From positions 76,847,501 to 76,911,500 of the forward strand of contig CM027378.1 in assembly GCA_015680905.1 (NCBI GenBank): DNA of 64,000 nucleotides, in the 5' to 3' direction. Under the pieces are notes generated by a model. That model did no database searches. It was not told the DNA's origin and was given only the letters and a program-made list of their open reading frames with translations. Origin of the DNA: Coptis chinensis. Taxonomy: Eukaryota > Streptophyta > Magnoliopsida > Ranunculales > Ranunculaceae. Shown here in pieces: positions 1-64,000 of this stretch. How positions within the stretch are numbered: the stretch's first letter is position 1; each line of letters begins with the position of its first letter. The position numbers were made by a program, and so were the translations under genes.

Positions 1-945
1 CTTTGTTAATGGTAGATAGTTAATGGTAGATAGGTTAGAGTAAAAAGTAGCCATTAAAGTAGCTTCTAGATCTAGTTTTTATTTAATTGTTTTTAATTAA
101 GTTTAATTTCAAATCTAATTCTTGTTTTAGATTAAACTATTAGAATCATTACTCTTAATTAGTTTGATTAATAAAATAGCTAGTTGTTAAATTTTGATTC
201 TTGTCATTTACATTTGTGTTAGATCTGATTCATTTATTACTTGTTATTCAATTCTTAGTTATTAATTAGATTTTAATTATTGTTTAATTTAGATTAGTAA
301 ATTTCAATTCTTTATATCATGTTTAGTTTAACTTTAATCGAAAATGATTGCGTAATGATTCTCGGCTAACCCTCCATTAGAGGGGGTTGAGAAGCCTTGA
401 TGAAAGCTTGATTCCGACTATCGTAGAATTGTCGTAATTTCCTTTCCACTCTAGAAACGATTAGTTCACCATGAGAATGTGTTTAATCGTTCACATGCTA
501 GTTATGAATTGGTAGGAATGCCATGTGTAATTAGGGATTAGGAAGAACCAATTGTTCTGCGCGCTCAATTCAGATTACGACGATTAAATTAAGTTAATAT
601 GATTAAGTCGAGTTAAGGTGGAATCAATCCCCCTCTAACTCCTTATCATCGAATCAACGTAGCATTCCTTTAGTTATTTTGATAACCGACTAGTTGCATC
701 TTGTGGGTAGTTGCATCGTAGTCTAGTTGCCTTTTCGTAAATCTCTCATAAGACTTAGAGTTAAGAGTACTTACACGTAGAGAACAATAACATGCGGAAG
801 GACTAGGAGTGAAACGAATCACTCTACACCACTATATCTCATAGGATTGAGAGTAGAATTCTTGATAAACATAGACCCATAAGATTAGTTTTAGTTTACT
901 TACGTTTTGAGTTTCATCGCTTTATTTCGTAGGTAGACTAGTCAA
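1..945 (+). repeat. Diverged Athila-like LTR, right-hand part (copy A)
   Basis: The segment matches the right-hand two thirds of the LTR at 11776-13255 in the same orientation: both share the CTTTGTTAATGGTAG start, the AT-rich middle, a 'cctccattagaggg' block and an end near 'gtaggtagactagtcaatttt'. It is clearly more diverged than the other three copies. The left part lies outside the window. It abuts the integrase end of a gag-pol fossil that runs on the other strand, so it is not in the usual place for that element's 3' LTR. It is a fossil repeat with no coding capacity of its own. Confidence 0.7.
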
Positions 946-2390
946 TTTTATTTCGTAGGAATTCATCTCCATAGACAGGGTCCTGTAAAAGGACTTCCTC
1001 TACATCAGGGGACAGAAGTTCGTGAAAATGTTTTAACCGTTGACCATTAACTTGAAAGGTACTGTTGTCATTTGGATTTACCAAGGTGATTGCCCCGTAA
1101 GGGGTGACTTGAAGAACTGAGAAAAGGGACCGCACCAACGGGTTTTTAGTTTCCACGGAAAATATGTAGACGGGAGTTGTAAAGCAAGACATTTTGACCG
1201 ACCACAAACTTTTTGCGCAAGATTTGCTTATCATGAACACGTTTCATGTTAGCTTTATAATCCTTTGTGAGATCGTAAGAATCCCTATGGATTTCTTCAA
1301 ACTCATTCAATTGCAACTGACAAGGTTTGACACCCCCTCATCAATATTGAAGTTAAAGCTTTTATAGCCCACGAGCATGGTGCTCTAATTCAACGGGCAA
1401 ATGACATGATTTCCCAAATACAAGTCTAAAGGGAGACATACCTATAGGAGTTTTGAAAGCAGTTTTATACGCCCATAAGGCATCCGATAGACGCTTTGAC
1501 CAAATTTCCTATCGTGGTTTTCTGATTGTTTCTAAAATCTTTTGATTTCCTATTAGAAACTTCTACTTGTCCGCTAGTTTGTGGATGATAAGGAGTTGCT
1601 ACTTTGTGTGTAACTCCATACCTTTTCACTAGGGATGCAACAACTCATTGCAAAATGTGTGCCACCATCACTAATGATGGCTTTCTAATGCCAAACCCGA
1701 TTTAAAAATATATTCTTTGATAAAAATACAACGGTCTTATGGTCATTGCTACGGCAAGCTAGGGCCTCTATCTATTTAGACACCGTAGTCCACGGCAACT
1801 AGAATATAAATGAAACCGTGGGAAACCGGAAAAGGACCCATGAAATCAATGCCCCAAACGCCAAAAATTTCTACTATCAAGATTGGATTTAATGGCATCA
1901 TATTACGCCGGATTCAGCCAAGTTGTTGGCAACGAATACATGTCTTGCAATGCACTTGGGCATCCTTAAAAAAGGTAGGCCAATAAAATCCACATTGAAG
2001 AACTTTAGCGGCTGTTTTCATTCCACTAAAATGGCCACCACACTCTCTCTCGTCATGGCGAGAACGATAGAACTTCATTGTATTCCCACCGGGAATACAA
2101 CGACGAATAATCGATCCGCATAATACTTAAAAAGATAGGGCTCATCCCAAAGAGTATAACTTAACTCTCGCCAAGAACTTCTTACGCTCATTTCTTGACC
2201 AATTATAAGGCATAACATCAGCCGCTAAATAATTTACAATGTCGAAGATACCATGGTGCTGAAAAAATGGCATACGATGCTCATCGTGAAAAAGAGTCCG
2301 GTATGGACTCGAATCGATCGATCGCCGTTTGTGAGTCTAGATAGGTGGTCGGCAACTTCGTTTTTGACCCTTTTTTGTCCTTTATTTCTA
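938..2390 (-). pseudogene. Integrase remnant of the Athila-like element
   Basis: The left end encodes a typical plant Ty3/Gypsy integrase C-terminal stretch (LVNPNDNSTFQVNGQRLKHF) followed by an acidic tail, between about 940 and 1240 on the minus strand. The stretch up to about 2390 carries scattered integrase-core similarity in several frames. In a live element this enzyme would insert the DNA copy into the genome. This copy is a fossil. Confidence 0.65.
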
Positions 2391-3700
2391 ATGTGAACTC
2401 TTGTAGGAGAAGGATCCATCGATTAATCTCTGCTTAGCATCCTTCTTCGCAAGAAGGTACTTAAGGGCTGCATGGTCCGTGTAAACTAAGGTTTTAGAAC
2501 CAACCAAATAAGGACGAAACTTATCTAAAGCATAAATGACGGCTAAGAATTCTTTTTCGGTAGTTGAATAATTTCGTTGAGCATCGTTTAATGTTTTACT
2601 AGCATAATAAATAACAGTGGACTTATTATCTAGTTTTTGTCCCAAGACTGCACCAACTGCATAGTCACTAGCATCACACATGAGTTCAAAAGGTTTAGAG
2701 CAATCGGAGGTCAGTATAATTGGTGCGAGAGGTTAGGGGGATTTTAAAGTTTCAAAAGCCTGCTTACGTTTAAAATTAAAATCAAAGATTGCATCTTTCA
2801 AAAAGCAGATTAGTAAAAGGCCTAGCTATTTTCGAGAAGTCTTTAATAAATCGCTTTATAAAACCTCGCATGGCCTAGAAAGGCTCTAATATCACGGACA
2901 GTTAAATGGGTTTAGGTAGAGTCGCTATCTTATCTAGTTTGGCCTTATCCACTTCGATGCCATCACTAGATATAATGTGACCTAGTACTATGCCCTTTTT
3001 CACCATGAAATGACACTTTTTCCAGCTTTAAAACGAGGCTCTTTTTTCTTCACACCGTGTCAAAACCTTAGACAGTTAGACAAACATTCGTGAAGGAGTC
3101 TCCATAGATAGAAAAATCATCCATGAAAACTTCCATAAAGCTCTTTACCATGTCACTAAATATATGAAGCATACACCGCTGGAAGGTTCCAAGAGCATTA
3201 CAAAGGCCAAAAGGCATTCGTTTATAGGCATACGTTCTAAAGGGACATGTGAAGGTAGTCTTTTCTTGGTCATCAATATCAATAATAATCTGAAAATAGC
3301 CTGAGTAGCCATCCAGAAAATAATAAAAAGCATGACCAGCTAGGCGTTCGAGCATTTGATCTATAAAAGATAAGGGAAAGTGATCCTTTCGTGTCATAGC
3401 ATTTAACCGTCTGTAATCAATACAGATCCTCCATTTCATAGGACCTTGTGTGACAACATAGTCACCCTTCCCATTTCGTACCATGGTAACTCCCGATTTC
3501 TTAGGAACTACATGAATGGGGCTTACCCATTCGCTATCAGAGATGGGGTATATGATACCCGCATCAAGTAATCGTAAGACTTCTTCCCTAACCACCTCTT
3601 TCATGGCTAGGTTCAAGCGAATGCTGAGGTTCGCGAGAAGTCTTCGCGTTATCCTCCAAATGGATACGATGAGTGCAAATATTAGGGTCAATTCCCTTAA
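2388..3700 (-). pseudogene. Reverse transcriptase and RNase H remnant of the Athila-like element
   Basis: The minus strand carries the Ty3/Gypsy reverse transcriptase blocks: 'LLDAGIIYPISDSEWVSP', 'KDHFPLSFIDQMLERLAG', 'MPFGLCNA' and the catalytic YxDD-equivalent 'FMDDFS' (about 3100-3690). RNase H follows with '[13 protein letters not shown]', '[10 protein letters not shown]' and '[11 protein letters not shown]' (about 2420-2680). The wording is that of the Athila lineage. These are parts of a broken fossil polyprotein. Confidence 0.85.
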
Positions 3701-4520
3701 TGTCGGCTAGGGACCAAACAATCGCAGACCGATGTTCCTTAATCACCCGGATTAAAGTTGTCTCTTCATTCTTAGATAACAGAGAAGATATAATTACCGG
3801 ATGACTACCATCCGGATCGAGTTGAATATATTTTAACTCTGGGGGAAGGGGTTTAAGCACTGGGGTGGAAGGAAAATCAATAGATGTTTCATCAGGGTCC
3901 TCATTTTGCATAATGAATACTTGCTTAGGTAGCAAGTCTTCATACTCAATATGTGGAGCAACCGAAGTGTCTACAATTGGGGTGGACTCAAGGATGGTGT
4001 TGACTTCCTCTAAGTAGGAGTCATTTACAAAATCTGACTTTCCAAAAGAAAGGAATTTATACATATTGTTTTCAGGAAACGTGTTGTTAAAATAATCTTG
4101 AGCTAAGCTCTCGATCATGCTAACCTCCCCATCTATAGACGAATCTGGTAATTGTTTCATCATTTTAAAAACATTTACCTCAACCAACCGTAAGATGGCC
4201 AAAAGATAAGGACATCTTACCATCGCAACAATTTATAAGGCGTTGGCGGTTGCTAAGAAGGGCACTTAAGATGATCGGTGCAGAGTCGCCGGCGACTTAC
4301 GTATCGAGGATAACAAAATCAGCGGGATAGTAAAAATCCACGAACCTTAACAAGCACGTTTTCCACTACACCCTTAGGATACTTAATTGACCTGTCCGCT
4401 AATTGCAACGCTTATTTTTGTAGGTTGCATTTCCTGTAGACCTATTTGTTTATACAAATAATATGGGAGTAAGTTAACACTCGCCCCCAGGTCTAATAAC
4501 GCGATCGTCGTGTGGGAATC
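3588..4520 (-). pseudogene. Protease to reverse transcriptase linker remnant
   Basis: At about 4435-4505 on the minus strand lies 'LLDLGASVNLLPY', the active-site block of a plant Ty3/Gypsy aspartic protease. From about 4220 to 3600 follows the long spacer typical of the Athila lineage, with 'LKPLPPELKYIQLD', 'RSAIVWSLADIKGIDP' and 'CTHRIHLED'. It is part of the same broken polyprotein. Confidence 0.7.
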
Positions 4521-5399
4521 TCCTAGGGTGCATTTTACAGTAGGACGACCAGGGTCATTGTACTTAACAATTCCATTATTTTCGGATAAAGTTGGGAATT
4601 GTTCAGTTAGAAAGGCGTCTTTAGGTATGTTGGTCTTCGCCTAGTAGTGCACAACTCTTTAAGAAACTTAGCGTGATTAGGTAGTTTTTAATAGCTTCGA
4701 AAAAGGAAGGTTTATCGTTAGATTCTTGAAAACGTTCCTAATCTCCTCAAAGTTTGTATCCCCTGGTTAGCATGGCTAACTTCCTCGAGGGGAATGGTGG
4801 TTTTGCTCTATATTTAGCGTATGGCTCGACTTGATTTGTTACCTTGGCTTTGTTTCTTAGGTTGTGGTTTAACCGGGTACCTCTACCGTGGTAGGCTCTT
4901 CGGGTTTCTATTTCGGTTATCTAGTTCGATATCCGGTGTAGAGAGTCTTGATGGGGTAACTATAGGCATAGTTACTTTGTTATCAACTACTCTTCCGAAT
5001 CGGAGAGTGGTGATGGCATTCAGTCACCCTACTATTGTCGTTTCCATACTAGTATTACCGTTTACCTCAAAGGTCGTGTTTGTTGTTTTAGGGTTTGGTA
5101 TAGCTTGTCACGGAAACACGCCTTTTGGTTGGGCTTTCTATTGGGCTAATTGTTGTATGCCCCGATTATGGATTGTAAGATCTGTTGATTTGATTGAGTC
5201 ATTGATTAGAAAAGTTGTTGAGTAACTTGTATAAAGGCGTCGATCACGGTCCGGTTGTGTAGGTGTAGTAGTCACAAGTGGTGCGACCGAACTATCTCAC
5301 GTTGATTATTTATGGGTGGGTTTTGATAGTTACTATTGTTAACCGGAACGATACCTCTATTGGTATTATAACTATTATAATTACTCGACCTTGTGCTAC

Positions 5400-6440
5400 A
5401 CCTTGTCGTGGTTTAGCTTTGGTTATAATTATTATAATTTTTCTTTGACCTTGTCCCGTCCTTGCCTAGGTGGAGCTTGATTATAGTTGTTTGCTTGCCT
5501 AATATTTTGGTTATTAAACCACGGAGGTGTAACTTGTTGATTGTTTAAGCCAACTAAAGTTGGGATGTTGTCTCCATGGGGCATTAGGAATAGGATAGTT
5601 ATTAATGGAGCAAACATTATCTTGCTCTAATTGTTGTTGTTCATAGGCGAGAGGACAATAGAGTCGAGGTGCTTTCGGGACTCAAACAGAAATTACATGG
5701 GTTGGAGTTGACATTCATGACGGGATAGGCTTTTGTTGAATAGAAATAGCCTCTACCTTTTTAGTTAGAGATTTGATTAAATTTTTAAGTTACGGATCGG
5801 GTTTCATCTCAAACATAACGGGCGCCTTAACTGTTGAAGAGGAACTAGCGAGCGGGGGATATCATCACTCCCCCAATTGTTATTAAGGTTTAGTTTGTTC
5901 TTCTAAAATTTGTAAGCCTCCGGGGCCTTTTACTTAGGAAACTATCCCCATTCATTATGTCAAGGACTTCTTTATGGTGATGTTGAAGTCCTTTAAAAAA
6001 GGCACGAACTAACGTGTCTTTTGCTAGGTTATGGTGTGGACACTCTATAAGCAGATCGGTGAAACGATTCCAAGCCTTAGAAAATGATTCATGAGGATTC
6101 TGTCGGAAAAAATGAATCTTGGAAAGCATCTCATCCGTCTTTAGGGGTGGGTAAAAATGTTCCATAAATAGCTGAACAAGTTTAGCCCACGAGTCCACAG
6201 AGTTAGGCGCTTGGGCAGTTAACCAAGACGCTGACTTATCGGCTAAGGTGAAGGGAAATACCCTCAGTTTAATTTGTTCCGCACCAACCGTAGGATGATG
6301 GAATGTTGTAAGAACTTGTTCAATCCTACGCATGTGTTGGTAAGGTTTTTCATGGCCTAAACCATGGAAAACGGGTAACAAATTAAATATGTTTGGGGGA
6401 TTGAAAATCCCCACCGGTCCGCTAGAACGATGCAAGATTT
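5400..6440 (-). pseudogene. gag remnant of the Athila-like element
   Basis: The minus strand encodes a gag capsid stretch with 'IFNLLPVFHGLGHEKPYQH', 'VFPFTLADKSASWL', 'FMEHFYPP' and 'SFSKAWNRFTDLL', diagnostic of Athila-type gag. The part near 5430-5620 is rich in Asn and Gln, as in the C-terminal nucleocapsid region. The gag of the second Gypsy element at 19.0-20.9 kb is related but distinct. This one is a broken fossil. Confidence 0.8.
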
Positions 6441-7109
6441 AGGGCTATCGCTCAAAGCTTTGTAGAAGTCGGAGAGAGGAGTCTCTCTTTCTTCACCATT
6501 ATGTCGGTATGGTTGGTGGGATAGTAGTTAGAGGTGTAGTGATTGGTATACTCGATATGTTTGTTTGTTGACGGTTAATTACGTTTGGTGTTTTTCTCCC
6601 ACCGGACCTTAATCTCATGCAAGTCTAAGTCTAAACACGAAAACAATCCAAACAATCTTGATATATTAGTATGAGCCTCTAACCGAGATCACGAGGTATG
6701 GAAGAAAGGAATACCTGATAAGCGTCCTTGCTTCGCTTTATGAATAGCGTCTTGTTTACGCGTGTTGATGTAAATAACAAGTTAGAACACCGAAAAACTT
6801 AAAAATCAAAGTTTAAAACAAACCCGTTGAAATCCGGGATTTTTGGCTTAGAAGCGCGCCGAATAGAACGGTCAGCGGTGTGTGGGCGGTCGGCGTTCGT
6901 GGTCCATAAAATAGGGTGGCTTCCGCCGTGTTCCGTACTATAAGGTGCGAGTGCGCCTTTACAGCGCGGTCGCTTCGGTGTAAATTTGTCGGAACTTTTT
7001 CAACGCTGAAAAAATGGATAACCCGCATATGAATCAAACAAGGGTGGGTGGGTCTAATGGGACTTTAAAAATGAATAATTCTACTATGAAAACAATGCTA
7101 AAGTGCAAC

Positions 7110-7128
7110 TAAGATGGCAGCGGTGCCA
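7110..7128 (-). other. Primer-binding site of the minus-strand Athila-like element
   Basis: Directly inside the LTR end (…TATCA) the minus strand reads TGGCACCGCTGCCATCTTA. The first half fits the Asp-tRNA-type primer site TGGCGCCGCTGCCGGGGA used by Athila and Tat elements; the second half has decayed. It sets the direction of the element and the inner LTR border. Confidence 0.65.
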
Positions 7129-7130
7129 TT

Positions 7131-8613
7131 TGATAAAGATAAAATTGAATAGCTTACCTACGAAATGAACGTTGAATCTCAAAACGTAAGTAAACTAAAA
7201 CTAATCTTATGTGTCTAATTTATCAAAGATTTCTCTACTTTCAATCCCTTGAGATATAGTGGAGTAAGAAGTTCGTTCCACTCCTAGTGCTCTAGCATGG
7301 AATGTTTTCTAGTCTAATTGATCAGTCTTAAAGTCAATGAGAGCTTTACGAAGGTGTGTTATACTACGATACCTATATGAAAGTGATTATGTTGAATCTA
7401 ACTTCTTAATGCTATGGCAATATGATTGTTTTGAATCTAGATAAAGGATTAGAGGGAATTGAATCCACCTCGAATCCAACTTAATAAGCGTAGCATAGAT
7501 TCTTGTATCTCGATTCTTCTACGTTCTCCGGCAAGAAATTCGAAGTTCTAATCCCTAGTGTTCATGGCATTTCTACCGAAGTACTAACTAGCATGTGAGG
7601 TCGTCCACCCATTCTCATGGCTTAATCCGACCTTCTAGATTGGAATAGACTCTACAATGCTTCTACACTATACCACTAAGTTTTCATCAAGGCTTCATCA
7701 ACCCCTTTAATGGAGGTTTTAGCCTTGAATCATTCCGCGATCATTCCCATATGAATCTAAACTAAACATATTATCAAGATTCAAATTTACTAATCTAATT
7801 AAACAATGATTAAATTCTAATTAACAACTAAGAAATGGTAACCAACAATAATTAAAACTAGATCTAATAGATTGAAATAACACAATTCGAAATTGATAAA
7901 ATAACTATTTTATTTATCTAATCAATTAAGAACAATGATTCAAAAACTTAATCTAAAACAAGAATTGAAAATGGAACTAAAACTTAATTTAATTAATTAA
8001 ACTAGATCTAGAATTATCTATATTGTTTTAGGTCTAACTAGCTACCATTAACAAAGAGCTAAGCTTTGGTTTTTATATGTTCAGATCTAAAAATCGTGCA
8101 TGGGCTTGGAGCCATGTTTTGGGCCAGAGAATCAGGCCCAAAACCCCATTCTTTCAGTCCAAAAAGGCATCTTCAGCTGCAGTTGGTTTCAACAGACTTT
8201 TCGTTCACTTCTGCTCCTCTGATTAGGTCAAGGCTTGGACCATTGGAAAGCTCTTTCCGAGTCGGCCGTTTTGACATAAGGTAGGCCCCATTCTGAGGTC
8301 TGAGTCCAAAGATACGGCCTTCGGAAGTTCTGGACTTTGTGTCTTTGTTTACCCCGTGCCGACTTTTCAGCTTTTGACCGGGCTTTAGGAAGGCTTTGTC
8401 TTCTTGAATCTAGGCCTTTAATCACAGAACTCCATAGTAACCGACCTTAGCTCCTTTATCTCGCTAAAGTGGCACATTTCTGCACATAATGGACTTTGAA
8501 ACCTGAAATGCATAAAAACACGTAATCAGTGTTAACTCTTAATTATTACTCACATAATTGGTCTAAAAGTATGACTGTTATAGGGTTAAAACTACAGTTT
8601 TGGGCTCTTATCA
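7131..8613 (-). repeat. Athila-like LTR (copy B), 5' LTR of the minus-strand gag-pol fossil
   Basis: This 1483-bp LTR starts with TGATAAGAGCCC at 8613 and ends with TATCA at 7131 on the minus strand. The primer-binding site follows at once, which marks it as a 5' LTR. It is roughly 93-95 % like copy C by eye over the blocks I compared. An AT-rich stretch with a TATAAA-like box lies just upstream of the TTTGTTAATGGTAG block (minus strand, about 8060-8075). Confidence 0.85.
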
Positions 8614-11600
8614 AACCGGTGTAATTTTTCCCAGAATTTTCCTATTTCTGGAAATTGCCTTCAAACAAATTTGGGAACTTCCCGATTCGTTTTGGTAGCT
8701 CAGAACCTATTTAAACTCCTTTCTTTCTACACTAACAAACCACACTACATCCCACCATCATCCCGCACCTTCCACTCCAAGTTTTTCTTTCTTTTTGCTC
8801 TAAACTCCGGGTTCAGCACTTACGAGCGCTGCGCTGTTGAGCGAGCGCTCGCCTACCTGCGCCCTTACATTTTCGAAAAATTTTTGTCGAGCGACCAGCG
8901 CCATGCGCCCAAAACACTATAAAAGCATTAACACGAACGACCGCGACCCGCCGCTTCGTTAACGCGGAAAATTCCAATTTTCAGACGGTCATTCTAGGAT
9001 TTTTGTGGAGCTATTCAAAGAGTTATTGTGATGACATCTCCTATAGTCATACCCGAACAGTCCTTCAAAGATGTGTTGGGCACGAGACCTATGGACATTG
9101 GTTCCGGACAAAGAATCCTGCGATTAGGATGGTGTCATCTACCGGTAAGTGAAGACGATTCATATTCACCACAGCTTCTTTGCTTATTTCTACGACCATG
9201 TTAAATTCTATTGTAATCGGGATGGAGAACAAGAATTCTCTCAATCAGTAGTCGAAGACATGACACATCATTCGATAAAAATGTGGTCGCTCTAGTTTGG
9301 GGATTACCAATACCGATCCTGCTCACACATGGCGATATGACCGATAATGCATATCTTTATGATTATACATATTTCCATGAGTATTATGGGGGGGGGTATT
9401 TGAGTAATGGACCAGGCGATATAGCATTACCCTTGGTAGCCTTTCCTTAAACGTAGGCACCACCATGTTATTCATCCCGATGAATATTTTGGGGAATGGC
9501 GCTTCATTTCAAAAACAAAATCGATCTGGTGACATTTTCCTCGCTCTAGGCGAGGGGACGTCGCCCGATATGACATTCCCCGAGTATTAGTCGCTAGTCT
9601 TAAGAGAGCCCAAACCATGAGGCGTAAGTATCTTCTTATGCCTTTTTTTAGTAAGCTGCATCATGCGTAGTTGTTTACGTATTTCTCGTGCACAATTCAC
9701 AGTTGGAAAAGGGTTGAAGTCATGAGACCCACCAATCGGTGGTTAAACTCGTTCGCGAATAATGACTTGGCGGGATGGCAAGTGCACCTCATTTGGTTGC
9801 CCCCAGACATCCCATCGGACATGATAACACTTAACAAGGTTAGCATTAGTAGATGATAACTGCGCGGCAAGCTTGGCAAATTACAATGGACCGGGCGGGG
9901 ATCGCGAAGGAACCTCGTCTCACTAACGAGGAAAGAGGATGCTTAAAGCGGGAGATAAGGTAAGTTTTAGTTTTGTTAGTGTGCCGCTTATGTCCCAAGC
10001 AATTTAATTCGGTTAACCCCATAATGGGTGGAACTCTTATAGAGTTAAGTCGGTTTTATTTCCTATATTAGTACGCTCTAACTTTGTTTTGCGGATGTTC
10101 TGAATTTCGCGCGTTTCAATGGTATTTTTCTTACCCTCTTTATTTACAATACTTTGAGGACAAAGCATGATTCTTGTTTTTGGGGCATAGAAACACGGTA
10201 ATTAAGGCATCCGTTAGGATATAGATATGTATAATATGCATTTGTTTTCTAGTTAAAGTTTCAAAAATTCAAAAAAAAATTCAAAAATATAAATAAATAA
10301 GTTATGATATACACTTAGGAATATTGGTATTGTTTTCTTTCTCTCTATGCTCTTAACAATCTAGAAGTCTCAATGTAGTTTTTGCATTAGAATAATTGTT
10401 AAAACTTGGGTTAATATGTATGTAATAATCTTTGTATCTATCTATAAATATATTACATGAGTATCTATGATTGTTAGCGATAAGTTTCAAATCTAGGCTA
10501 GAGTACTTATTCTACAAATCATGTGAGAATATAGCCTAAAGCCTTATATGACGAAATAAACATTTGAGAAATGACACAAGGAGAAGTAAAATCCGGATAG
10601 AGAAATCACACGTCCACTTGCTTGATCACTAAACCATATCCTAAGCGAGAATTTAGGCCCTCTTTGGATCGATATAGCCGGAATTCAAACCTATGAATTA
10701 TTTTCCGCTAGTAAGCCCCTCTGAGCCTTTCTTTAGCCTTTCATAAACCACAAATCCTTTACCACAAAAACAAAAAAGAAAATAAAAAAAAAATCAACCT
10801 ACCCAATCTAGAATAAGTCTGATAATAGAATAAGGAAGAAAGAAGAAGAGAAAAACCGGTGTAAACAAAAGTTAGTTAATTGCTTCAGAAAATAAAGAAA
10901 AGAAGTTCCCATCCAAAGAAAAGAAAAATAAAAATAGAAATAAAATAACAACTCCAAAAAATAGAATAAAAGGAGTCAAAAGCCAAAGAAAAAGAAAAAA
11001 AATATGGCTAAGGATGGAAACAAAGTATAGAAGCAAAAGTAAATAATAAGGTTTTCTCTAAGTTACATAATATGAAGACTCTACTATCTCAAACTTGTCC
11101 TTTTGAATATCCATTTCCTTCATTCCTTCTTAAACCATCTCCTAATCCCCCAAGAACACCTAATAAAGACCTCTAGCTCAATTAGGAATAGGTTAGTGTG
11201 ATAGTAAGTGGCAGATGTGTTTGATCGACTCCGGCTTCCTTGTTGTCATTGAGATTGTAAGGTAAAGTGTGTCACTGCACACTGGAGTAGCAAAACTTGA
11301 GCGGAAAAAATCAGTGGTTTTGTCTTGACATTTATGTGAGGACCTACTTAAGGGCCGCTTATTCGAAGTTTTCATAAACGAACTTGCTAGACATTTCATA
11401 GTATTACTCATTGTATATATGTTTATTTGTAGATGATTGATTATTATGCATATATTAGCTTAGGTTTAGACATGATTATTCTCAGATTCATTGCTAGTGA
11501 GATGTATAAATAATTTTTTGAGACATGAATGAGGAAACAATAGTTTTATTTCTTAGTCGTTGTAGTATAGTTGAAGTTTGTGAGTACCTTCAACTGAAAA

Positions 11601-11775
11601 CTCTCACGAGGCTATAACTTCGTCCACTAGGGAATTCCTAGTGGTTTAAGGCCTTGTTGCATATGGTCAATGCAATCGCACTCAAATAAACGAGTAGATA
11701 GAACTCCATTTTGGTCACTTATTCTAATTTCTCATCTTTGCTTGAGGACAAGCAAAATGCTGTTTGGGGGTGGTT
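8614..11775 (+). mobile_element. 3' internal region of an Athila-like element, fossil
   Basis: The segment lies between the outer end of LTR copy B and the start of LTR copy C. Its right end has the plant Gypsy 3' signature 'cttgaggacaagcaaaat' followed by the purine-rich tract and TGATAAG. An A-rich stretch at 10740-11040 is also typical of the 3' untranslated part of these elements. At about 9030-9880 there are broken remnants of an open reading frame of the kind found downstream of pol in Athila-type elements ('ALVWGLPIPILLTH'), with many breaks. It runs on the opposite strand to the neighbouring gag-pol. Confidence 0.6.
11761..11774 (+). other. Polypurine tract before LTR copy C
   Basis: The sequence TGTTTGGGGGTGGT directly before TGATAAG is the plus-strand primer tract expected at the inner border of a 3' LTR. 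It identifies copy C as a 3' LTR of a plus-strand element. Confidence 0.6.
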
Positions 11776-13255
11776 TGATAAGAGCCCAAAACTGTAGTTT
11801 TAACCCTATAACAGTCATACTTTTAGACCAATTATGTGAGTGATAATTAAGAGTTAACACTGATTACGTGTTTTTATGCATTTCAGGTTTCAAAGTCCAT
11901 TATGTGCAGAAATGTGCCACTTTAGCGAGATAAAGGAGCTAAGGTCGGTTACTAAGGAGTTCCATGATTAAAGGCCTAGATTCAAGAATACAAAGCCTTC
12001 CTAAAGCCCGGTCAAAAGTTGAAAAGTCGACACGGGCTGAAACTGCACACAAGTCAGCAGAACTTCCGAAGGCCGTATCTTTGGACTCAGACCTCGGAAT
12101 GGGGCCTACCTTATGTCAAAACGGTCGACTCGGAAAGAGCTTTCCAATGGTCCAAACCTTGACCCAATCAGAGGAGTAAAAGTGGACGAAAAGTCTGTTG
12201 AAGCCAATTGCAGCTGAAGAGGCCTTTTTAGACTGAAAGAATGGGGTTTTGGGCCTGATTCTCTGGCCCAAAACATGGCTCCAAGCCCATGCACGATTTT
12301 TGGATCTGGACATATAAAACCAAAGCTTAGCTCTTTGTTAATGGTAGCTTGTTAGACCTAAAACAATATAGATAATTCTAGATCTAGTTTAATTAATTAA
12401 ATTAAGTTTTAGTTCCATTTTCAATTCTTGTTTTAGATTAAGTTTTTGAATCATTGTTCTTGATTGATTAGATAAATAAAATAGTTATTTTATCAATTTT
12501 GAATTGTGTTATTTCAATCTATTAGATCTAGTTTTAATTATTGTTGGTTACCATTTCTTAGTTGTTAATTAGAATTTAATCATTGTTTAATTAGATTAGT
12601 AAATTTGAATCTTGATAATATGTTTAGTTTAGATTTATATGGGAATGATTGGAATGATTCAAGGCTAAAACCTCCATTAGAGGGTTGATGAAGCCTTGAT
12701 GAAAACTTAGTGGTATAGTGTAGAAGCATTGTAGAGTCTATTCCATCCTAGAAGGTCGATTAAGCCATGAGAATGGGTGGGCGACCTCACATGCTAGTTA
12801 GTACTTTCGGTAGAAATGCCATGAACACTAGGGATTAGAACTTCGAATTTCTTGCCGTGAGAACGTAAGAATCGAGATACAAGAATCTATGCTAAGCTAT
12901 TAAGTTGGATTCGAGGTGGATTCAATTCCCCTCTAATCCTTTATCTAGATTCAAAACAATCATATTGCCATAGCATTCGTAGTTAGATTCAACATAATCA
13001 CTTTCATATAGGTATCGTAGTATAACACACCTTCGTAAAGCTCTCATTGACTTTAAGACTGATCAATTAGACTAGAAAACATTCCATGCTAGAGCACTAG
13101 GAGTGGAACGAACTTCTTACTCCACTATATCTCAAGGGATTGAGAGTAGAGAAATCTTTGATAAATTAGACACATAAGATTAGTTTTAGTTTACTTTACG
13201 CTTTGAGATTCAACGCTCATTTTTAGTAGGTAAGCTATTCAATTTTTTATCTTTA
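11776..13255 (+). repeat. Athila-like LTR (copy C), 3' LTR of a plus-strand element
   Basis: It begins with TGATAAGAGCCCAAAACTG after a polypurine tract and ends near 'aattttttatcttta'. The right end is slightly trimmed compared with copy B. A TATA-like box (TATAAAA, about 12313) lies in the middle. No primer-binding site follows, as expected for a 3' LTR. It is followed within about ten bases by copy D in reverse, so the two form an inverted repeat. Confidence 0.85.
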
Positions 13256-13265
13256 CCCGCGGAAT

Positions 13266-14580
13266 TGTTTGCTAATCTAATTAATCGGTCTTTTAAGTCA
13301 ATGAGAGCTTTACGAAGGTGTGTTATACTATGATACCTATATGAAAGTGATTATGTTGAATCTAACTACTTAATGCTATGGCAATATGATTGTTTTGAAT
13401 CTAGATAAAGGATTAGAGGGGAATTGAATCCACCTCGAATCCAACTTAATAGCTTAGCATAGATTCTTGTATCTCGATTCTTCGCGCTCACCAAGAAGAA
13501 ATTCGAAGTTCTAATCCCTAGTGTTCATGGCATTTCTACCGAAGTACTAATTAGCATGTGGTCGCCCACCCATTCTCATGGCTTAATCACGACCTTCTAG
13601 ATCGAATAGACTCTACAATTACAACGCTTCTACACTATACCACTAAGTTTTCATCAAGGCTTCATCAACCCCTCTAATGGAGGTTTTAGCCTTGAATCAT
13701 TCCGGCATCATTCCCATATGAATCTAAACTAAACATATTATCAAGATTCAAATTTACTAATCTAATTAAACAATGATTAAATTCTAATTAACAACTAAGA
13801 AATGGTAACCAACAATAATTAAAACTAGATCTAATAGATTGAAATAACACAATTCAAATTCATAAAATAACTATTTTATTTATCTAATCAATCAAGAACA
13901 ATGATTCAAAAACTTAATCTAAAACAAGAATTGAAAATGGAACTAAAACTTAATTTAATTAATTAAACTAGATCTAGAATTATCTATATTGTTTTAGGTC
14001 TAACTAGCTACCATTAACAAAGAGCTAAGCTTTGGTTTTATATGTCCAGATCCAAAAATCGTGCATGGGCTTGGAGCCATGTTTTGGGCCGCAGAATTAG
14101 CCCAAAACCCCATTCTTTTCATCAAAAGGCCTCTTCAGCTGCAGTTGGCTTCAACAGACTTTTCATCCACTTCTGCTCCTCTGATTGGGTCAAGGCTTGG
14201 ACCATTGGAAAGCTCTTTTCGAGCCGCAGTTTTGACATAAGGTAGGCCCCATTCCGAGGTCCGAGTCCAAAGATAATGTCTTCTAAGTTCTCATTGTTCA
14301 GTGCTATTTCCATTGTGTGCTAAGGCTTTTTAGACTTTTCGACCGGGCTTTAGGAAGGCTTTGTATTCTTGAATCTAGGCCTTTAATCACTTGAACTCCT
14401 TGGTAACCGACCTTAGCTCCTTTATCTCGCTAAAGTGGCACATTTTTCGCACATAATGGACTTTGAAACCCGAAATGCATAAAACACGTGAATCGTTTAA
14501 CTCTTAATTATTACTCACATAATTGGTCTAAAAAGTATGATCAAGTATAGAGTTGAAACTACAGTTTTGGGCTCTTATCA
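13266..14580 (-). repeat. Athila-like LTR (copy D), truncated at its 3' end
   Basis: On the minus strand it starts at 14580 with TGATAAGAGCCC and matches copy C almost to the end. It lacks roughly the last 150 bases of the LTR. Its outer end abuts Copia-derived sequence, so it probably landed in, or recombined next to, the Copia element. It has no internal region of its own: a solo or truncated LTR. Confidence 0.8.
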
Positions 14581-14584
14581 ACCC

Positions 14585-16160
14585 CGTAGAGGTTATGAAC
14601 GAATTAACTATGGAAATCCCCAAGAAGAACCGGTACCGTAAAATGATGAGATCTCAATATTCCATGTATTTGGGAGAAGTGTGGACGACAGAAGGATATG
14701 ACCATCGATGATGTATTTACATATCACGGTAGCTACTGAAATATCCAATGGCAATGACAAAACTAAACCATCAAGGCAGAATTAGAAGTCTCTAAATAAA
14801 CGTGGTGTATTTGGACCTATAGGGTGAAATGCGAAAAAAAAATGAAATTTCTCGATATAAGGCACGTCTTGTGGCACAAGGTTTTCTGCAGAAACCTAAG
14901 ATTGATTATGAAGAAACATACTCTCCTGTTATGGACACTACAACTTTCAGATATCTAATAAGTTTAGCAGTTTCCAAAAGCTTAGATATGAGACTCATAG
15001 ATGTAGTGACTACCTACTTGTATGAGGACATAGACAAAGATATTTACATGAAAATCCCTGAAGGATTTGGTTTGCCTGAAGCAAAATCAAGGAGTACGTA
15101 CTCAATTAAATTAAGACGTTCATTGTATGGTTTGAAACAATCCGGACGATTGTGGTACAATCGTCTTAGTGAATATTTGTCTAAGGAAGGGTATGCAAAC
15201 AATGCAATTTGCCCATGTGTCTTTATAAAGAAATCCTTAAATGGATTTGCAATACTAGCCGTTTATGTGGATGACATAAATTTGATTGGAACTCCGGAAG
15301 AGCTCGAGATAACTGCTCAATACCTAAAGAAGGAATTTGATATGAAAGACCGTGGGGAAACAAGACTTTGTCTCGGCTTGCAGATTGAGAGAAGTTCTAA
15401 TGGTGTATTAGTCCACCAGACTAATTACACCAAGAATGTTTTGAAACATTTTCATATGGACAAGGCACATCCATTAAGTACCCTAATGGTCGTCCGGTCA
15501 TTGAATACAGAAAAAGACCCATATCGCCCCAAAGAAGAAAATGAAGAAGTATTGGGTCCTGAAGTACCATACTTGAGTGAAATTGGTGCATTAATGTATC
15601 TAGCATAATGCACTAGACCGACATTTCTTTTTCTCAGAATTTATTAGCCAAGTACATTTCACTACTAAAAGATACCGAACGGTAAAACATGTCTTAAGAT
15701 ATCTACATGGAACCACAGATTTAGGTTTGTTTTACTCAAAGGATTCTGGAGGTTCCAAGTTTGTGGGATATGCAGATTCAAGATTTCATTTCACGATCCT
15801 CACAAGTGTCGCCCCAAACAGTTGGTTATGTATTTCTTTGTGGTAATGTTGCCATTTGTTGGCGTTCCACTAAACAAACTTTAGTGGCAACTTCCTCTAA
15901 CCACTCTGAAATTTTAGCTCTTCATGAAGCTAGTCGAATGTGTATGGCTAAAGTTCTTAATTGGGCATATTCAGAGTTCTTGTCAATTACCTTCTATAAC
16001 AGTGTTCCTAGCATTATTTATGAGGATAATGCGGTTTGTATAGTCCGTGATTCAAGAAGGATTTATAAAAGAGACAAAACAAAACACATTGAGCCAAAAT
16101 TCTTTTACACTCATCAACTTCGAAGAAGAAGCGATTAAAGGTTGAGTTCGTTCTTCAAAT
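14585..16160 (+). mobile_element. Copia element fragment (reverse transcriptase and RNase H), fossil
   Basis: A 259-codon frame at 14829-15608 carries Copia reverse transcriptase blocks: 'RYKARLVAQGF', 'DYEETYSPV', 'LYGLKQSGRLWYNRL' and the catalytic 'YVDDINLIG'. RNase H remnants follow at 15650-16138 with 'LVATSSNHSEILALHEASR' and 'TKHIEPKFFYTHQL'. Short remnants of the stretch before the reverse transcriptase lie at 14590-14830. No Copia LTR is visible. The left side is cut by an Athila-like LTR and the right side by a second Gypsy LTR. It is broken, with a few breaks in what remains. Confidence 0.88.
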
Positions 16161-16165
16161 GACAA

Positions 16166-17846
16166 TGATAAGCACCCAAAACTGTAATATTAAACCCCGA
16201 GACATAGCATTTTGGTCGACATGTGTTTAATAATCATGTAATAATTATATTTTCGTGACTTTTGCGTTTTCCGCAATTAAAATGAATATAATGATAAAAC
16301 ATGCATTGAAATGCAGGGAATATCTTGAAATATTTGAAGTTTCCCACTCAACCCCGCGAAGCCCCAACAAAGCCCCCGACTAAAGCGAAGTTTCCAAAAG
16401 AACAAAACCAAATTTAACGGGTCCACATATAAAGAAGCAAAGAAACTTTTCGAAGCTCAAATCGGATAAATCTAGATGCCAACGCCGGCTAGTGAAGCCG
16501 GGCATAGCGACCGGCAACGAACTTTGGCAAGAAGGACGTAAAGTCGTAAAATGCCAAAATCGGGCCCATCGATCGATTACACTAAGTGGACCCACTTTCT
16601 GGGCCCAAAGGCATGACGAAATCATAGGCAGGTGGCAAGTGATGGGTTCAATTTGGTGCCACCTTGCAAAAGGAAAGACACGCACCAATTTAATGTTTGA
16701 ATTGAATTGGGCTAAAAGACGAAAACAAAACATAAAAGGACGAAAACTTAATAAGTAAAAGACAAAAGTTATAACAGATGAAAACAAAACTTTGAACAAA
16801 TCAATTAGCTAACGAACAAAACTCAATTAAGGCTTCACAAAACATCCGCCTATATATATGAGGGGTCGCCTTCATTATTTCCCTTCAAAGATTTTCATGC
16901 TTTAGCATCCGCTTAGCTTTAGTTTGTTTTCTTTCAAGATTACATTCATTCTTCATTTTCATTCTAGCGGCCTTAAATAATGTAAGTTATTTTACCCTTT
17001 ATAAATGATCATTTCTTTTCTAGTTTAATTCCCGTCCCCGCATTTATTTACTTAATGTATACAACAAGTTTTATTATTCCTTCTATTACCATGACTAATC
17101 CCTCGGGGAGGGTTATGTTGCTTCGTGTGAAAATCGGATTGACTCTTTAATATTCTAGAATCACTACTTAGGATTTAGGCATAGATTAGACATCCGTCCC
17201 AAAATGATGGCGACCGTACCAATTTGAGATCTTTGATGCTCGAACGATCTCTTCTTGCGACTCTACGGTGTCGATGACTCTCCAATTTGTCCAAACCGAT
17301 GTGAAAATCGGCCGAGCTGAAATAATATACCAGAGATGAGATATTAGTTAAACTCCTTATGCTAGTGCAATGCGCCTAGAGATGTGGGCATCTTGTTAGG
17401 GATCAATACTCGGCGCCGTCTCCGAACACGAGAGGCAATTAGAGATGTAGTGATGTGGTAGTAAACTGTTGAAAAATGATTCTTGCATGAGCATGATTAA
17501 CTCTCTCCCTGTTTCTCCATCTTTGTTTACCTACATCAAAATCACCGTAGTAATTTACATTAATTGCATTACCGTAAAATTAATTAAACCAACTAAAAAA
17601 AATCTTAAAAATCCTGCTCACCAAAAGTTGTAATTCCAGTTGTGAACCTTTTCCGAGCCCTAAGGTTTGGACGATCCCTTACTCGACTTATCCTACCAAA
17701 CCCACGTGAGTAAGGTAACTTGACGAAAACGTACACGGACTTTGGACTTGGAACTTGGGTCTTTGGATTTCGGACTTCGAACTGTGGACCTCAAACTTAA
17801 TTAATCAAGAAAACCAATAAACGTGAAATAAAATGCGTGTTAATCA
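16166..17846 (+). repeat. 5' LTR of a second Ty3/Gypsy element (Athila/Tat type)
   Basis: This 1681-bp LTR starts TGATAAGCACCCAAAACTG and ends TTAATCA, directly followed by a primer-binding site. Its start resembles that of the 1-14.6 kb LTR family, but the rest is different, so it is a separate family. A TATATATA box lies at 16851-16859. No matching 3' LTR lies in the window. Confidence 0.8.
16851..16859 (+). promoter_or_regulatory. Likely TATA box in the second Gypsy LTR
   Basis: The run TATATATAT lies in the middle of the LTR, before a C/T-rich stretch, where the transcription start of plant LTRs usually lies. Confidence 0.4.
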
Positions 17847-17848
17847 AA

Positions 17849-17866
17849 TGATGCCGCTGCCGGGGA
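17849..17866 (+). other. Primer-binding site of the second Gypsy element
   Basis: Two bases after the LTR end the sequence reads TGATGCCGCTGCCGGGGA, close to the Asp-tRNA-type primer site of Athila and Tat elements. It fixes the LTR border and the plus-strand direction. Confidence 0.75.
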
Positions 17867-20800
17867 ATGACTCTGGACTTAACATAATAATTAGAATACA
17901 TCCATAAAAACCCCCTCCCCTACCTCCTCATCTTTTTAATTTTCATTTCTGTTACAATACTAACGAGTTACGTAACTCTTTACCCTAACTTTTTCTACTA
18001 ACAAATATCTGTGAACCAAGTTTTGTTTATTTTCATTAGCACAGTCTAAGTACTCTGTAGGAATTTGAAGTACTAAACAGACAAAAGAGTCTCAGACGAG
18101 ACTGAATTAGTAGCACGCGAGACTAACCCCGAGTATCAACACTCCGGATTTCAGTGCATGTGCCACTTTCCTTTTCGAACTCTTTTGGACTCTCCCGGTC
18201 CTTTTTCTAGTAAAGCATAAGCTCGAGTTAGTCGATCGCTATAATGAGGAATCGGGCACGCCGTGTTTCAAACTCTTAAACTCCTCAAACTTTGTCGAGG
18301 ATATTATTTGCTATAACCTGTTTTACCTCGTATATTTGTATGTTGGCATGAGAACTCCTTGCATGTAAAGGTGGTTCGTCATTACATATTCACGTTAACA
18401 CAATTAATATGATTCGAATATATTTGGATATATGCGTAGCTTCAAACCACCTGCTTAGAATATTTTTGTATATGTATGTTACATCTATTCACGTACGCGG
18501 TATTCAATTGCATGAGTTCGTTCTCGGCATTCCCCTAGCTCACATATAACTTACATATAGTTGCACGTATAAGTAATATAGATTTGCATATGTAGACTTT
18601 CTGCGTAAACTAGTATATGTTAGTTAGTTTCTATTTTGGCATCTATCGTTTTAATTGCATATTTCGTAATCACGTCTCCATAATACATTAATTACGTAAA
18701 AAAAAAATTCATAGTAATTAAAAATTTCATCTTAATAATCTTAATAATACCCCGCATAATACACCATCATAAATCATCATCATATTCCATCAGTGTCTAG
18801 GAAACTCGAAAGATTGAGGTTGTCTAATTAAGGAACGTGCTAGCACGGACAACCTCCCTCAATCCTCTCAGGTGACCTGGTTGCTGGAATATTCACATGT
18901 TATCCTAGCTTACCTGCTCGAGTTAGCAACAGCTCAAGAAGACGTGCTTCACCTCCCTCCTTCCTAAATTCTAAAACCTCCAGTCATTATTCGTTCCTTA
19001 TGAGCCTTAAATTAAAATTTATATTTGTATGAGACTACGGTCTGGTAAACATAAGGAATTAGAACTTACATATCACCGTCGAAAATACAAGAAACAACTG
19101 TTTATGTTATCTCCTAGACATAGTTCCTCCTCCGTAAATCAACCTCGTCAAACATCTCCGTTGCCATTATCTCCTTTAATTATGGCTGAGGAAAATCTCA
19201 CAGTCGAGAAACCCCTTTCGGATTTCTATACTGCCTTACAGGAAGGACCTGCTTCCTGCATTAAACTCGATGCGATTGTAGGTGATTTTCGCATTCCGCC
19301 AAACATTTTCGGTTTGTTACCTGTTTACCATGGTTTAGACCATGAAAAACCGTACAATCATCTTCGTCGGATGCAACAAGTAGTCACCACTTTCCCCATC
19401 CGACAGCTACTAACTAACAAGTCTTGCTTAGGTTGTTTCCCTTCACCTTAGGCGATAAAGCTTCATTGTCACCGGACAAAGCGCCGCAATCCATTGACAC
19501 ATGGGCCAAACTCGTATAAACATTCATGATAAAGTTATATACTTTAAGAAAAACTACAAAATGCTTCAAAAGATTCAATTCTTTCGCAAAGACCCCCGTG
19601 AATCCTTTCGAAAGCATGGAGCAGATTTACCGACCGCTTCGAATGTCCCCATCATCAACTTGACACGCCAGATTAGTCCGTTCATTCTTTAATGGTCTCT
19701 TTGACCATCAAAAGGAAACATTAGATATCATGAACGGCGGTTGTTTTATGGACAAGGGCGCCATCAAGCATACACTTTTCTTGAAACGTGCTTCATGAAG
19801 CACCCATTGGGGAAACACCGATTCTTCTAGATCTTCTAAAGACATTCCTGCCAAAGTTACGCCTATGTTCGAGGTCAAACCCGATCCGAATTAAAACTCT
19901 AATCGAGTCCCTAAACAAAAAAGGTCGATGCTCTTTCGGTACAAGTAAATGAACAAAACCCAAACAGTCATGGCTGCCAACGCTTTCCCATGCCCTATTT
20001 GCTTAAGTCCCCGAAAGCCGATTCTTATTGTCATTTGGTATACGAGTTCCTCCCCAATCTTCCAAGAGGCTTCAGGCTTTCAACATCCCTAATGCACCTT
20101 GGCGACAACATCCAAATTTAGCTTGGGGACAACATCCAAGAGGCTTGTGCTTTCAACATCCCTAATGCACCCCGGCCCAACAACAAGCTCATCCAGTGTC
20201 AACAACGCTCCTTTCACGCACCACACGAACTACAATTCCTATCGTCAAGGAAATCCTCCGGGCCATTCCAGCAAGGGCAAAGTAATTTTCCCAACAACGA
20301 AATATAGGGTACCAAACAACCGCAACCTTGTTCCCCGCTAATTGCGATATGGCTACCAAAATCAAACCGTGAATAATAACCGTGAACTAGTTCCTGTAAC
20401 CACCTCCGGTATAATCCACGGTAAAAAGCGGTGAAACTTTCCCCGACATACATGAATCAACAGAATCAAATCCTAGCTTCTATCTAATGGTCTTCACCGT
20501 TAGCTCAGGATAAAAGTCGAAAGTGTTCCACCCCCCAAGCGGTTCAAACCCTAAGCCTACAAACACGCCTTTGAACTCAACAATGCACCAGATCTAGTAA
20601 TCCAAGCCGAGGTGGGAGGTAAATGCCATTACCACTCTTCATTACGGCGAACCATCGACAATAATATCGCATTGTATGCGGACGAGGAATCGGCGGAAGC
20701 CACGGTGGCCCCCAACTCCTACCTCAACCTATAACGGACGAAGTTTATTGCCTTCCAAATCACCCACGTCCCTGGAAAAAGATACCACATCAGATCCTTA

Positions 20801-20985
20801 TAAAGCGATTTAAGCCTAAAAGTTCCGTTCCACCCGCTTGGTAAAGAACAAACGTGGCGAACATTTCGATGAGATCCGTGAAACCTTCAAAAATTTGACC
20901 ATAAACTTACCTTTCCTAGATCGCGGCAAGAATTTACCCAAGCATGCCACCTTAATGTGGTGACTCCAAGTCCATTTGACCCATA
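17867..20985 (+). mobile_element. Leader and gag remnant of the second Ty3/Gypsy element, fossil
   Basis: A leader of about 1.15 kb is followed by a gag frame from 19029 ('MRLRSGKHKELEL'). The capsid block 'FGLLPVYHGLDHEKPYNHL' at about 19306-19370 resembles the gag of the first element. A Gln/Asn-rich part lies at 20090-20460, and the late-gag block 'FKNLTINLPFLD' at about 20890. Everything after about 20985 (pol, 3' LTR) is missing, replaced by a reversed L1 piece. It is broken, with several breaks in gag. Confidence 0.75.
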
Positions 20986-21610
20986 AACTTTCTCTTTAAG
21001 TAACTATCTTGAATATGAGCCCACAATAGTCGCTCTTTATTCCATGTCCTAGATTCATGATTCCCAACCCACCTTCTTTCTTTGTTAGTGCCAAACATTC
21101 TTTACTTGCTTGATGCATTTTTTTTCCATATCCTCTAATCCAAAGAAACTTCGCGACACATTTTGAAACTTGAGATATAATCGCCTCCTCGCAAGACAAA
21201 AGTTCTTTGCCCAATACACATGGAAAGAGGGAGAGAATCGAAAGGAATCAATTGCAAACCTTCCCGCATGAGATAAAGCTCTTGTTTTCCAACTTTTGAT
21301 TCTTGTAGTTATTCTTCTATAAGAGGGTCGGCAAACCCTTAATCCCCCAATCTTCGAGGAAATGGAGAGGGAGACTAAGATAAGTTATATGTTTCTTTGA
21401 GCTAATCGCGACTCCCAAGTTTGATGACACGAAAGTGCTCCTTCTTCGACAGTTAAACCTCCAAAGATCGCAAGGAAGTCTTCCAAGTTTACCATAAGGC
21501 TTCTTCTCGAAAATTTCATGAGGATATCTTTTACAAAATTTTAATGCAGATTCCATATCACCTTTAAAAGAAACTAATGTGTCATCCGCAGAAAACATAG
21601 GTTCACGACC
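20985..21610 (-). mobile_element. L1 (LINE) fragment, reverse transcriptase C-terminal part
   Basis: Two minus-strand frames are from a plant L1 ORF2. The one at 21317-21598 begins with the catalytic block seen as 'FSADDTLVSFKGD' (FADD in the family). The one at 20996-21214 has 'VAKFLWIRGYGKKMHQAS' and 'KEGGLGIMNLG', from the connection to the zinc-binding domain. The two frames differ, so at least one frameshift lies between them, and about 600 bp of a normally 6-kb element remain. No poly(A) or target-site repeat was seen. Confidence 0.8.
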
Positions 21611-21930
21611 TGAAGCTTTTTACATTTTGGGTATTCTTCTATAAAAACTTTCAACCATGTTGATATATAGTTTTACCTTTTAAAAAAGAGGGGAAAACCT
21701 GTTTTTTGTACGCCTTTTAGTTAAGCTATAAAAATGAAGAAGTAACATGGTTATTTATGAATTCTAGTTTGTTCACCTCCTCAAGTATTTGTCCGTGATG
21801 TATTTAAATAGCTAGTATCGAAAGCAACCCCCCATCATATAATACGAAGATTATTAATGTTTTATTAGAAATAAAGACCGGGTCATGTTGTTCTTTGTTA
21901 GATTTCATATCCGCATTTCGTGGGGATTAA
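21611..21930. other. Spacer without recognised gene
   Basis: AT-rich sequence between the L1 fragment and the CACTA transposase. I looked here for a CACTA 5' terminus (CACTA plus subterminal repeats) and found none, so the left end of the CACTA element is probably lost. Confidence 0.4.
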
Positions 21931-21933
21931 AAA

Positions 21934-24900
21934 ATGCCTTTTGATTACTTTGTTAACTCAACAATATCATATATCAGATTTCATTACTTTGACACCTTCA
22001 AAATGGATAAGTGGTTGATGTCCAAGGATAAGTTATCTATTGAATTCAAGTGGGTTCAGAATTTTCTACTTGCACGGGCCAAGGCCGGTGAGGGAAATCC
22101 TATAAATGATGTCCATGCAAACTATGGAAATGTCAAGAAATTGATGGAACTCGACGTTAAAATCATTTGTATTTCAATGGCATGGCAAAGTTATACTACA
22201 TGGACATGGTAATGGGGAAAGAACAACAAGCTCCCCTTCGTGATATGGATACAGATGAGCCTTCCCATCATCATTTTGAGTGGAGCCCGTAGAGGAGGCA
22301 AACAGTTAAAATTGGTTCAAAGTCAAGACGATCGCAGATGGGTAACCCCAAAATGATTAAGAAGTTGCTTTTGAAGATGCTGAGAACCTTTGATATGGGG
22401 ATGTTCAAAGCATAATGGTTATCTTCAATCGCTAACTTGTTCAATCCGGGAAGTTTAAGAGTGGTGGTCCGGCAAAAGCTTTGCACAAAGATGTTACAAA
22501 ATGAGAGACATGCAACCAAAGCGAAGAGAATATAAACGCAAAAAATATGCTGAGGTTAAAAAGACATTGGCAAAGTAGTATGGAATGAAATATGAGAAGA
22601 TAGATGGTCCCAAATGATTGCATACTATATCTAAGGGTTTAGTGGTAAAGACATGCCCTAATGGTGGGATTTTCAAGATATAAGTCAAGGATAATATGAT
22701 CGGAAAGCAAAGTAATGGTTCACCGCAAGAAAAGTTTTGCGGTATTTTCCAATTCCATCCCTAGATTCAAAAGATGTTCCAACTTCAGCGCAGACAGCTT
22801 AAAAATTTAACATGGCATGCCAATGAGAGAGAAGTTGACGGGCACCTACGCCACCCGCCAGCACTCAACCCGCATGGAAGCTAGTGGATGATAAGGCCGA
22901 GTTCGAGCGTAACCAAGAAACCTTCGCTTAGCACTTTCGGCAGATGGAATCAACCCACATAGCTCTCTTTAGTAGTAAATATAGTTGTTGGTCCGTTGTA
23001 TTGGGTCACTTATAATCTTCCTCCGCGGTCAGGCATGAAAAGGAAGTTTATGATGTTGACAATGTTGATTTCTGGTCCACATCAACCCCGCGAAATGACA
23101 TTGACATATACTTAGCACCTTTGATCGGCGGACTTGCAAAAATCGTGGAAGAAAGGGGGTTAAGATTTAGCGATGCTTTCCAACGACATAAAGAATTTAC
23201 ACTAAAGGGCTATTCTCTTAGCCGACAATTAACGCATTTTCCCCGGTGATTTAGTAATTTGTCCCAAGGGTTTCAGTTAAAGGCTATTACGCTTTGTCCG
23301 ATATGTGGTGAACATACGTATTCTTGCAGATTGAAGCATTGCATGAAGAATGCGGTACATGGCTCATTTAAGATATCTTCCCGAAGAGCATCCGTATCGA
23401 AAAGCAAAAAAGGCGCTTAATGGTAAATGTGGAGTTTCGATCCGCGACCAACACCACTCACCGGCGTGAAAGGATAATGGAAGAAGGTTAAAACACTTTG
23501 TAACTTTTAAAGCAAAAGTGACGAATCAAAAAGGTTAAGAGTAAATATTGTTCATGATGATGTTACACGCTGTCGGAGGAAGAGGCCGATTTTTCAGTTT
23601 CTGGTATTGAGACATTTATCTCTCCTAATAACTTGATGTCATGCATATTGAGAAAAATGTTTGTGATAGCATTATTGGGACCTTGCTTAACATTGGGGGG
23701 AAACGAAGGATGGGTCAGCTTTTCGCGGATCTTAAGGAGATGGGTTTGAGGGTGGAATTGGCACCGTAAAGAAAAAGGATTGAGAACATACCGCCACCAA
23801 AATTGTTACACATTATCAAAAGCCGAGAAATTACTTAGGCTTGCAAAACCTTGCATGAGCTTAAAAGTTCCCGGGCGTTACTCATCTAATTTCCAAAAAG
23901 CACTTGTTTCAAATGGAAGATTTAAAATTAGGTGGTCCGAAATCCCACGATTGTCATGTACGATGCAACAATTGCTTCCAAAGGGCAATAAGATCTCTCG
24001 GTTGCCAAAGCATGTGAGATATGTAATTATTAGATTCCCCGCTTCTTCTTCAATGCCATTTGTGCGAAAAGTAGTCGATTTGGCGTAAATTACGGAAACT
24101 CCGAAAAGAATCGGTAATCACATTATGTCTTCCGAGAGAAATACTTTCCACCATCTTTCTTCGACATTATGGTTCATTTAACCGCATATCTTGTGAGAGA
24201 AGTCCAACTTTGTGGTCCAGCTTTTCTTTCTCATGGATGTACCCATTCGAGGTAAGTTTGCTGAATATCATTTATAGTTCAAATTATACCAAGTTAAATA
24301 TAGGAAATTCCATCAATATTCCTTTTCTTTTGTTAAGGTACATGAAGGTTTTAAAAGGCTATGTAAGAAATCAAATCGCCCGTAAGGTTGCATTGTCAAT
24401 GTTATATTGCGTAAGAAGCAGCTTTGAGTTTTGTAGTGAGTTTTTATCCGATTCAGGTGTCATGGTACTCCACATGTTGGAAAGCAAATACGCCCAAGGA
24501 GATTATTTCGAAAGCCTCCATCGCGGTGATTTGGTAGTTGTCGAATCGAAGTCCTTAGAGGAAGCACATGGTTATGTGTTGCACAATACAAATGTTGTTG
24601 AACCTTATATCGAAAGTAATGACATTTCAAAAATACATTTGAGGAGTTCAATTTTTTTTTCTAATTTTTCCGTCATATCTAACTGTGAGTTGGTGTTCAT
24701 AATTTGTAGGAGCATATGAACTACTTAAGGCAAAACCATCCCCGCCAATCAAAAAGCCAAAAGTGGTTACATGATGCACATATTAGCACTTTTAGTGATT
24801 GGTTAAGAAAAAAGGGTGAGTTACTAAACAACTTGAATTTTTTTATTTACTACTCTAATAAGTTTAACTAATTTTATAAAGAACACAGTTTCGATGAAAG

Positions 24901-25530
24901 GAGCATCCCCGGTAACAATGTCTCAAAACCTTACGCTGATAGCTCAAGGTCCCTCATATACATGTATTGAAATTTCACAATTATGTGATTAATGGTTGCC
25001 GCTTCCCACAAAGGATCGTGGATGCGCCACGAGTCAATCGTAATAGTGGAGTGAGTTTAGTTGCAATGGAATGCAGATAACAAGTGCAAGAGATAAAGAT
25101 CCACTCTTTAGAAAGTTGCTACTATGGTGTTATTACCGGTATATGGTTGTTGATTACACTAAGTTCAAACTCCCCAAAGATTCAAGTGATTGGGTTGAGA
25201 ATCGAATGGCATCAAGGTAGATGACTTGGGTTTTATCATCGTTGATCTTGGTAGAATTGGGTACAAATGATTCTTTCGCCTTTGCCTCTCAAGTGAAGCA
25301 AGTTTTCTATGTACCGGATCAGATCGATCCTAAATGGTCGGGCCGTCTAGCAACTCCTCGTGAGATATTATGATCATGATAATGAGAATGAAGATGATGA
25401 CTTCATTGATGATGGTATTAGAGACAACATTCGCGAATGAAGTATTTCCGTGATATGGAATCTCCGATGTGAATGACGATGAACAATCAATGTATGGACG
25501 GAAGATTGTGAGGGGATCCGGATTGCTCAC
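21934..25530 (+). pseudogene. CACTA TNP2-like transposase, decayed
   Basis: The family catalyses cut-and-paste movement. The domain order is as in TNP2. First is the N-terminal transposase-associated domain ('MDKWLMSKDKLSIEF', about 22000-22210). Next is the central transposase domain, with 'GMKYEKIDG', 'KNLTWHANEREVDGHLRHP', 'NDIDIYLAPLI' and 'TLCPICGEHTY' (about 22590-23420). Then come 'EKNVCDSIIGTLLNIGGK' (about 23648) and 'KVPGRYSSNFQKAL' (about 23860). A DUF4218-like part has 'WMYPFE', an intron, then 'RYMKVLKGYVRNQ' (24230-24380). A DUF4216-like end has 'VDYTKFKLP' and 'ASQVKQVFYV' (25150-25330). The intron at about 24251-24336 has GTAAGT and AG ends. Many stops and frameshifts interrupt the reading. 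Confidence 0.85.
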
Positions 25531-25999
25531 AAGCCTTCAAAGAAAAGAAAAGCCCATAAATGAAACATTTCAGCCCTATTTATTTGATTATTGTATCTTT
25601 TATTTTCTTTTTTCTTTTATGGTAGTTCTAATAGTGTAGCTTGAATTTTCGTGATTTAGGAGAATCTTGAGATGATCCGGAATAAAACTAATAAAGCTTT
25701 CGTGCCTTTGTTTATATTCAATTGTCTTGTTTATCTTGTTATTTTCATGTCATTGCTTGGTCATAATTCTAAAGGTGTTTTTATTTTTAATTTTGCACTT
25801 CTCCGCCTTTTGCTTTTTTTTGGTAAAGATAGTCTCTCGCCTTTTGCTGTTGAAAATGCTTATGGGATGCATTAGTTTCCTATATTTTTGTTTAGATTGT
25901 TGATTCATCTGTCCATTTTCTTCCTAAATTAGAAAATTGACCGCTAATCCATTATACCCTAAAAATTTCTACATAGATTTAACATGTGTGTTGTGCATT

Positions 26000-28900
26000 T
26001 TATTTTTTGCCATGTAGGTTATCATGGGTACGTAAGAAGATGGCCAATCAAATGACAACCGAAAAAGGAACGATGCAACTGAAAAAATCAAAAAGGGAAA
26101 CACGAAAAGGGAACAACAATAATGATTGAGCTTAACAAGAAATGGGATGGAAATAAAATTAGAGTTGCCTATGATGAAAAGGAAGGCCAAATAATCGGGT
26201 AGTAATGGAGAAAAACTTTGCCGGTATGGAAGGTGCATTGGCAAGGTCCAAGGTACCATTGGAGTGAATTTGAAACTTGGCATGATTTACGGAGTAACCT
26301 TTGAGAGATGATTTATGGAAGCAATGCAGGTAATGTAATCGTGATAATTCTATGCACTTTATATTATGAACAATTTGTTTTTGCTTTCTTCTTCCTAAAG
26401 CCGATGTCTTACATGCTTTTTATGTCTAGCAAATATTTGATATTGATCCAAATTGTATGGATAAAGTCATATCATCCATCGGGGAAAGATGGAGGACTTT
26501 CAAGACCAATTTGACTAGGAAATATGTTACCCCTTACATAAATGACCGTGAGCCTACCGGAGAAACCACCAAAAAATTTATGATTTTATTCGTCAAAATG
26601 ACTGGAATAGTTTGTGAAGTCAAGATTGACGGATGAGTTTCAGGTATGTATAGTAATTGTTTAAACTCGGATGAATGAAATTCAAATTGCATAGTGATAG
26701 TTAGTTATGTATGTTCATCCCCTACTATACTTAGTTATTGTTGTCTTTTTTGAATTCAAAGGAGTATAGCAAGCCGCAACTGGAGAGGAGAAAGAAGAAT
26801 GTGTATAACCACCGACTCAAAGAGATCGCTATGTTGGTCTCAAGAAGAGATGGTAATCATTTAGTTTTCTAAATTTTCTGTTATTAATTTGTTTTTTTTT
26901 TTGTCGGTAAGTTTAGGTTTTACTTTCTCTATATACATGGTTGATGCCAATTGCTCCATCTCTTCCCTTCATATTTTGAATTTTCCTCGATCTTCTCTCA
27001 CGCCTATGGGTACTTGGTTTTCTTTTTTCAGCCACGCTATAACATTTGTCGAGTCCGCTTTTGTACCGCCATCTTACTTACTCCTTGTTAATGCCATCCT
27101 CATTCCTTGCTCTATCATTACGTAGTAATCACCGCTTCATTCTCCCTCTATTCCTTTGCAGTAGAGTCCCGGCCAAGATTCGGGATTGTATCTCCTTCTC
27201 CGCATCTTCTCATCCACTTACAAGACTCACACTTTTTCTGTTTTACTCCAACCTCTATCTCCCACATTTCCATGAAATTATGTGCTTCCCTGGTCCTTGC
27301 TCCATTCTTATGTTAAGAGCCAAGAGTCGCTCTTCTTACATCTCCGATCACCGAAGTTTACTAACCGGTCTCAAGGCTAACTTGCTTATTCTGAAAAATC
27401 TTGTCATTTCGCTTTTTCCAATCCTCAGATACAAAAGCATTCCATGTAAACCTGTGGACTATCTTGTATGCTGCCTTTACCTCGGTAATTTTTTTCAGCC
27501 CATTGTACCTCTTCTTGCCACATATGGGCCATGGCCTCTTGAATCCTATCTTCCAAGCAAGATACTACATAATGTTTCATTAACCTCATATGTATGAAAG
27601 AGATGATCTACGGTTTCAGCCAACACAAAGACACAAACATCGTCGATTGCTACTTTCTTCCACTCTTTTTAGTTTCTTAACGCCTTGAGCCCTCCTTTCA
27701 ATGCCATCCACCGATGAAGGAATTTTCTCATAGTCAAATTGTCTTCCTACTAGAGGAGAATGATCCGAGCAAAGCCTACCAAGAACTTTATATGACCAAC
27801 CCGGAAATTTTCCATGCTATATTCATGAATGCTCTGTTTAGCTTTACCCCTAAGTTCTCTGCTTCCCGTTGCCTATTGCACCATGTGAAATGATACCCTT
27901 TGTCAGGGGCCTCAAGCATCATATTGTGGATTTATAACTTGTCCGAATTCACCATTGCTCATTAGAGGGCAGGCCACCCCTTTTTTCAGTAGGGCTTAAG
28001 TAAGTATTGAAATCACCAATCAATAGCCATGGCAAGTTAGACTGATTAATGAGAGTGAGTTCTCTCCATAATTGTCTTCTACCAAGATACAAAGAATAAG
28101 CATGAACAATTGTAATCGGACAACCATCGACTTCCAATCAGAATTTGGCCGAGGAGATTGACAATGAGGTTAGGTGCGTGTATATTGCTCTTCCACAAAA
28201 CAAAAAATATTTTGGCAGCTGAGATGGATGTCGATTGACATGAAGGCTAGCAATCAGATCCCGGATTTGTAAAGAAATGCAAGTGAAACTGATTAGGGTC
28301 TACTAAAGGCCCAAAGAATCCCTATGAAGCTCGATCATGATCTTTTATTAGCTTAGACAGCCTATTTATGGTTTCTCATTTGAAATACCTCTAAGATTCC
28401 AATAAAAGCACTTCATTAGAAACTAGAGAGTTTATTGGGTAAATTGAGCAGAGCTCGATGAGAGATATTTTCCCCACCACTGGACCTCAAAGGGGAAGGT
28501 AATTGCCGCCGCCTTGTGAGAAGGTGTTTGTTACCCGGGTTTGCTTCTTTGTCGATCACTATCAATCATGTCTGCCCTTCAATGCAAAGAATTCACCGAC
28601 TTTATGAGGATCGTGGCTCGCAAGATCTTGATTTGGCATCCCAAATTTCTTGTAAGCCCGCAAGGGAGGAGAATGATCCGCTTCTTCATTCACTTTTGCT
28701 CTCCGAAGCTAGTGCCACCATCGATTCTCGTAGGACCAACTTCTTCTCTAAACAATCTAGCTGAAATATTTGTTTCAGCCAACTCTAGAAAGACAACAAT
28801 CTGTTCCCTCTCTATCCATTTCACTAACAACTTGTGGTGCTTCGCATCACACTAGGATCATTATGGTGCAAAGCCAATCAACCGAGATCTTCAACCACGT

Positions 28901-30040
28901 AACTAGGTGCATCGACCACATGTCTAGGTGCATCAACAACCCCAAGGTGAACCATCGAGCAAGTTCCTAGCATTACCGTGATTCAAAGAACTTGTGAGCT
29001 CCTTTGATTTTCTGTTTGTCCTTCAAGAGTGTTAGCATTATCATATTCCACTTCTACCGCTAGAGCTTGAAATCTATTCATCACTTTGTGAGGTTTTCGA
29101 CAATCGAATAAAGAGGCTTAGGAATCCAAGAGACCTTTGGATCAACATGAGGCTTTCTTCTTGTGTCCGGGTTATCAAATCAATTCTCAGTATGTCCGAT
29201 TAGGTGGTCAGAGGGTTCAAGGTTTATCACCTCACCTCTTTGTCCAATACTCTAGGTCCTATTATATGTTACTTGTTTGTAGCAATGAATATACTCTAGT
29301 CTAATACAGTTTTTGTTTATGTTTAATAGAAAGAAGAGTTCGGGTTCCTCAAGAGAACATGATGATCGAGTGTCAAATGGCTAAGGGCTCGGCCAAAAGA
29401 AGAATGGTGAATTTGTGAATGATGCTACTATGGAAATTGCAGAAAGAATTGTCGTTTTTTGAAGTTTTGTTAATTTTTTTTTACTTTTATATATAAAATA
29501 TTGAAATGTATTAACATAATTCTCTCATGTAGGCTCAATTGAAACTGAAGGAGAAGGAGGGGAATTTAGTAACTAAGGGAAAGAATGATATACTTACTCA
29601 GGCTTTAGGAACCCCAGAGCATAGTGGTAGAGTTAGGGGGGAGGGGAGGTTTGTAACTCCAACAACATACTTTAAACTTCCTAGACGTACTTGGAAGAGA
29701 AATAGAGAGGAGCTTGAGACCCAACTACATGAAGAAAAAGCAAGAAGGATGGAAGCAGAAGAAAGGGTGAGGTTTCTAGAAAAGGAAAGTGCATTAAGGA
29801 TGAAAGAGATGCATAAGTCGCCACCACCTGAGAATGTTGGATCTAATAGTGGTAGAAGTGATAATAGAGTAAACCAACAGGTATCAACTTAGTTCTCAGA
29901 TCCGATTATGACTTGTTTGTGTTTACGATTCGATTTCTTTTTTCTTTGTGGGACTTAATTAGATCTGTCAAACATACAGGTAGAAGATGGGGATACATTT
30001 AGCAAGATGTTGCCCAATCTTGAAATCAGTACACCCAAGG
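26000..30040 (+). pseudogene. CACTA TNPA-like gene, 5' half (Ptta/En/Spm domain), decayed
   Basis: Exon-like blocks match the plant En/Spm accessory transposase. They include 'IELNKKWDGNKIRVAYD' with 'EGQIIG' (about 26130-26200), 'ERWRTFKTNLTRKYVTPYIN' (about 26485-26545) and 'TDEFQ' followed by 'PQLERRKKNVYNHR' (26628-26815). After the inserted L1 come 'GEFVNDATMEIAERIV' (about 29402-29450) and a long exon at 29535-29890 with 'NDILTQALGTPEHSGRVRG', a coiled-coil stretch and a charged tail. Proteins of this type bind subterminal repeats of the element. The 29535-29890 exon is open throughout; other parts carry stops. Confidence 0.75.
26891..29250 (-). mobile_element. L1 (LINE) inserted in reverse in an intron of the TNPA-like gene
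   Basis: A run of 13 T at about 26891-26903 is the poly(A) tail of a minus-strand element. Going rightwards, the minus strand shows the zinc-binding reverse transcriptase end ('CCL'-type cysteine block and 'ETVDHLF'-like words at about 27600-27680) and then an endonuclease block 'WLLIGDFNTYLSPTEKRGG' at about 27960-28050. Sequence that could be ORF1 lies up to about 29.25 kb. The central reverse transcriptase is missing, so the copy is internally deleted as well as full of stops. The right border is approximate and I could not define a target-site repeat. Confidence 0.6.
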
Positions 30041-31740
30041 TACTTATCCTTTAAATTGATATGATTCTTATCACGATATATGCATAAGCTCTAACTCATA
30101 TCCATGTTTCTTATAGGCTATTAAGTGTTCTCTGGCTTTGAGATCCAAAGGCAACATTGTTGCTAAAGGTTTACTTTTCAAGAAGATCGACCGTAAGAAA
30201 AGTCCACAACATTCCTTTGGGAGAACACAATGTACGAAAGTACAGATTGACTTAATAATGAAACCCCATCTCCCCTCCCAATACCAGTACCAAGTGGTGA
30301 CTTGAGCTGCTATTAGCGATGCATGGCACAGCCTTGTGGCATGGCCAAAAGAATTTGTCATAGTCCGCGATGTGGTAAAGAATCATAGAAAGATTAATGA
30401 CGATTTGGTTGATTTACACTTGTTCATTCATTTGATTCATTATGTTGTTTTCCCCCACTCATTTATGTAGGAAGGAGATGGTGATTTTGATGCATCCGGT
30501 AAGGCTAGAAACTATAAAAAATCAAGGAAACAGTCAACATTTTATGTTTTTCACCGATATCTTCTTAACACTTAGCACTTAGTACTTTTTAGTGTACATA
30601 TATTGATTTATTTTTATTAAATATGCAGGTGAAAGATGCTATCCCAAAATGAAGAAGACTCGACCAATCATGAATTCAAGACACCCAAGGTACTTATCCT
30701 TTAAATTGATATAATTCTTATCACGATATATGCATAAGCTCTAACTCATATCCATGTTTCTTATAGGCTATTAAGTGTTCTCTCGGCTTTGAGATCCAAA
30801 GGCAACATTGTTGCTAAAGGTTTACTTTTCAAGAAGACCGACCAAGAAAAAGTTCACAACATTCCTTTGGGAGAACACAATGTACGAAAGTACGATTGAC
30901 TTAATAATGAAACCCGATCTCCCCTCCCAATACCAGCATTCAAGTGGTGACTTGAGCGCTATTAGCGATGCATGGCACAGCTTTGTGGCATGGCCAAAAG
31001 AATTTGTCATAGTTGGCGATGTGGTAAAGAATCATATAAAGATTAATGACGTGATTTGGTTGATTTACACTTGTTCATTCATTTGATTGATTATGTTGTT
31101 TTCCCTACTTATTTATGTAGGAAGGAGATGGTGATTTTGATGCACCCGAGGAAGGCTAGCAACGATAAAAAATCAAATAAACAGGTCAACATTTTTATCT
31201 TCTTAACACTTCATACTTTTAGTGTACATATATTGATATATTGATTTACTATTTTTTTTTGTAGGGTGTGAAGTGTAGTTTGGCTTTGACTTTGAAAAGC
31301 AACATCGTTGCAAAGGCCCGATTTTCAAGAATACTTTCGACCTCAAGAAAATATTAATGATATTCCTTAGGAGAAGCCAATTTTCGAGTACAAATTGACA
31401 CTTGTAATCAAACCTGACCTCCCTCTCCCAAGACGGTTGGTGACTTGAGATTTGTTAAGGATGCATGGCATAGTTTTGTGGCGGCCAAAAGAATTTGTGA
31501 TAATCGGCAATGTGGTAAACTATTAGACAAAAAGTAATGATTATTGGTGTTGACATGCATATACTAATTTTTTTTTTTTTCTCCTTATTCATGTAGGAAG
31601 AAAACATGATTTACTTGGATCGAGAGAAGGCTAGAAAGGATAACAAAGGCAAACAGTCAAAGTTTACATTATTGTATTTTTATATGCATTTTGTACTTTT
31701 AATATATGACTTAGATTTATTACTATACTCATGCAGATAA
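29978..31740 (+). repeat. Tandem internal repeat of a DUF8039-like exon set (three copies)
   Basis: The exon group 'short VKD exon, intron, DUF8039-like exon, intron, short EGDGDFD exon' is present at 29978-30626 and again at 30627-31200, very similar in both exons and introns. A more diverged third DUF8039-like exon follows at about 31264-31510. Shared words are 'KCSLALRSKGNIVAKGLLFK', 'DAWHSFVAWPKEFV' and 'IMKP…LP'. DUF8039-like domains occur in plant TNPA and Ulp1 transposon proteins (from memory); their role is unknown. The copies carry small frame changes. Confidence 0.65.
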
Positions 31741-32621
31741 AAGATTTTGGTGTTGTGGCTAAAAGTAAGAAGGCATTGCCTAACTTTGAAATTAGTAATC
31801 CACGTGTATTTAGCTTATTTCATATGATCATAATCCCATATATTTACTAATTGTTATTTATAGACTTTTGCATAAAGAAGAATTGGTTTTTCTAGGAACA
31901 ATCTCATTTCTAGCATTCCCAAAGACAAAGAGTAAATTCACATAGAGGAAGGTACCAATGAAAAGGCAGGAAATGTTCACACTGCACTCATAGCATTAGA
32001 TAGGTTAATCTAGTAAATAAGTAAAACTAGTACATTGGTAATCAAACACTATGTGCCGTTAATTATTATTAGAGTTTGGTGAACAATCTAAATTGGTTCT
32101 AGGATGACTAGGAGGAAAAGTTATTTCATTTTGTATAAACTTCGGGTTGTTGTGCCTCCCGGGTAGTATTGAGTTTTATCTTGCCGCTATTCCGAAACAA
32201 ATTGGTTCCGTTGTGACTTGCGGGAAGATTGAATTTACCGCTTCATAAGTTGAATGATACTTATTTACAAGTTTTCCATAAAATCCATGGCTTTTAACCA
32301 CTAAGGCATTTTTTTGTGTCAATTATATTAGTGTTTTGCATTGTAAACTTTTTTTTTGAAGATCTTAACTTAACTTAAGTTTCATCCTCATAACCTAATG
32401 GTTTTGCAGATGCAACTAGTTTTGGCAGACTTTAGATTATTTAAACTTCAATCGATTTGAAAGTATCGTTGATTTTTTCTTTCTAGATTTAGCGATGATG
32501 TTTATAATAATAAGTTGTGAAGTTCTATCCATGTGAATTAGCTTATTCAAGTTAAATTTGTGCCCTTGTCCTTTTATTCTCTTCAATTTCTTTGGGTTTT
32601 CAATTTCAATTTGTTTTGTAT

Positions 32622-32642
32622 AGTTTTTTTTTTTTTTTTTTT
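32622..32642. repeat. Poly(T) run
   Basis: About 20 T in a row in an intron-like stretch before the Ulp1 part. It is followed by CTAGTAGTG, which resembles a CACTA end by chance. Confidence 0.6.
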
Positions 32643-32699
32643 TCTAGTAGTGTTAGTGATATAAGTCCATATCTATGTTATGCCCGTCAATATTTTGAT

Positions 32700-34110
32700 T
32701 ATTTCACATAGGAAAAGGAGGAAACACTTGATGAGATGGAATGTAGTATCAGAGAATATGGCGATATGCTTGACAACACGATGGAATCGCCTGATAATAT
32801 TGTCATCCCTATAGAAAGGAGCTTTTCGGGAAGAGATTGAGCTTAGGCCATTTTTCCATTGAAAAATCTGATTTGTTGGATATTTGCAGAATGGATTGGC
32901 TAAGTGTCACCTGCATGACTACATACATGAAGTGAGCTAAAGTTGCATGCTTTGCTTTAAACATTTGTATTTGATTAGTAGATGCAATTATCGTAACATT
33001 TTTATTTTTATTTTTTAGATATCTTTATGGGAGTTTCATGAGTTCTCAAGAAAGATACACATTTGCTAATCCTTCTAACTTCACAAACTATGGGAATGAT
33101 GATGGGGAGAAAATTCAGCATTTGCAAATACAGATTAGGTTATGTAAGGCGAATCAAATTCTATTGATTCCTTACAATTTGGGGTAAGTGTTTTGTTTGT
33201 CTCTTAATCATATTTATTACTTAAATGACTATACCCTATACATTATGGATTAATTATTATCTATTTATTTCATTGTAGGAGGCATTGGGTATTGATTGTT
33301 ATTGATATATCATCACAACAAGTTTACTGGTTGGATTCTTCTGGAAATCCGACTCCAATATTCAGAATAAAAGTTCTTGTTGACAAGTAAGTTATGTGTT
33401 TCATGTATTTTCTTGTATGATTATAATCTTTTTCCTTTAAAATACCAACCCTTTAAGTTCTCGACTTTATTATAAACATATTCAAACTCAGATTGTCTTA
33501 CATGATGCTTCTCGCTAGCATCCTCCTTTAGTATATGTTGTGTTAATCGCGGTGCCCCTCAAGAAGTGAATGCAATGTGAGCTTGATCTCAAAATGTTTG
33601 CAACAAGGTCTTATATGAATATGTGTATACCCAATTTAATTTCTTTTTCTATAGTGCTATTAGAGCTTTCACTTATGCCGGAGGAAAAGAATGATGGTCG
33701 GACCAAATTGGCAAGTGGTCAAGGTAAACAAAGGCAAATTCAGATATTTTTATTACTTTTTTCCTTCCAAGTAAGTATGACTAATCTTATTATTTGTCTT
33801 GTGTAGTGCCCAAAACAACCGTGAGGTGTAGAATGTGCCTACTACGTTATGATGTTTATGAGACACTTTCTTAGGGATCCTTCTCAATCTTTAACAAATA
33901 AGGTAAACACATATATACTTCTTTGTCATATAATTAAATTAGAATATTAATGCCTTATAATATATTAGTTACGTTTTCTTTCCTTCTCTAATTTAGATCC
34001 AAGAGTTGGGGAAGATAGCAAAGATATACCAAAGATGAAATAAGAGACCTTCGCTCGGTTCTACTTGACTTTATTCAACAATTCTCATTGAGTACAACTT
34101 GAAGTGGTTA
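32700..34110 (+). pseudogene. Ulp1-type (C48) cysteine protease end of the CACTA TNPA-like gene
   Basis: Ulp1 proteases remove SUMO or process related tails; plant CACTA and MULE elements often carry a copy. Exon blocks are 'SDLLDICRMDWLSVTCMTTYM' in part (about 32865-32930), 33019-33183 ending 'ANQILLIPYNLG', 33279-33388 with the catalytic-His block 'HWVLIVID' and the Asp block 'VYWLDSSG', and 33807-33902 with the catalytic-Cys block 'GVECAYYVMMFMRHF'. The last exon at about 33998-34095 has 'IRDLRSVLLDFIQQFSL'. Intron ends are GT and AG. All three catalytic positions are readable, but stops are present, including one before the Cys block, so it is a pseudogene. Confidence 0.75.
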
Positions 34111-34529
34111 AAGGCATTTGGGAGCCGAGACTTTTTTGGTGCATGGTGAGTATTTTCTTACATTGTTTTTCTTTTTAGAAATTATTTGCTAAATAGTATG
34201 CATTTGTTTTTATTGACAATCAAACCTATTATGGAAAAATGATAAAATCAAACTCTTTAAGGTGTTCATTTTGGCTTTGTAGGTTTTGGATCATCACTTT
34301 CTCAGTTAGAAGATTCCGGAGATAGCTAGCTTTCAAGGATTTGGAGATTCTATTAGTTTTCTTAGGTTAAATGTTATTGAAATCACCTTTTGGCTAGTGA
34401 TTACTTTTATTACTTGACGTAGTTATTACTTTTATTCTTATTCGACATATAAGACTTTTTTCTTAGTAAATAAATTCTTGTAAGGAATTTATATATGCCG
34501 TATTGCTTGTATTAATTGTTTTGATGATC

Positions 34530-34650
34530 AATGTGATGCTGGTAAGGGAAATCTTATACTATGTCCATGCAAACTATGCGGGAATGTCAAGAAATTGTTG
34601 GACGTTATACTACATGGACATGGCATGTTGATACAGCTCAGTTTCTTCTC
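34530..34650 (+). pseudogene. Second, short copy of the CACTA transposase-associated domain
   Basis: The stretch encodes 'GKGNLILC' and 'CPCKLCGNVKKLL' type words and the 'YTTWTWH' end, in more than one frame. It matches the N-terminal domain at 22080-22210 in the first CACTA transposase and even keeps the cysteine pattern CxCxxC that the first copy has lost. It lies after the Ulp1 end, so it is either the start of a second CACTA element or a rearranged piece of the first. Nothing else of a second transposase follows. Confidence 0.6.
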
Positions 34651-34914
34651 TCTTTTGTTTCCTTGGAGGAAGACTGCAAAAAAGCACAAGAAAGCTATGC
34701 CAGCGAAAGGAAGATCAAAAAGTGCTTTGCCGCACCCCATATGGCTTCTACTCCCTTCACTTCATGGAGCCCTACATAGAACTATACTACTACCAACAGG
34801 CAGAGGTCTCACCTCTTAGGTATGTTGTTGTAGTCCTAGCATCCTCCTAATCTAATAATTTACTCTTTGCTTCACAAAGATCGGTATTAGAAGCGAAGAT
34901 ACTAATGCATAACT

Positions 34915-36250
34915 TTTCAGGTGTTGCCTATAATCGCATGGTTCAAGCCGATATCGGAGCCCGAAGTCCATCAATTTAACCTCCTCGATCTCGCCTTGCA
35001 TGAGATGTGGCCTGTATATTGATAGCATTTGAAGTCGCGTGTCTTTGGGTCCATGAGAATTTTTGGCTTTAGGTACATCGTATTTACGTTCTCGAGATTA
35101 CCTATTGTTGGAAAATGACGGTTTAAAAAAGACTTCTTATATTTTCAATAATCTTCCGTGCCACGTACACCATTGCAATGTGGAGGTACCTACTTTTTTA
35201 ATGCTCTTCCATATAGCTCATTAGTTGATCCTATTATCATCATCCGTATGAAAGTTCTCTTCAATCAACATTAGGTTTTTCATTAAACACTTATGCCGGG
35301 CAAAGGAAGGTGAAGTGATGTTTAAAGGGTAAAGAATGACAGGATAGAAAACCTAAAATCACCAAGCTTTACGGTTAGGCAACGAAGAGTCAATACATTG
35401 ACGTTTCTTAGAATGATTCTTCCGCTTTTCGATAAGTTGTTCACAACCATTTCCGGGATTCTTCGTTCCAAAGACAAAATATAGTTTTGTAGCACTCTTG
35501 AACTAACCATCTATTAACGGACTTCATTAAATGAGAAATCACTTGGGAGATATCGTCATCTTCTTTTCTCCACCCACCACATTTCAAACTTTTATAGCAT
35601 TCTCAAGGAGTTCCTCAAGCTGAAAGAGATTTTAAGAGGGATGAGACTTCAAGATTCTTGTCAATTAGTTGATCAAAGAAAGAGAGAGTAAAAGACAAGT
35701 TATAACGATACAGAGAAATTTCGATGGTATCGTAGGGTTTTGTAGACTCCGGTTTCTTTGTTCAAACTTCTAATTTCAATTTATTCAATATATATGCTTC
35801 AAAAAGGAGGTCTACTTATACATAAAAAAATTCAGGTGTGGCCTATACCGCATGGTTCAAGCTCACACCGAACCTCAAAGCTCCTTTGATTTAACCTCTG
35901 ATCTTAGTCTTACATGAGGTGTGCACCTGCACACAATACTTGGAGCATTCTGAAGTTGATAACAATGAGCATCTCTTCATTCAGGTAACCAATACTTAAC
36001 TGCAATGAAGTGCACTGGTAGACCAGGACCATCATACAATAAGTTACACAACATTTAGTATTTCTGTTGTCAGAATATCTGAAGTTGGAAATGATCAAGG
36101 TTTAGGCAATAGAAGTTGAAGGCCTTTTATTTCTTCAATGACCTTCCAGTCGGCACGCACCCTTGCAGCTGGAGTCATGCTAGTTTGATTTCACTCTGCG
36201 CTTGGAAGCTTCTTGACCAGCTCATTAGTCGATGTTGGTACCCCCGTCAC
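34915..36250 (+). pseudogene. Unidentified duplicated exon-like piece
   Basis: Two related blocks start after acceptor-like 'tttcag' and 'ttcag' at about 34920 and 35832. They share a GVAYxxW/M-type start, a 'catggttcaag' core and a 'LALHE' or 'LVLHEVC' end. A second shared block lies at about 35140-35190 and 36125-36180 (both around 'aatgaccttcc' and 'aataatcttcc'). The two units are about 0.9-1.0 kb apart. I do not recognise the protein. Stops are present, and I treat it as a duplicated fragment of a captured gene. Confidence 0.35.
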
Positions 36251-36624
36251 TGAGATTCGTAATAGTTCATTTGATCACTTCAAACTGTATTTTATTTGTT
36301 AGACAGAGAAGTGAATAAGCGGCATAATCTGTATTTACGAGGCAACTAGTCATGGCTGATTAAACATCAACCCACATGCATGGACAAATAAAGGTTCTGA
36401 CCAGACTCAATTTCCTGCTGCCCAGTACACCGCATACTTCTTTTCCCTAATTCTTTAGTGATATCTCTATATATACTATATTCTGATCACATGATGTTTG
36501 ATTTTCCCGGGTCCGTGTTCTAATCGGGAAGCAATGCAAGTCCTTGTCAGAGGACCAGTACAAGAAGGTCCTAGAGAAAAACTACATGGATGAGTCATGG
36601 CTTTCCAAATGGACTACTAAAGTT

Positions 36625-38105
36625 TTATAATTTATGGTGTGGTTGGAACAATTAGACTACTGGCTGGTAAGTTTGGATGGATTCCTTATATTAGTTAATT
36701 TTTTATCTTGTAGTCCACTGGAAAAATTGCAATAGTATAATGGGAGACTACTAGGCTAGTGTGCTATTATAGTTCTTATCGCCTCTTACATTAATGCAAT
36801 CTCTCGCCATATTGTTACTTTAGATTCTTTATGCTATTATGCTAGTAAGATGGATGGGGTGATATGTGCCTGGGTCATATTGGTGAAGTCAGTTGAAAAA
36901 GAACTTTTAATAATATTTTTTTGTACACAGAACATATTTACTTGTAATAACTTCTCGCAAGGAGGTTGGCACTTATCTTGGTTTCCCGTTTTCCGAGTAA
37001 TGTCTATGAAGTTTATGGCCCGCAATGGGATTTTGAGGCTTTCATCTTGTCAAGAAGTAAGAACTTTTGTATTTGTGGAAAAAGGCCTCCTTACTTCCAC
37101 TTCATACTTCATGGTTTAATTCCCTTTCGTAAGAGGGGAGACAAAAGTCTAGGTTTATATCTGTATTCTATTGTGCACTTAAATTCAATCGCTTCTCAGA
37201 GTTTGATTGGACAATTATTTGAATAAGAAGCGAGCACTGCTTTTCTGCAGAAAAGAGATGAGGCTTACTTTATGAGCCTGTATGGGACGATGGAATCAAC
37301 ACTGGGGTTGTATTATTCATATGAAACGCACCTTTACATTAAAGTGAGTCCTTTAAGCGATTTTTAAAGTAGACTGCAAACTAGTATGAGAATATTTTCA
37401 CTTATTAGGTTCAGATTCTCGTGGTCAGTATATTGTGTCAAACTGCTTGATCGATGGTGTGCGGCCGATATCTATATCTACCGCCTTGCAAAAATAACAA
37501 GGGAAGTTAGCGTAGGAAGGGCAAGGAAACCATTTTGGAAACAGTCTGTTGGTATAGTCTATTGCAACAGTCTCATAGTCGATCACAATTTCTTTCATTC
37601 AACCCGACAATCCGGTAACTACATGTATACTATCTAACCACCTTAAGCATTGGTGAATTCACCATTTTTTGGGATAAAGCTTGAGGACCTCACATAAAGT
37701 TACCTCATACCGAGAAATTGCTCCAAACTTTCTTTACATATGAGTCATTTGTTGGAAGATATACTAGATTTCCATTGTCTTTTTTCTTGGATAGATAAGT
37801 TCCTCTCTTCATAACGGATGCTGAGAATCTGTGTTTCAGGTTCGAGGATCAATTCCACTTCTTTGGGAGCAAATCGTGGATTTGAGCTACAAGCCACGGA
37901 TCAAAATCGTCAATCATGAATAAACAGTATGTGACTATTTATTTTTTTTGTTATATGAATGTTGTAGTATTTCCAACACGATTAGCTTCTATAATGATAT
38001 GCAGTAATCTTTTCTTTCTAGCCTAAAATCGCTCAACGCCATTTTAATGATCTCATTCAAAGATACTGAGAGGGCCATGGTCATTGATTTGACTAACAAA
38101 GTAAG
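36625..38105 (+). pseudogene. SAC-domain phosphoinositide phosphatase fragment
   Basis: Five exon-like blocks match plant SAC-domain phosphatases of the SAC6-8 type, enzymes that dephosphorylate phosphoinositides at ER and Golgi membranes. In order they are 'FYGVVGTIRLLAG' with a GTAAGT donor at 36669, 'GTYLGFPVFRVMSMKF' (36967-37020), 'YFMSLYGTMESTLGLYYSYE' (about 37250-37325), 'VRGSIPLLWEQIVDLSYKPR' (about 37839-37900) and 'AQRHFNDLIQRY' with 'VIDLTNK' (38030-38100). The catalytic CxxxxxR part is absent. The order and spacing of introns are kept, so genomic DNA was copied, not mRNA. A stop lies between the two words of the last block. Confidence 0.65.
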
Positions 38106-38404
38106 GTTTTGTGTTCATGTATTTTCTTTTTTATTGTGTCATTTACCTCTTCTTTCAAACTTTATCAATTTAAATGATTGAAGGTGAAGTTTTATCAGCT
38201 TCTTGATGAACATCATAATTGAACTGGATACTGATGTCTAACAATTGATTATTTTGCCTCGCTACTATTGTCCCTTTTCTCAAATACCCACTCGCAGACT
38301 TTTATTTTACCTTTCCACTCGGACATTGAAATCCATTTGGGGATATTTAGATGTGAAACCTCAAATAATATCCCAAGCTTGGGAAACCTCAAATATCCCA
38401 AGCT

Positions 38405-38790
38405 GTCAATGATTAATTGATTATTCTTGAATATCGAAATTCAATGTCTAATACCACCTCCAATGTCTCAGATTGCACAATCTTCCCATCCATTGATGGT
38501 TTCATCGGCCAAATCCTTTTAAGCACACCACGATGACTTCGCACAAGTCTTACGCCAAAGATGGCTCTCGTATTCTTGAGAACTCGACCATATTTGCGAA
38601 ACGAAAAGCTTTCCCCGTTGTGGGTTTTATGCAAGAAACCGCCTTCCAAGGTGGTAATTGCTTCTTTCTGTCTAGAATTTCTGTAATTGTATCAAAGATT
38701 AGCTTCCTATGCACTTTGGATAAATAAGAGGAATTAGTCTTGTAGCATTGTCTTTCAAGCAAGGAATACAAATCGAATCATAGATCAAAT
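38405..38790 (-). pseudogene. DUF4378 (LONGIFOLIA/TRM type) fragment, reversed
   Basis: On the minus strand lie 'KVHRKLIFDTITEIL', 'GVLKRIW' and 'LEVVLDIEFRYSRIIN', which fit the C-terminal DUF4378 domain of LONGIFOLIA/TRM proteins (family words 'RKLIFDTVNEIL' and 'VLDIERLIF'). Those proteins organise cortical microtubules. The parts are in two frames, so a frameshift is present. It lies between the SAC and NQR fragments but on the other strand. The assignment is from memory and moderate. Confidence 0.45.
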
Positions 38791-38811
38791 CGTAAGCTTT
38801 ATAAACATGGC

Positions 38812-41070
38812 CCCTGCCCGGGACTTTATCCGGCGTGGTGTGATTATAAACATGGCGCCCGCCGCCGGGACTTTATCCGATGCTTCCGACCCTATATACT
38901 CTAGCTCCAAAGGTGTGTTTTCTTTTATTTTGCTTAGTTGCTATTCACTTATGAATGCATACTTGTACTTTTTCTGTCACGCTGATCGTTGTTCCTTGGT
39001 ATGGTAATACCATAGGTGGTGTGGTGTTATTTACTTAGATCACTTCTTACGTACAAACGCCAAGAAATGCCTTTTACGAAAGTGAAATCGGGTTTCGGTC
39101 AACTCGTTAAGCTTTTCATTTTAAATTTGTATTCAGCTTGTAGGAATTGAATTCGGTTCAAAGATAATCCGCATGCTATTGTGTAAATAATAGTATCTCT
39201 TCTCGCTTCTTATCCGTTGCTAGCGACAAGCCTCTCGCTTTGTAATTGTTTGAATTTCACACGATCTAATTACTCCATCCGTCGATTATCTTTCTTTGTT
39301 GGATACCGAAATGTTTACATATGACCTTTTTGAAAACTCAAGATCGTGCTTCAATTGTTTACATATGCTATAATGACATTGTTATGGCATGTGCTCTCAT
39401 TTTTTTCATCTACTTTTCAAATACATACCAACAGATTTTACAGACTAGAGCTATGCTACACATTTGTCTTGATAGGCGTTAATTTTTACCCTACTTTGAT
39501 CCCCTTCTCCTCCCAAATCATCTTTATAAGTTGAATAATAAATGATCTAAACTAATTTTCCATTTTTCTTTGGTCTCTTGACATTTTGGTGATGCTTGTA
39601 TTTCTCGTAATTCATGGTATTCGAGGAAAAAGAAAAGAATCTCGGATGCCATAGGCAGATGTAGCGTTATTGGTCTTAACCAGTGCATTACCCTCCTATC
39701 TAACAATTGGTGTTACTTATATTTGGGAAAAAGTACAGTTGCATAAAGAATTTGTGGGTGATGCTCATGTGCGAGTTCGATATTAATTACCCATTTCAAT
39801 ATTTTCATCCCTATCTCTATAAAAGAGTTGAATTGGTGATAACCGGATTTGTGGATACGCTTGCTCCTAATTTGTCTAGGTGCTTTTGAGCTTATACAAG
39901 ATGAGCGTAGAGCTGGTGCATGTTTATGGATCACGAAACCGCAGAGGCATGGAGTATTGGCCTACACCAACAGAAGAAACCAAGTACCCGAACTAAATGA
40001 CCAAATGCAAGAAAAGTATACTCAAACATAGAAAAATCTTATATTCAAATCCCCCAGAGTTATGAGAAGACGTAAGTAAAACCACTGAACCTTGTTTGCT
40101 TTGTCCAACTTTATCTTTTCTCTTTCTAAAGTCTCATCATATTGTTCGCGACATACTATCCATAGAGGCTTAATTATGATCGGTTAGTTAAGCATGGCAC
40201 TTTAGTTTAGAATCTGCTTCATGCCACTGATATTTCATTTCAACTTTTGGCTTCAGTCCATTTATGGCATTGTATGGTTGATTGTCGACTTATTTTGGTT
40301 TTGCTGGCTAGGGTTGTTCACACTCTGAGCCACAATTTTCGAAGTGCAACTAGCATTGTGCGCACTTTGTTAAAATTACCGATTGAACCACATCATGTCC
40401 TTCTCAAAGTCATTTATGCTGGTGTAAATGCTAGTGATGTAAGTTTCTTGATTCCTACCTCATGGTACATATTATTCTTTATTGACATTGGCTCATGATT
40501 TTAATTTTGTTTTCATTCTAAGGTATTTGGCTGCTAAAATGATTCTTTTTCTTATTAACATAAATATGTGTTGGTAAATTTCAGCTCCGGTCATTATTTT
40601 GGTGGCAGTAACCAAGAACTGTCCTCACGTCTACCATTTGATGCTGGTTTTGAGGTGTTGTATAGTGTTAAAACCATATATTTCTAGCTAAAGCAATAAT
40701 ATCATATACCCAATGGTTAGTCTTATGGAACTGGTGAGCTTGGTTCTCAAACACAACCACGAAAGCAATCAAGAACTTCAAGTGCATACTCTGTTTATTT
40801 ATCTTATTAAAAAAAAAACATTGTCTATATAGCTTGAGGGTTTTGCATTCAGTATTACACACTCTGGAAAGTTTTTTTTACAGTATTACACACTTCTGTT
40901 ACTTTTAATCCTCTCGGTGTGCTGAAATAGGTGCTTCAGTTGATGAGTTGAAATGACACATTTTGCAGGCTGTGGGACTGATTGCTGCATTAGGTGATTC
41001 AGTTACTGACTTGAAAGTAGGAATCCCTGCCGCATTATGACTTTTTTGGAAGTTATTCGAATTCATGATG
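38812..41070 (+). pseudogene. NQR-type SDR/quinone oxidoreductase fragment
   Basis: Exon-like blocks match the plant protein that joins a short-chain dehydrogenase to a zinc-type quinone oxidoreductase (Arabidopsis NQR, At1g49670, from memory). The first has 'GVIINMAPAAGTLSDASDPIYSSSKG' in two overlapping words (38835-38913), an intron, then 'GGVVLFT' (39015-39035). The SDR YxxxK position is within the 'YSSSK' word. Later blocks are 'GAFELIQDERRAGACLWITK' (39879-39950), 'LSHNFRSATSIVRT' and 'LPIEPHHVLLKVIYAGVNAS' (40327-40440), 'HYFGGSNQELSSRLPFDAGF' (about 40602-40655), and 'AVGLIAALGDSVTDLKVG' (40969-41025). The C-terminal half is missing, and a start-region duplication ('nMAP…F' words at 38807 and 38850) and frame breaks are present. 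Confidence 0.65.
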
Positions 41071-41564
41071 GTACACCTTTTTTTTTTTTTTCTCGGGTCA
41101 ATGAAAAGGATATCGTACTTGTTTTTAGAAAAATTAACAAATAAATCACTTTAGTCACTGGTTGTAGTTTACCATCTAACAGAGAAACTAAAGGAGATGA
41201 CAAGAATTGTTTGCTTTTGTTATTTCTGATTTTGAGGAAGAGGATAAATCTACGTCCCCGCGCAACCATTGCAGCTCTCCTCCAAGTGTCTATGGTTAGG
41301 TTGCTTCTTTGGTGGGTCTGCAAACTGTCACATTACTCATAAAAGTTTCAAACTCACTTGATCAACAACGAGATATTGCTGCAAAGACGTTAAACAATGA
41401 AAAGAACGAGGACATGATGCACAAATTATTTACTGGGTGAGGATTCTCTTGATACTATACTACAATAGGTATGTATATATCTGAACTTTTTCCTAATAAG
41501 TCGCTTGTGTTTTGAAGGTTGTTTGTGCATATGTACCAGGAGCTGGCTTTCTCCCTACGACGAA

Positions 41565-42235
41565 TATACCACTACGACGAATCAGCCCAGACCAAATTCC
41601 AGAAAGAAAAACCGTGGACAAATGACCCACATTATTTCAAACGTGTCAAAATATCGGCACTTGCTTTGTTAAAGATGGTTGTTCATGCGAGATCTGGTGG
41701 GAATATTGAGATAATGGGTTTAATGCAAGGGAAAACGGATGGGGAAGCTATTATTGTTATGGATGCTTTTGCTTTACCTGTTGAAGGGACTGAAACTAGA
41801 GTTAATGCTCAAGTTGATGCTTATGAGTATATGGTTGATTATTCACAGACTAATAAACAGGTATATATATATATATATATATTTTGCCAATTAAAAGATT
41901 ACTACTTGTTTGCCTTTTCCTCATTTGGTTAATCTTAAGATACATACTTGTTTTTTATGTTAGGCCGGGCGACTGGAGAATGTTGTGGGTTGGTATCATT
42001 CGCATCTGGGATATGGGTGTTGGTTGTCTGGTATTGATGTTTCGACTCAGATGCTTAATCAGCAATTTCAGGAACCATTTTTAGCTGTTGTTATTGATCC
42101 AACGAGGACTGTTTCTGTTGGGAAAGTTGAAATTGGTGCTTTTAGGACTTATCCCGAAGGGTACAAGCCTCCAAATGAACCTCGCTTTGAGTATTATCGA
42201 CTATTCCTTTGAATAAGATTGAAGACTTTGGTGTG
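41565..42235 (+). pseudogene. CSN5: CSN5 (COP9 signalosome subunit 5) fragment
   Basis: CSN5 is the metalloprotease subunit that removes NEDD8/RUB from cullins. The exon at about 41565-41860 has '[17 protein letters not shown]', '[20 protein letters not shown]' and '[13 protein letters not shown]' (with the JAMM glutamate), then an intron starting with a TA microsatellite. The exon from 41964 has '[20 protein letters not shown]', the HxHx10D zinc site, with Leu in place of the usual Pro after the second His. The frame is lost near 42200 ('[11 protein letters not shown]' where the family has EYQTIPL-type words), although 'NKIEDFGVHC' still follows in another frame. Both the N-terminus and the C-terminal third are missing. 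This is a captured fragment, not a working subunit. Confidence 0.85.
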
Positions 42236-43289
42236 CATTGCTAACAAAACCTTTTTATTTCCTTTTCCAATTTTATTGTGATTTTTTTTTTTGTGAACGG
42301 ATAGTAATAGGCGGTCGAGTAGTAAGAGGCCAAGATTTGTATAGTGGTGTAGGTATGTTACTACAAGACTTTGTTTGTGGACTTTGCATTCCACACCTAT
42401 AGTTTAAATGACCAACTTACTTATATAGTATGTGTGCCTCATTCATGTATAAATTGTTTCAACTTTCGTGGTAATGTAGCTCTTGATGTCGCCAGATTCT
42501 TCTTCTACGACCAACCACGTAACTAGCAAAAATAGATATTGCAGATCATGTTTTGGCTTCTTTGCTGAGATCGAGCTCTATCGGGTAATTCTTCTCACCG
42601 TTAATAGCAACTACAGTGGTTTTAAACTTACCTTCTTAGGACTCAAGCCGTTGTTCAATTATATGATTATAGGAAGGTATATGTGGTTGGGAGAGGCTCC
42701 GATCCGGTCAGGCAGCGTGGTACCGCAAAAACCGCAAGAGGTTCTTGGTAATTGTCCAAACTTCGGTGGAATGTATACAGTGATGTTCTTATTTTCATGG
42801 AAAACATCCCAGTTTTATTTTTCTCGCTTTAGGTTCGACCGAGGTTGATCGCTTTTAAAATGGGCTCAAGAATTGTAATTAGTGAACTATATTGTTGACT
42901 TTGAACTATGACTTAAAGTCAAGCCGAGAGTCAATGGTGCCTCATCGCCTCACGTGAAGACAAATGTTATTTCTGCAATTCCTATCTCTATTATATTATT
43001 TTAAATGCACAAAAGCCGCCTATTTATTAACAACGCTTTTTAAGCTTTAGGTCGATTGGTTTAAGAAAGATGGAGATTCTCAAGTAACGGGACACGCTTT
43101 GCCAAAGTTTCGTAAGGCCACTATTGCAACATTTTTATACTTGTTCAACCCTTCATTTTTTTTGCCATTCTTCTTTTGTTTATATTCTCTCTTATTGTGT
43201 GGTTCTATTGCTTAGAAGTAACTTCTAAGCAATGTGAGGACCCTACATCTATCCTACCAGAGCTTCATTGGGGTGAGATATATAGCTTC

Positions 43290-43740
43290 CAGTGACACAC
43301 ATAGTAATGATTCTTGAGCAATCAAATAATTCTGTTCAGGCAGGGGCCTCCACTAAAGATGCACCTCAAGTTGAGTCCTCGGTTGCCAAGCGTGGAGATA
43401 TTCTTATTGACATCAATGACCGATTCCCTCGGGATTTCCTGTCAGATATATTTTCAAAGGAAAGATTGACTGAAGACTCCTCTAGCATAAGTCCATTTGT
43501 ACAATGATGGAACCGATTGAGCATAAACATTGGTCATTCTTTCCGTGGTTAGTACAGATGAGTTTGTTAGAAATGATGTTTCTCTTATGGATCGGGACCA
43601 TCTTGGATATTCGCCTCCACTTACTAAAGTTGATGAAGAGAGTCTTGGAGCCTATAACTTTTCACAAATTGATGACCGACGGAATATATACCTTGGGGAG
43701 TTGTGGATTCTCAAATTTTTTGAGTAGGAAATTCAGCAGA
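43290..43740 (+). pseudogene. PB1-RAF-like kinase fragment (non-catalytic middle region)
   Basis: The words 'KRGDILIDINDRFPRDFLSD' and 'IFSKERLTEDSSSISP' followed by 'HKHWSFF', 'DEFVRNDVSLMDRDHLGY' and 'PLTKVDEESLGAYNFSQIDD' match the region before the kinase domain in plant RAF-like kinases that carry an N-terminal PB1 domain. The words lie in different frames, so at least two frameshifts are present. Neither the PB1 nor the kinase domain is in the window. It is the last gene fragment before the CACTA terminus. Confidence 0.6.
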
Positions 43741-44109
43741 ACCATCCGCCTCCTTTCCTCGCATATATAGAAAAGGTTAAAAAATGTCTTATTATAGTTC
43801 AAGAATAGTAATTGATACAATATTTGAGTTTCTATAAATAATTGCTGATCACTAGTACTTTTGAAAGTTATGTTCATGTTCGACATTGTTCTTTCTTATC
43901 TTAATGAAATAAGTTCTTCAAAGAATTTATTTATGTTGGGTTGCTTTTGTTAATTGGTGTTGATGTTTATGAATATGAAAGGGAATGTGGTGGTTTGGGG
44001 ATGTGGTTTTATTTTCCTCGTTAATTATTATAAGCAATACCAACAAAAATGACAAAGGGTGAGATAAAAAGTTGTCCAACAATCTCCTTTTCAAAAAGAA
44101 TTTATCACG

Positions 44110-44393
44110 GTTATTTTTGATATTATCTCGGTTTCAATAAATACTAATTGGTTTCAATCAACAATTTATCTCGGTTTTATTCTATATAATATCGGTTTTA
44201 TTTAGAAAACCGAGATAATATATTTAGATAAGATGTCAGACTTCTGAGATAATTTAGTAGCTTATTATCTCGGTTTTGTAGAACTCTATTACCTCGGTGG
44301 ATTTTACCTCGGTTGTTTTTTCCTAGAAAACCGAGATAAAAACTCTAACATCTCACCTTTTAGCTGAGCTTATAAGCCCTTTTTTTAGTAGTG
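44110..44393 (+). repeat. CACTA 3' subterminal repeats and terminus
   Basis: About eight copies of ATCTCGGTTTT, ACCTCGG or the reverse AAAACCGAGATAA occur within 230 bp, in both orientations, as expected for TNPA binding sites. The end reads GCCCTTTTTTTAGTAGTG, the reverse of a CACTACTAAAAAAAGGGC terminus. It is followed by TCG as a possible 3-bp target repeat. No matching left end was found in the window. Confidence 0.7.
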
Positions 44394-45360
44394 TCGCTGT
44401 TCCACAATCTATGATTCCTTGAAACCTAAGGAGCTAGAGGGGATGTGCTCAGAAGACCTTTTAAAGATTTCTAAACCAAAGTACAGGTGCTGGTGTCTGG
44501 TGTCTAGATTCAAAGCCAAACTTGGAGTCTTGATTTAACAATTATCCACGTTAATGATACTGTGGATGCATTTTCGTTGGCCAAAAGTTTAGGTTGAAAT
44601 AGATAGAATGGTCATACAAACTCTAGATTTTATTACAAAAGTTATGTTTTTTAGATTCTCTAGTGGTTCTTTAGATCCCGATGTACTAACTCAATGAATC
44701 CGGTCTATAATTTTTTCTTGGTTTTGCTAGTACTCTCTCTTTCAAGCAAGGGATTTGCATTGTATTCAAACATTGTATGTGTGATTAGTGACTACTTTTA
44801 TCCTCATTTTGTGATTTTACGTAGTTTGTAAGTTTAGTATTTCATTGGTACAGATTGTTTCGTGTTTTCGCCATATATGTTTTCTCTTAAAATAATGAAT
44901 AGAAAGTTAAATGATTGCTATCCGTGGTATTTGTCTAATGAATAACAATTTTTTTTTTTAAGGGGGCATAAGAGCAAAGATAATAAGGAAAGATGGCATG
45001 GTGGTATGGTGCAATGATGAGTGCAACGAAGACAAAGGTATTGAAAGGAGACCGCCCTCCTATAAACCTATTACCAAATAAAAGTCTATTGTAATTCTTG
45101 AGTACTTAGAGGGAAGAAGTCGTTATGTTACTAAGCCTCAGGTTTCCGATAAAAAACGAAGAGTATAGCCCCCGATCAAAAATGAATTCAAACAAAAGTT
45201 CACAGCCATACAAAGAAGAGTATAGGCCCGAGATAGCTAAATAGGAATTAGGGGCACTACCAACGAAAAGACTAAGGGCCTTTGCCTTTCCCCATTAACA
45301 CTTGTTTACTTCCTAAGCTATTAGCTGGAACTCTATTTTTATTTTATTTTTGCTCCGAAA
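44394..45360. other. Intergenic stretch
   Basis: No gene could be supported. There are short open stretches (for example around 44420-44520) without recognised similarity, a T-run at 44950 and AT-rich sequence. Confidence 0.4.
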
Positions 45361-45365
45361 GAGCT

Positions 45366-45725
45366 GGAACTCTAAGGTAATAAGAGAACGCAGATACGCG
45401 AATACGCGCGATCATGGAACCGCTGGAACTCTAAGGTAATAAGAGAACGCAGATATTCGAATACGATCACGGCAAACTTACAACAGAGAAGAGAAGAAGA
45501 TTATTTACTTGTGAAGAGGATACACCACACCACACAACTCGATTAAAGATCACGTAGTAAAGAATACGATCACGCAATCACTGAACTCTAAGGTAATAAG
45601 AGAACGTAGATACGGAATACGATCAATGCACAAACTTACAACAAAGAAGAGAAGAAGATTATTTATCCGTGAAGAGGATACACCACACCACACAACTCAA
45701 TTAAAGATCACGTAGTAAAGGGGTA
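45366..45725 (+). repeat. Tandem repeat, units of 59 and 157 bp
   Basis: The block 'ggaactctaaggtaataag' occurs at 45366, 45425 and, slightly changed, 45582. The second and third units each continue through 'agagaagaagattattta', 'gaggatacaccacaccacac' and 'aaagatcacgtagtaaag', giving a period of about 157 bp. The first unit is a 59-bp partial. It has no coding sense. Confidence 0.8.
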
Positions 45726-45889
45726 TTTATGCTACTATTTGAGTTTTGGTTTTAAAAGGAAAGGAGATTCCTGTTTGAAGTTGGATTCTAAAAAGAAAAG
45801 AGTTTCTTGTTTTAAGTTAACTATTAAGTTGATGAGATGGAATTTTGTGGGAGCTTGAAAAATATCCCTTATGGGAGCTTTAATATTAA

Positions 45890-45945
45890 GATATAGATAG
45901 ATATATAGATATAGATATATATTGATTGATGTATTGATATAAGAC
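45890..45945. repeat. ATAG/TATAGA microsatellite
   Basis: A short-period run of 'atatagatagatatatagata' type words, followed by 'attgattgatgtattgat'. Confidence 0.6.
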
Positions 45946-46530
45946 TATAGGTGTCATATTTTACTTATTTATCGCGTGTTGCATACTTGCATTGGCCTTG
46001 CTCTAAACTAAATTTTGGGGGTCTCTCAATATCTTTAGGACCACTCCACATTCCTGTATGCTAAGAGTAAGTCCAATAGGGACATGCTAAAAGGGTGCCA
46101 CATAAGAGAGACAAATGCTAAAAGGGGGGCCACATGCTAAGAGCGAGCCAAATTTGGCATAAACCGTTCCCATGGACGTTTTTCAACCAAGTTAGTTTAG
46201 GGAGGCAGATAGCACAATTTATGTCGTTCATGTGTAGTGTAAAGTAAATATGAATTTCTGCCCTCCGTTACAATTGAACACACATACGACAGAAAATGTG
46301 TTGTCTGTCTCCCGGAACTTATTTTAGCAGCTCTTAGACAATAAAGCCACAAATTTAGCTGTGTTTTTCACACTACTCTAAATTTAAGACCATTCTAGCA
46401 GCCCCATTGTTCTGGTGTGCGGGCCATATAGCAAATGGAGTTGCGCTCACACGTTTGAAACTATATAGTCCAAGCCAAAGTGTCAGTGAAGGGCCACTTA
46501 TCAAAAAATTTAATGAGTTGTTACTATTTA

Positions 46531-46941
46531 GAGCAAGTCCAATGAGGGGGCTATATGGGTCGCTAAAAGCAAATATAAGACTTCCCCACAAAAATGTCAT
46601 TTCAACGGGATCTTTAAAAGGGTCTTTAAATTTGAAAGGAAAGAAAACCAAGCCAAAGTTAAGATCTTCGCTAAGACCCTTCTATAATAAGTTTGGGAGA
46701 GGCGGGCTTTTTTTTTGTCGTCCTAAATTCAACCGGACGCACAAACAACCGGCCCAAATTTTTTTTTTAAATAATAGATGGACGGCAGAAACTATGTCGT
46801 CCGTATCATTTAGCACTTCAAAACATAAAACATGATTGGATTGGTTTTTTTATTTTGGAGAGTCAAGTTTGGCTGGGCAACTAAAAAGCCTGTGTGTCAC
46901 TTTTAGCAGCCCAGTTTAGCAGATAGACCTTGGACTTGCTC
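46531..46941. mobile_element. Tourist-like (PIF/Harbinger) MITE upstream of LSF2
   Basis: A 411-bp element starts GAGCAAGTCCAATG and ends CCTTGGACTTGCTC, so the terminal inverted repeats share GAGCAAGTCCAA. It is flanked on both sides by TTA, the 3-bp target repeat of PIF/Harbinger elements. It has no transposase. A related start, TAAGAGTAAGTCCAATAG, lies at about 46064, so an older copy may surround or precede it. Its right border is 56 bp before the LSF2 ATG. Confidence 0.75.
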
Positions 46942-46997
46942 TTAAACAACGACACCGCACAACAAAGTCCACCATCGAATAATAGCAACAGTAGAAG

Positions 46998-49900
46998 ATG
47001 GGTTTCGTTATTAGCAACAGTTTGTTTGCTTTATTATCGAAAAAAAAAAAAAACAGTTTGTTTGCTTCACTATTCACATCTCCACTTGAAAATGAGTTGT
47101 TACTGAAGAAGAAATCTTTTTGTGAATTTAAAGTGTTATCTAATAACAAGATGAATGTAAATGGAATATCATGCAAAGTTCAATCAGAAAGTGAGATTCA
47201 TGAAAAACCAACAAGTACTAATAAGAGCAAGATGGAAGAGTACAACACTGCCATGAAGAGTATGATGAGAAATCCATACGAGTATCACCATGTTTTGGGT
47301 GAGTTTTATTTTTTCTTAATTCTTATTGCATTTAGCTTTTTGCAAGTCTGTTTGGGAATGAGAGAAGTATAAAGATATAGATTCTTTTTGAGAAAAGGTG
47401 TTTTCATAAAACAAATAGTAATAACGAAAAGCTCAATTTCTTTTGAGCTAAAAGTGGATCAGTTGTAAATAAAAATTTAAATCAAGAAATGACCATAGAC
47501 AGACCCCTTTCAAACTCAATATAGAACAAAACCAGTCCTGGTTTCCTGTGCAGTAACTTCGTATACACCTCTAGCAGCCCCGTTAATTTTGATGTTGCAA
47601 ACCGAGGAAGTATTTGTCCAAGTAAAACATTTCAAAGTTACGACCTGCAAAAAAGCTGTTTACTGGACTAGAATCTGGAGGATCTTATAGTGCATTGCAG
47701 AAATGACCCTTTCAAACAGAAGGCTCTAATGCTTTGCAGCTTGCAACATTTACCATATAGCCTAACAGATACTTGAGTAGGATATACTGTTCTTAAATGG
47801 TTTATTCTAGTTATGAGTGTGAAATGCAAGTCCCAGAGGTAATGGCCGTTGGCCGATTACTCATGTAGTACTGTTTGTATTGCCCCACAGCCCCCTCAAG
47901 ATCTTTAATGACTGTGACTACCAGAATTTACTTTCATTTGAGATAGTTACTTAGCCAAACCTCTATTAGCAGCCAATGCCCATATAGAATGATTTTGGTG
48001 CTGGACTTGTACTTGTGCACTAATTCACCAACTGCTCATCGTTCTTCGACTCCGTATTTGTGAAGTTTGTCCAAATTCTGCACAGCTTGCAATTGCAAAC
48101 AATTCCTTTTAATACGCTTTTAAGGGTTTTAATTGGTATCGAAGGGTTTAGTTCATCGCTTTGAGCCTATACTCTTAACTTCTCAAGTCTTAACCACTTG
48201 GAAATGTCAGTTATTAGAGTCTTCTTTATTCTCAGTTACAGCAAGAACTGTATTGTGATATGGTTGTAAAACATTTGTTGAATTTTTTCTCAGGAATGAA
48301 CTACACACTTATAACTGATGATTTGATTGTGGGCTCCCAACCTCAAAAGCCTGAAGACATAGATCACTTGAAAGAGGAGCAAAATGTCGCCTACATTCTA
48401 AACTTACAGCAGGACAAGGACATTGAGTATTGGGAGATTGACTTGCAGTCAATAGTCAAAAGATGTAAAGAACTTGGTATCCGCCACATGAGAAGGCCTG
48501 TAAGCCAATCTTCTTTTATAGTTTTGGTGACATGTCAGATTTTATAAAGAGACTAACCACATTGCTTTACTATCAAAAGATAATCTAAAAATAATCACAC
48601 TATTTTTTAGAGTTCCCACTCCTACACATTAAAGAGAACTGTACAGTATGCACTTCAAATTCAAGGGTTTATCCTTACAATATTGCTTCCATTAACTTGA
48701 TGATGCCAAGTCCTGAATGATTTTTTCTTTTCTCGGTTTTCTAAAATAGAGGAATAGGTTTGTCTTCTGTCCTGGTAATATATTTGTTGTAAGGTCGGGT
48801 GTCACCCGCTTGTTTTTGTCGCATTCTGTTCTGGTTCTCATTGATTGTGCATTCTGTTCAGTAACAACGGCAAGTTTCTATGTACCCCATATTGAGCAAC
48901 CTCAATGTGATGAATACTGTGATGGAAGGTCCTACAGTGTCAATGTATTTGACTGTTTTCACTAGGGGTGTCTCTTTTTGCCGAATTTTCGATTTTGCCG
49001 AAATCTGACCCAAAATTGGTCCGGCTCTGGGTGTAGTGGTAGTTTTCATGGTCCGATATCCGATTTTCCGATTTCCATAAATTCCGAAAAAAAATTGGAT
49101 CGGATTCGGATATAACTCTAAAAACTGATCCGATATATAGTCGATCCGAAATTTCCGATATTATTGCCGATTTATTCCGAAAATATGTACTTATAAACTA
49201 ATAAATCTCCACTGTCTACTTGATTAGATCTTGACCGTTCATTCATTTTCTATTTTTTGTACTTCTAAAAACAAAATAAACAACATAACCTAGCCACTAC
49301 TTGACTCCTTCTCTGACATGTATTAGGCTTTTGTTAGTTCCTTACATGTAAAGTATTGTTTTTTTGAAGTTCCAAAGTGTTTTACTGCTATTGTATATTT
49401 TGAAATTTAGTGATGTCAAATTTTCTTTTCCAAAAATAATTGAAAGTAAAGAGATTTGTGAAAAACTGAAAATTTATCAAGTATTCCAAATTTTCCGAAT
49501 TTCCTAAATATATTTTGAATCCGAAAAAAAATTGGATCGGATTTGGCTAGCATATTAGGTTCCGAAAAAATTCAGAAAAAATTCCGAAGGAGTATAAGGC
49601 AATATCAAACAATGTATTTGGTTGTCTTCTGATATCTATCACGTCTAACTAGATCATCTTGGGGCATTTTGATATTATCTTCAGGCAAGAGATTTTGATC
49701 CAGATTCACTGAGAAGTGGATTACCTAAAGCTGTTTCTTCATTGGAGTGGGCAATATCGGAGGGAAAAGGAAAAGTGTAAGTGCATTGTACTGCTGGGCT
49801 AGGGAGGGCTCCAGCTGTTGCAATCGCTTATATGTTCTGGTTTTGTGGAATGAATGTGAGTCTAAACCCGTCATACAATTATCAATTTGGTCAATATTTT

Positions 49901-50613
49901 GAATAGCTTCTACATATGATTTATTGGCTGTTTCTGAGAACATCAGTGATTCAGCAATAAGGCCGACTTCTCTGGCCCAACATGTGATATGAGTCTGCAA
50001 TACTACTATGGTTCTTTTGCTGTTTAGCCAAGTTTTTAGGTACTAATATGAGAATCAAAGTATATTGGATCGTAGAAAGTGAGCTGTTTGGTTCATCTTC
50101 ATACACTGGACTTGACCAAATTGCTCTGCTTGAACTCCCTGCTTGGCATACGTGCCAATATCTGCAGATTACAATATTTGAGCTGTTAATATTATGAAGG
50201 GAAAGGTCCGCATTATAACCTTTATTACTGCACAATATTTGCTTGATAGGCTGTTAATTTCTGGACGAACTAGATGTTGCTTGCCTATGTTAGCAATTTT
50301 GAAGCCTTATGAATCATGCAATTTAGTTTTGCTTGTATTCTTGTAGAACTGTTTGCATATTTTGCAAGCACAGAAAACTGTTTCATTAATTGTTGTACTT
50401 ATTGAGCAGCTGAAGACAGCCTATGCAGCACTTACGTCGAAGAGGCCTTGTGGCCCAAACAAGAGCGCAATACGTGGAGCTACTTATGATCTAGCCAAGA
50501 ATGATCCTTGGAAAGAACCTTTTGAGAGCCTTCCAGAACATGCTTTTGAGGATGTAGCAGAGTGGGAGAGGAATTTGATTCAGGAGCAAGTTCGTGCTCT
50601 CCGTGGAACTTAG
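46998..50613 (+). CDS. LSF2: Phosphoglucan phosphatase LSF2, four exons, stop before the catalytic Cys
   Basis: LSF2 (Like SEX Four 2) is a chloroplast dual-specificity phosphatase that removes C3-bound phosphate from starch during leaf starch breakdown. Exons by splice sites and homology: 46998-47298, 48294-48499, 49685-49855, 50410-50613, all joined in phase with GT and AG introns, 293 codons (Arabidopsis has 282). Residues 1 to about 75 form a Ser/Lys-rich chloroplast transit region. '[20 protein letters not shown]' starts the core, '[16 protein letters not shown]' is the loop with the general-acid region, and '[11 protein letters not shown]' is the CxxxxxR active site. '[20 protein letters not shown]' leads into the C-terminal LSF2-type end '[10 protein letters not shown]'. 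Codon 201, where LSF2 has Tyr just before VHC, reads TAA here, so the sequence as given is cut before catalysis. The rest is so well kept that a sequence error or a very recent loss is likely. Confidence 0.9.
48963..49590. repeat. CCGAT/CCGAAA-rich insertion in LSF2 intron 2
   Basis: The stretch from 'ggggtgtctctttttgccg' to 'aaaattccgaaggag' is full of 'ccgat', 'ccgaaa' and 'ttggatcgga' words, unlike the rest of the intron. It has the look of a small non-autonomous element (the hAT-like 'aggggtgtc' start is suggestive), but I found no matching terminal inverted repeat or target repeat. Confidence 0.35.
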
Positions 50614-50619
50614 AGAATA

Positions 50620-51855
50620 CAGGTAGCCACAATTTATTATTACCCCAAGATGGTGTAGTTTTCACTGGTCTCTCTAATACATTAACTAGAGGTTCAAGTA
50701 GTAAGCTCGTGACATGGGAAATCCACAACTTTTTTCAGGCCAATGGTGACTACTGACTATTTTCTGAAATTTATAATTTCTCAGTTTTTTTTTTTTTTTT
50801 TTCTAGATTCGCATTGCGTAATGACATTTATACTGGTCAGTGCATCATAAAAATATCCATTTTAATAAGTTTCATCGACTGCTATAGTCACCAACTAAAC
50901 GAGTTTGGCATTTCAATTGGTAAATCAACCTTAATTCTTTACTTGCCATGTTTGACTTGAGTTAATCTCATACTTCTCCCAGTTTTCGCTTTATTTTGAA
51001 GGATTCTTAGTCATATTAGTTTAAATCTTTTTACCATTTTTGAACAGGTTTCCTGATAATGTTGCCTAGGTCTGTCCACAGCTTTTACTCGGAGGGGCTA
51101 ACTTGCAGGGAGCAAGAGGACGAACCAACAGTTGGACAACTCATAAATGTGGAGGCCATTTTATCATAACTATCCAATTTGAATGCCCAAGAGAATCGAA
51201 ATTAGAACATTCCAATTTGATATATAGTTCCTGTATATTAGTTAATCTTTCAGATGTATAAAATCATGGCAGAGAGACAGCACCCGTGGCCAGATATGTC
51301 GCTGCAGCAGGAATAAAGTCCACCAAATACCTTGTTTTAGTGTTTTGATGCAAAGAAGGTCTTTGTATAAGTATGTGCTGAATATACTATTACGAAAGTG
51401 ATTACATTTTTAAGTCAGGTATATAAGCTTGTGATGAGCGAGGTTGGGTATCTGAGCTCTCCCATTTGGAGTTTATGAGACATGTCATAATGCAGTACTG
51501 CTATACAAAAGTGGCAAATGGTTAGGGCAGATAGCATAGATTGTTCTGCCCTTGGGAAGTTTTGTTATAGGAAATGTGGGCTACTTTCTGGCAAATTATG
51601 TTCTCTATATATCTAAAATGAATTATCAGTTCAGTGTTCATTCCATCAGACTAGTTGGATTAACTGGTCAGAACTGGTGTTTGTTGAGCGGTCGAAGATG
51701 CGTGGATAGCACTCATAGCAGGACCACACCAACAACATCGTCCATTCATGAACACAGTTACTTTAGGTGCTTCTGCCGCATGTATGGAAATGTCTTGTAT
51801 GAATTGTGAAAGTCACAAATCTCTAATTGTGAATTGGATTGATTATGGAGAGACA
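50620..51855. other. LSF2 3' flank and intergenic sequence
   Basis: The LSF2 3' untranslated region probably lies in the first few hundred bases. There is a T-run at about 50787-50802. No further gene could be supported. Confidence 0.4.
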
Positions 51856-51857
51856 GC

Positions 51858-51985
51858 CCATTCATTGGTCCTTGTCTCGTGGGTTTGGCTCTTTTAACGC
51901 ACCATTCATTGGTCCTTGTCTCGTGGGTTTGGCTCTTTTAACGCACCATTCATTGGTGCTTGTCTCGTGTGTTTGGCGAGAAATG
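51858..51985 (+). repeat. 44-bp tandem repeat, about 2.8 copies
   Basis: The unit 'cattcattggtccttgtctc…aacgcac' recurs at 51858, 51902 and 51946 (starts spaced 44 bp). The first two copies are identical and the third is diverged. No coding sense is visible. Confidence 0.85.
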
Positions 51986-51989
51986 ATCT

Positions 51990-53180
51990 TCTTGGCTTGA
52001 GACTTGAGTAAAGCTAATTCTCGGCCTACGCTTAAGGGAAGACATGCTTGGGGTGCACATTTATTAATCCAACCAACATTGAGTGAACTTACTGGCCAAG
52101 AGCTGGCAAACGAAATGCTAAGAGAAAATGGTTGAATGTCCATGTCCATATGTGAATCGTTTAAGCAATCTCTAGTCTACTATAATACTCGGCAGATATG
52201 CTTTAGTTACCTTCTTTAGTTAACACAATACCTCAATGATTACTAAATCTTTTGTTCGAACAATATTCTTTTTCCCCTTTTGCTCACTTGATAGTAACTT
52301 GTTAGTTGTTACTAGTTGATTTTTAGAAAGTGCTTCCTTCTAAACACAGTATCGCTTCACCATACCTCAAATAGCCTTGTTTGAGGCTTTTAGCTAATCG
52401 TCAATCCCTATCAATAATCACTCCTCATGCGGCCATGCCCTCAAGGAATGGAAATGATAAGGGTGCATTAATGTAATGGAATGGAATCAAAATAAACTGA
52501 ACCACACTTTCAATGGCTTGACTGCTGTGGGGCTGGCATTCCAAAATCTATCCATATTTCGTCTATAATGTAGCTGGTATACTAATGGGGCAATAATTTG
52601 ATATGGCAATTAGCAAGTTCTGGTTCTAAGAGCTGACCTATCCAGTTAACCATTTAGTGAAGGTTCAGTATATCTATATCGGTGAAAATACTGATGAATT
52701 AAATATGACAGAAATTTTGAAAGTATTTGTAACTTTGTATAGCTCAAAACTGTACAGATGCAGCGGGTCCTTCGTCAAAACAATTACATCCTGTTGCTGT
52801 AGGAGGTTTGTGACAAAATACTTGGTCTTTAAAGATTTGGAACTAAAACGTAGGCATAATTCAAGAAAAATCCAGTGTAGTTCATCAGGAAATTAAGTTT
52901 TGAACTGTGAAAATATGACTGAACAGACAAGTAGATTGAGATTTGAAGCATACCTTCAGTCGAGAAGTAATTTTTATATCTTTTATATGAACAAAGTAGT
53001 AATAATAAGTACAACAATATTCCGAGTGAATGACTGGTGCTTGGTATTTGTTTCATATATATTTTCCTTTGCTTACATGTGTTCATAGTTATAGATTACA
53101 ACTTAATAACATTTCAACTGATCTAAATATGTACATTAACAAACACATGGAAGTATGGAACATGCCTATTGTGCAAGACT
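51990..53180. other. Intergenic stretch between LSF2 and the CIPK gene
   Basis: AT-rich sequence without a supported gene. The last part before 53184 is the likely 3' untranslated region of the minus-strand CIPK gene. Confidence 0.4.
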
Positions 53181-53183
53181 TTA

Positions 53184-54517
53184 TTAAGTACTTAAATCTT
53201 TTTCGCCATCATCACACCAATCATCATCCAACTCACTGGATACCGATGATTCCGGTTCACTAGAATACGATTGATCAATCAAGCTGCTGAGTTTCTTTCC
53301 CCACATACCTTCATACGACCGTATCTCCACAACCACTAAACTCTCGGTCAACCGGTAAACTTCAATTTCAACAACCAAATTACCATTCTGTCCTTCAAAT
53401 ACCAAATGCCACTCGTTTCGTAACACGGTTACATTTTCTTGCTTTCCCATTTCCTCAATCTTCTCAATTATATTCTCGGGCGTTTCGGCCGATACAAATC
53501 GTTCATCATCCACCGAATCACGTGAATCGCTGAATAAACCCGATAAATCGAAACCCGACGAAAACGAAATTAAGTCGAATGCGTTCAAGAATGTATCTTT
53601 TCCGTCCTCCTTTTCCGAAATGTAACCGAAACTTTCCTCACTTTCTTTGTGACACCCCTTATTGAACCACGGATCGCGCAAAATCTCATTGATCGTGATC
53701 CTTGTTTCAGAATTCGGGTCGAGAAGACGAGATAAAAATCGTTTTAAATCGGGTGACATCCATCTCGGGCACCGAAAATCTCCTTTATAAATTTTCCGAT
53801 ACATAACCATGAGATTCGGATTATTGAAAGGCAAATAACCAGCGTTCAAAACATAAAGAATAATTCCACACGACCAAATATCAACCTTCGGGCCATCGTA
53901 ACCTCTTTTCGCCAGGATTTCGGGTGCTACATAAGCCGGCGTTCCGCAAAGTGTGTGTAACAGCCCGTCATTTCGGACTTGTTCCGTAACAGCACTTAAT
54001 CCGAAATCCGAAACTTTCAAATTTCCACTTTCATCAAGTAGCAAATTTTCCGGTTTCAAATCTCTATGAAACACACCATGAGAATGACAATACCCGACGG
54101 CTGAAATCAGCTGCTGAAAATACCGACGGCTCATATCTTCACTTAACCTTCCTTTGGCTGAAATTTTATCAAAAGCTCGCCACCTATAACAAGCTCCATT
54201 ACAAAATAAATCTTCGTCTTGGTTGCAAGAACTTCGAAAAGTTTTACGATGTTACGATGATGCATGCGTCGCATGACTTCGATTTCGCGCTTAATTTGAG
54301 AAACTAGGCCACCTTTAACAATTTTCTGCTTGCTAATGCACTTGATAGCAACATTTTCTCCTGACTGAACGTTCCTTGCATGGTAAACCTTCGCGAACGC
54401 ACCACGTCCGAGCAATTTTCCGACTTGGTATTTACCGAATAATGTGTTTCTCGACGATATTTCGTCTGGTGGTTCTGATGTAGTAGCATCGCCATAATCT
54501 TCCATTGTTTTTTGCAC
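53184..54517 (-). CDS. CIPK11-like CBL-interacting protein kinase, intronless, one frameshift
   Basis: CIPKs are Ser/Thr kinases activated by calcium-bound CBL proteins; the CIPK11 (PKS5) clade controls plasma-membrane ion transport. The N-terminal part has '[20 protein letters not shown]' (ATP loop) and '[10 protein letters not shown]' (catalytic Lys). The second part has '[13 protein letters not shown]', '[10 protein letters not shown]', '[11 protein letters not shown]' (activation segment), then the NAF/FISL motif '[18 protein letters not shown]' and a phosphatase-interaction-like stretch '[20 protein letters not shown]'. It belongs to the intronless CIPK clade; '[15 protein letters not shown]' matches CIPK11 closely (from memory). 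Near 54170-54174 a T-run is one base short, so the first 124 codons and the last 316 lie in different frames. Without that change it would be about 440 residues, the usual length. The start could be 54517 or the ATG at 54505. Confidence 0.9.
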
Positions 54518-54519
54518 AA

Positions 54520-55334
54520 CTAGCTAGGAAAAACACTGGAATTCGAAGACTTTCTTTTGAAGAATGAGATGAGGTTGTATGCTTCTTATGGATGGAGATA
54601 TTTACGGAGAGAGGATTGTTGTGGTTCTAAACTTCCAACTTAAAATAGGGTTTATAGACATTCTTGACTTAACCTGTTTATCTGAATTCTGAAAAGTACT
54701 TGCTGAAGTCATTTGGGTTTACAAGTCTCCTATGACAAAGAAGTACTGCCGTAGTTATTGGTTCTCCTTTTTTTAAAGTGAAACTATATTGTCAATATTA
54801 TCGGATATTCGGATAATAGAGGAAAGAAATGGCCATATATATTTGATTTAGGTGAAATCAAAATTGTAGAAAACATAGACATTACTCTACATGTTATCCT
54901 ACTTTAAAACGTGGCACCCTTAGATCTGCTGATAGCATGAAACAAAGAAGAAAGGGTAACACTTAAAGGCATCTGTATTCTGTAAAAGCATACACGTGCA
55001 AAGCTTGCCCTGTAGAAAAGGATACCTTAGTTAATGTTTCAATTATTCCGGGAATGTGATGTTCTTGGGAACCAACGTTACCTTTCGGTTTGTTTTTGCA
55101 GAGTTCACACTTATATTCATTATATAGAGCTGTTAGAGTACGCGGGATTATGGGTGCGCTGGCATAGAGCCTTCGTTATGGACTGCCATGTAATACACCC
55201 TCATCCCTTGCCTGATTATGGGAGGGTCCAGATTTTATAGCGCAAGTACAGTTTGCGTACTCTAGAATTTTACAGTGTTTGATAGTTCGAGTAGTTCTCT
55301 AGAGCTTCACACTTTAATTAACTCTGAAGCGCAC
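54520..55334. other. Promoter side of the CIPK gene and intergenic sequence
   Basis: This is upstream of the minus-strand CIPK gene, so it should hold its promoter. I could not point to specific elements beyond AT-rich stretches. No other gene is supported. Confidence 0.4.
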
Positions 55335-55337
55335 TAA

Positions 55338-55841
55338 GAGCATTTTTAAGTGAGATACTTTCCTAGCATCAAATACCAAATTTTCAACAATGTGATGTTT
55401 TTTCATTTTCAGGAGAAACACATATTGATGAAAACACCAAACCAAACACCAAATCAGCCAAAATTTGGTTCCAGTTTTAGTATTGTATCAAATCTCTCTT
55501 GCGGTTTTGGAAAAACTGCGTGGTTTTTCTAACACCGCATGGGCTTGGGCTAAACAGTGGGCTTCAATCACGCGGTTTTGCAAAAACTACGTCATTTGAT
55601 GTGCGACACATCGCGCGGTTTTGGGAAAACCGCGTGGGCTTGGGCTTGGGCTTCTAAGATGGGCTTCAGTAGTGCGGTTTTGAGAAAGTCGCATGGGCTA
55701 TATGGCGCGGTTTATCCAAAACCACCTCATTTGATGTCGAATATTTGATATTGCTCTTAAAGTTGGTTGGTGTTTTTTCGGTTTGGTGTTTGGTTTGGTT
55801 AAAAAAAATTGTGTTTTTTTAGATTGCTCCTAAAGATGCTC
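55338..55841. mobile_element. MITE with GCGGTTTTG palindromic repeats (Tourist-like)
   Basis: A 504-bp stretch starts GAGCATTTTTAAG and ends CTAAAGATGCTC, imperfect inverted repeats flanked on both sides by TAA, which fits a PIF/Harbinger-type MITE. Inside, at 55500-55730, at least five copies of a GCGGTTTTGnnAAAACnGCG-type palindrome alternate with 'catgggctt' or 'gtgggcttggg' words. It has no coding capacity. Confidence 0.55.
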
Positions 55842-56147
55842 TAATTAACGTTTATATAGGACTTTTATTACTCTTTAAAAGTACGTTTTATAAGGCGAAA
55901 AACAACTCTTAGCGTATTATCCTCGTTAAGGTTTCACCTAGACTTTCGAGTGAGTGAACGGTTGGAATCTTAATTACTGTCTGGTGCTTGTTCACTCATA
56001 CTCCTCGCAGAGATAGTTATTCATTGGAAACTTCTCTCTTCTTTTAACAAAGTTGATGTTTTGATCATTGAATAACTATCCTCGTTAGGTAAAGAATGAG
56101 ATCTCTATAAGTGGGTATTCCTTTTCTCTTTTAGTTGTTCTGTTAAA

Positions 56148-58303
56148 ATGAACACTCCAGAAGGATTAGAGGGTGGCACAACAACACAAGATATGACTTG
56201 GAGTTTTCTATTCTCAAACCCAACCACAAACTTTTCCAGTGGTCAACTGGACTGGATTGAAACAGACATGGATCTAGATGTGATTGATGTTCCAAAAGAC
56301 ATACTTGAAGAAGGTTGTGAAAAGTGGAGAGAGCACTTGGTGGGTTTCTTTGTGGACAAACGTCTACCTTTTCCAGTGGTTAAAAATGTCCTAGAGAGAT
56401 CTTGGAAAACTAAAGTACAATATGATATTGCTACGGATCATGAGTTGTTATATTTCAAGTTTTATGATGATGAGGATAGGCAAAGCGTTCTAGAAAAAGG
56501 GCCTCTTTTTATTGCGGGAAGAGTTTTCATGGTTTGACCATGGACAGAAGATTTGGAAACACAAAAAAAAAGTATGACTACCCTTCATATATGGGTAAAG
56601 TTATGGAAAGTTCCAAAATAGCTATGGACCAAAGCAGGCATGAGCTTTGTTGGACGTAGAATATGGAAACCTCATTGTTGGGATGAGGCGAATCAGAAAA
56701 ACTTAAGGCTAGATTATGCAAAGATATGTGTTGAAGTGCTTGTAGGTACTAAATATCCTGATACAATTAGACTGAGAATGGGAAGAGGCGTAGTTGCTGA
56801 AGTTATGGTTGAGTATATGTGGCTTCCAGCTATATGCAACAAACTTGGACACAAGGAACTGAAGTGTCCAAATAAAGAGATTAATGTACGAAATGTAAAT
56901 GAGGATGCAGGTGAAAAAAATATAACAACAGTAGGAAGTGGATCAGAAATAGCAGTAGCAGTAGTAGAAAGAAGTGAAGCAAAAACAGTAATAGCAGCAG
57001 TTACAGAGAGAGTCACAAGGAGTGAAACAGAAATACCAACAAGGAACCATGCTATGGTACCTAATGTCAGGGCTGGCAATGGGTCGGGTAAGAACCGATA
57101 CCCGATCCGGTCCGAACCAATAAAAACGGGTCTGGGATAGGTAGTTAGTATATTGGACCGGTTCTGGGTCTTGAAAATCAAAACCAGACTCTTATTGGAT
57201 TGGTTCTGGATTAAGTATGTACCGAACCGTTATGGGCTTGATCCAATTAAAATTTTTAGTCTTATTCTTCATAATTTTCCTTCACCATATATTTCTATTA
57301 CCTTATGCAATATTTAAAGGTTCAAAATAAGATATGCAAAATATATATGTAATATTACGATATTTTTTTATATAATAAAAAAATGGTTTCTATCTAAATG
57401 AAAACCCTCCCTTACAAATTTGGATTTCAAATAATTTATTATGCCTTTTGGATTTGTGTACCTTGTTTTTGTGTTTAGCAAAAAAAATTATTTAATATTT
57501 ATATAACGAAAATTAGGATCCTATTATAAAAAACTCGGTTCACCGGGTTGAAATTGAGTTTATTGGTTCGGAACAGATCGGATCCGGAATCAAAAAATAA
57601 GTTTTCGGTTCGGTTCTGGTTCTCTAACTCAAATATCCGTTCAGGTCGGGTCCGATTCTGGGTCTGTATTGTTGAAAAGCGGATTGGTTTTGGATTTGCA
57701 TATATCCGGACCAATCCAACCCATTGCCAGCCCTACCTAATGTTACTCCAATAAGAGCTACAAGTGAGGGTCAGGTGGCACACACCTTAACTACAGGAAG
57801 CCAGAGGAGAAACAAGGACACAAGCTTAAGGAATACACACTAGGTTCCTATCACCTAGGCAAGAAACAATAAATGAAGAGCAACAGGGAGAGCAAAATGT
57901 TGCTCCAAGCAATCCTAGGATTCATAATAGTGGCAACACAAATGCCATGGAGGACAGAGCAAGCGTAAGGCAATGCCTTGAAGAGAGGAATCAATTTGCA
58001 GCTCTAGGAGATAGTAATGAAGAACTAGAAGATGACATTTTGGAAAAAGAAGATGACTTATTTTCTAATCATGAAATAGATGAGATGTTAAGGACAAACA
58101 CTATGCTAGCGAGGGTTACAAGTGTTGTAGAGGCAGGAACTACTAGTTCTGCGAGCTCGGTACAACAACGGTCAGCAAAATCCAAGACGAAAGTGCAGAG
58201 AAGGGTTATAGATGAAGTGGTATCACCAGTTATAGAGAAGAGAGGAAAGGACAAAAACTGGTCCAAAGGTAAAAAGAAAAAATCTCCAAATACATGGAAA
58301 TGA
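56148..58303 (+). pseudogene. L1 ORF1, DUF4283 and zinc-knuckle protein, interrupted by a MITE
   Basis: ORF1 proteins bind the element RNA. The first part (56148-56537) is a DUF4283-like domain with 'EKWREHLVGFFVDKRLPFPV', 'VLERSWKTK' and 'KGPLFIAGRVFMV'. After an in-frame stop the frame continues from 56640 ('MSFVGRRIWKPHCWDEA', 'RLDYAKICVEVLV') to a degenerate zinc knuckle 'CNKLGHKELKCP' (about 56836-56871). A 666-bp MITE then splits the gene at 57068. The last part (57947-58303) ends in a Lys-rich tail. It is broken by at least one stop and the insertion. Confidence 0.75.
57069..57734. mobile_element. Small TIR element with 9-bp target repeat, nested in L1 ORF1
   Basis: The ends are exact inverted repeats, AGGGCTGGCAATGGGT on the left and ACCCATTGCCAGCCCT on the right. 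ACCTAATGT is repeated on both sides (57059-57067 and 57735-57743), a perfect 9-bp target repeat as made by Mutator-type transposases. The inside is rich in 'ggttcgg' and 'gatccgg' words and has no transposase. It is 666 bp long. Confidence 0.85.
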
Positions 58304-61300
58304 ACCTTTGTGCATGAAATGTTAGGGGGATGAATCAAGTTGCTAAAGCTAAAGAAATTAATAGTTTTATAATGAAGAATAAAGTTTGTCTGATAAGTTT
58401 GTTGGAAACAAAAGTTTTAGACAAGTTAATTGTGATGGAATTAAGAGAGTGTGTTGCCCTTCTTGGCAATTCTTGCATAATTACGCTAGTGATGCAAGTG
58501 GTAGAATTTGGATAATGTAGGATGACAAGATGGTAGTTGTTACAATGATTAAGAAGTCTGCACATTTCTTACATTGTAAGGTGACTTATCTTCATAATAA
58601 TACTTCTTTTTTTCTTACAATGGTGTATGCAAGTAATAGTAAGAGACAAAGAGGACAATTGTGGACTGAATTAAGAAACATGAGTTTATCTTTGAATGAA
58701 CCTTGGGTTTTGATAGGAGATTTCAATAATGTGCTTTACTCTCATGAAAGAGTTGGGGGTGAACCTGTCCACCCTAGAGAGACAACACCTTTTGCTAATT
58801 TTGTTTCTAATTCTGGTCTAACATACCTCAAATCCTCAGGTTGTTTCTTTACTTGGACAAATTTTGATGAGGATGTCAGAAAATATTCCAAGATAGATAG
58901 AGTGTTGATCAACTCTCTATGGCTTTATGCTTTTTCTAATTCTCTGGTGGAATTTCATACTCAAGGCATTTCTGATCATTCTCCAATGGTTATATCTATG
59001 TTTGAAAGAGAGAAATGTTCTTTTCCTTTCAGGTTTTGTAATTACTGGGCTCTGCACCCTGATTTTCAACAGACTATACAATTGTGTTGGGACACTGGAG
59101 TTTATAGTAATCATATGTATGTGTTAACACATAAGCTGAAGATTGTTAAGTCCAAATTGAAAGGGTGGGCTAGGAGACACCTATCAGATTTGCAAAATAG
59201 GCTTGAGGTTGCAAGAGATGACCTCAAGCAAATTCAAAAAATGATACAACAACAACAACCTTTGAATTCAGCACTGTACTTCAGGGAAAGAGAGTCCAGG
59301 ATCGAGATGAGTTTACTTTTAGAGATGGAAGAAGTGGATTTTAAACAGAGAACTGAATGTGATTGGATTATGTATGGGGACAAATGTAATGCTTTTTTCC
59401 ACAATGCTATTAAAGAGAATAAGAATAGGAATTTCATATGGGCAGTGGAGGATCTCAGGTAATAGATTACAAGGTCAGGAAGATATTTCTCAAGCTTTCA
59501 TAAGCTATTATAAGTCTTTACTGGGAGAGGTTTTAGATTCTATATGTAATGCTCAACTGGAAGATTTATAGTTGAGAAATGAAGTAGATGAAGTAGTGGC
59601 AAGGGAACCCTATGAAGATATTAGGCATGAAGAAATTAAATAAGCATTTTTCTCTATGAAAGATAATAGTTCACCAGGGCCTGATGGATATAATGTATAT
59701 ATGTTTTCAAGAAAGTTTGGAATATCATAGGTGATGATTTCATAAGGGCTGTCAAGTCTGCTTTTATGCAAAGCCACATTCATAAAGGTACCAATTCTAC
59801 CTTTTTATGTCTCATTCCTAAACTGCATAAACCCTCCATGATTGATGAGTTTCGGCCCATTGCATGTTGTAATGTTATTTACAAATGCATCTCTAAAATT
59901 ATCAGTAATAGATTGAAGCTTCATATCTCAACTTTAGTTGGATTAAATCAATCTGCTTTTGTGCTCGGTAGAGCTATACAAGATAATCTTCTTCTTGCTC
60001 ATGAGCTTCTTAGAGGTTATAATAGAGTACATGGTGCTGCTCGATGTTCTATTAAGATTGATATTTAGAAAGCCTATGACTCTCTGAGTTGGGATGCTAT
60101 TGAAAAGATTATGTTTAGATTTCGATTCCCTAGCTACTAAGTTTATAGGGTGGATGAAAATGTGCTACACTTCTCCTTGTTTCTCAATCCTTGTTAATGG
60201 TTACCCTCAAGGATATTTTGATGGTATGAAAGGCATCAGACAAGGTGATCCCCTATCACCATATTTGTTTGTTCTCATTATGGAGGTGTTAGGCAGTCTT
60301 CTAAAGCAAGCGATTCTTGAGATAAAAGTATTGCTTACCACTCAAAGTGTAGGAGAGTACAAGTTATACACCTGTGCTTTGCTGATGATGTTCTTATTTT
60401 CTGTAAAGGGGAAGGAGATTCATTGAAGGGTGTTAGTGAAGTGCTGAAATCTTTCTCAGCTCTCACAGGTCTGAAATTGAATGTTTCAAAGACTACTTTA
60501 CTTACGGGAAGCATCAGCCTTGATATTAGTAAAGCCTTGCTTCTCAGGTTTGCTTGGGTTTAGACATGTTACACCTCATGTTAAGTATCTTGGGCTCCCT
60601 CTTTCGGCATCAAGAATTGGACCTCAAGACTGTTTACCTCTGATAGAAATTATTACAGGTAGAGTAACAAATTGGAAGAATAGGTCTCTTACTTTTGCTG
60701 GTAGACTTCAGTTAATACAATCAGTCCTTTCTTCTTTACATACCTATTGGGCAAAAATCTTTATTTTGCCTAGTGGAGTAGTAAATTTTGTTTCCTAGAT
60801 AATGAATAGGTTTCTTTGGTCTGGTCCTAGCATGGACAAAAAATTGCACAAGGCAAGTCATGGAACTATAAGGTATAGCAAGATGGAGGGTGGGTTGAAT
60901 ATTGTGGACTTAAAAGTTTGGAATGTGGCTGCCTACTGTGGTTTGATTTTCAAAATTGCATCAAGGGAGGATACTCTATGGAGTGAATGGGTGTGGGAAT
61001 ACCATCTTAGAGGTAAGAACTTCTGGTCTATAAAGATTCTTCAAGATTGCTCTTGGGTATGGAGATGTATCTTGAAACATAGAAAGACTGCAGCTAGATA
61101 TATGAGATGCACTATAGCTAAAGGTGAAAAGACTAATGTGTGGAATCATCCTTGGTGTCCTAAGGAGCTTCTAGTGAACAACTCTCAAACAAAACATCTT
61201 ATTCACCTTTATGATGATGCAAAGGTTAGTGAACTAATCACGGATGGGCATTGGAATGAGTTAGTTCTTAATTTACCTTCTGGTGAGCTAAAAAATCTCA

Positions 61301-62400
61301 TTATGAGTGTTGTGATTAATGATTTGGTTGCTGAGGACTCTGTGGTATGGACTGAAACGTCAACTAGGCTATTTTCCACTAAATCTGCCTACATGAGCCT
61401 TAAAAAGATAAGAGAGAAAGTTAAATGGTACAAACTGGTATGGGGGAAATTTGCCATTCCAAAACACTCTTTTATTACCTGGCAATTGTTTAGTGGTTGT
61501 CTATCCACTCAAGACATGCTTATAAAGAGGAATATTTTACATCACTCAGAGTGTTGCTTATGTAATAATGATAAAGAGAATTCTCATCATTCTCATCAGT
61601 TTACTAAAACAATTTGGTCTGAAGTCAAGAGGCATATGGGGTTGGATCCTTTGGTTAAGGAATCTAATCATGAATGGTACACTCTTATGAGAAGGACTAG
61701 AGGTTCCACTACTGATTCTGAAATTCTAAGAGCTATGATAAATGCAACTGTCTATGCTATATGGAATGAGAAGAATTGTAGGAGATTCAAGTACAAGAGT
61801 CACACCACCTTGCAAGTTACAAATGATATTCAGAGAAAGATGAAGTTATATCTTGAGAAAGTTGTAAAAGAGGTCTCGACAATGTTGTCCGCTAGATCTT
61901 TTTGCAAAGATCTTGGTGTTCAATTATGTATGAAGCCACAACGTGCAAACAATACATATGGAATAAGCCTTTACCACCACTGCGATGTTAAACTTTGATG
62001 TTACTTTGTCACCAAATAAAACAGGATTTGGAGGTATCCTTAGAGATGAAAAAGGAGTAGTTTTATTGGTCTACTAGAGGAAGTTCTACTCAAAGATCAA
62101 TACTTTGCTTCAAGAGCTTAATGGAATTGCCGAAGGTCCGAAGGTATCTCGATGATTGGCATTCGGCATTTGATGGTAAACTATGACTCTCGTCGCAAAG
62201 GCAAATAGTTAATAGAAATGAAGCTATTCCGTGGTAATGCTTGTAGGAATGTTATGCAAGCTATAGATAATCACATAAGAGACTTTGACTCTATTGTGGT
62301 TCGTGATGTTTATAGGGAGGGAAATAAAGTTCTTGACATTCGTTGGTCAAGTTAGTAGATATGAGCTCTATAGGAATTTTGTACTATATATAGGTCCTCT
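58304..62400 (+). pseudogene. L1 ORF2: endonuclease, reverse transcriptase, zinc-binding domain, RNase H
   Basis: The APE-type endonuclease at 58310-59050 has 'NVRGMNQVAKAKE', 'LLETKV', 'EPWVLIGDFNNVLYSHERVG', 'KIDRVLINSLW' and 'ISDHSPMV'. The reverse transcriptase at 59640-60800 has 'SSPGPDGYN', 'EFRPIACCNVIYKCISKII', 'GRAIQDNLLLAHEL' and 'GIRQGDPLSPYLFVL', then a FADDVLIF-equivalent at about 60376 in another frame. An open 398-codon part (60802-61998) has 'LWSGP…KKLHKASH', 'EGGLNIVDLKVWNVAAY' and the zinc-binding block 'HSECCLCNNDKENSHH'. RNase H remnants follow to about 62340. Seen breaks include stops at the Trp before NVRG, near 58515, after 59460 and at 60067, and frameshifts around 60110 and 60440. 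Confidence 0.85.
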
Positions 62401-62600
62401 AGAGGATGATTTGCATGTAATAGTGGAAAATGATGCAAAAGGAACTGTGTATAGCAGATAATTAAAATGAATGCAAGTTTAGGTCTGCTATAACCCATAA
62501 CAGTTTCAACCTCTCCCATGAGGAGAGGGGTACACAACCAATCCCACCTTTCCTTTTTCCTTCTTAATACAAAAATTAGCAAATTTAGGAAAAAAAATCA

Positions 62601-62920
62601 TTGTAAAAGAAAATCTCCATGACTGTATGGTTGAGAGATTATCATACATTCGTAAATCTAGTAACTGCCAATTGGTTTTTCATTAATGTGGTTGAGACAA
62701 ATCCGATTTGACATTTTGGTTTTCATTAAAGTACTCTTCATAGAGGCCTCTCCATGTTCAGTGGCGGAGCTAGGTACACCCTGGCATACCCTCACTTCCC
62801 AGAAAAACCTTTGATACATACCTATTCATTCGCACTAAAAAAACCCAACGCAAATAGGGAAAAATACATACCTATTCACTTCCCGTTGTCAGACTTAAGA
62901 GCTTCAGAACCATATTCTTA
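62601..62920. other. Spacer with the start of a small repeat element
   Basis: At about 62760 the words 'cagtggcggagctaggta' resemble the common start of plant small transposable elements, but I saw no matching right end. Two 'cacttcccagaaaaa' and 'cacttcccgttgtc' stretches with 'acatacctattca' copies form a short direct repeat (about 62815-62885). Confidence 0.3.
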
Positions 62921-62934
62921 GGAGTTGTGGTCCA

Positions 62935-63840
62935 ATGCCGTTGGATGAGATTCTTGTTATTGCTAGTAGTGCATGGAGTCTCTGTCTACCCGATTTTGAC
63001 CTCAATTCTTTGGCTATAAATGCTACCGTCCCCGTTTTGGCAGAAGCGTTCTACAGTAAGATTGTTGCTGGTCTTGAGAGGGAGTTTGAGTTATCTGCTC
63101 ATCAAAAAGCAGTCATTGGATGCTTGCAGTCAGAACACACAAAGGATTTTCTACTTGCTATTCCGATAGAGGGACTTGGACAGCGTATGTCACTGTTGGA
63201 GTATCGTTCTATTCTCTGGTACCGTCTCATGATTCTTTTGTACCCTGAGGGTAGTCTATGCCCTATTTGCCAAAAGAGTAAACTAGATGCTTTCAGGGAC
63301 TATACAGTACATTGTAGACATTTTCTAGGTTTCAAATATCGACATGATCATGTTAGAGACATTTTATGTTATGCATTTTAGAGAACTGGGGTACAAGTAG
63401 AGAAGGAGGCTCCTATCAATTTTCTCACTGATCCGAATGAGGGTAGATCGACGCTTCGGCCTGCGGATGTATTGATCTACAGTTGGTCTGAGGGAAACAT
63501 GCATGTGTTGATGTAACTAGAACATCTTCGTTGGTAGGGCTTGGGAATGGAGTCTTTGAGGTGGGAGAAACAGCTAATAGAGCAGCGACAGGAAAGATTG
63601 AGAAATACGAGGATGCTTGTAGGGCTAATCAACATTGTTTCATTCCGTTCAGTTTCGATATTTTCGGTTTCTTAACACAACAGTTTGTTGAGCTCCTTAA
63701 GAGCTTGCATAAAGTTATGAACCGTAATGACAGCTAGTTCTAACGAGTTTACATTTAGGATGATAGGATTTGTCATTCAGAAAGGACTTGCGGCGCAGCT
63801 TGTTGCACGTTTGTCTTAATCATTTGTAAAACTCATTATC
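62935..63840 (+). pseudogene. Plant repeat-associated gene with nuclease-like C-terminal part, broken
   Basis: The first 148 codons (62935-63381) include 'LLAIPIEGLGQRMSLLEYRS', a zinc-like 'CPICQKSKLDAF' and 'VHCRHFLGFKYRHDHVRDIL'. After an in-frame TAG the same frame continues with 'RTGVQVEKEAPINFLTD' and 'RPADVLIYSW', then a frameshift near 63495 leads to 'HACVDVTRTSSLVGLG' and 'QHCFIPFSFDIFGF'. The end 'QKGLAAQLVARLS' lies near 63820. Spaced PAD…D.T words with the upstream Cys/His block recall the PD-(D/E)XK nuclease end of some LINE proteins and an abundant plant family often named auxilin-like without good reason (from memory). It has no introns and an A-rich tail follows at 63866, so it may be a retrocopy. 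Confidence 0.5.
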
Positions 63841-63859
63841 ATTATTAATAAAAAATTTC

Positions 63860-63910
63860 ACTTCCAAAAAAAAAACAAAAACAAAAACCCCAAAAACAAA
63901 AACCTTCTCC
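63860..63910. repeat. A-rich run (poly(A)-like)
   Basis: A run of 'aaaaaaaaaacaaaaacaaaaac' type follows about 40 bases after the end of the nuclease-like gene. It could be the tail of a retrocopy that has gained C and ccc interruptions. Confidence 0.5.
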
Positions 63911-64000
63911 AAAAATTAAAGAAAATATCCTCAAATATTCCAAATATTCCTCACGTACTCTCTCTCCTTTCTACTCAAAATGTAAAAAGGAAAATTTGAA

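What the first reader, a model, noticed from the sequence alone, without database searches (positions are those of the whole stretch)
34640..44393. Row of captured host-gene fragments carried by a CACTA element
At least five unrelated host genes (SAC phosphatase, DUF4378 protein, NQR-type oxidoreductase, CSN5, PB1-RAF-like kinase) and one unidentified duplicated piece lie within 10 kb as incomplete exon-intron fragments. They are followed at once by subterminal repeats and a CACTA terminus. Introns are kept, so genomic DNA was copied. Such a rich transduplicate could be transcribed as a chimera or give small RNAs against five parent genes.
Basis: partly seen in the sequence, partly recalled or inferred. 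Interest (0 to 1): 0.8.

Follow-up and report, generated by a model that had tools for sequence, protein, structure and literature searches.

The report
Jumping DNA carrying seven gene scraps
A large plant jumping-DNA element has picked up pieces of about seven unrelated plant genes and spread the set to several chromosomes; the type is known, but here much of the order of the pick-ups can be read.

Summary
Window 34640-44393 is the 3' half of one CACTA (En/Spm) transposon, window 21647-44393, truncated at its 5' end: tnp2 and Ulp1/C48 remains, a row of host-gene pieces with introns, subterminal repeats, CACTA terminus. Six more loci carry the DUF4378-NQR-STAG-CSN5-PB1 row and end at the same base. 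The three read at both ends have perfect 3-bp duplications (AAA, GGA, TTA). Genes matching NQR, CSN5 and DUF4378 were read elsewhere in the genome; PB1-RAF and STAG-like relatives were found but may not be donors; SAC has only a distant hit. DCD and STAG are extra, weakly scored finds; DUF4378 is inverted. Loci fall into nested states: SAC+PB1 (6), plus DUF4378 (4), plus NQR-STAG-CSN5 (7, and 2 broken). One junction shows the earlier state holding more of the DUF4378 gene, which favours stepwise growth. NQR-STAG-CSN5 also occurs, longer at both ends, against the terminus of a second CACTA family, suggesting it was built there and passed on whole. The kind is known (Tgm-Express1, Pack-CACTA). 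Transcription and small RNAs were not testable. CAG/CTG depletion in the window copy suggests methylation and sequencing miscalls.

The parts
21647..44393 (+). CACTA family-1 element, 5' truncated: the first 2.77 kb present in copy A is absent from the window
   Evidence: homology to copies A, D, E, F; copy A's 5' part does not match the window
22965..23430 (+). tnp2 transposase remains (Transposase_21), split over two frames
   Evidence: Pfam PF02992, E 1.1e-10 and 1.3e-12, above cut-off
24136..25340 (+). DUF4218 (24136-24261) and DUF4216 (25188-25340) remains
   Evidence: E 9.2e-6 and 0.0014, both under cut-off
33256..33902 (+). Ulp1 / Peptidase_C48 remains
   Evidence: E 0.0076 and 0.0039, under cut-off
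34640..36336 (+). unidentified, partly duplicated module, matched over this whole length at 14 other places
   Evidence: no Pfam match below its last bases
36330..36600 (+). DCD (development and cell death) domain-like exon piece
   Evidence: PF10539 E 0.0022 at 36330-36419, under cut-off; extension to 36600 by eye
37227..38106 (+). SAC-type phosphoinositide phosphatase piece, several exons
   Evidence: Syja_N at 37825-37917; PDB Sac1; the other exons by eye and recall
38423..38800 (-). DUF4378 gene piece, inverted
   Evidence: 93.5% to C5:89588951-89589334; domain there E 3.1e-18
38801..38836 (+). short extra copy of the first NQR bases at the DUF4378/NQR join
   Evidence: full length in 4 of the 7 copies aligned (window, C, D, F), shortened in A and B, mostly missing in E
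38837..41182 (+). NQR-type (SDR + zinc-binding dehydrogenase) gene piece with introns; parts present in the matching gene are missing
   Evidence: three blocks at 92-94% to C2:99594501-99601500
41262..41555 (+). STAG-like (cohesin SA) piece between NQR and CSN5
   Evidence: 82% to C2:41392877-41393162; STAG E 0.0017 there, under cut-off
41563..42389 (+). CSN5 (COP9 signalosome subunit 5) piece; GT..AG intron 41862-41961
42397..42872 (+). 475-bp repeated segment of unknown nature
   Evidence: 7 full-length matches at 85-88% and 3 split ones away from the cargo loci
43260..43721 (+). PB1-RAF-like kinase piece
   Evidence: 83.5% to the open frame in C4:97327601-97328100; 176 matches at E<=10 in the genome
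44126..44336 (.). subterminal repeats TCTCGGTT / AACCGAGA
   Evidence: 5 copies
44376..44393 (-). 3' terminus CACTACTAAAAAAAGGGC (on the minus strand)
   Evidence: same last base in six other copies

Best explanation
A CACTA (En/Spm) transposon family with tnp2 transposase gathered unrelated host-gene pieces in its 3' half and spread them. Shown: the pieces lie inside one mobile unit; the same row sits at 7 loci; nested cargo states exist; at one junction the less loaded state keeps more of the DUF4378 gene than the window does; the NQR-STAG-CSN5 piece occurs, longer at both ends, against a second CACTA terminus. Inferred: cargo grew stepwise; pieces entered when gaps were repaired from ectopic templates (template switching); the NQR-STAG-CSN5 chimera was built in the second family and copied over as a unit; transposase from longer relatives moves the 9.7-9.9-kb copies that lack it; the cargo is now mostly a silenced passenger.
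For: Copies A, D, E, F match most of 22.7 kb; B and C match the cargo. Same last base, different flanks in six copies. Perfect 3-bp duplications in 3 of 3 copies read at both ends. tnp2 above cut-off. Matching genes for NQR, CSN5, DUF4378. Nested states. State 1 (C3:23.44) has 1,060 bp of unbroken other sequence where the window has the DUF4378-to-475-bp block. State 2 (C9:43.09) keeps about 126 bp more of the DUF4378 gene. Locus G has the NQR-STAG-CSN5 chimera with more of both genes and ends in a different, abundant terminus. Away from CG/CNG sites the seven copies differ by 0.15-0.74% over NQR-CSN5, so they spread recently.
Against: The window copy has no 5' terminus and no readable target duplication. 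No close donor was found for SAC (80% peptide); the PB1 and STAG relatives may be element copies or pseudogenes. The CSN5 gene read lacks the intron-sized stretch that the seven copies and locus G have, so as it stands it is not the exact donor. No 5' terminus was found for locus G in the 20 kb held. The 1,060 bp of state 1 matched nothing, so that junction does not by itself give a direction. The extra NQR copy at the join is full in only 4 of 7 copies. Copies D, E and F differ from the window at 42850-43311, holding about 1.49 kb there in place of 0.46 kb. CAG/CTG depletion is strong in the window and copy F but weak in A-E, so silencing is not shown for all copies.
Confidence: 0.87

Rival explanations
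1. Direction reversed: a fuller family-1 element assembled NQR-STAG-CSN5, family 2 took it from there, and family 1 later lost the ends.
For: Nine family-1 loci (7 complete, 2 broken) but only 4 candidate family-2 loci carry parts of it, and G's 5' terminus was not found.
Against: The longer piece was not seen in the six family-1 copies read or in the window; G is contiguous with both matching genes beyond each family-1 breakpoint.
Confidence: 0.2
2. The gene row was assembled at a chromosomal site or by another transposon type (Helitron or MULE), and CACTA ends only came to enclose it later.
For: Some cargo pieces occur elsewhere without a family-1 match beside them in my searches (NQR parts at C6:64.87, C6:19.68, C9:32.12).
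Against: Three copies have both CACTA ends and target duplications enclosing the cargo; six copies end at the same base; less loaded copies of the same family exist.
Confidence: 0.06
3. Resident decayed genes that happen to lie in this order, or an assembly artefact.
For: Many frame breaks, and base-calling-like errors are present.
Against: Same order at 7 loci on 4 chromosomes with different flanks.
Confidence: 0.01
4. The cargo is active: fragments are transcribed as a chimera or give small RNAs that affect the parent genes.
For: A CSN5 exon keeps 98.3% identity to its gene; copies A-E show little CAG/CTG depletion; Tgm-Express1 fragments are spliced into transcripts (abstract of PMC1947982).
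Against: Copies are near-identical because they are young, so conservation says little; frames are broken in the window; the window copy is CAG/CTG-depleted.
Confidence: 0.1

Closest known systems
Tgm-Express1 (soybean CACTA)
   Different: 5.7 kb, described there as one insertion in a flower-colour gene; here 9.7-23.8 kb where both ends were read, at 7 loci, some with transposase remains, with nested cargo states and a chimera shared with a second family
Pack-CACTA / Pack-TYPE elements (Arabidopsis, rice, maize)
   Same: captured genic DNA, often from several loci, most so in maize Pack-CACTA (passages and section 10 of PMC8903248)
   Different: defined there as non-autonomous; here both transposase-bearing and transposase-free forms carry the cargo
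Jozin CACTA-like elements of Chenopodium
   Same: CACTA-like elements with captured gene fragments and with Peptidase_C48 domains (abstract and passages of PMC8978399)
   Different: the fragments named there are Neprosin pieces and an 80-bp AP2 piece on the 5' side; here a row of about seven on the 3' side
Stepwise gene capture by maize Helitrons
   Same: multiple fragments from sequential transpositions (abstract, PMC3288121)
   Different: Helitrons; here a CACTA element

Membership tests
CACTA (En/Spm) | CACTA terminal inverted repeats | tested here: met
   3' end in the window; both ends in copies A, B, C
CACTA (En/Spm) | 3-bp target site duplication | tested here: met
   AAA, GGA, TTA in 3 of 3 copies with both ends read; not testable for the truncated window copy
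CACTA (En/Spm) | tnp2-type transposase | tested here: met
   PF02992 above cut-off in two frames
CACTA (En/Spm) | subterminal repeats in both orientations | tested here: met
   3 forward and 2 reverse within the last 270 bases of the element
Pack-CACTA | captured coding DNA between CACTA ends | tested here: met
Pack-CACTA | non-autonomous (no transposase gene) | tested here: not met
   the window copy holds tnp2 remains; copies B and C have no match to that region, so of those read only B and C could fit the definition

The most novel reading that the evidence does not exclude
Host-gene chimeras are traded between unrelated CACTA families as ready-made units: NQR-STAG-CSN5 was assembled in one family and then copied into another that was already carrying SAC, DUF4378 and PB1 pieces, making CACTA elements exchange partners as well as collectors.
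Probability: 0.6. Interest if true: 0.55.

Novelty: new member of a known kind. Interest (0 to 1): 0.42.

Why it matters
Nested forms of one growing gene-capture element survive in a single genome, so the order of captures can be read from junctions. Because the full-cargo copies are young and matching genes are present, the capture mechanism (template switching against excision of neighbouring elements) can be tested at base level, and so can exchange of cargo between transposon families.

Tried and rejected
Helitron or MULE ends at the edges of the NQR-CSN5 piece (38837, 42389): rejected after locus G showed these to be breakpoints inside longer gene sequence. Purifying selection on the SAC exon, suggested by 10 identical 27-aa peptides (the window's own among them) in 22 matches: not supported, because the copies are near-identical away from CG/CNG sites. 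Host taken as Atriplex hortensis (recall; it stands in notebook entry 1): dropped, because its published chromosome scaffolds span 93.6-113.5 Mb (passages of PMC7261831), while contigs here include 124.6 Mb and 85.2 Mb; species left open. Pfam on the state-1 segment L043 and a PDB search of a peptide from it gave nothing. An NQR exon gave no PDB match. No tRNA genes. Nanopore miscalls at methylated CHG sites in plants: two paper searches, listings only, none read; that explanation rests on the change pattern alone.
Full report
WHERE IT LIES. I do not name the species: orach was my first guess, but its published chromosome scaffolds span 93.6-113.5 Mb (passages of PMC7261831), and contigs here include 124.6 and 85.2 Mb.

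THE UNIT. BLAST of the window against seven fetched loci shows one colinear unit, window 21647-44393. Copies A (C2:14.66-14.69 Mb), D (C3:8.32), E (C6:66.30) and F (C7:33.96) match most of it; B (C7:53.59) and C (C7:16.71) match only the cargo half; G (C1:33.46) matches only 38837-42389. In A-F the homology ends at the same base as in the window, 44393, and different flanks follow. A, B and C were read at both ends: 5' CACTACTAAAAAAA..GGGTTTTTATCTCGG, perfect 3-bp duplications AAA, GGA, TTA, lengths 23,752, 9,697 and 9,857 bp. The window copy lacks the first 2.77 kb. tnp2 scores above cut-off in two frames; DUF4218, DUF4216 and Peptidase_C48 score under theirs. D, E and F differ from the other four at 42850-43311: 1,486-1,496 bp in place of 458-465.

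THE CARGO AND ITS RELATIVES. NQR matches C2:99594501-99601500 at 92.7, 92.0 and 93.8% in three blocks, introns included; that locus has adh_short and ADH_zinc_N. CSN5 matches C3:43633451-43634166 at 98.3 and 90.3%; JAB E 1.5e-35 there, CSN5_C under its cut-off. DUF4378 matches C5:89588951-89589334 at 93.5%, inverted; domain E 3.1e-18. PB1-RAF matches an open frame at C4:97327601-97328100 at 83.5%. I read only 500 bp there, Pfam found nothing in it, and the piece has 176 matches in the genome (150 of 175 candidates scored), so it may be another element copy; the family name is recalled. The STAG-like relative at C2:41392877 (82%) has stops of its own and scores under the cut-off. For SAC, 22 matches to a 27-aa exon peptide were listed; by coordinates I place 21 at loci that match the cargo and one, C4:31399664 at 80%, elsewhere. 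No donor was sought for DCD or for 34640-36336. The CSN5 gene read is continuous where the window, A-F and G have an insert of about 100-145 bp, which in the window reads as a GT..AG intron; I cannot explain this.

NESTED STATES. Seven loci hold DUF4378, NQR, STAG, CSN5, the 475-bp piece, PB1 and the 3' end (one, C7:16.71, lacks DCD). Two (C5:11.88, C6:12.46) hold the row up to part of NQR. Four (C2:8.90, C9:39.24, C9:43.08, C9:43.17) hold SAC, DUF4378, PB1 and the end, without NQR. Six (C1:51.13, C2:15.97, C3:23.44, C4:76.42, C5:32.27, C9:8.59) hold SAC and PB1 without DUF4378; for C2:15.97 the last bases did not match. Four more loci with SAC matches (C2:7.67, C7:16.98, C7:88.79, C8:43.35) show no 3' end in the rows used and are not counted. 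No clustered locus with SAC or a family-1 end has NQR without DUF4378; NQR parts at C6:64.87, C6:19.68 and C9:32.12 stand alone in these searches. From the coordinates, the six share a gap of 1,201-1,213 bp and the four a gap of 2,899-2,961 bp, so the states are discrete. Searches score at most 40 DNA candidates (254 found for the terminus), so counts are lower bounds and an absent match is weak evidence.

ORDER. State 2 at C9:43.09 carries about 126 bp more of the DUF4378 gene than the window, which leaves it at 38800. So the DUF4378 piece was longer before NQR-STAG-CSN5 came to lie there. State 1 at C3:23.44 has 1,060 bp of unbroken sequence where the window leaves its SAC part (38317) and rejoins at 42866. 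I expected SAC sequence there, but neither Pfam nor a PDB search of one peptide matched, so this junction shows a swap without giving its direction. One locus per state was read. At the DUF4378/NQR join all seven aligned copies share the breakpoint region; an extra copy of the first NQR bases is full length in 4 of 7 (window, C, D, F), shortened in A and B and mostly missing in E. Template slippage during repair could make it; later changes clearly also acted. The mechanism is inference.

TWO FAMILIES. Locus G has the same NQR-STAG-CSN5 chimera (92.9% to the window) but continues further into NQR, to a likely start codon (by eye), and 132 bp further into CSN5. It ends against repeats and the terminus ..CCTGTTATGGTGTAGT. 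A search with that end gave 933 candidates, 40 scored; four loci (C1:33.46 itself, C2:5.30, C7:62.75, C1:15.62) match from the first query base, that is, from the chimera side. The C1:15.62 copy shows the canonical end GTAGTG. The two families differ in terminus and subterminal repeats; G's 5' end was not found in 20 kb. Away from CG/CNG sites the window and G differ by 27/2091, the window and copies A-F by 3 to 12 of 2,033-2,092, so the chimera was shared before the family-1 copies spread.

AGE AND SILENCING. Over NQR-CSN5, pairwise differences among the window and A-F are 2.4-5.1% at all sites but 0.15-0.74% away from CG/CNG sites and gaps. CAG+CTG is 0.29-0.75 of expectation in 2-kb bins of window 1-36000; 1.06 and 1.17 at 36001-38000 and 40001-42000; 0.51, 0.66 and 0.52 at 38001-40000, 42001-44000 and 44001-46000; 1.10-1.27 in the three gene loci. 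In 5-kb bins, flanks included, copy F is 0.35-0.83, but A-E are 0.62-1.20, so strong depletion is not general. At 102 aligned CWG sites in seven sequences, 211 of 714 cells differ: 47 are CTG to CCG or CAG to CGG, 27 are shortened to CG, and 29 are the changes expected of deamination; control triplets differ in 89 of 1820 and 161 of 2149 cells. I read this as base-calling error at methylated CHG sites, which would also mean that many frame breaks are not real. Both points are inference; nothing in the record names the sequencing method.

KNOWN OR NEW. Tgm-Express1 of soybean is a CACTA element with five unrelated gene fragments (abstract, PMC1947982). [quoted passage not shown] Chenopodium CACTA elements carry captured pieces (abstract and passages of PMC8978399). 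A review describes the proposed Pack-CACTA route by aberrant excision of neighbouring elements (passages of PMC13317346). Stepwise capture is described for maize Helitrons (abstract, PMC3288121). In the listings of searches (20, 12 and 3 papers shown) I saw no title or abstract opening that reports one gene chimera in two CACTA families; I read none of these papers in full. Hence: a new member of a known kind, with an unusually readable history.

Noticed in passing
window 1-46000: CAG/CTG triplets are depleted (0.29-0.75 of expectation in most 2-kb bins) except in islands at 36-38 kb and 40-42 kb; in the aligned cargo, changes to CCG, CGG or CG outnumber deamination products, which looks like nanopore miscalls at methylated CHG sites.
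   Followed up: partly
C3:43633451-43634166 (L037): The CSN5 gene read lacks an intron-sized stretch that the window, six other element copies and locus G carry at window 41862-41961.
   Followed up: no
window 43286-43724: The PB1-RAF piece gives 176 matches at E<=10 in the genome (some places give two), several with long open frames, so it is a high-copy repeat in its own right.
   Followed up: no
window 30014-31700: Head-to-tail repeat units of about 500-650 bp inside the element, between the transposase and C48 remains; copy F has a larger internal duplication there.
   Followed up: no
window 35925-36331: A 407-bp stretch recurs alone at 96-97% at C6:77.84, C2:24.58 and C1:89.81, each within about 1.1 kb of a PB1 match, perhaps short deleted elements.
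   Followed up: no
window 7188-14226: A complex of direct and inverted repeats in segments of up to about 330 bp, 72-100% alike.
   Followed up: no
C7:62605482-62754429: Three nearby loci match STAG-CSN5 or CSN5, the third next to the second family's terminus; a possible local cluster of family-2 elements.
   Followed up: no
copies D, E, F (C3:8.32, C6:66.30, C7:33.96): A 1.49-kb stretch stands in place of window 42850-43311; what it is was not examined.
   Followed up: no
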